The notes beneath the pieces were generated by a model that was not told the DNA's origin, searched no databases, and saw only the letters and a list, made by a program, of their open reading frames with translations. A program made the translations under genes and the position numbers. A stretch of DNA of 34,445 nt from a virus: positions 1 to 34,445 of IMG/VR virus record IMGVR_UViG_3300032284_001264; one strand, 5' to 3'. Of this stretch, positions 1-34,445 are shown in pieces (position 1 is the stretch's first letter; each line of letters starts with the position of its first letter).

Positions 1-123
1 TCCAAAAACACCAAAACCTAAGAAAGACAAAGAAGAACATTTGCGCAAAGTAGATGGCATTACTTTGGAGCAAAAAGCGATGCAAGAGTATGGTATTGCT
101 TTAAAAGATATTGCTGTTAAGGA
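1..123. repeat. terminal direct repeat (assembly overlap), left copy
   Basis: These bases are identical to 34323-34445. The repeat lies inside the tape-measure gene and the reading frame is preserved when the two ends are joined. That is what is expected of a circular or circularly permuted genome cut arbitrarily by an assembler. It is not a plausible natural packaging end, since it sits mid-gene. Confidence 0.95.
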
Positions 124-856
124 AAATGCGTTAGGTAAAAATCTCAATAGTGAAAAGATAAGGGCTACTGAACAGGCTATTGATAAATTAATGAAAGCGG
201 GTGCAAATCCTGCGGCAGACCATAATTTAAAATCATTGATTTTAGATTTAAAGAATTACGAAGCACAAGCGGACTTATCAGCAAGAAAAGCCCCTGCGAT
301 GCAGAGGGATATGGCTACACAATCACAGAAATTTGCAGAAGCTAACCAAGAAATACAAGAAAAATTACAAAAAGAAGCTGATTTTATAGACAATACACTT
401 GCTCCGGCATTTACTAATTTTTTTAGCGGTTTAGCCGATGGTGCGGATGTAAGTCTTAATAGTGTTATTAAAGATATTGCAAAAATGATAGAAAAACTTG
501 CAGCAGCAGCAGCCGCAGCCGAAGTATTAAATCTATTATTAGCAGCATCAGGATTAGGAGCAGGGAGTTCTTTATTAGGAAGTGCAAAGGCAGGAACAAG
601 CGAAGGTTTTATGTCTATTTTTAAAAAAATTACAGGGTTTGCTTCGGGTGGTGTTGTACCTCCGGGTTATAGCAACGATACATACTTAGCACGATTGAGT
701 AGTGGTGAAAGTGTTTTAACTCCTGCACAATTAAAAGCGGTTGCGTCAAGTGGCGCAGGAAGCCAAAGCGGATTTGTAGCAAGAACAGAAATAAGCGGAA
801 ACGCTTTAGGTATAGTAATAGAAAGAGCGAACAGGTCAAGAGGTCGCACCTACTAA
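2..856 (+). CDS. tape measure protein, C-terminal part (N-terminal part at 33124-34445)
   Basis: This is the C-terminal part of the tail tape measure protein, which sets siphovirus tail length and helps DNA entry. The gene starts at 33124, runs off the window end and re-enters here in the same frame; joined it encodes about 684 residues. The fragment has a charged helical stretch, then an Ala-rich and Leu-rich hydrophobic segment (bases about 500-580). It ends with a G-F-A-S-G-G-V-V-P-P-G motif followed by a GES-V-L-T segment, a C-terminal signature common in phage tape measures. A TTG at 41 could look like a start but is an internal Leu codon. The stop at 854-856 is embedded in the promoter-like element at 852-906. 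Confidence 0.93.
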   Translation, partial: PKTPKPKKDKEEHLRKVDGITLEQKAMQEYGIALKDIAVKENALGKNLNSEKIRATEQAIDKLMKAGANPAADHNLKSLILDLKNYEAQADLSARKAPAMQRDMATQSQKFAEANQEIQEKLQKEADFIDNTLAPAFTNFFSGLADGADVSLNSVIKDIAKMIEKLAAAAAAAEVLNLLLAASGLGAGSSLLGSAKAGTSEGFMSIFKKITGFASGGVVPPGYSNDTYLARLSSGESVLTPAQLKAVASSGAGSQSGFVARTEISGNALGIVIERANRSRGRTY

Positions 857-906
857 CAATTGTGTAAAAAATTACACATCAATTATTCTTAAAATAATTA
901 TATTGC
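852..906 (+). promoter_or_regulatory. late promoter-like element, copy A (tail tip operon)
   Basis: The block ACTAACAATTGTGTAAAA overlaps the tape-measure stop codon. Its palindromic core ACAATTGT (856-863) starts exactly 43 bp before a -7-like box, TATATTGC (899-906). The same arrangement occurs at 21783-21837 and 28031-28085. Only this copy also has a TGTGTAA/TTACACA inverted repeat (861-878), which could form a small hairpin. I infer an activator-dependent promoter for the tail tip and fibre genes downstream. Confidence 0.65.
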
Positions 907-941
907 ATTTATTATAATTTAAGATTGAGTTTTTATGAATC

Positions 942-3296
942 TTGTCTTACGGCATAGTATATCAAATTAGTTTTAAAACACTTTCCGATAATGCCGGACT
1001 GATTAATCTTTTACAAAAAGGTTATAGTGGTTCTATCACTCAATTAAAAGGAACTGCGCAACCCATTGTAATCTCTTACAAATCGGGTGATTATTACGCT
1101 ACTGATTCCATTCGTGGCAGCGAAGCGGATATTTCATTTTACAATCAAGGTGCTACTCCTCTATCAACTTTTGAAGCCAATAGCGATAATGTTTGGCGAG
1201 TAGATTATTATTTAAACTCTAATTTAGAGTGGAGTGGATTTTTAGTGATGGATGATTGCAGAGAGGCTTTGCTTGGCACTCCTACCGTTATTAACTTAAA
1301 AGCCAATGATGGTTTGGGGTTATTAAAGGATGTAGCTTTTACAGATTTAACAGGAAGCATTATTTATTACGGAGGAGGAAGTAATGGAACGATAAAACTT
1401 TTAGATGTTTTAAATTATTGCTTATACAGAACAGGATTATTGTTACCTACGAACAATTACTTAAATATGTTCGAGGTAGGTATGAACGACAGGACTTCAA
1501 CGAATACCAATGATCCTTTTGCACAGGCTTACGTTGATCCAAGAATGTATCTGCTGACTGAAACAGATGCAGGGCTTGTAAAGAATAGTGCTAATCCGGT
1601 ATTACTATCGGATATAGTGAAAGACTGTTATACGGTTTTACAAAGTCTTTTAGCCGATTGGAATTGTACCATATTTCAGAATAACGGTCAATGGAACATA
1701 GTTAGATGGGTTGAATTAAAAGACTTTTCAAACAATCCTCCCGGCACACAATATCAGATGGATGCGAGTACAGGTGCTTTTAATTCGCCAAGTGTAGCAC
1801 CTTCTTTAAGTTTGATAAATATCGGTTCTTCTGAGTCGGTTAAGTTTATCAATGCTTCACAAACGAGGTATTTTATACGACCTAACAGCTATGTAAACAA
1901 TCAGTTTAATTATCAGCAACCACAAAAGCTGATTTTAAACATGGATTTGATGACATTAGGCTCGTTGGTAGCAACTTCTTACGCTACTATTAACGGTGTT
2001 AAATACAAATATGAAGATTATCTTTTACCCGATTGGACTTTTAATGGCCCTTCTTATATCTCTTACATCAGAAAAGTAAGCGATACAAGAACAAATTTAG
2101 AGGTAGATAGATTTATTTATATGCCTTTAGATCAGGCTTATTTTACAAATAGTCATGGCGATACTGATTATAAAAATATTCAGTTTAATGATATTTTAGT
2201 AAGCCAAAATTCAAGGATGGATTTTAGTGCTGACTGTTGTATGCAGGGCAATATAGATGCAAGTTTTTGTGTATCATTTAATCTACAATCAGCAGCAGAT
2301 CCGACAAAGTTCTATGAACTCGCATTGGTAGGTGGTTCTTATAATTATTTCAGATGGAATGGCCCTTACACTTCACATGAAGATGGGAAGATACCTGAGT
2401 TTTTTAGTGCTTCTGTGTGGTCGCCTACCAATAACAATTACAATACTTTTTCTTTAAGCGGATTGATTACGGCTCCATCGAATAGTGTAAACAAGATTTT
2501 TCCTGCTTTCCCGGTAGATGGCATTTTAAAGATAAGATTGTACGGTTTTAATTTTAACGGTGCAACTGCGACAACGTGCTATGTAAAAAACCTAAGTATT
2601 ACGATGGATTATTACATTAACCAAAGCACCAAAATAACAGGGCATTATAATAAATCATCTATACAGAACGCATCCATCAGAAAAAACATAAGCAATCAAT
2701 TAACTTATTCAGATTCGCCTGTATTTTCTATCAATGGTGCTTTACTCGTGGGAGGCACAACTAAAACAGCAGCTTGGAAGAATTATTGGAATATGCCTCC
2801 TGAAAATTTAAGTTTGGTAACTACCGGCATTACTTCAACAAATCCTACTATCAGAAAATGTAATGTTACGATAAAATACGCAGGAACTCCTGTAAGTGGT
2901 TACACCTTTGATGTACCCGCAGGAACGACTGTTATCACATTTGCCTCTTTGGGATTGGCTGATTTATCGGGTATTATCGGGCCAAGTGGCTACCAACTAA
3001 TCATTAATTATTACTACGCTTTTACTCCTTCTTTCGGATTTGTACAAACAGTAGAAAAAATGTTTTTAACGGATGCACTCAGGACAAAAGTGGATTGCGA
3101 TTTAAAGGGTGTAGGCTTTGGTGTAGGAAATGTGTTTGAAGTAGATGAATTAAGCGGCCTGAATTTCATTTTAGGTCAATGTGAGTTTGATATAGCTAAT
3201 GAAACAATGAATGGAACATTAGAGGAATTGTGGAATAGTGGTGAAACATTCGATCCAACAAGTTTTGATAACGAATTTAATTATTTATACTCGTGA
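942..3296 (+). CDS. predicted tail tip / distal tail protein (784 aa)
   Basis: This large protein directly follows the tape measure, the usual position of distal-tail and tail-associated baseplate proteins. It is rich in Tyr, Asn, Ser and Thr with alternating beta-like segments, and has no signal peptide or membrane segment. The N-terminus (SYGIVYQISFKTLSDN) and the early WSGFLV motif fit the tail-tip proteins I know from Bacteroidota phages, but no catalytic motif is visible, so the role is mainly positional. The start is uncertain: TTG at 942 is the only start in this frame after an in-frame TGA at 936. A nearby ATG at 935 is in another frame and hits a stop after 11 codons; a one-base error here would restore an ATG start. 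Its stop overlaps the GTG of the next gene. Confidence 0.6.
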   Translation: MSYGIVYQISFKTLSDNAGLINLLQKGYSGSITQLKGTAQPIVISYKSGDYYATDSIRGSEADISFYNQGATPLSTFEANSDNVWRVDYYLNSNLEWSGFLVMDDCREALLGTPTVINLKANDGLGLLKDVAFTDLTGSIIYYGGGSNGTIKLLDVLNYCLYRTGLLLPTNNYLNMFEVGMNDRTSTNTNDPFAQAYVDPRMYLLTETDAGLVKNSANPVLLSDIVKDCYTVLQSLLADWNCTIFQNNGQWNIVRWVELKDFSNNPPGTQYQMDASTGAFNSPSVAPSLSLINIGSSESVKFINASQTRYFIRPNSYVNNQFNYQQPQKLILNMDLMTLGSLVATSYATINGVKYKYEDYLLPDWTFNGPSYISYIRKVSDTRTNLEVDRFIYMPLDQAYFTNSHGDTDYKNIQFNDILVSQNSRMDFSADCCMQGNIDASFCVSFNLQSAADPTKFYELALVGGSYNYFRWNGPYTSHEDGKIPEFFSASVWSPTNNNYNTFSLSGLITAPSNSVNKIFPAFPVDGILKIRLYGFNFNGATATTCYVKNLSITMDYYINQSTKITGHYNKSSIQNASIRKNISNQLTYSDSPVFSINGALLVGGTTKTAAWKNYWNMPPENLSLVTTGITSTNPTIRKCNVTIKYAGTPVSGYTFDVPAGTTVITFASLGLADLSGIIGPSGYQLIINYYYAFTPSFGFVQTVEKMFLTDALRTKVDCDLKGVGFGVGNVFEVDELSGLNFILGQCEFDIANETMNGTLEELWNSGETFDPTSFDNEFNYLYS

Positions 3297-4234
3297 GTGT
3301 AGTAAAGGGAAAAAGTTTTTTGTTGATGGTGCAAAAGTCAGGTGTCTATGTTCCAATAGCCACAGGGAGAGATATTTCTTTAGATCAACAAAGAGAAGTA
3401 TTAGAAGCCTCATCATCATCAAGCGGTAAATGGAGGGAATTTATAAAAGGAAAGATAACGGCTAATATTTCTGTTAGTGGGTTACAGTCTTATAATTATT
3501 CATCATTTTTTACGGCTGATAACATTTTTGATGAGTTTAGCGGTAATGATAGTGGTTCTTTGCCGTTTCAATTTGTGGCAAATGTTGATGGTGGTTCGGT
3601 ATTATATTCAGGTAATATTTTACTAACTTCTTTAAGTTTAAAAAGAAGTTACAACGATGCTTCTGTTTTTGATTTATCAGCACAAGTAACAGGCCCGGTA
3701 ACAAGAACAACAAGCGGTACTCCGATAACTCCTCCAACAACAGGAGTATTGATTGTGAATCCTACATCAGTAAGAGCGATTGAATACACTGCTACCGGTG
3801 GCGAAAGCGTTATTAATCCTTTGTTAGTAGGAATTATCCCTTTAATTGTAACACGAGGAGGTATTGAAACAGGAACAATCATAACAAGCGGTACTCCAAG
3901 CGGAGCGCAAGTTTTATACAATTCAAGCACCGGCACATTTGTTTTTTCTTCTGATAGTCCCTTAGTAGCGGGTGAATTTGTACGTTTTATTTATTCTAAA
4001 ACAATCAATGTTTATCAATTCATTTCTTCTACAAGCGGATCAACGTATATCAATACTTCATTAGAAGATAAAACAATGATTTCATTTAGCAGAAACGGTA
4101 TTGCACAATCTATTATTACAAGCGGTACTCCAAGCGGAGCGCAAATCAAATTTGATAATACAACAGGAACAATCACTTTCCCAAGCGGCAATTTATTAAC
4201 CGTTGGGGAATCAATAAGGATAGTATATGAATAG
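3293..4234 (+). CDS. second tail-tube-like protein with C-terminal repeat domains
   Basis: The first ~135 residues resemble the phage tail tube fold: K-G-K near the N-terminus, a hydrophobic strand with ATGRDISLDQQ, then a Ser-rich loop before GKWREF and a strand ending ISVSGL. This pattern parallels the major tail protein at 32004 (KGKGIYLQV..., SLDFEGF). After a Thr/Pro linker come two similar ~45-residue units, each containing ITSGTPSGAQ. They are encoded by an exact 27-bp direct repeat (3884-3910 and 4118-4144), with a 14-bp partial copy at 3710. It probably caps or decorates the tail tip. The GTG start overlaps the previous stop, and the end overlaps the next ATG by 8 bp. Family assignment is by eye. 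Confidence 0.55.
   Translation: MSVVKGKSFLLMVQKSGVYVPIATGRDISLDQQREVLEASSSSSGKWREFIKGKITANISVSGLQSYNYSSFFTADNIFDEFSGNDSGSLPFQFVANVDGGSVLYSGNILLTSLSLKRSYNDASVFDLSAQVTGPVTRTTSGTPITPPTTGVLIVNPTSVRAIEYTATGGESVINPLLVGIIPLIVTRGGIETGTIITSGTPSGAQVLYNSSTGTFVFSSDSPLVAGEFVRFIYSKTINVYQFISSTSGSTYINTSLEDKTMISFSRNGIAQSIITSGTPSGAQIKFDNTTGTITFPSGNLLTVGESIRIVYE
3884..4144 (+). repeat. 27-bp exact direct repeat within the tail-tube-like gene
   Basis: The two 27-bp copies are at 3884-3910 and 4118-4144; both start ACAAGCGGTACTCC. A 14-bp partial copy lies at 3710-3723. Both full copies are in the same reading frame and encode TSGTPSGAQ, so they mark a duplicated protein domain rather than a regulatory site. Confidence 0.85.
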
Positions 4235-5126
4235 AATAAAAATACTACTAATCATCGCTTTGTTTATCTCATTGGGAGGTAAAGCGCAATCATGGTTAAT
4301 CACCGGGCAAAAACAACGATTTGCTGCGGGATTAGGAATACCTGTACGAGATACGATAACGAGTTCTTCTGCTGATTCAGCGCAATTAGTATTAAGGCCA
4401 CAGGACAGCACTTTTTACGGAAAATATAAAGGCTATTGGAAAAAAATAGGTGGTGCTGATACTTCTGTTTTAAATCAGTATTACGTTCAAATCCAAACCC
4501 AAAATCCGACAGCATCTTTAAGCGGTGGATATTCGTATGAAAGACACGCATCGGGAACATTTACGGTTTCATTAAGTTGGTCAGCAGGGCGACAAGCTGC
4601 GGGAACAGGTGTGAATGCTACCAATCCTTTAAGTTCTATTGTCGTTGCGGGAACAAGCGAAAGTTTTTCTCAGCCAAGTGCGGGAAGTAGTGTAAGCGGA
4701 ACACAGAGCGTTACAGTTACTTATAATAGCAATACAACGTATAACAATGTTGTAACAACAACGGATAGTAAAACGGCAACAGCTTCTACTTCATTTACTG
4801 TTTATGATAAGCGTTATTTAGGATGGGCAGCGACTTCCACTCCTTCCAATGCAGAAATATTAGCGGCAGTTTACCAAGATAATTCAGGTAACAGTTCATC
4901 GCTTACGAATACACTGTCTCAATTAGGCAGTGATAAATATTTATTTTTTGTAACGACATCAACGGTAACAAGTGTAAGTGTAAACGGTTTTCCAAGTACA
5001 TCGGCATTTACTTTAAATACATCGAAAAGTTTTACGAATGCGAGTGGTGGTGCTTTTAGCGGTTACATCACCGTAAGTAATAATGCTTTTGGATCAACAT
5101 CAACAAACACAGTAAGTTTTAACTAA
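4227..5126 (+). CDS. exported fibre-like protein 1 (Sec signal peptide)
   Basis: The N-terminus MNRIKILLIIALFISLGGKA followed by QS is a clear Sec signal peptide with a basic n-region, a hydrophobic core and A-Q cleavage typical of Bacteroidota. The mature ~280 residues are rich in Ser, Thr, Asn and Gly, with repeating beta-strand periodicity (SGTFTVSLSW, SVSGTQSVTVTYNS, TASTSFTVYD), as in phage fibres or adhesin stalks. No enzymatic motif is seen. It overlaps the preceding gene by 8 bp and ends one base before the next ATG, so it is in the tail operon. An export signal on a presumed virion fibre is odd, because virions assemble in the cytoplasm. It could instead be displayed on the cell surface. 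Confidence 0.7.
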   Translation: MNRIKILLIIALFISLGGKAQSWLITGQKQRFAAGLGIPVRDTITSSSADSAQLVLRPQDSTFYGKYKGYWKKIGGADTSVLNQYYVQIQTQNPTASLSGGYSYERHASGTFTVSLSWSAGRQAAGTGVNATNPLSSIVVAGTSESFSQPSAGSSVSGTQSVTVTYNSNTTYNNVVTTTDSKTATASTSFTVYDKRYLGWAATSTPSNAEILAAVYQDNSGNSSSLTNTLSQLGSDKYLFFVTTSTVTSVSVNGFPSTSAFTLNTSKSFTNASGGAFSGYITVSNNAFGSTSTNTVSFN

Positions 5127-5127
5127 T

Positions 5128-6885
5128 ATGAAAAAAATCTTTTTAATATTTTTCTTTCTGTTTTCAACTTGTGAATTATTTGCACAAGTGAATATCGGTG
5201 CAGATGGAAGGGTACATAGTTCTTCCACAGGTGGAACGGTAACGCTCAGTAATGAATTAACTATCGCTACTGATACGACTTCCCGAAAGACAGGATTTGC
5301 TTTTGTAGGTGGGCAGTTGTATTCAGGTAATGGTACTTATTACACTATTACAAGCGGATTGCAATTAGACAGCACCCGATTAGCGTTCTTAGCGAAAAAT
5401 CAAACATTTACCGGACAAAATAAGTTCGGTTCTCCGGTGGCGGGAAGTAGTGGCACATGGAGTACACAGGCTTTGATTGCTGATAATATTGTGGCTAATA
5501 ATCTAACAGGATTAGGAACGGCAAATAATAGTGTAGGAAGCGGTGTGAACTTTGCTTTAACAACAGGTGGCGGATCTCCTACTTATGCGCATTTGTTACA
5601 GTTAGGCGCAAGTGGGCAGTTAAGTTTATGGAATTTCAATGCGAGTAGAAACACATGGGTAAATGGTAATCAGTTTTTAATTGATGGCAATATTTTAATG
5701 GGTTCGGATAGTGCTGCTGCACGTTCTTATGTGCGTTCTTATGCACAGCCGACAGGATCTTATTTAGTAGCGGGTAACAACTTAGCCGATGTAACGAATG
5801 TAAGCACAGCCTTATCAAACTTAAACGGTGTTGCATTAAGTGGTAATCAAACAATCAACGGAGTAAAAACATTTGTTCAGCCAATTTCGGCAAGTGGAAT
5901 TAATAATTTATACGGCAGTTCAATAGCAATGTTGAATGGTTCAAATTCGGCTACTTATTTAGTTGGTGTGCCAACTTTTACAACTTCTCATAATTTTTAC
6001 TTTCCTTATAAAAACGCAACAGGTGCAGATACATTCGCTTTGCAATCTGATTTATCATCATATCAAAAATCACTTACCCTTACCACAACAGGAACAAGTG
6101 GCGCAGCTACTTTAACGGGAAGTACATTAAACATTCCGCAATATAGTGGTGCAACAAATATCGGTTCTTCATTTAGTGGATTGGGCAGAACAGTTAATTT
6201 AACATCATCCACAGGAACAGGAACATCATTTACATTGCCGCATGATAGTTTAAGTTATACAAGTGGTGCAAGTATTGGCATATTAAATAGTAATTCAATC
6301 ACCCTTTCATCTTTACCCAATTCATCTTTAGTAAACAGTTCCGTAAGTATTGCGGGTAATTCTACATCTCTCGGCGGAAGCGTTGGATTAGATGCAATTA
6401 CAGGGGTTAGTTCTAACGGATATTTAAAGAGAACAGGAACAAACACTTTAACCAATATTTCTTCTATCGGTAATGCTGATTTAACTAATTCATCGGTAAC
6501 AGTAAACGGTAATTCGGTTTCATTAGGCGGTTCAACAACGATTAATAATTACGCAATTACAGGAAGCGATACAACCATTACATATAAGGCAGATAGTTCA
6601 ACAATGACATTAAACTGCAATGGTCAATTATATAAATCTTTCTACATCATTTTAACAGGAACAGGCAGAACATTATCATTTGTAAATGCAGTTCAGAACG
6701 GTGTTTACACGGTAAAAGTTTATCAAGATGCAACAGGTGGCAGAACAATTACAACTTATACTAACGGATATTTTGCAGGAGGTACAGTTCCAACGCTTAC
6801 TTCAACTGCAAGTGCTTTAGATATTTTGTGCGGATGGTATGACGGCAATAAAATGATGTGGAACGCAAATCTAAATTATAAGTGA
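5128..6885 (+). CDS. exported fibre-like protein 2 / receptor-binding candidate (Sec signal peptide)
   Basis: The 585-residue product starts with a signal peptide (MKKIFLIFFFLFSTCELFA, then Q-V-N). The body has low-complexity fibre-type segments: QTFTGQNKFGS, LNGVALSGNQTINGVKTF, LTTTGTSGAATLTGSTLNIP and SVTVNGNSVSLGGST. Such repeats are typical of tail fibres and head spikes in phages of Bacteroidota. The C-terminal ~90 residues form a beta-rich end (GRTLSFVNAVQNGVYTVKVYQD...GWYDGNKMMWNANLNYK) that may be the trimer tip. It overlaps the next gene by 4 bp. The fibre call rests on composition and position; the signal peptide is seen directly. Confidence 0.72.
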   Translation: MKKIFLIFFFLFSTCELFAQVNIGADGRVHSSSTGGTVTLSNELTIATDTTSRKTGFAFVGGQLYSGNGTYYTITSGLQLDSTRLAFLAKNQTFTGQNKFGSPVAGSSGTWSTQALIADNIVANNLTGLGTANNSVGSGVNFALTTGGGSPTYAHLLQLGASGQLSLWNFNASRNTWVNGNQFLIDGNILMGSDSAAARSYVRSYAQPTGSYLVAGNNLADVTNVSTALSNLNGVALSGNQTINGVKTFVQPISASGINNLYGSSIAMLNGSNSATYLVGVPTFTTSHNFYFPYKNATGADTFALQSDLSSYQKSLTLTTTGTSGAATLTGSTLNIPQYSGATNIGSSFSGLGRTVNLTSSTGTGTSFTLPHDSLSYTSGASIGILNSNSITLSSLPNSSLVNSSVSIAGNSTSLGGSVGLDAITGVSSNGYLKRTGTNTLTNISSIGNADLTNSSVTVNGNSVSLGGSTTINNYAITGSDTTITYKADSSTMTLNCNGQLYKSFYIILTGTGRTLSFVNAVQNGVYTVKVYQDATGGRTITTYTNGYFAGGTVPTLTSTASALDILCGWYDGNKMMWNANLNYK

Positions 6886-7856
6886 TGAAGAAAATATTTA
6901 TCATATTATTTCTTTTCAATTCGGCTATTGCACAACAAGGTGCAAGGATGCAGTATTGGTCAATGAATATAAGCGGATGCCCTGCGGGTAAATCCACTTA
7001 TTCTGGCATTTGTTTAGATACTTCAACAATCAAGTTTGTTCAAGCTATTGTCAATAGTGGAACAACGCCGAGTAATAGTAATATGCTTTTGTTAGATACA
7101 TTGGTTTGCGATTTGAAAGGTTTGCTATCAGATAGCAATGCAATTCATCCTTATCCCGGATCAACAAATTTTTGGAGCAATATAATTTTTGCACATCCGA
7201 TTTATGGCAGCACAGATGTAAGTCATGCCTTTAATTTAAAAGATACCTCTAAGCATAAAATTACTTATGCGGGTTCTACTAAACCGTATCATTCATCACT
7301 TGGTATTTTTTATAATGGCACAAGTGCAGAATCTGATATTGCCTATCCTACATCATCTGAATTGAGTTCAATTCAATCAGCAACACTTGGTTATTATACG
7401 AGAACAGACACATTAGAAAGTAATGTGGCAGGTAGAGCAATGATTATGAGTTATAGCGGCTCTGCAACTAATATTGTTTATATGGTTGGTAATAGAAGCA
7501 CATTACTTGGAGGGGGCATTGGTTCTGATAATACCAATTTGTATAATCAATCATCTGCGCTTGCAGGTTTTTATTTAACATCAAGAACAACATCTACTTT
7601 ATCTAAAACATGGGTTAGTAATACACTTTATTCAACCGACACCCATAACAACGGTTCTTCAACAGTTCCAACAAGCACATTTAATATGGGAAGAACTGCG
7701 GCAGGGGCTTATGATATTCAAAGCACACAATTTGTAATATTCTTAAATACAGGTATAAGTGATAGTGATGAACGGTTGTTATATAAAATTATTCAGTCTT
7801 ATCAAGAGCGATTAGGAAGAAGTAAGGGAACTAAAATTTTACCATTTGGAAATTAA
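6882..7856 (+). CDS. exported protein 3, fibre tip or lectin-like (Sec signal peptide)
   Basis: The 324-residue product begins MMKKIFIILFLFNSAIAQQG, a third consecutive signal peptide with A-Q cleavage. The mature part contains two Cys (GCPAGK, GICLD) and a beta-rich body, including a G-Y-Y-T-R-T-D-T-L segment and an aromatic HPIYGSTDVSHAF region. Near the end is a D-S-D-E-R-L-L-Y-K-I-I-Q-S-Y-Q-E-R-L-G segment, which in LamG/concanavalin-like phage and Bacteroidota proteins closes the sandwich domain. A carbohydrate-binding role is therefore plausible but unproven. The start overlaps the previous stop (ATGA), and ATG at 6882 or 6885 could be used. Confidence 0.65.
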   Translation: MMKKIFIILFLFNSAIAQQGARMQYWSMNISGCPAGKSTYSGICLDTSTIKFVQAIVNSGTTPSNSNMLLLDTLVCDLKGLLSDSNAIHPYPGSTNFWSNIIFAHPIYGSTDVSHAFNLKDTSKHKITYAGSTKPYHSSLGIFYNGTSAESDIAYPTSSELSSIQSATLGYYTRTDTLESNVAGRAMIMSYSGSATNIVYMVGNRSTLLGGGIGSDNTNLYNQSSALAGFYLTSRTTSTLSKTWVSNTLYSTDTHNNGSSTVPTSTFNMGRTAAGAYDIQSTQFVIFLNTGISDSDERLLYKIIQSYQERLGRSKGTKILPFGN

Positions 7857-7861
7857 ATTAT

Positions 7862-7996
7862 ATGAAAACAATCATCACAATAATTCTCATCTGCTTACTT
7901 GCTTCATGTACGATTAGAGTATATGACAACAGAAGCGGAATGACAAGAAAAGAAAGTAAGCGAATTATTGATAGTGTAATGAAAATAAAACCATAA
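7862..7996 (+). CDS. small lipoprotein (44 aa)
   Basis: The sequence MKTIITIILICLLASC is a signal peptide with a lipobox (L-A-S-C), followed by a short basic mature part of about 29 residues. It follows the three exported proteins with a 5-bp gap and precedes the lysis genes. Two readings fit: an outer-membrane lipoprotein of the surface cassette, or a small o-spanin partner for the spanin-like protein at 8785. The lipobox is visible; the function is not. Confidence 0.65.
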   Translation: MKTIITIILICLLASCTIRVYDNRSGMTRKESKRIIDSVMKIKP

Positions 7997-8015
7997 CAGA
8001 TAAAAAGTAGAAGCA

Positions 8016-8261
8016 ATGAGAGATTTTTTTAACCAAGTTTTTAGTGGTGGAATAAAACCCGACAGCGCATTGATTGGTGGTGGAAGTGGATTATTAACGC
8101 TGAATTTTTTGGATGGATTTGGTGAAATAAATCCTGAAATAACTATTATCCGATTTGCTTTTGCTTGTATGAGTGCAATGGTTTTCGCTTTGTTAGCGGA
8201 GTTTATGAAGTATTGGTTTCACCATTATATCAAACCAAAACTTAGAAAAAAAGAACATTAA
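8016..8261 (+). CDS. small membrane protein, holin candidate
   Basis: The 81-residue protein has a Gly-rich weakly hydrophobic segment (ALIGGGSGLLTLNFL) and a strong membrane helix (about residues 44-68, with FACMSAMVFALLAEF). It ends in a highly basic tail (KPKLRKKEH). Size, basic C-terminus and a position a few genes upstream of the endolysin fit a holin. Holins have no universal motif, so this is inference from context. Confidence 0.5.
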   Translation: MRDFFNQVFSGGIKPDSALIGGGSGLLTLNFLDGFGEINPEITIIRFAFACMSAMVFALLAEFMKYWFHHYIKPKLRKKEH

Positions 8262-8285
8262 TTTTTTAATCAAACAATAATAATT

Positions 8286-8435
8286 ATGATTCAGTTTATC
8301 ACAGACAATTCGGCTGTTATTTTAGCTGTTCTTTTCGGAGTTAGTGAGTTACTTGCTAATATCCCTGCTGTAAAAGCAAACAGCGTATTCCAATTAATCT
8401 TCGGATGGTTGAAATCAAAGCAGCAACCTAAGTAA
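8286..8435 (+). CDS. small membrane protein (49 aa), lysis-region
   Basis: The ATG at 8286 opens a 49-residue ORF with one hydrophobic segment (SAVILAVLFGVSELL), a KANSVFQLIFGWLK motif and a Lys/Gln tail. Similar short proteins with a K-A-N-S-V/I-F-Q motif sit beside holins in phages I recall from this phylum. It ends just before the hairpin terminator at 8440. It may be a holin, antiholin or pinholin. Confidence 0.6.
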   Translation: MIQFITDNSAVILAVLFGVSELLANIPAVKANSVFQLIFGWLKSKQQPK

Positions 8436-8439
8436 TCAC

Positions 8440-8467
8440 AGCCCCTTAATCGGGGCTTAAACTTTTT
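8440..8467 (+). terminator. Rho-independent terminator-like hairpin
   Basis: AGCCCC (8440-8445) pairs with GGGGCT (8452-8457) around a 6-base loop, and a T-run follows shortly after (8463-8467). It lies between the 49-aa membrane gene and the next gene and is one of few GC-rich hairpins in the window. It may attenuate the tail/fibre transcript ahead of the later lysis genes. Confidence 0.7.
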
Positions 8468-8470
8468 CCT

Positions 8471-8788
8471 ATGTGGGTATTATTCTTAGCCTTAGCAGCT
8501 ATCTGCGATGCGATAATGGATACTTTAAAAGACCATTATGAAATTTCAGTTTTCCATAATTGGAATAAATACTTTTGGAATCCTGCTTATTCATGGAATT
8601 ATCATAAGAAGTTTTTTGGTATTGTGGAGTTAGATGCTTGGCACATCGTTAAATATGCTTACTTGTTTTTTCTTTTCTCATCCATGTATTACTATAAGAC
8701 AATTACAGGTTGGATTGATATTCCTTTAATGTTCATTTGGTGGTCTGTTTGGTTTGAATTGTTTTATTCAAAACTACTTAGATTATGA
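8471..8788 (+). CDS. multi-pass membrane protein of unknown function
   Basis: This 105-residue protein has about three membrane segments: residues 1-16 (WVLFLALAAICDAIM), one near 64-76 (AYLFFLFSSMYYY) and one near 83-101 (IPLMFIWWSVWFELFY). In between is an aromatic, His-rich stretch (HNWNKYFWNPAYSWNYHKKFFG). I do not recognise a family. It overlaps the spanin-like gene by 4 bp, so a role in lysis or the envelope is possible. Confidence 0.7.
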   Translation: MWVLFLALAAICDAIMDTLKDHYEISVFHNWNKYFWNPAYSWNYHKKFFGIVELDAWHIVKYAYLFFLFSSMYYYKTITGWIDIPLMFIWWSVWFELFYSKLLRL

Positions 8789-9435
8789 AGCAAGAAACAC
8801 AGGACACCATCATTCAAATATTTTTAAAGATTGTAGTGATATTTATCGTTGCTGTTTTCTTGTTAGGATTATTTTTCTCGATTACCGGATGCAGAACGGT
8901 ACAAAAATCATTACAGGTAGAAAAGAAAAGCATTGACAGTACAACGGTTATTAAAAAAGAAGAATCGCAGAAAGTGATTGATTGGGGCGAAGTATTAAAA
9001 GCGGGTGATGTGGATGTTAAGATAACTTTTGATACCAACAGTACGGTAATCCCGACAAGTTCCCAAAATGGGAATGATACCGCACAACACTACTCTATTG
9101 CAACGGACTTTATCTCTCACTTAGTTGATTTGGCACATAAGCCAATATCCTCAATAGAAATAAGCGCAAAAAATGTAAGTGATAGCGTACACAATAACGT
9201 ACAAACCAATGTACTTAAAAGCACAGATAGCACCCATGTAAAAGAAACGGTAAAGAATAAGGATGAGAAAAAAGAAACAAAGAGTAATACTGTTTTATTA
9301 ATCATTGCGGGGATAAGTTTGATTGCCATTGTTTACGGTGCGTATGTAAAAAGTACAGCCGATAAGGCAGCAAAAACACCCGAAGAAATTTACAATGCAA
9401 TAAAAGCTAATGAACTAAAAAAGTTGATTAAATAA
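8785..9435 (+). CDS. spanin-like protein (unimolecular spanin candidate)
   Basis: The 216-residue protein starts with a hydrophobic segment ending in a lipobox (SITGC, Cys about residue 36). A long polar region of about 135 residues follows, then a second hydrophobic helix (TVLLIIAGISLIAIVYGAY, about 173-191) and a short charged tail. An N-terminal lipoprotein signal plus a C-terminal membrane helix is the topology of u-spanins such as T1 gp11, which bridge inner and outer membranes and fuse them at lysis. It sits directly before the endolysin, as expected. Alternatively the first helix is uncleaved and the 44-aa lipoprotein at 7862 is its partner. Phage T1 gp11 is smaller, so this is an inference from topology. 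Confidence 0.6.
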   Translation: MKQETQDTIIQIFLKIVVIFIVAVFLLGLFFSITGCRTVQKSLQVEKKSIDSTTVIKKEESQKVIDWGEVLKAGDVDVKITFDTNSTVIPTSSQNGNDTAQHYSIATDFISHLVDLAHKPISSIEISAKNVSDSVHNNVQTNVLKSTDSTHVKETVKNKDEKKETKSNTVLLIIAGISLIAIVYGAYVKSTADKAAKTPEEIYNAIKANELKKLIK

Positions 9436-9436
9436 T

Positions 9437-9949
9437 ATGGCTGACTTTAATTTATACTTTCCGATAGAGCAAAAACTCGAGGGTGTTGTTTATGAAAATG
9501 ATGCAGTAGATGTAGGTGGATGCACCAAAGTAGGTTTAACGCTTGATGATTTAAAAAAGTATTACAACAATCCTAATCTTACTTGTGATGCAGTTAAAAA
9601 CATGACAATAGATGAAGCAGGTATTATTCTTAAAAAATTGTATTGGGATTATTACAGAGCCGATGAAATACCTAATCAATCTCTTGCTATGTTTTTGGTA
9701 GATAGTAGATTAAATCAAGGCAATGTAATTACAAAGTACATACAACAGATTGTAAGTGTTACTGATGATGGTTTGTTTGGTAATAATACATTCAATGCAA
9801 TGATGGCTTTCGATGGCAAAGAATTATACAAACAGCTTTATAATAAAAGATTGGTGCGCTATAATAATATAGTGGCATCTAATCCGGTACAAAATAAATT
9901 TTATAAGGGTTGGATTAACAGACTTGATGCTATTAAGTTTCAAGCATAA
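9437..9949 (+). CDS. endolysin, GH108-family muramidase
   Basis: The 170-residue protein fits the GH108 N-acetylmuramidase family, which cleaves the peptidoglycan glycan backbone at lysis. The expected N-terminal motif E-G-G-Y-x-N-D-x-x-D-x-G-G appears as LEGVVYENDAVDVGGCTKVG, with E15 as the likely catalytic Glu. The middle LYWDYYRADEIPNQSLA matches the conserved family core. The C-terminal QNKFYKGWINRLDAI matches the PG_binding_3 region usually fused to it. The second Gly of EGGY is Val here. It has no signal peptide, so it depends on a holin. It follows the spanin-like gene by one base. Confidence 0.85.
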   Translation: MADFNLYFPIEQKLEGVVYENDAVDVGGCTKVGLTLDDLKKYYNNPNLTCDAVKNMTIDEAGIILKKLYWDYYRADEIPNQSLAMFLVDSRLNQGNVITKYIQQIVSVTDDGLFGNNTFNAMMAFDGKELYKQLYNKRLVRYNNIVASNPVQNKFYKGWINRLDAIKFQA

Positions 9950-9963
9950 TTCGTTTAAACGAA
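9950..9963. repeat. 14-bp perfect palindrome
   Basis: TTCGTTTAAACGAA lies directly after the endolysin stop and just before the exonuclease gene. It could be a weak hairpin, an operator or a transcript-processing site. There is no T-run, so I do not call it a terminator. Confidence 0.5.
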
Positions 9964-9972
9964 ATTAAATTT

Positions 9973-10740
9973 ATGATAGTTAAATCAAAGCGGAAAACCG
10001 AAAAAGATTTAAAAACTACACGCAGAAGATTATTCTTCGACATCGAAACTTCGCCAAATGTGGGTTTGTTTTGGGAAGCGGGTTACAAGAAAAACATTGA
10101 CTACTCTAACATCATCAAGGAACGAGCGATTATTTGTATTTGTTATAAGTGGGAAGATGAGAAAGAAGTTTACTATTTACATTGGGATTCTAAGCAAAAC
10201 GATAAGCTGCTTTTAATGAAGTTTATTGAAGTGGCTAATGTTGCAGATGAATTAGTCGGGCATAACGGAGATAAATTTGATTTAGCGTGGATCAGAACTC
10301 GTTGTCTTTTCCATAAGATTAAAATGTTTCCTAATTACACAACAATAGACACGCTTAAAGTGGCTCGTCAGAAATTTAGATTTAATTCTAATCGTCTTAA
10401 TTATATCGCTGATTTTTTAGGCATCGGGCAAAAGATAAAAACAGAGTTTGGTTTATGGAAAGATATATGCTTACACAACGATAAGAAAGCATTAGAGGCA
10501 ATGATTAAATATTGCAAAAAAGATGTTGTGTTATTAGAGAAAGTGTTTTTGTGTTTACGAGGACACATGACACCTAAAACGCATTACGGAGTGATTTACG
10601 GACAAGACAGGGGTTCGTGTCCTGAATGTGGCAGCGATGATTTAAAGATAGCTAATCGAAAGGCAACAGCTACCGGGTTAAAGAAAATACAATACCAATG
10701 CAATTCATGTGGGCATTATCATACAAAAACAGATAAATGA
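9973..10740 (+). CDS. DEDDy 3'-5' exonuclease with C-terminal zinc ribbon
   Basis: This protein has an RNase H-like exonuclease core related to the proofreading domain of family B polymerases. ExoI is LFFDIETSP (D23, E25), ExoII is GHNGDKFDLAWI (D103), and ExoIII is Y-C-K-K-D near residues 180-184, so all acidic residues and the Tyr of DEDDy enzymes are present. A C-terminal zinc ribbon follows (CPECG ... CNSCG). No polymerase domain is attached. It lies downstream of the lysis genes and overlaps the DUF3310 gene by 4 bp, in a small nucleic-acid cluster separated from the minus-strand replication operon. It could process recombination intermediates or degrade host DNA. Confidence 0.85.
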   Translation: MIVKSKRKTEKDLKTTRRRLFFDIETSPNVGLFWEAGYKKNIDYSNIIKERAIICICYKWEDEKEVYYLHWDSKQNDKLLLMKFIEVANVADELVGHNGDKFDLAWIRTRCLFHKIKMFPNYTTIDTLKVARQKFRFNSNRLNYIADFLGIGQKIKTEFGLWKDICLHNDKKALEAMIKYCKKDVVLLEKVFLCLRGHMTPKTHYGVIYGQDRGSCPECGSDDLKIANRKATATGLKKIQYQCNSCGHYHTKTDK

Positions 10741-10949
10741 TTGAAGCATTAAAAAATCAAATTGGTGGAAACCATTATAGCGACATGAAAATACAGCCTG
10801 TTGAATATATCCATCATAACGATATGAATTATTTACAAGGCGCAGTAGTAAAATATGTTTCTCGTTATAAAAACAAAAACGGAAAGCAAGACTTACAAAA
10901 AGCAATTCATTGTTTACAACTTTTAATAGATTTAGAATATGGCAGATAA
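10737..10949 (+). CDS. DUF3310 family protein
   Basis: This 70-residue protein matches DUF3310, a small phage family. The signature is visible: G-G-N-H-Y near residue 10, then M-K-I-Q-P-V-E-Y-I, then GAVVKYVSRYKNKNGKQDLQ and a closing helix (AIHCLQLLIDLE). These proteins are sometimes labelled nucleotide kinase-like, but the biochemistry is not established to my knowledge. It overlaps both neighbours slightly, indicating one transcript. Confidence 0.85.
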   Translation: MIEALKNQIGGNHYSDMKIQPVEYIHHNDMNYLQGAVVKYVSRYKNKNGKQDLQKAIHCLQLLIDLEYGR

Positions 10950-11139
10950 AATTGACAAGATACCACCGAAACTTTTTTATAAGCTATCGCAGTCTGAGCA
11001 ATGGAGTTATGCGGTAGGTAAAATGCGTGAGCATTATGAAATCTCCGAGAAATGGAGAAAGATTAGTATTCAGTGTAAGAAATCGGTTATAGTAGAAAAA
11101 GAAATTGAAAGACCGGATGAAGCAACTTTAAAAAGTTAG
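10939..11139 (+). CDS. hypothetical protein (66 aa)
   Basis: A small, highly charged, probably helical protein with no recognised domain. It overlaps DUF3310 by 11 bp and its stop overlaps the region of the next start, so it is in the same operon. Real by context; function unknown. Confidence 0.6.
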   Translation: MADKIDKIPPKLFYKLSQSEQWSYAVGKMREHYEISEKWRKISIQCKKSVIVEKEIERPDEATLKS

Positions 11140-11141
11140 TG

Positions 11142-11564
11142 ATGCGATTCCAAAAGATATTCAGCAACGGCAAGGTAAACAATGCAAGACTTTACGAGCA
11201 GTTAAAAGTTCTTGATGCAAAAGTATTTTTTGGATGTGGCGATGAGTTTAAAAATAATCGTGATTGGTGGGTAATCGAACACGCAAATAAAATCATTGCT
11301 TATTGTGGTTGTTGGTATCGGGATGGCGTGTGTATGTTTTGCCGGGCATGGGTGCAGCAAGATTATCGAGGTAGAGGATTGCATCACCGAATGATAAACA
11401 TAAGAATAAACGCTGCCAAAAAAATAAACCATACTCCTATCACTTATACAACGGTAAATAATTTTAAGAGTGCGAATAATTTAATCAAACATGGTTTTTT
11501 GATTTACCAACCCTCTTATAAATATGCCGGTGATGATGTGATCTATTTTAAAAAGACATTCTAA
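11142..11564 (+). CDS. GNAT-like N-acetyltransferase
   Basis: The 140-residue protein has the acetyl-CoA-binding motif A of the GNAT superfamily, VQQDYRGRGLHHRMI, where R-G-R-G-L forms the pyrophosphate loop. Preceding strands (WWVIEHANKIIAYCGCW) and a later VNNFKSANNLIKHGFL segment complete the fold. The substrate cannot be read from sequence; phage GNATs can modify host proteins, small molecules or DNA-base precursors. I prefer ATG 11142; GTG at 11139 overlaps the previous stop. It is the last rightward gene and converges on the minus-strand operon across a 51-bp gap with no clear terminator. Confidence 0.75.
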   Translation: MRFQKIFSNGKVNNARLYEQLKVLDAKVFFGCGDEFKNNRDWWVIEHANKIIAYCGCWYRDGVCMFCRAWVQQDYRGRGLHHRMINIRINAAKKINHTPITYTTVNNFKSANNLIKHGFLIYQPSYKYAGDDVIYFKKTF

Positions 11565-11615
11565 TTATCGTCAGCAAATCTTTCATAGTGTATTTATTGT
11601 TTAGGAGTGAGTGAA

Positions 11616-12395
11616 TTAAAAGTTTTCTATTTCGATCTGCTTAGTGAAATACCGGGCAACGGCTAATTTTTGCCATGCCGGATAAATATTTTTAAAGTCT
11701 TTAAATAACTCTCTCATTTTTCTTTCTTCCTGTCTATTGCCTTTACAGTTCTCAATCAATACCCTTTTTACCGTAGCAACCATTTCTTTCATCTCCTCAT
11801 CGGTAAAATCCATTTCTTTTTCTAAAAGCGGAAAGCAGATAATTCCACCAATAAAAGCCAACCAATTTTTGCTCTTAAACTCTCTCCATTCGTTTTTCCA
11901 AAATTCTACCACTTCTTCATCGCTTTGCTTATACTTAATCATTTTTTGTTCTTCTTTGGGTTTCATTGATTCAATTTTACTTACCTCTGCTCTTTCGATT
12001 AAATACAAGTCTAAAGCCTCTGATATAAGAGATAGGTTGATATTCTTTCCCCAATCCTTTATCCTTGTGCCGTATTTGCGCATAGAATAAGCTATCTCTT
12101 CTTGGTTGATAGTTTTATACTGCTCAACTAAAAGCCTCGAAAATTCGGCATATAATAGCTTTCTGTAAGCATCATCGCTTGGTAGTTGCCATCCTGTAAT
12201 CAAAGTAATCCTAAGTAAAGCTGCAATCACAGTAGAATTTAATTCTTTTTCAGAAAGCATGGCTACCGGAGAAGCGGCATACTTAATTTTAAAAACTTCA
12301 TTATATGACTGATTGCTCGAAATCTCGCATCGTTGCGTTAAATCCTTCGATGTTTTTATCTGATCTACTACTTGATTTAATACTTGAATTTCCAT
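11616..12395 (-). CDS. replication-associated protein of unknown function
   Basis: This 259-residue helical protein is last in the minus-strand early operon, downstream of the DUF6291 initiator-like gene. It contains an S-T-V-I-A-A-L-L-R-I-T-L-I-T-G-W motif followed by Y-A-E-F-S-R-L-L, resembling proteins next to replication initiators in Bacteroidota phages and plasmids. A role as helicase loader or initiator partner is only inferred. From the listed ATG it overlaps the upstream gene by 95 bp, which is unusually long. A start at the internal Met-46 (12260) would remove the overlap and cannot be excluded. Confidence 0.6.
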   Translation of the reverse strand: MEIQVLNQVVDQIKTSKDLTQRCEISSNQSYNEVFKIKYAASPVAMLSEKELNSTVIAALLRITLITGWQLPSDDAYRKLLYAEFSRLLVEQYKTINQEEIAYSMRKYGTRIKDWGKNINLSLISEALDLYLIERAEVSKIESMKPKEEQKMIKYKQSDEEVVEFWKNEWREFKSKNWLAFIGGIICFPLLEKEMDFTDEEMKEMVATVKRVLIENCKGNRQEERKMRELFKDFKNIYPAWQKLAVARYFTKQIEIENF

Positions 12396-13008
12396 TTACT
12401 TGAAATTTTAGCCAATCCCTGAAATGTTTTAAATAATCGTTTTGGTCTTGATAATTTTTTTTAGGGCAATGAATTCTAAAAGCATCCCAATAATTCAAAA
12501 TTTCTTTTTCAGAAAGTTTCACTTGTTTAACCCTATCAATAAACTCAATTGTATTTTGTATTTTTTGAGGGGGAAGTGTAACACTATCCCTTTTATCATT
12601 TACATTATCATTTACATTATCATTTACATTATCATTTACATTTACTATTACATTATCAGTTATGTTTGTTATAGGTTGTATAACGCTGTTATCTTTTGTT
12701 ATATCTTTTATAACACTGTTATCTTTTGTTATAAATTCAGGTTGTTTTTCCCATCTCGATTCCATTCCTTTTTTACCGGATTCGCTTCTTTTACGCTTTT
12801 TTTCTTCCCAATAATTAAGATCACGTTTTAACTGTTGTTTTATAGGCTCAAAAGCTATTTTTGTTAGCTTATCTTCTGCAACAGGATTTTTATCATTAAC
12901 ATACCTAAATAGATGTTTTATTAATTTCCCGGCTTCTTCGTCAGATAATTCTTCAAATGTGCTTAAATAATCAGCGTATAGTATAAATCCTTTTTTATCT
13001 TTAGCCAT
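12301..13008 (-). CDS. DUF6291-type replication initiator-like protein
   Basis: The N-terminal ~70 residues (KKGFILYADYLSTFEELSDE ... HLFRYVNDKNP) match the DUF6291 domain found at the start of phage and plasmid replication proteins in Bacteroidota and Firmicutes. A basic segment follows (KKRKRSESGKKG), then a repeat-rich linker: ITKDNSVI twice and NVND four times. A C-terminal domain follows (LSEKEILNYWDAFRIH ... HFRDWLKFQ), seen in replisome organiser proteins. It probably binds the origin and recruits the host replisome. The linker's DNA repeats could be the origin itself, as in lambda O. Confidence 0.75.
   Translation of the reverse strand: MAKDKKGFILYADYLSTFEELSDEEAGKLIKHLFRYVNDKNPVAEDKLTKIAFEPIKQQLKRDLNYWEEKKRKRSESGKKGMESRWEKQPEFITKDNSVIKDITKDNSVIQPITNITDNVIVNVNDNVNDNVNDNVNDKRDSVTLPPQKIQNTIEFIDRVKQVKLSEKEILNYWDAFRIHCPKKNYQDQNDYLKHFRDWLKFQVNGNSSIKSSSRSDKNIEGFNATMRDFEQSVI
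12595..12733. repeat. tandem and direct repeats inside the initiator gene; candidate origin iterons
   Basis: Four perfect tandem copies of the 12-mer ATCATTTACATT occupy 12595-12642. Further on, an 18-bp exact repeat CTGTTATCTTTTGTTATA occurs at 12686-12703 and 12716-12733; it extends leftward to about 25 bp with one mismatch, with a 30-bp period. The block is very AT-rich. Repeats inside an initiator gene next to its DNA-binding domain are a known origin layout (lambda O), so a replication origin is possible. They also simply encode NVND and ITKDNSVI peptide repeats. Confidence 0.6.
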
Positions 13009-13053
13009 TGGTTATTTTATTTAAAACTTGCTAATAATTTTTTACCAATCATT

Positions 13054-13967
13054 TTATAAAAACATTCCCATTTCTTTATATAATCTTTTATTTGCAATTT
13101 TTATGTATTCAGGATTTAACTCAAACCCAACATAATTTCTGTTTAGTTTTTTAGCTACTAAAGCTGTCGTTCCCCCCCCATAAAAGGATCTAATACAATT
13201 CCGTTTTCAGGGCAACCACTTTTAATCATTCTTTCAACTAATTTTTGCGGGTACATTGCGAAATGTGATTCTTCATTAGGTTCAGTACAGACACTCCATA
13301 ATGTTCTTACATTCCTCATGCCACCTTCTGTAAAAGAAACTGTTTTTGTCGCATATATACCTTCTGCTGTTTTGCCTTTAGACTTTTTACCACCTTTTAT
13401 TAAACTTCTTTTATCAAAATCAGCCCATATACTTTTTTCTAATTGTTGTTCAAAATAATAGTTGGATGGATTTTTAACATAAAAAAATATTTTTTCAAAA
13501 TCAACGGTAAATCTATCTGTCGCTGAAGATGGCATTTGATTTGGTTTGTGCCATATAATTTGATTTCTTAAACACCATCCGTTATTTATCATTTCAATAG
13601 AAAACCTTTCGGGTATCATGCACAAACATTTATTAGGTAATTCTGTTTTTTCTTTTTTAAAATCTTTGCTATTAGCGTTTATATTTTTTAAATCATCATT
13701 ACCTAATTTGTAGCCATTATAAGTATCACCAAGATTTATAAAACAAGTGCCATTATCTTTTAAAACCCTTTTAACTTCAACAAATACCATTAAAAGATTT
13801 GTAATAAATTCCTTAAAATGTTTTTCATTACCAAACTGATCAGAAATACCATAATTTCTCAAACCCCAATAAGGCGGAGAAGTAACACAACAATCAATTG
13901 AATTATCAGGTAGATTTTTAAGTCCTGTTAAACAATTTTCATTAAATATTTTATTAACAATATCCAT
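13054..13967 (-). pseudogene. DNA methyltransferase (N4/N6 beta-type), frameshifted in a G8 run
   Basis: This encodes a site-specific DNA methyltransferase. Motif IV TSPPYWGLRNYG is at residues ~28-40, and the AdoMet-binding motif I lies near the C-terminus (VLDPFMGG), so it has the permuted beta order of m4C/m6A enzymes. The reading frame stops at 13158 as MGGERQL. The cause is a run of eight G on the minus strand (plus-strand C8 at 13172-13179). With nine G it would read DPFMGGGTTALVAKK and continue to NYVGFELNPEYIKIA, ending at 13054, giving 304 residues. All downstream codons are intact and family-like. I suspect a homopolymer sequencing error or a phase-variable switch rather than decay. 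It may shield phage DNA from host restriction. Confidence 0.85.
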
Positions 13968-14260
13968 TAAAACATCGTTGGTTGTGATAAAATAGGTTGT
14001 ACCTGTGTAAGTACTATCTTTTTTCGCTTACGATTAGCGTAAATCACTTCTCCTTTGTACTGTACTTTGTTTTCTGCGATTAAATCATTTACTCTTCCTG
14101 CAATAGTGGATTGCGGTAATTGCAATATCTCGGATAACTGCAAAAGATTATTCACTCCTTTTTTAATGAGGATAAAAGTCTTTTCTGTTTGTATCTGCTT
14201 TTCACTTGGTCTATCGTGATAAGCCGGTAGTGATGTAGCAAATGAGTAATTTGTTTGCAT
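13967..14260 (-). CDS. winged-helix DNA-binding protein
   Basis: This 97-residue protein has a MarR/winged-helix type core: I-K-K-G-V-N-N-L-L-Q-L-S-E-I-L, then QLPQSTIAGRVNDLIAENKV as helix-turn-helix, then a beta wing (VQYKGEVIYANRKRKKIVL). It overlaps the methyltransferase start by one base and lies 1 bp after the DnaA-like gene. It may regulate early genes or help replication initiation. Confidence 0.65.
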   Translation of the reverse strand: MQTNYSFATSLPAYHDRPSEKQIQTEKTFILIKKGVNNLLQLSEILQLPQSTIAGRVNDLIAENKVQYKGEVIYANRKRKKIVLTQVQPILSQPTMF

Positions 14261-14261
14261 A

Positions 14262-14834
14262 CTAATTTAATTGAGGGTAAAGAGATTTTTTGTTAGAATA
14301 AGTGGTAAAAGATTTCCTGTCAATCTTTAAAGGTTGTGGTTCAACTTTCGGTTGAATGGTTACGATATGCTTGTTGATAGGCACATACTTTTTAGGCTTC
14401 GTATTCTTCCCGATATGCCCACCTCTTAAAGTAACCTTATCAATCGCATCTCTTACATCTTCTATGTTTGATGAAATATCTAACAGGTTGCACAACTCTT
14501 TATGATACTCTTTATACACATCATCAAAAACAGATGTAATCTTTTCAAAAACGGTATCTCTTGAATGAATAATGGTTGTGTGATCTTTATCTAATTGTTC
14601 GGCAATGTAAGGCAAGGTTTTGCCAGTGTACAAATGCCCAAAGAAGCAGATGAATTGTCGTACACATACAAATTCTTTCTTTCTGTTTTTCCTCAATGCT
14701 TCATCTTTTCTCATCCCGAAAAAATCACATACTTTTTCAACCACATCATTAAATAATAAATGCGTTGATTTCTCATGTTTTCTATGAGATATTTGAATAG
14801 ACTGTAATTCTAATAGTGCGGATTGTATTGTCAT
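14262..14834 (-). CDS. DnaA domain IV-like DNA-binding protein
   Basis: The N-terminal ~100 residues match the C-terminal DNA-binding domain of bacterial DnaA. They include a basic helix (RKNRKKEFVCVRQFICFF), a G-K-T-L-P-Y-I-A-E-Q-L motif and DKDHTTIIHS, the DnaA signature (D-H-T-T). The AAA+ ATPase domain is absent, so it cannot initiate like DnaA; it may bind DnaA boxes to recruit or block the host initiator. The tail (residues ~130-190) is basic and probably disordered. It lies in the early replication operon between the pentapeptide protein and the winged-helix gene. Confidence 0.85.
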   Translation of the reverse strand: MTIQSALLELQSIQISHRKHEKSTHLLFNDVVEKVCDFFGMRKDEALRKNRKKEFVCVRQFICFFGHLYTGKTLPYIAEQLDKDHTTIIHSRDTVFEKITSVFDDVYKEYHKELCNLLDISSNIEDVRDAIDKVTLRGGHIGKNTKPKKYVPINKHIVTIQPKVEPQPLKIDRKSFTTYSNKKSLYPQLN

Positions 14835-14846
14835 AGGTTAGTTACT

Positions 14847-15587
14847 TTATTTTTCAATTAATTCAAACCATTTTTTTGCTGTTTCAAATGCCATCAATCG
14901 AAGATTAGATTTAAGGCTTCCATTGTTAGGAAACTCATTATCGTTATTCCAAAAATTTTCATTCCATTCATCTAATGTTCTATTAAAACATCCCATTTTA
15001 ATTCGCTTAATTCCTGTTTCTGTTATATAAGGAATGACGATGTATTCATAAAGACCTGTGAATACTACTGCTGTTTTTATTTTTTCACCCTCCAAATAAG
15101 CACCCTCCAAATCAGCATCCCGCAAATAAGCACCCTGCAAACAAGCACCCCGCAAATAAGCACCCCGCAAATCAGCACACTGCAAATCAGCACCCTCCAA
15201 ATCAGCACACTGCAAATAAGCACCCCGCAAATCAGCATCCCGCAAATCAGCACCCTCCAAATAAGCACCCCGCAAATCAGCAACCCGCAAATCAGCATCC
15301 CGCAAATAAGCACCCTGCAAACAAGCACCCTGCAAATCAGCACCCCGCAAATCAGCACACTGCAAATCAGCACCCTCCAAATAAGCACCCTCCAAATAAG
15401 CACCCCGCAAATCAACACCCTCCAAATAAACACCCCGCAAATCAACACCCTCCAAATCAGCATCCCGCAAAATTTTCTTATTACTTACCGCTTCTATTAA
15501 AGTGTCTTTAATAGTATTATTTTCTTTCTCGTATTCAAAAAGAATAGAGCCGTTAATCAAACTTTTGATTTCAATTTTGAGTTTCAT
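14847..15587 (-). CDS. pentapeptide-repeat protein
   Basis: The 246-residue protein has a short N-terminal domain (MKLKIEIKSLINGSILFEYE). A long run of A-D/Y/C-L-x-G/C pentapeptides follows (about residues 38-165), such as ADLRGADLQGACLQGAYL, forming a right-handed quadrilateral beta helix. The C-terminal ~80-residue alpha/beta domain includes GCFNRTLDEWNENFW. Pentapeptide helices can mimic B-DNA (MfpA, Qnr), so a DNA-mimic or anti-defence role is possible, but the partner is unknown. The gene is flanked by NinG and the DnaA-like gene and overlaps NinG by 4 bp. Confidence 0.9.
   Translation of the reverse strand: MKLKIEIKSLINGSILFEYEKENNTIKDTLIEAVSNKKILRDADLEGVDLRGVYLEGVDLRGAYLEGAYLEGADLQCADLRGADLQGACLQGAYLRDADLRVADLRGAYLEGADLRDADLRGAYLQCADLEGADLQCADLRGAYLRGACLQGAYLRDADLEGAYLEGEKIKTAVVFTGLYEYIVIPYITETGIKRIKMGCFNRTLDEWNENFWNNDNEFPNNGSLKSNLRLMAFETAKKWFELIEK
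15093..15470 (-). repeat. 15-bp tandem repeat array encoding pentapeptides
   Basis: About 25 degenerate 15-bp units (plus-strand form like GCACCCTCCAAATAA or GCACCCCGCAAATCA) lie head to tail. Variation is limited to a few alternating positions, so units are almost identical at the DNA level. This suggests recent expansion, contraction or gene conversion. It is a coding repeat, not a CRISPR array. Confidence 0.9.
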
Positions 15588-15964
15588 AATGAGTAATTTT
15601 TTATGATAAATTCTAATTCTTCTCTTGTGTGTTTGTGTGTTTCGTTCGCTTTACTTTCAAGCCATTCAACAGCATCTTGTCCTATTTTATTAATGAGATT
15701 TTTTCGATACCCTATAAGATGAAATTCATCGAAACCATTGCAGGACACACATTCTGCGTGTACGTTTAATTCGTGGTATCTTAATAATTGGCTTTTAGAT
15801 ACCGGTACATAATGCCCTGCATTGCATTGTTCGATAGATTTAGTTTTGCCGCAAGAAATACAAGTGAAATAACCATCTGAAGAATCTCTCTGCCGGATAA
15901 AAGCATTAAATACTTTTTCGGCTTTCTTTTTTAAGACAGGAATCGGAATTAGTTTTTTTGGCAT
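15584..15964 (-). CDS. ninG: NinG/Rap recombination protein
   Basis: This 126-residue protein matches lambda NinG (Rap), a structure-specific endonuclease that acts on recombination intermediates. The zinc/HNH-like core is clear: FTCISCGKTK, then C-N-A-G-H-Y-V-P-V-S, HAECVSCN and a later GYRKNLINKIG. Its usual neighbours in lambdoid phages are recombination genes, and here it sits 3 bp from an SSB-like gene and downstream of ERF. It completes a single-strand-annealing recombination module. Confidence 0.9.
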   Translation of the reverse strand: MPKKLIPIPVLKKKAEKVFNAFIRQRDSSDGYFTCISCGKTKSIEQCNAGHYVPVSKSQLLRYHELNVHAECVSCNGFDEFHLIGYRKNLINKIGQDAVEWLESKANETHKHTREELEFIIKNYSL

Positions 15965-15967
15965 AGA

Positions 15968-16177
15968 CTAAAAGGGAAGATCATTAATAGGTTCAGTAAT
16001 ATTTTGTGCGTTAGGAGTGTAATTATCTTCGATAATATTGTAGTCCGGGTGCTTTGCTTCTTTTTTATGGGTATTTACCCACATAGAATATTTTTTACCA
16101 TCAATGGAAAAGCTGATTACTTCGCCTTTACTTGTTTGCTTTTTCCATGCACCAATTGTTTTTTTAAAATCTGTCAT
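15968..16177 (-). CDS. small SSB-like protein with DLPF tip
   Basis: This 69-residue protein begins with an OB-like segment (GAWKKQTSKGEVISFSIDGKK, then YSMWVNTHKKE and HPDYNI) and ends INDLPF. A C-terminal D-x-P-F is the SSB tip that recruits replication and repair enzymes. It is much shorter than canonical SSB. It overlaps the gene before it by 4 bp and sits between that ERF-linked gene and ninG, suggesting a role in ssDNA protection or annealase loading. The OB fold is inferred. Confidence 0.65.
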   Translation of the reverse strand: MTDFKKTIGAWKKQTSKGEVISFSIDGKKYSMWVNTHKKEAKHPDYNIIEDNYTPNAQNITEPINDLPF

Positions 16178-16527
16178 TGTAGTTTTGATTTAAAATGATT
16201 AATTAATAATTCCATATTATGCTCGTAATAAGTAGTAAATGATTTAAAACCTTGACTATCTTTTTCGTAATTGCGATAAAACACTGCTCTTAATCTTTGA
16301 CTTGCTGATTTTTGGTTATCATTAAAATTTGTTTCCAGTGATTCAATCTCTTTTCTTTCATTTTCACTAAAGGGTTCTTTTTTAAAAGCGAGATAACCGA
16401 ATGATGATAGATTTTCAACAATACCTAATAACTCTTGCGGGTTTAATTCATTTGTATCAAAAGTTAATTTCAGTGTCTTATCTTTCATTGAACGATAGCC
16501 ATCTAATATTGCAGGAATGATTATCAT
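16174..16527 (-). CDS. hypothetical protein in the recombination module
   Basis: This 117-residue protein has an N-terminal hydrophobic beta start (MIIIPAILDGYRS), a K-L-T-F-D-T-N-E-L motif and a largely helical C-terminal half ending in a basic segment. I do not recognise a family with confidence. Tight coupling to the SSB-like gene (4-bp overlap) and to the gene upstream suggests a recombination or DNA-maintenance role. Confidence 0.7.
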   Translation of the reverse strand: MIIIPAILDGYRSMKDKTLKLTFDTNELNPQELLGIVENLSSFGYLAFKKEPFSENERKEIESLETNFNDNQKSASQRLRAVFYRNYEKDSQGFKSFTTYYEHNMELLINHFKSKLQ

Positions 16528-16528
16528 A

Positions 16529-17011
16529 TTATTTAAGCGTTACTGCGATTGAGGTGGTTGATTGTTTACTTGGCGGATAAACGGTTACAGCTTCACCATC
16601 TTCGGTAAGAATATTCAACCCGCTTAAAGAAACTGTTTGCAAGAATTTTTGCCGCTCTTTTACTTTAGCATCTAATTCATTTTGTTGTTTTAAAAGGTCG
16701 GTGATTACCGGATCATTAGTTTGTGAGTAATCATACTTCACTCCCACTTCTTTGCGTTCAAACTTGGCATTGTGAAATTCAAAACTCTTGCCGTTCTTTT
16801 CCGATTCATCTAATAGAATACTTTTGTATTCATCGTTCCCGGTTACTTGTTTAATAATATCCTCAGCACATTTAAGCTGAAGATGAACGGTTAATGGATT
16901 GGTATTTCCTTCTTTCAATCTTTCGATTAAATCATTGACAAATGATTTTCTTTCTTCTTTAGTTGTTTCAAATAAAGAGAGAATACTTGTAGTTGATAAT
17001 TCTTGTTGCAT
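16529..17011 (-). CDS. hypothetical protein downstream of ERF
   Basis: This 160-residue, mostly helical protein (N-terminus E-E-R-K-S-F-V-N-D-L-I-E-R-L) has a middle DPVITDLLKQQNELDAKVKE predicted as a coiled coil and a beta-like tail. Proteins of this kind accompany ERF genes in phages, but the function is unknown. It starts 5 bp after the ERF stop in the same operon. Confidence 0.7.
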   Translation of the reverse strand: MQQELSTTSILSLFETTKEERKSFVNDLIERLKEGNTNPLTVHLQLKCAEDIIKQVTGNDEYKSILLDESEKNGKSFEFHNAKFERKEVGVKYDYSQTNDPVITDLLKQQNELDAKVKERQKFLQTVSLSGLNILTEDGEAVTVYPPSKQSTTSIAVTLK

Positions 17012-17016
17012 AGTGT

Positions 17017-17568
17017 TTAATTTTTACACGCATCAAATAATAATTCGTCTTGACGTGCGGTTAAAGAATATTTTTGTAATGTTTTTGTGTAGATGGTTTT
17101 ATCCTTAGCAGCTAATTCTGTTGCCTTTTTAAAACTTTCCTCACTTATTAAAGGCAAATTTTTTTTGGTTTCATTTGCTTTGGGTTCTTCTTTATGATTA
17201 TTGGTAGCATCTGCATCTTGTGTATCATCAATGGCAAATAATCCATTGAGTGCATATTTTCGGGCATAACTTGAGGCTGCGCCTGTTACCTGTGCGGCAT
17301 CCATTCCTTTCTTCTGATCTTCTTCTCTTGCAAAAGCAGTTGTAGAGTATGTTTCTTTACCATCGGTAATAGTGGCTGTTGCTTTAACGTATATTCTACC
17401 GGACACTTCTATTATATCATCAGAAAGGGTAAGATAGAAACCATGCGAATTGATAACCGGTTTTACAGCTTCAACAATATCTTCGCATGATCTGTATTTA
17501 TATTTACCAAAAGAATTAAATTGTCCTTTCGGTGCTTTGATAGCTGATTGAATTTCTGATAGCTTCAT
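17017..17568 (-). CDS. erf: ERF-family single-strand annealing protein
   Basis: This 183-residue protein matches the ERF recombinase family, which anneals complementary single strands during phage recombination and genome circularisation. The core is visible: KGQFNSFGKYKYRSCEDIVE near residue 14, a central beta segment, and GMDAAQVTGAASSYARKYAL (about residues 90-108), followed by GLFAIDDTQDAD. A charged linker and a short helical C-terminal domain follow. With the SSB-like protein and NinG it forms a recombination module. Confidence 0.9.
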   Translation of the reverse strand: MKLSEIQSAIKAPKGQFNSFGKYKYRSCEDIVEAVKPVINSHGFYLTLSDDIIEVSGRIYVKATATITDGKETYSTTAFAREEDQKKGMDAAQVTGAASSYARKYALNGLFAIDDTQDADATNNHKEEPKANETKKNLPLISEESFKKATELAAKDKTIYTKTLQKYSLTARQDELLFDACKN

Positions 17569-17591
17569 AGTGATTTAATTTTTGTTGTGAT

Positions 17592-17711
17592 TTAATTTTG
17601 TTTTTTATGTTTCTTGAATAACCATTTCAATTTTTTCTCACGTTCCTTTTTGGAAATGGAGATGTTCGCCTGAACAAATCGAGTTAGTAATAAACCGTTT
17701 AATGCAGTCAT
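17592..17711 (-). CDS. small basic protein (39 aa)
   Basis: An ATG at 17711 opens a 39-residue ORF with a basic C-terminal half (K-K-E-R-E-K-K-L-K-W-L-F-K-K-H-K-K). Its start overlaps the stop of the preceding 34-aa ORF in an ATGA arrangement, which supports translation. The function is unknown. Confidence 0.45.
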   Translation of the reverse strand: MTALNGLLLTRFVQANISISKKEREKKLKWLFKKHKKQN

Positions 17712-17812
17712 TTTAATTTTTTAATAAATGATAAAATACTTGCTACCGCATACACGCATAATGCAGCAGGGATGCTAATAATAATGAAGTAGAAAAATTT
17801 TATTAGTGTCAT
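17708..17812 (-). CDS. small single-pass membrane protein (34 aa)
   Basis: MTLIKFFYFIIISIPAALCV followed by a short hydrophobic stretch and a Lys-rich tail gives one membrane helix. Its stop overlaps the next ATG, so the two mini-ORFs appear translationally coupled. Small membrane proteins in early operons can act in superinfection exclusion; this is speculation. Confidence 0.45.
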   Translation of the reverse strand: MTLIKFFYFIIISIPAALCVYAVASILSFIKKLK

Positions 17813-17900
17813 AATCTTTTTTTTAAAAAGAGGCACGAGTAGAAACAAGTGCCGGATTATCCAAACTAAACCTTGCTATGAGAACATTTTTTAAAGAACT

Positions 17901-17935
17901 TTTTTAAAAAGTGGGGCTACTTCGATTCACCCCAC
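17901..17935 (-). terminator. intra-operon terminator-like hairpin (minus strand)
   Basis: On the minus strand GTGGGG and CCCCAC form a 6-bp GC-rich stem (plus 17930-17935 and 17911-17916) with a 13-base loop, followed directly by TTTTT. It lies between the first early genes and the ERF cluster. It would attenuate transcription unless antitermination or a second promoter operates. Confidence 0.6.
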
Positions 17936-17943
17936 CTCACCCA

Positions 17944-18090
17944 CTATGAAACCACAACTTCATTATTAACTAACTCACCATTATTATTGACATAATGCGT
18001 TTCACTATAATCAATGAACTCTTTTTTGTTTAATGACTTGACGATTGATCGAAGCCAAAAACCGAATAAGAAAACAAATAAGTACAGCAT
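17944..18090 (-). CDS. small membrane-anchored protein (48 aa)
   Basis: An ATG at 18090 gives an N-terminal hydrophobic segment (LYLFVFLFGFWL) followed by a polar Asn-rich tail. It begins 3 bp after the stop of the 111-aa gene and ends 8 bp before the terminator-like hairpin, consistent with operon membership. The function is unknown. Confidence 0.45.
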   Translation of the reverse strand: MLYLFVFLFGFWLRSIVKSLNKKEFIDYSETHYVNNNGELVNNEVVVS

Positions 18091-18093
18091 AGA

Positions 18094-18429
18094 TTAGTAT
18101 TTATAATTTGCCAAATATTGATTTACCATATCCGCACTCATCAAAGGAGTGATAGGCTTTGCATTGTTTCTGCTTTCAATGAACTTTGCCATTCGGGTAA
18201 ACACATCAGCATACCATCTTTCTAATCTTGTTCTGATGGCTTTAAACTTGTTGTATCTGATCACTTCATCATTCGCCATGATGGTATAGGCTCTGTAATT
18301 ATCACCGATAGCCTTTTCTTTAAATGCGTGGAAGTGTTCTTTAGAGTAGTTCATAAACCAATCACACTTTTTAATCAGTAGCATGATGGTTTCTAATCGA
18401 TTGTGGTAGTTGATAATTTCTTGTCGCAT
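18094..18429 (-). CDS. hypothetical helical protein (111 aa)
   Basis: A basic, Arg/Lys- and aromatic-rich helical protein (FMNYSKEHFHAFKEKAIG, IRTRLERWYADVFTRMAKF). No recognised domain. It is third in the minus-strand early operon. Confidence 0.65.
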   Translation of the reverse strand: MRQEIINYHNRLETIMLLIKKCDWFMNYSKEHFHAFKEKAIGDNYRAYTIMANDEVIRYNKFKAIRTRLERWYADVFTRMAKFIESRNNAKPITPLMSADMVNQYLANYKY

Positions 18430-18440
18430 AGTGTGGTTTT

Positions 18441-18596
18441 TTAATTTTCTAATTCTAAAAGGGATAATTCCGCTTGTTCATCCATCCATCTTTCGCTGTC
18501 CTCTCTGTCAATAAATCCATTCTCTATTTCATTATCTTCTTCTGTGGTAGTTAAAGGCTCGTAACCTTTTTGTTGAAGCCAGTGAGTGTATGACAT
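18441..18596 (-). CDS. small acidic protein (51 aa)
   Basis: An ATG at 18596 opens a 51-residue ORF starting MSYTHWLQQKGYEPL with a strongly acidic C-terminal part rich in Glu. It lies 2 bp after the excisionase-like gene and 11 bp before the next start. Acidic early proteins can be DNA mimics or anti-restriction factors, but nothing specific supports that here. Confidence 0.55.
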   Translation of the reverse strand: MSYTHWLQQKGYEPLTTTEEDNEIENGFIDREDSERWMDEQAELSLLELEN

Positions 18597-18598
18597 GG

Positions 18599-18796
18599 TT
18601 AATTGTTTATTGGTGTTTGAAATAAAGTAGGCAAGTGGAAAAGTTTGTTTTTTGCAATACCCTTTGCAATCGCTTTAGATGGTATTTTACCTTTGGAGAT
18701 ATATTGAGATAAAGTATTATCCTTAATCTCTAACAGTTCGCAAACCTCTTGTCTCGTTGCCCACTCTGCTTTATTGATTGTTTTTGCTGCGTTCAT
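18599..18796 (-). CDS. excisionase-like small HTH protein
   Basis: This 65-residue protein has a MerR/excisionase-type helix-turn-helix: WATRQEVCELLEIKDNTLSQ followed by YISKGKIP. It is the first gene of the minus-strand operon, facing the HTH gene at 18958 across an operator-rich gap. Position and fold suggest Xis or a Cro-like regulator of the lytic switch. Confidence 0.7.
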   Translation of the reverse strand: MNAAKTINKAEWATRQEVCELLEIKDNTLSQYISKGKIPSKAIAKGIAKNKLFHLPTLFQTPINN

Positions 18797-18852
18797 ATTT
18801 AATTTGGTTTGTGTTGCTTTTTTGTATATTTGTTATCCGATTTGTATTTATT

Positions 18853-18880
18853 TTGTATTGACAAGTCAAAGATATATTGC
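18853..18880 (+). promoter_or_regulatory. rightward promoter candidate for the HTH gene
   Basis: TTG (18853-18855), a 17-bp spacer and TATATTGC (18873-18880) resemble a Bacteroidota promoter. The same TTG-N17-TATATTGC layout occurs at 25906-25933. The start site would lie about 70 bp before ATG 18958, and two operator-like repeats lie at or downstream of it. One mismatch to TAnnTTTG keeps confidence modest. Confidence 0.4.
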
Positions 18881-18897
18881 AATTTTGCAACTACCAA
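18867..18897 (-). promoter_or_regulatory. leftward early promoter candidate
   Basis: On the minus strand, TTG (plus CAA 18895-18897), a 20-bp spacer and TATCTTTG (plus 18867-18874) match the Bacteroidota consensus TTG...TAnnTTTG exactly. It would drive the early operon starting at 18796. The operator-like repeat at 18877-18891 sits wholly inside the spacer, a position where a bound repressor would block polymerase. Confidence 0.6.
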
Positions 18898-18920
18898 ATA
18901 AAATATTTCAATTTTGCAAC
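18877..18920. promoter_or_regulatory. pair of operator-like repeats in the lytic/lysogenic switch
   Basis: TTGCAATTTTGCAAC (18877-18891) and TTTCAATTTTGCAAC (18906-18920) match at 14 of 15 bases and are 29 bp apart, nearly three helical turns. The first also contains two TTGCAA palindromes. A separate inverted repeat TTGACAAGTCAA is at 18858-18869. The likely ligands are the HTH proteins at 18599, 18958 or 21380. Confidence 0.6.
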
Positions 18921-18957
18921 ATTTCGAAAATATTTAAAGAATATGATAATTTGTTAG

Positions 18958-19494
18958 ATGAATCACAAAGAAGATATACAATCACTATTAAAATTTCTAA
19001 AAAATAAAGGTTTTAGCAGGAGGCTTATTGAGCAAGAAATAGGGTTATCTGAAAAATATTTGGATCAGATTATTGCAAAAGGTGGTAATAAAACAATATA
19101 CTTAAAATTAAAAGATTTTGCGGAAATGTTGGAAAAATCCAATAAAACCGTTCCGGTTATTAGTAGTATAAAGCATGAAAATAATGTAGTAGAATCTACT
19201 ACATCGTCAATCTTATCTTCTTTAGTAGAAAGCAATAAAATGTTAGCACAAGCCAATATTGATTACGCTTCTGCTAATAAAACATTAGCCGAAAATATGG
19301 CTGTATTAACTAAAATGCTACAAACTAATTCAAGTGTTGATCAAAAAAATCTTGTAGCCTTAGACGCCATGTCTCATAAGATTCGGGGAGTTCTATCAAA
19401 GTTGCACCAGCAGCATGGTAAACTAAAGTCGTATGAGGAGGCTGTTGCAGAAGTGAACAGGCTTTTTTACGAGATTGACTTGGCAGTGAAATAA
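18958..19494 (+). CDS. HTH protein with coiled-coil tail, repressor candidate
   Basis: The N-terminal ~45 residues contain an HTH (FSRRLIEQEIGLSEKYLDQ followed by II), as in phage regulators. The rest is helical with coiled-coil character (SSILSSLVESNKMLAQANID, SANKTLAENMAVLTKMLQ) and probably mediates oligomerisation. There is no LexA/CI-type peptidase domain, so SOS self-cleavage is not expected. It is divergent from the excisionase-like gene with operator-like repeats between, so it is a good candidate for one of the switch regulators. Confidence 0.7.
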   Translation: MNHKEDIQSLLKFLKNKGFSRRLIEQEIGLSEKYLDQIIAKGGNKTIYLKLKDFAEMLEKSNKTVPVISSIKHENNVVESTTSSILSSLVESNKMLAQANIDYASANKTLAENMAVLTKMLQTNSSVDQKNLVALDAMSHKIRGVLSKLHQQHGKLKSYEEAVAEVNRLFYEIDLAVK

Positions 19495-19839
19495 GATGGC
19501 AATTGTCTTTGAATGGGCAATGATTACAGTTCATAGATAGAATTTTAAAAAAATGGATTGCGCTAAATTATAGGTAATTAAAATTAGTAAATAGGTATAA
19601 AATAGCTTTAATCAAATTTTAATTAAAACATTGTTTAACCTAATAAAAGAACATAACATAAGTTATTGATAAATAGAAAGTTATAAAATGTAAGCGACTC
19701 CAATCCGGATCACCGAGAAAGTCGCTGTCATGGCGGCTTTCCTTATTTTACGATAGATTAAACTTTATAAATCTTTACAAAAGTTTACTATTTTTTATAA
19801 ATTGTGTTACCATTGTTTAACCTGAATGTTTAACCTAAA
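19495..19839. other. 345-bp intergenic region upstream of integrase; candidate attP region
   Basis: No gene is visible. The region is very AT-rich except for a GC-rich island at about 19693-19740 holding a hairpin. It contains three copies of GTTTAACCT (19633, 19815, 19829), two extended as CATTGTTTAACCT. An integrase next to a gap with short direct repeats and a compositionally distinct core is a typical attP arrangement, with the repeats as arm-type sites or integrase operators. No matching attB is available here, so the core is not proven. Confidence 0.45.
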
Positions 19840-19840
19840 A
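19629..19840 (+). repeat. three GTTTAACCT direct repeats upstream of integrase
   Basis: CATTGTTTAACCT occurs at 19629-19641 and again at 19811-19823. A third copy, ATGTTTAACCT, is at 19827-19837, ending 2 bp before the integrase ATG. The last two are 16 bp apart. They may be arm sites bound by integrase or an operator for its own promoter. Confidence 0.65.
19693..19726. other. GC-rich hairpin / candidate att core or structured RNA
   Basis: AGCGACT (19693-19699) and AGTCGCT (19720-19726) form a 7-bp stem. Its loop contains the palindrome ATCCGGAT (19703-19710). No T-run follows directly, so it is not a classical terminator. Its composition is unlike the flanks. Confidence 0.5.
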
Positions 19841-20964
19841 TGGCATTTACAGTAAAAGCGATATTATTCAAATCAAAACAGAAAGATGGCAAATATCCTA
19901 TTGCCATAAGGACAACTATAAGTAGAAAGATAAGTTACAAGTTTACCGGGTATTGGTGCAAAGAGAATCAGTTTGAAAAAGGACAAATTTTATCCAATTA
20001 TCCTGACTATAAAATAGTAAACAGGGCAATACTTCAAGAGATTGCATCTACCGAAAGAAAGATTAGCACCGAATTATCATTGGGTAACGAAATCACCATT
20101 GAAACAATAAAACCTAAAATAGAGAAAAGCATATCAATCAGTGAATTTGTAGAAAAAATAAAGCATGATTACAAAGGCAAGTTCTCTGATGGAATACTCC
20201 GACATTATCAAGTTGTTTTAAATAAAGTGATGGAATTTGATGACAAAATTAGATTTTCTCAAATAGATGTTGCATGGATGGAAAGTTTTGAAAGATACTT
20301 AAGAACTAAAAAGGATATTAACGCACACACCATAAGCAATAACACGCTTCAAAATAACATGAAGATATTGAAGTCATTACTTTATAAGGCTTCCGAGTTG
20401 TCATTAATTGACAAGTCAAAGTTTGACAAATACAAACTACCAAAATACATTCAACCTATTCCTGAATATCTTACTGAAAATGAAATAAATGCTTTTGAAA
20501 AAATTGTTTTTGCTTTGGGTGAATCTTCCCTTAAAACATCGGGTTATTATTTTTTATTATCCTGTTACACAGGTTATAGAATAAGTGATGCTAAAAAATT
20601 CGATTATGATAAGTTTGTAAAAGATGGGCAAATCATTTTAAGGGCAAAGAAAAATAAAAGCATTGTTTCTATTCCCGTACATTCAAAACTTAAACCTGTT
20701 CTCAAATACATTCAAACACATCCTTTAAATATACCTGAGCAAAACGTGAGAGATTATGTGAAAGATATTTGCAAGTTAGCCGGGATAAAGAAGCACGTTA
20801 AATACCACACTTCCCGACATTCATGGGCAATGTTATTGATGAGTAAAGGCTTCACAACAGAAGAAGTCAGCGAAACATTAGGCGATTCCGTTAATGTTGG
20901 CAGGATTTATGCGAGGATTTCCAACGAACAATTATCTAATAAAATCAAAAATAAACTAAAATGA
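19840..20964 (+). CDS. tyrosine recombinase / phage integrase
   Basis: This 374-residue enzyme catalyses site-specific integration and excision. The N-terminal arm-binding region (VKAILFKSKQKDGKYPIAIR) is Bacteroidota-type, followed by a SAM-like core-binding domain (about residues 105-200) and the catalytic domain. Box I is CYTGYRISDAKKF with the catalytic Arg; box II contains HTSRHSWA, the H-x-x-R pair; and the nucleophile is Tyr in GRIYARI. The usual His/Trp of the LGH motif is Asp here (TLGDSVNVGRIYARI). Its stop overlaps the next ATG by 4 bp. Confidence 0.9.
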   Translation: MAFTVKAILFKSKQKDGKYPIAIRTTISRKISYKFTGYWCKENQFEKGQILSNYPDYKIVNRAILQEIASTERKISTELSLGNEITIETIKPKIEKSISISEFVEKIKHDYKGKFSDGILRHYQVVLNKVMEFDDKIRFSQIDVAWMESFERYLRTKKDINAHTISNNTLQNNMKILKSLLYKASELSLIDKSKFDKYKLPKYIQPIPEYLTENEINAFEKIVFALGESSLKTSGYYFLLSCYTGYRISDAKKFDYDKFVKDGQIILRAKKNKSIVSIPVHSKLKPVLKYIQTHPLNIPEQNVRDYVKDICKLAGIKKHVKYHTSRHSWAMLLMSKGFTTEEVSETLGDSVNVGRIYARISNEQLSNKIKNKLK

Positions 20965-21380
20965 AATACTTATTATTTTTAGCGATTGTATTCGCAGCTT
21001 GTAATAAAACCATTGGCCCTGCGCCATTACCTTCTAAAACTTATCTCTACAAATCAGATAGTATTCGTATCAGCCAAGCTGATTTTCACGATACGGCTAT
21101 TTTTAATAACTTATGGAATCAATTACAAAAATACAGGACTGTTGATGTAACAATAGATACATTATTCCAATCACCTATTACCGGTATGCAAATTAAAGTT
21201 GTTGATCCATTAGGAAGTAGTCAAATTTTTAACTCTAAAATTGTAAGCCCTTTTATTGCTCGGTTTAGAAGTTCTTTACCTCAAGCAATGAATGGTTATA
21301 CAGGTTCCAACTCTTACGATTATCATTTATTCGTGATTGAGAATACAAAAATTACAGAAATACCTCTTACTTTTAGATAA
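20961..21380 (+). CDS. lipoprotein in the lysogeny operon, lysogenic-conversion candidate
   Basis: MKYLLFLAIVFAAC is a lipoprotein signal with lipobox F-A-A-C, so the 139-residue product should be lipidated at Cys14. The mature part is a beta-rich globular region (TYLYKSDSIRISQADF, GMQIKVVDPLG, YDYHLFVIENTKITEIP) with no known motif. It is translationally coupled to the integrase upstream (4-bp overlap) and the XRE regulator downstream (1-bp overlap), so it is likely expressed in lysogens. An envelope lipoprotein made by a prophage is a plausible superinfection-exclusion factor (compare phage T5 Llp), but this is inference. Confidence 0.75.
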   Translation: MKYLLFLAIVFAACNKTIGPAPLPSKTYLYKSDSIRISQADFHDTAIFNNLWNQLQKYRTVDVTIDTLFQSPITGMQIKVVDPLGSSQIFNSKIVSPFIARFRSSLPQAMNGYTGSNSYDYHLFVIENTKITEIPLTFR

Positions 21381-21748
21381 TGGAAGATCAAATTAAACAA
21401 AGGTTTTTAGAAGCCTTTGATTTCATTGTAGCCAAAGAACAAACTACCGGTAAAGCCCTTTCTCAGCAAATAGGCATGAGTGAAACCTATGTTTCCATGA
21501 TAAGAAAGAAAACTAAGACCGACCTGAAAGCTGTTTTTGTGGCCAGTCTTATTAAAAACTATCCTTTCATTAATCCTTTATACATACTTCTCGGTGAGGG
21601 TAACTTACAAGCCATCCCCGAAGATATTAAAGCCGTTCTCGAAAAGATACTCTCCCAACAAGAAACTACCATCGATAAACTTATCGAAGCACTTATTTCT
21701 ATCAGAATACCCAAAGGAGATATTATGAAATTCATTTCAAAACAATAA
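21380..21748 (+). CDS. XRE-family phage repressor-like regulator
   Basis: The N-terminal ~75 residues form an XRE-type HTH (GKALSQQIGMSETYVSMIRK) followed by KNYPFINPLYILLGEGN. That resembles the N-P-x-W/Y-L-L-x-G-E-G motif typical of phage CI-like repressors in Bacteroidota. The C-terminal ~45 residues are helical with no peptidase domain. It lies directly upstream of the late promoter-like element at 21783, so it could act there as well as at the early switch. Confidence 0.8.
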   Translation: MEDQIKQRFLEAFDFIVAKEQTTGKALSQQIGMSETYVSMIRKKTKTDLKAVFVASLIKNYPFINPLYILLGEGNLQAIPEDIKAVLEKILSQQETTIDKLIEALISIRIPKGDIMKFISKQ

Positions 21749-21782
21749 TATTGTTCGTGAAACATTAAAAATTATCTAACAA

Positions 21783-21837
21783 ACTAACAATTGTGTAAAA
21801 AATAATTTAATTATCTTACTAATAATTTGTAAATTCG
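21783..21837 (+). promoter_or_regulatory. late promoter-like element, copy B (terminase operon)
   Basis: ACTAACAATTGTGTAAAA begins at 21783, with ACAATTGT at 21787-21794 and a -7-like box TAAATTCG at 21830-21837, again 43 bp apart. A shared AATTATCTT lies between (21809-21817). The start site would fall about 10 bases before the ATG at 21853, giving a near-leaderless transcript. Confidence 0.65.
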
Positions 21838-21852
21838 GCAAAATATTCTTCA

Positions 21853-22092
21853 ATGAATAGAGCCGAAGGTATTAACTTCAAAGAAAAAGCGGATTATATT
21901 GAAGTTGGAATAAAAAAAAGACAGTTTATTGAATATCTTGAAAAACAGCCCGAAGATGCCAACGGTTGGCTAAACTTTCGCATTAAGAAACGCTCCGCTC
22001 CTACGGTAATCCCGGAACATAACAAATACTCTCATGTGATGATTTCCTGCGGTGATAAATGGGAATCAGTAAAAAAGGAAAATGAATGTTAG
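21853..22092 (+). CDS. hypothetical protein upstream of terminase (79 aa)
   Basis: A small basic protein (NFKEKADYIEVGIKKRQFIE, then a GWLNFRIKKR segment), first gene of the packaging operon. It overlaps the small terminase by 7 bp. No recognised family; possibly a packaging accessory. Confidence 0.7.
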   Translation: MNRAEGINFKEKADYIEVGIKKRQFIEYLEKQPEDANGWLNFRIKKRSAPTVIPEHNKYSHVMISCGDKWESVKKENEC

Positions 22093-22499
22093 GCAGACCA
22101 ACATCATATAAACCCGAATATTGTGAGTTACTTATTCAACACATGGAGCAAGGTTACTCTTTTGAATCCTTTGCCGGTTTAGTTGGTGTTTCTAAGCAAA
22201 CGATTTATGATTGGTGTGAAGCAAACCCTAATTTTCTTGACTCCAAAAAAACAGCATTTGAAAAGAATCGATTGTTTTGGGAGAAGCAAGGTATTGATGG
22301 GTTATTTTCTGAAACAGAATTTGATAGCAAAGGAAAGCCTGTAAAAAGCCGTTCCATTAATTCAACGCTTTGGATATTTCAGATGAAGAATAGATTTAAA
22401 GAAGAATGGAGAGAAAAGCAAGAGATACAGCATGAAGGACATATCGGCACGAGTATAACAGTAGTAAAAGATGATGGATGCGAACCAGTTAAAGATTAA
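22086..22499 (+). CDS. terminase small subunit
   Basis: This 137-residue protein starts G-R-P-T-S-Y-K-P-E-Y and has an HTH (FAGLVGVSKQTIYDWCEANP), then a helical region ending FQMKNRFKEEWREKQE. This pattern is typical of small terminases, which recognise the packaging site on concatemeric DNA and recruit the large subunit. It overlaps the large terminase gene by 29 bp. Confidence 0.88.
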   Translation: MLGRPTSYKPEYCELLIQHMEQGYSFESFAGLVGVSKQTIYDWCEANPNFLDSKKTAFEKNRLFWEKQGIDGLFSETEFDSKGKPVKSRSINSTLWIFQMKNRFKEEWREKQEIQHEGHIGTSITVVKDDGCEPVKD

Positions 22500-23640
22500 A
22501 GCAACTCCTGTATTCTTTGCCAACTTAGAAGCATTTGAAAAAGGTTATCCGATTATCTGCAACGAAGGAGGCAGCAGAAGTTCTAAGAGTTATTCAATTG
22601 TTCAGTTATTGGTTTTAATAGCCAATAACAATTCAAATAAAAGGATTTCGATTGTTTCACATTCATTGCCACACATTAAACGAGGTGCTTATCGAGATTT
22701 TAGGGCAATAATGGAAGATTGGAAGATTTGGGATGACAACGATTTTAGTTATTCGGATTACATATACACATTTAAGAATGGATCTTATATTGAGTTATTT
22801 GGATTAGAGGATGAGGGTAAAGCAAGAGGACCGGGCAGAGATATTTTATTTGTCAATGAAGCTAATCTGATTAAAAAGAGTTTATACGATCAGTTAGCGA
22901 TGAGAACGACAGGGCAAGTGTTTTTAGATTGGAACCCTGCGGATTTTGTATCATGGGTTTATGATGTGGCAGATAATCCAAAGAACAAATGTATCAAAAG
23001 CACCTATAAAAACAATCTATCTAATCTTTCGCAAAATCAGATTGATACGATAGAAAGTTATAAAAACCTTCCTGATGATTTTATGTGGAAGGTGTACGGA
23101 TTAGGATTGAGAGGTGCAGCAAAGGAGATTATTTACACAGCGTGGAAGTATTGTGATGAGTTGCCGAGTAATGGTGATGTGTTTTATGGGTTGGATTTCG
23201 GTTATACTAATCCGAGTGCATTGGTTAAAGTCGTTCATTATGAGGGTGCTAATTACGCTAAGGAAGTTCTTTATAAACGTGGTTTAACGATTTCGGACTT
23301 AGTGCCTCTCATTAAAGAGTTGGTAGATAGCAATGCAACGATTTATTGCGATAGTGCCGAGCCGAAAAGTATCGAGGAACTATACCGGGCTGAATTGAAT
23401 GTTCATCCCGCAGAAAAAGATGTTTGGACAGGTATTGTAAAGGTTAAAAGCTATCCGTTATTTATCACACACGACTCAAAGAACTTAGCCAATGAGTTGA
23501 TGAGTTATAAATGGAAAAAGGATAAGAACGATAATATTTTAGAAGAACCGGTAAAAGAAAACGATCACTTATTAGATGCGATGAGATACGGCATTTTTAC
23601 CCATTTAAGCAAAGAAAAAAGAACATGGTTAGTCATATAA
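22471..23640 (+). CDS. terL: terminase large subunit
   Basis: The 389-residue packaging motor has an N-terminal ATPase and a C-terminal nuclease. The Walker A-like loop is EGGSRSSKSYSIVQ (about residues 32-45), Walker B is DILFVNEAN, and a coupling segment follows (QVFLDWNPAD). The RNase H-like nuclease shows YGLDFGYTNPSALV, IYCDSAEPKSIEEL and NDHLLDAMRYG, supplying the three metal-binding acidic positions. It resembles the phage terminase_3/PBSX type. It starts inside the small terminase gene and precedes the portal by 10 bp. Confidence 0.93.
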   Translation: MMDANQLKIKATPVFFANLEAFEKGYPIICNEGGSRSSKSYSIVQLLVLIANNNSNKRISIVSHSLPHIKRGAYRDFRAIMEDWKIWDDNDFSYSDYIYTFKNGSYIELFGLEDEGKARGPGRDILFVNEANLIKKSLYDQLAMRTTGQVFLDWNPADFVSWVYDVADNPKNKCIKSTYKNNLSNLSQNQIDTIESYKNLPDDFMWKVYGLGLRGAAKEIIYTAWKYCDELPSNGDVFYGLDFGYTNPSALVKVVHYEGANYAKEVLYKRGLTISDLVPLIKELVDSNATIYCDSAEPKSIEELYRAELNVHPAEKDVWTGIVKVKSYPLFITHDSKNLANELMSYKWKKDKNDNILEEPVKENDHLLDAMRYGIFTHLSKEKRTWLVI

Positions 23641-23650
23641 ATACAATAAG

Positions 23651-25033
23651 ATGAAAATATTAGGACTTGAAATAAAAAGGGTTGGTAAATACAAACCTTT
23701 GGTAATACCGGGTGGGCTACAATGGATTGGTGGTCATTCGAGGATTACCGATGCCAAAGCAAAGACATACATCGATGATGGTTATTTAGGTAACGCAGAT
23801 ATTTATTCCATCGTAAAATTAGCTTCTTCAAAATTCAGTTCCATCCCTTGTTATGTGTATGATGTACGAGATCATAAATCACTACGCAGATATAAGACAT
23901 TAGCAAAAGGAATGCTCACTAAGTCAGCACTTGATGAGATGAGTGAATTAAAGCGTAAAGCACTCGGTGAAGTAGATGAAAGCAGCGATTTAGCAAGGTT
24001 TATCTCTCGGCCGAATGAATACATGGGCCAAGATGCGTTTTTAGAAATGGCTTATATGTATCGCATTATAACAGGTGGCTCTGCTATTTATATCAATGAC
24101 GGTAATTTAGGAGGCGAAGGACAGCCGGTAGAAATGGAAGTATTGCCTTCTCAATTTATTCAGATTATTGGTGATGGTACCTTATTCGGTGTGGATAGTT
24201 ACCGAATGGTGAACACAAATCTCAATTTTACTGCAAAAGACATTTTGTATTGGAAATATCCAAACCCTGACTTTAATATGTCGGGAACACATTTATACGG
24301 TTTATCTCCTTTACGAGCAGCCATTAATGTAATGCAAGGCAGCAACGATGCTATTCGTGCAACGGTGGCCATGTTCCAAAATCAAGGTGCAAAAGGGATA
24401 TTATTTAATAATTCAGAGAACTCTCCTATTTCTAAAGAAGAAAGAGAAATATTACAAGCCTATACAGATGAGAAAATAAACGACAGCAATAATAAGGGCC
24501 GCATCATGGCTATTAATGCGAAGGTCGGTTATACGCAAATAGGATTAAGTGCAACGGATATGGACTTACTTAACGCAATCGGCATGACAAGAGATAGATT
24601 GTGCAATGTGTTTCAAGTGCCTCCCGGATTGTTAGAAGCTAACAGCACCTTTGACAACAGAGCGCAGGATATGAAGTATTTTATCACGAATAAAATCGTT
24701 CCTGAGTGGGCTAATTTCAGAGATGAGTTAAATAGACAGATCAAGCCAAGATTTAAGAATGCAGAGAATTTGTATATCGATTTCGATGTGCAGGATTTAC
24801 CGGAGTTACAAGAAGATATGGGCAAGATAGTAACGAACATGATGAATGCAGATTGGCTTACCATGAATGAGAAACGTGAGGCGATGCGTTATGAGCCTAT
24901 TGAAAAACCTGAGTTCAATACAGCTTACACAACAAATACAAAAGTACCATTAGAAGAAGCCTTTGAAAGCACAGGAAATAGTTTACCCGATGATGAGGTA
25001 AATGAAGATGCAACAAAAGATATTTACAAATAA
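23651..25033 (+). CDS. portal protein (HK97-type)
   Basis: The 460-residue protein forms the dodecameric vertex through which DNA enters the capsid. Recognisable parts are the wing/stem region (DIYSIVKLASSKFSSIPCYV), LYGLSPLRAAINVMQGSNDA, and the conserved RDRLCNVFQVPPGLLEANS with a later F-R-D-E-L-N-R-Q-I. The C-terminus is acidic. Its stop shares a base with the start of the MuF-like gene. Confidence 0.9.
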   Translation: MKILGLEIKRVGKYKPLVIPGGLQWIGGHSRITDAKAKTYIDDGYLGNADIYSIVKLASSKFSSIPCYVYDVRDHKSLRRYKTLAKGMLTKSALDEMSELKRKALGEVDESSDLARFISRPNEYMGQDAFLEMAYMYRIITGGSAIYINDGNLGGEGQPVEMEVLPSQFIQIIGDGTLFGVDSYRMVNTNLNFTAKDILYWKYPNPDFNMSGTHLYGLSPLRAAINVMQGSNDAIRATVAMFQNQGAKGILFNNSENSPISKEEREILQAYTDEKINDSNNKGRIMAINAKVGYTQIGLSATDMDLLNAIGMTRDRLCNVFQVPPGLLEANSTFDNRAQDMKYFITNKIVPEWANFRDELNRQIKPRFKNAENLYIDFDVQDLPELQEDMGKIVTNMMNADWLTMNEKREAMRYEPIEKPEFNTAYTTNTKVPLEEAFESTGNSLPDDEVNEDATKDIYK

Positions 25034-25914
25034 TGTGGGAGCAGTTCGCAAAAAGACAGCAACGAATAGAAAAAGCCTATGTTCCAAGAGTAAAGGCTGC
25101 CATCTCTAAAGAGATTGGTAAGGTTGTGGCCCATATTAAGCGAAACGGATTAACAGGCTATCAGTCATTTATTCATCATGCGATTAATGCAGAAGATGTT
25201 TTTAAGATACTAAAAGACTTGTATAAAACGGCTGCGATACAAGAAGCGAATATCACTTACAAGGAATTAAGAGCCAAGCACTACAAACTAAGAACATTCG
25301 GCTATAATGAAGCGTGGAGTAATGTTATTGATACGCATTTAGGCAATTTGAAGTTATTGGAAACTTGTCAGAACATCAGCGAAACAACGAAAGAAAGGAT
25401 ATTACAAGTTATTGCCAAAGGTTTACGAGAAGGATTAGGATTTGAAGAAATAGCGAGGCAAATAGAAAGCGATGAAATCCCTTTACAAAGAGCGAGGTTG
25501 ATAGTAAGGACTGAAAGTATAGGAGCCATGAATATCGGCTCTATGATGGGTGCTATTTCAACCGGTATTCAATATCAAAAAAGATGGGTAACAGCGAAAG
25601 ACCATCGGGTAAGAGGTACAAAACCAACGGATAGGTTTTCTCATTTGGCTTTATCGGGTGATACGGTGGAAATGGTAAAATCTTTTAACAATGGCGAGGC
25701 GATACGCTATCCCGGTGACAAGAATGCAAGTCCGGGCAATTTCTGTAATTGTCGTTGTACGATGCAGTACATAGCCAAAAGGGATTCAAGCGGCAGTATC
25801 ATGCTTTATCCGAATGTACCTAAGAAACCAGCACCGGGCAAAGAGATGAGTAATTTACTGATAAGTTTGATTGGTGGTGTTTTATTTGGGGATAGTATTT
25901 CTGATTTGTTTTAA
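25033..25914 (+). CDS. head morphogenesis protein (phage Mu F / SPP1 gp7 family)
   Basis: The 293-residue minor head protein has a helical N-terminal half and a MuF domain. It carries RARLIVRTESIGAMNIGS (the R-T-E motif), KRWVTAKDHRVRGTKPTDRF near the end, and CNCRCTMQYI with clustered Cys, all diagnostic. It acts in procapsid assembly and often enters the host with the DNA. The C-terminal ~30 residues are a hydrophobic Gly-rich extension (LLISLIGGVLFG). Confidence 0.88.
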   Translation: MWEQFAKRQQRIEKAYVPRVKAAISKEIGKVVAHIKRNGLTGYQSFIHHAINAEDVFKILKDLYKTAAIQEANITYKELRAKHYKLRTFGYNEAWSNVIDTHLGNLKLLETCQNISETTKERILQVIAKGLREGLGFEEIARQIESDEIPLQRARLIVRTESIGAMNIGSMMGAISTGIQYQKRWVTAKDHRVRGTKPTDRFSHLALSGDTVEMVKSFNNGEAIRYPGDKNASPGNFCNCRCTMQYIAKRDSSGSIMLYPNVPKKPAPGKEMSNLLISLIGGVLFGDSISDLF

Positions 25915-25933
25915 AATAATATTATTATATTGC
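25906..25933 (+). promoter_or_regulatory. promoter candidate for the glycosyltransferase cassette
   Basis: TTG (25906-25908), a 17-bp spacer and TATATTGC (25926-25933) lie at the end of the MuF-like gene, 15 bp before ATG 25949. The layout matches the candidate at 18853-18880. No ACAATTGT block is present, so this cassette could be expressed outside the late programme, for instance from the prophage. Confidence 0.4.
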
Positions 25934-25948
25934 GTGTAATTACATTGT

Positions 25949-26665
25949 ATGAACATTCTAATTAAGAATTGCCCATCTCTCATTGGTGATTTTTTAGGCA
26001 TTGCACCCGCATTGCAGAAGTTAGCAAAGAATAATAATGTTTACGTTGATACATCTTACGAGATAGATAGTTTGCTTGAATTAGTATCGAGCCGACATAA
26101 TATTTTTAAGCAGAAAAATATTGTTTACGATAAGAAAATAGACATCAATATCACAGAGCCTTTTACAATGGCGCATCATAGTAATTTATATATGACACAG
26201 GCTTTTTGTAGGTATTTGGGTGTAGAGTATTCGGGAATACCCAAAGCGGATTTAGATTACAGTAGTGGTGGATTTCAGTATGAAGATTTTTATGTGATTT
26301 CTCCTTTTGCACGTTCTCTACCACCGGATCAAAAACTTTCAATGAATGTGTGGCAGGAAGTGATTAATCATTCAGGAAAACATTTTATTGTATTGGGTAA
26401 TTCAAAGCATGATATGAATACTTTAAACAGAACGCTTACTTTATTCGATAAACCTTTCGATCATGTTTGCCAAGTTCTAAGAAACTGTAAAGGATTGATT
26501 TCACTTGTTACAGGCACAAGCCATTTAGCATTTCACTTAGGAGTGAAAAATATTTTACTCACCAATCAAGGCACAACCGGATGGGGTGTTAATCCCGATG
26601 CGGTAAAGATTACAAAGCACATACCTACTATTACAGCCGAAGATATTATTAAACACTTAAATTAG
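25949..26665 (+). CDS. glycosyltransferase family 9-like protein
   Basis: The 238-residue protein resembles GT9 (heptosyltransferase-type, GT-B fold). Evidence is the N-terminal S-L-I-G-D-F-L-G-I-A-P-A-L (compare G-D-x-x-x-x-T-P-A-L), FIVLGNSKHDMNTL and the C-terminal CKGLISLVTGTSHLAFHLGV, which in GT9 binds the nucleotide sugar. It is shorter than typical GT9 enzymes (~350 aa) and may be a reduced form. It sits inside the head gene cluster but in its own short cassette. Targets could be virion proteins or host surface glycans. Confidence 0.75.
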   Translation: MNILIKNCPSLIGDFLGIAPALQKLAKNNNVYVDTSYEIDSLLELVSSRHNIFKQKNIVYDKKIDINITEPFTMAHHSNLYMTQAFCRYLGVEYSGIPKADLDYSSGGFQYEDFYVISPFARSLPPDQKLSMNVWQEVINHSGKHFIVLGNSKHDMNTLNRTLTLFDKPFDHVCQVLRNCKGLISLVTGTSHLAFHLGVKNILLTNQGTTGWGVNPDAVKITKHIPTITAEDIIKHLN

Positions 26666-26670
26666 TTACA

Positions 26671-27009
26671 ATGGATAACAACACCATCATTCTCGTATTA
26701 ATCTTATCAAATTTATTAATGTTTTTTATTTTCTTAAATGAGAATTTAAAAGTAAAAGGATTGAGATACACTGTTAAAAGATGCGTTGAAGATTATAAGT
26801 TCTTAGAAAACAAAACCAATGAATTAAATAAGCAGTTAATTGCTGCTAATAAAACGATTGATACCCTTAAAAAAGCACACGATGTATTTTCCGAGCAGTA
26901 CAGTAAACTTGAAACAAAATACAAATTCCTATTGGATGCTGCTAAGAAATTAACAAAATCAACCAAACCACCAAAACAACAACCTAAAAAGAAAACTGTA
27001 AAAAAGTAA
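26671..27009 (+). CDS. membrane-anchored coiled-coil protein
   Basis: An N-terminal membrane helix (IILVLILSNLLMFFIF) is followed by a long heptad-like helix (FLENKTNELNKQLIAANKTI, FSEQYSKLETKYKFLLDAAK) and a Lys/Pro tail. It lies between two glycosyltransferases, 5 bp after the first. Its stop TAA is in the same frame as the next gene, separated by one codon (TCA). It could tether or scaffold the glycosyltransferases at the membrane; no family recognised. Confidence 0.65.
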   Translation: MDNNTIILVLILSNLLMFFIFLNENLKVKGLRYTVKRCVEDYKFLENKTNELNKQLIAANKTIDTLKKAHDVFSEQYSKLETKYKFLLDAAKKLTKSTKPPKQQPKKKTVKK

Positions 27010-27012
27010 TCA

Positions 27013-28035
27013 TTGAATATCATCATTCCCTTCCCTGAATTAGTTACAGGAGTACATTACCATCGTTTAAAGCTGCCTTTTAGTTTAATTAAAGGCAATA
27101 TTAAGTTTTTACAGAAAGTGGATCCCGAAGTTATGGCATGGGCTGATGTAATGATAATCTCTCGTGATATTGGTAACTCTCGAAGCGAAGTACGACAAAT
27201 TTGTGATTTCTATAAAATCAAATTGATTTATGATTTTGATGATAGCCCTTTTTTAGATCATACTCATAGAGCATTTGCAGACTATCAAAAAAACAAAGTA
27301 ACAGAAAATCAATTATACAATGTTTCTATTTCAGATTGTGTTTGGGTAACGAATGAAAGATTAAAAAAAGTATTATTACCTTTTAATACCAACATTGATA
27401 TTATTCCTAACTCTATTCCACTGGGTTACGACCAATTTAATGAAAGTAAAAACCCAAGTGAAAGAATACGGTTTATTTATGCCGGTGGCACAACGCACTA
27501 CAAAGATTTATTACTAATTGAGAATACTTGTCGGGTATTAAGAAAAAACGAAAAGTTTAAAAGTATCGGACAGATGGTAATGGCAGGATATTCAGATAAT
27601 CCAAAGTACAAAGATTATTGGGATAAGGCAGAAGCACTTTATTCAGGACAGCGGCCTAATTGGGAAACATACAAAAGGGTTTATCAGTTACTTACTTCTG
27701 AATATATGAATTTGTATAAAGATGGCGATGTTGGGTTAGTGCCTTTGGTAGATAATGAATTTAACCGGTGCAAGAGTAATTTAAAGTTACTTGAATTGGG
27801 AGCAAAGAAACTCCCTGCCATTGTTAGTTATATGCCTACCTATACGGACAACAATCCTCCTGTGAAGTGGGTGAAAAAAGAAAGCGATTGGTTAGAATAC
27901 ATCATGTTTTACATCAATCATCCTGAAAAGATAAAAGAAGATGGAGAAAAGTTGTATGAGTGGGTAAAGACTTATTACTCGATGGATGATGTTAATACTA
28001 AAAGGATTGAATCGATAAAGAGATTATTAAACTAA
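27013..28035 (+). CDS. glycosyltransferase, GT4-like
   Basis: The 340-residue protein resembles GT-B family 4. Its N-terminal domain has LIYDFDDSPFLDHTHRAFAD, then SDCVWVTNERL and IDIIPNSIPL. The C-terminal domain has IRFIYAGGTTHYKDLLLIE, GDVGLVPLVDNEFNRCKSNL and KLLELGAKKLPAIVS, the nucleotide-sugar binding E-x7-E-like region. The start is TTG at 27013, because an in-frame TAA lies two codons upstream and no ATG gives the conserved N-terminus. Its stop lies within the promoter-like element at 28031. Confidence 0.82.
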   Translation: MNIIIPFPELVTGVHYHRLKLPFSLIKGNIKFLQKVDPEVMAWADVMIISRDIGNSRSEVRQICDFYKIKLIYDFDDSPFLDHTHRAFADYQKNKVTENQLYNVSISDCVWVTNERLKKVLLPFNTNIDIIPNSIPLGYDQFNESKNPSERIRFIYAGGTTHYKDLLLIENTCRVLRKNEKFKSIGQMVMAGYSDNPKYKDYWDKAEALYSGQRPNWETYKRVYQLLTSEYMNLYKDGDVGLVPLVDNEFNRCKSNLKLLELGAKKLPAIVSYMPTYTDNNPPVKWVKKESDWLEYIMFYINHPEKIKEDGEKLYEWVKTYYSMDDVNTKRIESIKRLLN

Positions 28036-28085
28036 CAATTGTGTAAAAGTAAATTTTTTAATTATCTTGAAAATAATTAAATTCG
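28031..28085 (+). promoter_or_regulatory. late promoter-like element, copy C (protease/capsid operon)
   Basis: ACTAACAATTGTGTAAAA starts at 28031, with ACAATTGT at 28035-28042 and TAAATTCG at 28078-28085, again 43 bp apart. AATTATCTT (28060-28068) and AAAATAATT before the box are shared with copy A. It overlaps the GT4 stop codon, as copy A overlaps the tape-measure stop. Confidence 0.65.
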
Positions 28086-28095
28086 CTTTCATATA

Positions 28096-28242
28096 ATGTT
28101 ATTAGAAGTCGGATATACCGAAATTATTAAGCCTCCAAAGGCAAAGAAGATTGAGCCTACTGTTAATAGTGGCAAATCAATACCAAAGAAAGAGCCTGAC
28201 GTTAAAAGCGTTAGACGTAGATACAACAGGAAAAAAGGTTAA
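28096..28242 (+). CDS. small basic ORF overlapping the protease start (48 aa)
   Basis: The first ATG after promoter-like element C opens a 48-residue, Lys/Arg-rich ORF (MLLEVGYTEIIKPPKAKKIE, ending VRRRYNRKKG). It overlaps the 5' end of the protease gene in another frame. It may be a leader peptide controlling protease translation or a tiny scaffold-like protein. Protein evidence is lacking. Confidence 0.4.
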   Translation: MLLEVGYTEIIKPPKAKKIEPTVNSGKSIPKKEPDVKSVRRRYNRKKG

Positions 28243-28891
28243 GGTTGCTATTGCTCATCTTGGCAACAAAGACAGGGATGGCGACATCTTTACCGATGAC
28301 GCTTTCGATAAAACCATCGCTGAACGTGGTCCTAAAGGAACAAATGAAATTTGGCATTTAGTCGATCACAACCCTTCTATTAAATCCGCACTCGGCAAGT
28401 TTACAGAGTTATACAAGGAAAATTCAATGATTGTAGGTGTTTCATCTTACAAAGAAACTAATCTTTGGAAAGATGTATGGCCATTATATGAATCCGGTGA
28501 AATCAATCAACACTCCGTTGGTTTTTCAGTACCTAAAGGCAAACAGGAACAAAAAGACGATTACAACGAAATCAGAGAGGTGAAACTTTGGGAAGGTTCT
28601 TCTGTATTGTGGGGTGCTAATCCTCAAACTCCTACTTTGGGAGTGTTCAAATCATTAACTGAAAAGGACTTGGTTGATGAAATAGAAAAACGCTTTTCTC
28701 TCTTAAAAAAAGGTATCAAGAATGAAGTTGAAACTTCATTACTACTTATACAAATCGAACAATTAAAAGAAGCATACATCGAAAAAATGACAGGCATCAC
28801 TCAACCCGCACCTATTGCAGTTGAGCCGATTAAAGAGTTTGACGTGAACGCTTTTCGTGAATTGATTAAATCAAACTTTTCAATCAAATAA
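28169..28891 (+). CDS. prohead protease (HK97 family)
   Basis: This 240-residue serine protease matures the capsid and removes the delta domain. The core is visible: KVAIAHLGNKDRDGDIFTDD, then EIWHLVDHNP with the catalytic His, GEINQHSVGFSVPKG with the Ser, and LWEGSSVLWGANP with the third acidic residue. I prefer GTG at 28169 (VANQYQRKSLTLKALDVD); TTG at 28151 is possible but adds an unlikely MSLLLI start. It precedes the capsid gene by one base. Confidence 0.88.
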   Translation: MANQYQRKSLTLKALDVDTTGKKVKVAIAHLGNKDRDGDIFTDDAFDKTIAERGPKGTNEIWHLVDHNPSIKSALGKFTELYKENSMIVGVSSYKETNLWKDVWPLYESGEINQHSVGFSVPKGKQEQKDDYNEIREVKLWEGSSVLWGANPQTPTLGVFKSLTEKDLVDEIEKRFSLLKKGIKNEVETSLLLIQIEQLKEAYIEKMTGITQPAPIAVEPIKEFDVNAFRELIKSNFSIK

Positions 28892-28892
28892 C

Positions 28893-30053
28893 ATGGAAAT
28901 CAAGGATATTAAAGATGTTGTTGTTGGCGAATTAAAAAGCACAAGTGATGCTATCAATGCCAATATCGACACAAAAGTAAAAGCTGCTACCGATGCAGTT
29001 GAAAGCGTAAAAATTGCGGTTACAAAAGACATCGCAGACGTAAAAGAAGAATTGAACAAAGTAAAAGCTGCACAAGGCAAAAAGAAATTTTCTGCTTCTA
29101 ATGGCGTTAATTTTGGTGAAGAATTTGCCGAAAAAGTGGCAGAATCTTTTGACAAGATTAAAAAAGTATCAAAAGGTAATGCTTTTGAATTAGAATTGAA
29201 ATCTGCTGCTAACATGACGTTGGCTTCTGATTTAACTTCAGGTTCTCCTATCTTAACATACCAACCCGGTGTTAATATCTATCCCGGCCCTAAAGTAAAC
29301 TTCAGAGATATTGTTGCTGCTGTTCCAAGTGATACAGGTGCATACGCTATCGCTCGTGAAGATTACGCTAATGCGCAGGGTGCATTTGCTTCACAGACAG
29401 AAGGTGCTTCTATCGCACAAATCGAAAAACCTTTCAAAATTGTTACTTACAACAGTGGTTATATCAGCGGTTTTGCTCGTGTAACTAAACAAATGTTGGC
29501 AAACTTGAAATGGGTTCAAACAGCATTGCCTCAGATGTTGCTTCGTGATTTGTTCATCAAAGAAAACAGCATTTTCCATACAGCTTTGGCTGCTGAAAGT
29601 GGTGTAAACGCTTCTGTTGCTGATACAGTTTCAAACTATGTTGAAAGATTAATCAACGAAACTGCAAACTTGGAAGCATACAGTTCAGGCGGTTTCTCAT
29701 TTGATGTTAATACCATCGTTGTAAACCCTAAAGACTGGGCTAAGATTATCGAATACAAAGCAAGTGGTTCAGGTCAATACACTTATCCGGGTGTGTTAAT
29801 GGTGGCTGCTAATGGTGAATTAACCTTAAATGGTGTTCCTGTTAAGAAAGCCCCTTGGGTTCCACAAGGTCATTATTGGATTGGTGATTTCGGCTTTGCA
29901 AAACGCTTGATTACCGAAGATATGAAAGTGGAGTTCTTCGAACAAGACGGAACAAACGTAACACAAAACTTAATCACAGTTAGATGTCAAGTATTTGAAG
30001 TATTGGGTGTAGATGTACCTCAAGCATTCACTTACGGATCATTTACTGCGTAA
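28893..30053 (+). CDS. major capsid protein (HK97 fold)
   Basis: The 386-residue capsid protein has an N-terminal coiled-coil delta domain (residues 1-60, ELKSTSDAINANIDTKVKAA) likely removed by the protease. The shell domain follows: PILTYQPGVNIYPGPKVNFR, AYAIAREDYANAQGAFASQTEG, KIVTYNSGYISGFARVTKQM and the P-domain end FDVNTIVVNPKDWAKI. GQYTYPGVLMVAANGELTLN and LITEDMKVEFFEQDG close the fold. A compact structured intergenic RNA follows the stop (30069-30138). Confidence 0.93.
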   Translation: MEIKDIKDVVVGELKSTSDAINANIDTKVKAATDAVESVKIAVTKDIADVKEELNKVKAAQGKKKFSASNGVNFGEEFAEKVAESFDKIKKVSKGNAFELELKSAANMTLASDLTSGSPILTYQPGVNIYPGPKVNFRDIVAAVPSDTGAYAIAREDYANAQGAFASQTEGASIAQIEKPFKIVTYNSGYISGFARVTKQMLANLKWVQTALPQMLLRDLFIKENSIFHTALAAESGVNASVADTVSNYVERLINETANLEAYSSGGFSFDVNTIVVNPKDWAKIIEYKASGSGQYTYPGVLMVAANGELTLNGVPVKKAPWVPQGHYWIGDFGFAKRLITEDMKVEFFEQDGTNVTQNLITVRCQVFEVLGVDVPQAFTYGSFTA

Positions 30054-30068
30054 TCAGTTACAATAAAA

Positions 30069-30138
30069 GTCGGGGTGAATAGAGAAACTTGCGCATGAAG
30101 ATAATTAAGCGCAAGGATGGTCGAACATCCTCCCCGAC
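30069..30138 (+). ncRNA. candidate three-way-junction RNA between capsid and connector genes
   Basis: GTCGGGG (30069-30075) pairs with CCCCGAC (30132-30138). Inside are CTTGCGC/GCGCAAG (30088-30094 / 30109-30115, 14-base loop) and GATG/CATC (30116-30119 / 30126-30129, loop GTCGAA). The three helices fill nearly all of the 97-bp gap. The lower stem is GC-rich in an AT-rich genome. No T-run follows, so it is not a typical terminator. It may stabilise the capsid mRNA, reduce expression of the next gene, or be a tRNA-derived relic. Confidence 0.6.
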
Positions 30139-30150
30139 CAACTTTAAAAA

Positions 30151-30729
30151 ATGGTTTATAACAATTTTTTAGAAATAGATATTACCGATACGACTGGAGT
30201 TAGTGAGGTTGTGTCATTATCAGATGCTAAGGCTATGCTTCGCTTATCTAATACAAGTGAGGATAGTTTTATCAGTTCTTTGATCATTGCCGGTAGAGTA
30301 TGGTGTGAAAGATATTTGAATAAATCAGTAATGCCTAAAAGCATTGTGGCTTTGGTAAACCATGACGGCAAATATTCGATGCCATTGGCTTATTTACCAT
30401 TAGGCAATATTGCAAAGGTTGAGTTTAGGTGGGTACCGAGTACAACGTGGCAGGACATTACAACACAGACGAGCCAATGGGAAATGCAAGGAAGTAGATT
30501 TTTCTCTTACAATCCCGGTCAGTATCGAATAACTTATACAACAATTCAGGACACGAATAATATTGAGATTATCAAATTAGCGATTAAGCAGTTTGTGGCA
30601 TTTTATTATGAGAATAGAGGTGATGAGCAGTTGTATCAGTTAGGAAGTAGTAAAGAAGCGGTTACAGTAGTGCCGGACATTATCGAAAATACTTTAAAGC
30701 TGATTAAAAATAATACATGGTTCGGATAG
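30151..30729 (+). CDS. head-tail connector protein (HK97 gp6-like)
   Basis: The 192-residue protein has the gp6-like core: VSLSDAKAMLRLSNTSEDSF with following ISSLIIAGRVWCERYL, a middle beta hairpin (PLGNIAKVEFRWVPSTTW), and a C-terminal helix (KLAIKQFVAFYYENRGDEQL). It forms a ring under the portal. Position after the capsid is standard. It overlaps the next gene by 13 bp. Confidence 0.85.
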   Translation: MVYNNFLEIDITDTTGVSEVVSLSDAKAMLRLSNTSEDSFISSLIIAGRVWCERYLNKSVMPKSIVALVNHDGKYSMPLAYLPLGNIAKVEFRWVPSTTWQDITTQTSQWEMQGSRFFSYNPGQYRITYTTIQDTNNIEIIKLAIKQFVAFYYENRGDEQLYQLGSSKEAVTVVPDIIENTLKLIKNNTWFG

Positions 30730-31061
30730 GTTCTTTAAAAAGACAAATCACGTTTCAGAAGAATACACCTGTAACAGATGGAGCGGGTGGTTTTACTGAT
30801 ACATGGACAGACGATAAGACTGTGTATTGTTCGATTATTCCAAATAATTCCACTACTGATAAATATGAGTTTGGAGTAGCGGTAATAAAGCAAGGGTTTA
30901 CTTGTTTGATAAGATATAATGATTACACACCTGTTGTAAATGGTCAAGTGAAATACAATGATGATTTAACGACAAGGTATTTGCAGATAAACTCATTGAC
31001 GGAGATAAACGATGGCAGGAGATATTGGCAAATGAAATTAACCGAAGCAAAGAATGGGTAA
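30717..31061 (+). CDS. head closure / head-tail adaptor protein (SPP1 gp16-like)
   Basis: The 114-residue protein opens GSLKRQITFQKNTPVTDGAG and GFTDTWTD, a hallmark of the phage head-tail joining family (SPP1 gp16 / HK97 gp7 type). The rest is beta-rich. It closes the capsid exit channel. It overlaps both neighbours. Confidence 0.85.
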   Translation: MVRIGSLKRQITFQKNTPVTDGAGGFTDTWTDDKTVYCSIIPNNSTTDKYEFGVAVIKQGFTCLIRYNDYTPVVNGQVKYNDDLTTRYLQINSLTEINDGRRYWQMKLTEAKNG

Positions 31062-31566
31062 AGGTTTTGTTTTAGATGTAAGAAGTTTTGATAAAGTTCT
31101 TTCAAATCTTGAGAGTAAGAAAGCGGATATAAGGAGAAAAGCAGATGCGGCTGTTGATAACAATTGTCAGACAATCGCTAACAATGCCATCAATGATGCA
31201 CCGGTAAATATGGGCGATTTAAGAGCGGCCATAACGGTTAGGAGAGGTAATAAGGAATTATTCAGAGAAGTGGTTGCACAAACTGTATATGCGCCTTTTG
31301 TGGAGTTTGGAACGATGAGTTATGTTGATGTGCCTCCTGAATTAGAGGAGTATGCGCAACAGTTTAGAGGACAAGGCAAAGGAGAAAATAGTGCATGGAG
31401 TATGATTAGTGCATGGTGTGAAAGAAAAGGAATTGATAAAAAAGCGTGGTACCCGATTTATTTAAGTGTAATGCGCAATGGTATTCATCCTCATCCTTTT
31501 ATGTGGCCCAATGTGATTAACCAAAAACCACAATTGATAAACGATTTAAAGGAAACTATTAAATGA
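31054..31566 (+). CDS. HK97 gp10-like tail-completion protein
   Basis: The 170-residue protein carries the HK97-gp10 signature: DAPVNMGDLRAAITVRRGNK, then VYAPFVEFGTMSYVDVPPEL, with HPHPFMWPN near the end. An insertion of about 45 residues (EYAQQFRGQGKGENSAWS and a WCERKGIDKKAWYPIYLSV segment) between the two parts is seen in some members. It acts in head-tail joining. Confidence 0.85.
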   Translation: MGKGFVLDVRSFDKVLSNLESKKADIRRKADAAVDNNCQTIANNAINDAPVNMGDLRAAITVRRGNKELFREVVAQTVYAPFVEFGTMSYVDVPPELEEYAQQFRGQGKGENSAWSMISAWCERKGIDKKAWYPIYLSVMRNGIHPHPFMWPNVINQKPQLINDLKETIK

Positions 31567-31985
31567 TAGAAGTAGGCGAACAGGTACGCAAAGCATTTTA
31601 TAACAAAATATCAGCACTTACATACAACGGTAATGCGGTAAGTGTATTTGATGAATTGAGTGTAAAAGCGCAAACAACTCCTTATGTAATCCTTTCTTCT
31701 CAAGTAGAACAACAAACAGATGTTGATGTGAGAGATACTTTTAGCGCAAGTATTTTAATTAAAATAACCGATGCGCAAAGTCAATCAGCAACAAAAACAA
31801 ATGTGGAAGCACTCGGAAAATTGATTTTCGATGCGGTAAAAGGAGATCAGATTGATTTTGGTACAGATTGGGCGATTAGAGGAGTAAAAATTCAGAGTAC
31901 GAATTATTTAACTCAGGATGTGGGAGATAAAGTGTATGTGCAAAAGATTTATCGGTACTCAATGGACATAGAAAACATTTCATAA
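31563..31985 (+). CDS. tail terminator-like protein (DUF3168 / gp17-like)
   Basis: The 140-residue protein shows the DUF3168 pattern: VRKAFYNKISALTYNGNAVS, then KAQTTPYVILSSQ, a DVDVRDTFSASILIKI strand and a C-terminal VQKIYRYSMDIE. It caps the tail tube and attaches it to the head. Start overlaps the previous gene by 4 bp. Confidence 0.8.
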   Translation: MIEVGEQVRKAFYNKISALTYNGNAVSVFDELSVKAQTTPYVILSSQVEQQTDVDVRDTFSASILIKITDAQSQSATKTNVEALGKLIFDAVKGDQIDFGTDWAIRGVKIQSTNYLTQDVGDKVYVQKIYRYSMDIENIS

Positions 31986-32003
31986 AAATAAAAAACAAAT
32001 ACA

Positions 32004-32435
32004 ATGTCAGCAACCAAGTTTAAAGGTAAAGGGATATACCTCCAAGTAAGTACAGACGGCACTACTTGGAATACTCTTGCCGCACTTCAAAAAAAATCTT
32101 TCAAGGTTGATAATGAAGAAATCGACACAACAAATGACACGACCGGTGGATCATTAAAAGAACTTTCTCCGGGCTTACAAAATTTAAGTTTGGATTTCGA
32201 AGGTTTTTCTTACACAAGTGCTGCTCCTACCGGTTATTCATCTTACAATGAAATGCTTACTTTAACCGGAGCGCAAACAGTTGTAAGTATCAGATTAGTA
32301 GATAATATTTCTGCTCCTGTAAACAGAAACATGACAGGAACAGGATTTTTCAAATCATTGGAAGAAATGTATGAAACCAATAAATACACAGAGTTTAAAG
32401 GTTCATTCGCATTTCAAACTATTTCAACTTATTAA
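32004..32435 (+). CDS. major tail tube protein
   Basis: The 143-residue tube protein has KGKGIYLQVSTDGTTWNTLA, a hinge with DNEEIDTTNDTTG, LSLDFEGFSYTS and a final strand TKYTEFKGSFAF-like end (NKYTEFKGSFAFQTI). This is the TP901-1-type tail fold. It lies right before the tail-assembly chaperone, as expected, and has a paralogue-like partner at 3293. Confidence 0.87.
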   Translation: MSATKFKGKGIYLQVSTDGTTWNTLAALQKKSFKVDNEEIDTTNDTTGGSLKELSPGLQNLSLDFEGFSYTSAAPTGYSSYNEMLTLTGAQTVVSIRLVDNISAPVNRNMTGTGFFKSLEEMYETNKYTEFKGSFAFQTISTY

Positions 32436-32438
32436 TAA

Positions 32439-32837
32439 ATGAATGGTTATTGTCAAATTGAACTCGGAGGCGAACTTCGAGGGTTAAAATTTAATATGCA
32501 CTCAATTGAGATTATCAGTCGTGCTGATTACGAGTATGTAAGTGATGATAAAGGAAATGTAGAAGCAAAACTCAAAGCGAAAGAAGATACAAGTTTTGCA
32601 GCGATTGTGAAATTTGTTTATGCGGGATTGTGTGGTAATGCTTTTGCTAAGAGTGGAGGGATTGAAACTATTTGCCAAGAAAAGAAAGAAGATATTGCTG
32701 AATGGGTGGAGGACTTATTTTTTAGTGATAAAAAAGCAAGTTTTATCAAATCAGTGATGGAGGCTTATTGGAGTTCAAAGCCAATGCAAAAAGTAATTGA
32801 AGATTCAAAGGATGAGGTAAAAAAAAAGAAGCGATAA
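32439..32837 (+). CDS. tail assembly chaperone (short, gpG-like form)
   Basis: The 132-residue chaperone coats the tape measure during tail assembly. It sits between the tail tube and tape measure and ends with an A9G homopolymer (32819-32828) that encodes V-K-K-K-K-R before the stop. A -1 slip there fuses it to the downstream frame, giving the long form. Confidence 0.85.
   Translation: MNGYCQIELGGELRGLKFNMHSIEIISRADYEYVSDDKGNVEAKLKAKEDTSFAAIVKFVYAGLCGNAFAKSGGIETICQEKKEDIAEWVEDLFFSDKKASFIKSVMEAYWSSKPMQKVIEDSKDEVKKKKR
32819..32828 (+). promoter_or_regulatory. -1 programmed ribosomal frameshift site (A9G)
   Basis: Nine A and a G lie just before the short-form stop (TAA 32835-32837). Slippage by -1 reads AAA GAA GCG ATA AGT TGG GAT, with no stop, and continues in frame into the extension. 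The tract includes the A-AAA-AAG heptamer used by E. coli dnaX. The downstream frame has no convincing start, since only a GTG at 32849 exists. Confidence 0.8.
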
Positions 32838-33124
32838 GTTGGGATGATGTGCATGAGTTTGCTTTTGGAATACTCGGCTTACTGCCACGAGAATATTATA
32901 TGATGACAGAGGCCGAGTATGTTTCTTGTTGCAAAGGTTATTCAAAGAGAGAAAAAGGTGAATGGCAAAGAGCGAGATTAATAGCTTACACGATACATAC
33001 TCACATGGCAAGTAATCCGGTAGATATTGAGGAGTTTTTGCCTTTGGAAGAAAAGCGATCAGAGCGAATGACAGAGGAGGAAATGGATGAAATATTTAAT
33101 CAAAATACAAACTTTTTAGGATAA
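32825..33124 (+). CDS. tail assembly chaperone, frameshift extension (gpGT-like T domain)
   Basis: The extension reads KEAISWDDVHEFAFGILGLL then PREYYMMTEAEYVSCC, the typical start of the C-terminal part of lambda-type GT chaperones. It yields a fused protein of 228 residues and ends inside the tape-measure ATG. The T part normally binds tail tube subunits and the tape measure. A minor start at GTG 32849 is possible but the fusion explains the frame better. Confidence 0.8.
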   Translation, partial: KEAISWDDVHEFAFGILGLLPREYYMMTEAEYVSCCKGYSKREKGEWQRARLIAYTIHTHMASNPVDIEEFLPLEEKRSERMTEEEMDEIFNQNTNFLG

Positions 33125-34445
33125 TGGCAGCAGAAGAAGGACTCATAATAGGGATTGGTGCTGACACATCCGATTTAGAGAGTGGAATAAATGCTGCCAA
33201 GAAATCCGTACAAGATTTTAGCGGGGCCTTACAGGGTGCGTTAAGTGAAGCTACCGGGCAATTATCTGACTTAAATTCTAAGTTAGAAAATTTACAATTT
33301 GAGAAGGCTTTTGGTGATGGTTCAACCAGTGCAAGTGCTTTAAATAAAGAGATAGCACAAACAAAACTGCAAATCAATTTAGTTACTAAGGAAATTGAGC
33401 AGTATAAGGGTGCGATGAGTGGTGCAACGAATCAGAGTGATTCAATGCGCAATGTGATGATGGCGACCAATAGAGTAATCAGGGATTCTCATTCCCTACT
33501 CTATTCAACAAACAGAGGTATTGCAGAATTAACTTACGCATTACCCAATTTAGCAGCGAAATTAGGCGAAGTAAAAGCCGAAACAGGTTCATGGAATAGT
33601 GCATTAGGCTTATTAGGTTCTACGCTATTTAGTTGGCAATCGGCTTTATTTATTGCCGGTACAGCTTTAGCGATGTTTTTAAGACATCATAAAGAAGCAA
33701 AAGAATCTGTTACAAGTTTAAACGATTCAATTAAAGACGAAGCATCAGCAATTAGTTTAGCTGAAAAAGAATATGTAAAGACATCTTCTGCTGTTGATAG
33801 TGTAAAAGAATCAATTGAACTTGCTAAGCAAGGGATTATTAGTAAAAAAGATGCTATTGCTGAATATAATAAAGAATTAGGCAACGCATTAGGCAAGGTA
33901 ACAAGTTTAGAAGCTGCCGAAAAAAGTATTACTGATAAAGGCCCTGCTTTTATACAAATGACAATGCTAAAAGCAGCAGCCAATTTAGCGTATGAAGCGG
34001 CAGCTAAAAAAGCATTTGAGGCAGCACAAGCTCACGCAAAAGCTGAGGCAGATGCGTTTAAAGAAAGTGCAAATCTTGCTCAAAAGGCAATTGCATTTGG
34101 TGCGGGTAATAATTCTGCACCGGGATTTGTTCCTAATCAAACAGGAAGTACAAAGTTAAAAACTGATTATATAAAATCAGAAGGTGAGGCAATTAAAAAA
34201 GCACAAGAAAAATCAGCTAATGATCAAAAATCTAATCTTGAAAAGATTGGTAATGATTTAATGAAACAGGCTGCTGACATAGCAAAGAAGTCAAATATTA
34301 AATTTTTAGATGAGTTAAAAGATCCAAAAACACCAAAACCTAAGAAAGACAAAGAAGAACATTTGCGCAAAGTAGATGGCATTACTTTGGAGCAAAAAGC
34401 GATGCAAGAGTATGGTATTGCTTTAAAAGATATTGCTGTTAAGGA
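33124..34445 (+). CDS. tape measure protein, N-terminal part (continues at 1-856)
   Basis: The gene begins at ATG 33124, overlapping the chaperone stop by one base, and is open to the window end. It starts AAEEGLIIGIGADTSDLESG, a typical tape-measure N-terminus, followed by heptad-like helices (LSDLNSKLENLQ). A hydrophobic segment lies around residues 155-185 (SALGLLGSTLFSWQSALFIA and TALAMFL). Long Ala/Lys/Glu-rich helices follow. Rejoined with 1-856, the protein has about 684 residues. Confidence 0.93.
   Translation, partial: MAAEEGLIIGIGADTSDLESGINAAKKSVQDFSGALQGALSEATGQLSDLNSKLENLQFEKAFGDGSTSASALNKEIAQTKLQINLVTKEIEQYKGAMSGATNQSDSMRNVMMATNRVIRDSHSLLYSTNRGIAELTYALPNLAAKLGEVKAETGSWNSALGLLGSTLFSWQSALFIAGTALAMFLRHHKEAKESVTSLNDSIKDEASAISLAEKEYVKTSSAVDSVKESIELAKQGIISKKDAIAEYNKELGNALGKVTSLEAAEKSITDKGPAFIQMTMLKAAANLAYEAAAKKAFEAAQAHAKAEADAFKESANLAQKAIAFGAGNNSAPGFVPNQTGSTKLKTDYIKSEGEAIKKAQEKSANDQKSNLEKIGNDLMKQAADIAKKSNIKFLDELKDPKTPKPKKDKEEHLRKVDGITLEQKAMQEYGIALKDIAVK
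34323..34445. repeat. terminal direct repeat, right copy
   Basis: Identical to 1-123. Removing one copy gives a 34,322-bp circle with the tape-measure gene intact. Confidence 0.95.

Follow-up and report, generated by a model that had tools for sequence, protein, structure and literature searches.

The stretch of viral DNA analysed here (the window) is 34,445 bp long and carries an identical 123-nt repeat at both ends, which makes it probable that the genome is complete. Its gene set is siphophage-like and comprises a terminase (phrog_2), a portal protein, a Mu-F-like protein, a prohead protease, a tape measure protein whose gene spans the ends, tail proteins, an endolysin and an integrase. 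Genes are referred to by their first position, and all features described below lie on the plus strand. The tape measure gene is an open frame whose first part occupies 33124..34445 and which continues over the terminal repeat into 41-856. A promoter-like repeat of family D4 (850..906; copies at 21781-21837 and 28029-28085), whose function as a promoter is presumed, lies 5' of the tail operon. The genes that follow code for a tail tip or virion structural protein (942..3296; PHROG virion structural protein, E 1.2e-14), homologous to the MS-detected proteins phi18:1 gp59 and phi10:1 gp088, and for a tail-tube-like protein with a C-terminal extension (3293..4234; Phage_tail_2, E 5e-8; PHROG major tail protein, E 4e-15). 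Since gene 942 has relatives in Cellulophaga and Flavobacterium phages and the terminase has relatives in Bacteroides phages, among others, a Bacteroidota host is likely. No fibre cassette was found among the terminase relatives L011-L089, which are mostly short contigs.

Export signals in the tail operon

Between the tail-tube-like gene and the lysis genes sits a cassette predicted to code for an exported fibre-like protein of 299 aa (4227..5126), an exported tail fibre of 585 aa with a variable distal part (5128..6885), a third exported protein of 323 aa (6885..7856) and a 44-aa lipoprotein (7862..7996). The succession of tail-tip genes, cassette and lysis genes within one late operon is that of a tail-fibre module, and the window was found to have no further fibre-like genes 3' of its tail tip. 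The genes beyond it code for a small membrane protein, which is a holin candidate by its hydrophobic segments and position (8016..8261; no family match), a probable unimolecular spanin with a lipobox ITGC and a C-terminal membrane segment (8785..9435), and an endolysin with matches to Glyco_hydro_108 and PG_binding_3 (9437..9949). The probable spanin matches phrog_806 (E 7e-6), whose function is unknown in PHROG, and the layout in prophage L103 is similar.

The junctions are tight: genes 3293 and 4227 overlap by 8 nt, a gap of 1 nt separates 5126 from 5128, genes 5128 and 6885 overlap by 1 nt, and 5 nt precede 7862. With no junction wider than 5 nt, the start codons are fixed and the genes belong to the late tail operon; starts placed further downstream would leave unusual gaps. 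From 942 to 7996 there is no intergenic room for separate promoters. Genes 4227, 5128 and 6885 are consecutive late genes, and each opens with a strong Sec signal peptide (SP) followed by Gln. The SPs are positively charged and very hydrophobic, with predicted cleavage at KA|QS in 4227 (SP 4227..4286; N-terminus MNRIKILLIIALFISLGGKA|QSW), FA|QV in 5128 (SP 5128..5184; MKKIFLIFFFLFSTCELFA|QVN) and IA|QQ in 6885 (SP 6885..6932, supported by scoring blind to Gln; MKKIFIILFLFNSAIA|QQG). All three show the make-up of a Q-rule substrate: a charged n-region, a hydrophobic core and Gln at +1 after a small -1 residue. The sequence-only reading had proposed three signal peptides with A-Q cleavage in these genes, and all three stand with their Gln; the third start had to be moved from GTG 6882, which is wrong, to ATG 6885, which overlaps the preceding stop as TGATG. 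The same reading took the fourth gene for a lipoprotein, which agrees with its lipobox LLAS|C (N-terminus MKTIITIILICLLAS|C). This 44-aa product has the lipobox and no second membrane segment; a spanin would be either a two-component o-spanin paired with an i-spanin or a unimolecular lipoprotein with a C-terminal membrane segment, and the separate u-spanin-like gene lies at 8785-9435. At the level of sequence, the occurrence of three Sec SPs and a lipoprotein in a tail operon is thus confirmed.

The SP calls were made with a simple home-made scorer that is blind to Gln. The signals are no chance pattern: this scorer flagged each of the 35 cassette genes examined, compared with 32 of the 649 other phage genes, and [AGS]Q fell within residues 14-27 in 22 of the 25 cassette genes that were non-redundant, compared with 55 of the 649 others (Fisher p 1.7e-19). 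Homology and SPs guided the sampling of cassettes, which were thus partly picked for SPs, and these figures are descriptive and no measure of prevalence. Shuffled N-termini were scored as SPs in 96 of 12,980 cases, and in a control with phage lambda only Lom, Rz and Bor were flagged. In Bacteroidetes, Gln becomes the new N-terminus of a mean of 71% of signal peptidase I substrates and is cyclised to pyroglutamate (PMC5837995). By this Q-rule, an SP followed by Gln is what adaptation of a phage to Sec export in Bacteroidetes should produce, and the A-Q site reflects the signal-peptidase rule of the host phylum, not a peculiarity of the window phage (PMC5837995).

Neither a lipobox in the three window fibres nor a type IX secretion (T9SS) sorting domain in any of nine SP proteins searched with NCBIfam was found, and the fibres are therefore expected to be soluble in the periplasm. 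Type IX export was rejected on the same absence of the C-terminal sorting domain. Family searches gave no enzyme match for the three exported proteins of the window, S74 was not detected in the window allele of 5128, and protein 6885 had no homologues in family or sequence searches. AlphaFold returned no usable fold for mature 6885 (pLDDT 32) or for the C-terminal part of 4227 (pLDDT 34), PDB sequence searches gave no usable relatives, and tblastn of the three fibres against the phage collection gave no match.

Relatives, module exchange and virion annotations

The close relative L001 is 98.5% identical, with 98-99% identity to the window in the flanks; in it, the stretch 5810..7982 is replaced by unrelated sequence, as seen in the blastn blocks and the mismatch profile. 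The breakpoint at window position ~5810 corresponds to residue ~228 of gene 5128, so that the SP-bearing N-terminal part is unchanged and the distal part is swapped, the pattern of a fibre module between close relatives. The L001 allele of 5128 codes for a 990-aa fibre with the same N-terminus and an S74 chaperone at its end (PF13884, E 1.2e-9), which supplies a known fibre domain for this gene. Behind it, three unrelated genes replace those of the window, two with an SP and Gln and one whose N-terminus resembles a signal of uncertain type, and the 44-aa lipoprotein is not kept. By sequence comparison, the difference between L001 and the window is one of host-range-module swapping in which the export signal is retained. 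The earlier proposal that Sec-exported fibre-like proteins lie inside the tail operon is supported.

Homologues were also found in an unrelated phage, L143, which is 61.5 kb long, has another terminase (phrog_6681) and encodes GroEL. Its homologue of 4227 is 70% identical over the C-terminal 214 aa, has a different N-terminal part and carries its own SP with a G|Q end; its homologue of 5128 reads QVLIGADGKIHSGATGG... versus QVNIGADGRVHSSSTGG... Each of the two has its own diverged SP with Gln at +1. A third homologue of 5128, with an SP, Gln and a BNR domain, adjoins lysis genes and an integrase in prophage L152. The sequence-only reading had asked whether homologues keep the hydrophobic N-terminus; those in L143 and L152 do, with the Gln of 5128 conserved in both, so the start was not misread. 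Misread starts were rejected on these diverged yet conserved SPs and on the tight junctions.

Comparable arrangements occur in further prophages and phages. L103 has, in order, the tape measure gene, a homologue of 942, a tube-like gene, three genes with SP and Gln (GDSL-like, Fn3 and esterase-like/PKD), membrane genes and a lipoprotein gene. L129 has one fibre with SP and Gln after the homologue of 942, and in prophage L153 the N-termini of three genes in a row are signal-like, the first alone with a Q-type site. Genes in fibre position lack SPs in phages 11b, phi18:1, phi12:1, phi38:1, B124-14, P12024S and FCL-2, in three Bacteroidales phages and in several prophages. Since these other Bacteroidota phages have fibre-position genes devoid of SPs, the SP is an optional part of the module and not a necessity of the phylum. 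Profile comparison of the N-terminal domains of SP-less (phi18:1) and SP-bearing proteins found nothing, and we claim no shared attachment domain.

In the marine Cellulophaga phages, phi10:1 gp091-094 and phi18:3 gp085-087 all have an SP and Gln and are annotated as structural from experimental MS/MS proteomics (n=7); these statements are record annotations for Cellulophaga phages, and co-purified envelope proteins are possible among them. With the similar clusters of phi19:3, phi46:3, Ingeline_1 and Nekkels_1, three virus families are represented. The lyase domain seen in phi10:1 gp093 is also present, with no SP, in phi14:2 gp097, which is structural by MS/MS, and in phi17:2, where it is structural by similarity to phi4:1; because these SP-less copies are structural, the lyase domain itself is virion material. 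The occurrence of related lyase domains free of SPs in phi14:2 and phi17:2 marks the SP as modular.

A proposed route and its rivals

In the standard account, which these export signals do not fit, tailed-phage virions are completed in the cytoplasm. The best explanation of our findings, to which we give a probability of about 0.5, is that the fibres are exported by Sec, matured in the periplasm and joined to virions at lysis. The cassette would code for receptor-binding and/or surface-degrading tail fibres made as Sec precursors, which would be translated alongside the other late tail genes and pushed through the Sec translocon. Cleavage by signal peptidase I would expose the Gln of the fibres, which would probably be capped as pyroglutamate by the glutaminyl cyclase of the host periplasm. 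The fibres would then wait in the periplasm, folded and apart from cytoplasmic substrates, until endolysin and spanin opened the envelope and tails assembled in the cytoplasm met the periplasmic fibre pool. Docking through the conserved N-terminal part would be the last step, and the tails would have to reach the fibres before the contents of the lysed cell scatter. Against this explanation count the many Bacteroidota phages whose fibres do without SPs, the possible co-purified envelope proteins in the MS/MS annotations, and protein 6885 with its lack of homologues and of a predicted fold. The predicted export signals, their conservation, the operon position and the fibre identity of 5128 are well supported by the comparisons above, and SP-bearing structural proteins in virions are supported, in other phages only, by record annotation. 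Sec export, cleavage before Gln and capping in the infected cell, as well as the periplasmic pool and docking at lysis, are steps that we infer. It is possible that phages benefit by keeping surface-glycan enzymes and binders from cytoplasmic precursors, by oxidative or Ca2+-dependent folding, by capping and by receptor masking before lysis. That several Bacteroidota phage families share this as a recurrent route, with Sec-exported fibres capped in the periplasm, fitted at or after lysis, and an SP moving within the host-range module, is a tentative proposal that falls a little short of even odds.

The fibres and the lipoprotein might instead remain within the periplasm or the outer membrane, where they would occupy the host receptor, block superinfection and spare progeny from loss on debris, their presence in virions being secondary or absent. 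The lipoprotein Llp of T5 masks the receptor, and llp adjoins the T5 receptor-binding gene; in the window, too, a small lipoprotein gene lies directly beside the receptor-binding fibres, and the proteins are certain to reach the right compartment if their signals work. We consider this unlikely, since phi10:1 and phi18:3 have seven SP-bearing proteins whose annotation as structural derives from MS/MS, the cassette holds the only fibre-like genes found in the window after those of the tail tip, and the 44-aa lipoprotein is absent from L001. Receptor masking is the main rival, and it could coexist with late-joining fibres. The same MS/MS annotations bear on the three options that the sequence-only reading had left unranked (periplasmic maturation with late addition, surface decoys, or coating of released virions), and they favour maturation outside the cytoplasm and late addition over pure decoys; overall, its interpretation is partly supported. 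Pectate-lyase annotations and GDSL, PHB-esterase-like and BNR domains among the relatives, along with the remark of Bartlau et al. on signal peptides of such lyases (PMC8776804), would also suit proteins that act mainly as enzymes on, or binders of, surface polysaccharides and are released at lysis to clear the matrix for progeny, with only some of them attached to virions. This seems quite unlikely for the window, as its three proteins show no enzyme family, and the S74 chaperone and fibre-type swapping indicate assembled fibres.

Since tailed phages normally assemble in the cytoplasm and homologous modules function without SPs in other phages, it is conceivable that the hydrophobic N-terminus is retained on fibres assembled there, where it could serve, for instance, in docking or membrane contact. 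An uncleaved segment would not be expected to keep a cleavable c-region and Gln when the remainder of the SP diverges, which makes this improbable. The window has an integrase, and the exported lom lies among the tail-fibre genes of lambda, so that lysogenic-conversion genes of the lom type, placed in the tail region by chance and altering the surface of the lysogen, were also considered. With the same cassettes in plaque isolates such as phi10:1 and phi18:3, and no space for separate promoters between 942 and 7996, this explanation is scarcely credible, and a lysogenic moron was rejected for want of room for its own promoters.

If late fitting of periplasmic fibres is true, Sec-exported fibres would bring a second compartment into virion assembly, and the host envelope would become involved in fibre folding, disulphide or Ca2+ chemistry, enzyme containment and N-terminal capping. 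Such a route would affect the annotation of receptor-binding proteins of Bacteroidota phages, whose genes resemble those of host secreted proteins, and their expression for study, for which the mature form of the fibre would be used and not the precursor.

Comparison with known systems

Lambda lom and T5 llp resemble the cassette in that their products are exported and encoded beside tail fibre or receptor-binding genes; however, they are cell-envelope proteins and not fibres, and they have no sequence relation to those of the window. S74 fibres and spikes, with the chaperone of endosialidase, are matched by the L001 allele of 5128, which ends in S74, whereas those described, such as phi38:1 gp085, start without an SP, and the window allele has no detectable S74. 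In the non-subscription literature searched, only remarks in PMC8776804 and PMC10367356 touch on the subject, and none joins these into exported virion fibres. Matrishin et al. 2023 reported five Q-rule genes of unknown function in phages of Porphyromonas gingivalis (PMC10367356). These are likewise phage genes with Gln-exposing signal peptides, but they are described as possible outer-membrane modifiers, and that paper makes no connection between them and tail fibres or virions (PMC10367356). Bartlau et al. noted in one sentence that lyase proteins of Ingeline and Nekkels carry signalling peptides, and elsewhere they place such enzymes on tails (PMC8776804).

The fibre clusters most like that of the window are those of phi10:1 and Nekkels_1 (Assiduviridae), phi18:3, phi19:3 and phi46:3 (Pachyviridae) and Ingeline_1 (Duneviridae). 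Although their fibres have no sequence homology to those of the window and their enzymes are of the pectate-lyase type, they too lie ahead of membrane and lysis genes and comprise fibre or lyase genes with SP and Gln, three to five of them and nearly consecutive, and in phi10:1 the cluster follows a homologue of 942 and a tail-tube-like gene.

Genome ends and repeated intergenic sequences

A direct repeat of 123 nt is present in two identical copies at the ends of the window (1-123 and 34323-34445). Since these copies are identical and the tape measure gene spans the terminal repeat, the whole genome is probably contained in this record. Three alike intergenic sequences of ~57 nt each (850-906, 21781-21837 and 28029-28085), with the shared pattern AACTAACAATTGTGTAAAA...TAAT..., sit upstream of genes 942 (tail tip/virion structural gene), 21853 and 28151, and they look like shared late promoters.

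Genes outside the fibre cassette

Two genes judged glycosyltransferase-like by eye (25949-26665 and 27013-28035) are located within the head module; a Pfam search gave no match for either. The gene at 14847-15587 (minus strand), composed of 15-nt repeats, codes for a pentapeptide-repeat protein (PF00805, E 5.6e-43). Its start is resembled by that of L146:1733-2524, in the unrelated phage carrying the cassette-homologue locus L143. Adjoining the integrase, gene 20961-21380 starts with a lipoprotein-like signal (MKYLLFLAIVFAAC), and its product is possibly an envelope protein encoded outside the late operon.

Related contigs and phages

The L143 contig (also L145/L147) belongs to a phage of 61.5 kb that encodes GroEL and a signal-peptide fibre cassette related to that of the window. 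It also has a gene for a protein of 1,413 aa, the end of which gave a match to a tail family in PHROG. Although it is assigned to a Gammaproteobacteria MAG, the 4.3-kb contig L093 is probably mis-binned phage sequence: its terminase shares 70% identity with that of the window. Lone small genes whose products start with a Sec signal peptide followed by Gln at +1 were found outside the fibre clusters in Cellulophaga phage phi10:1 (L006, 27739-28029, minus strand) and in Bacteroides phage BK745P4 (L007, 9625-10056).
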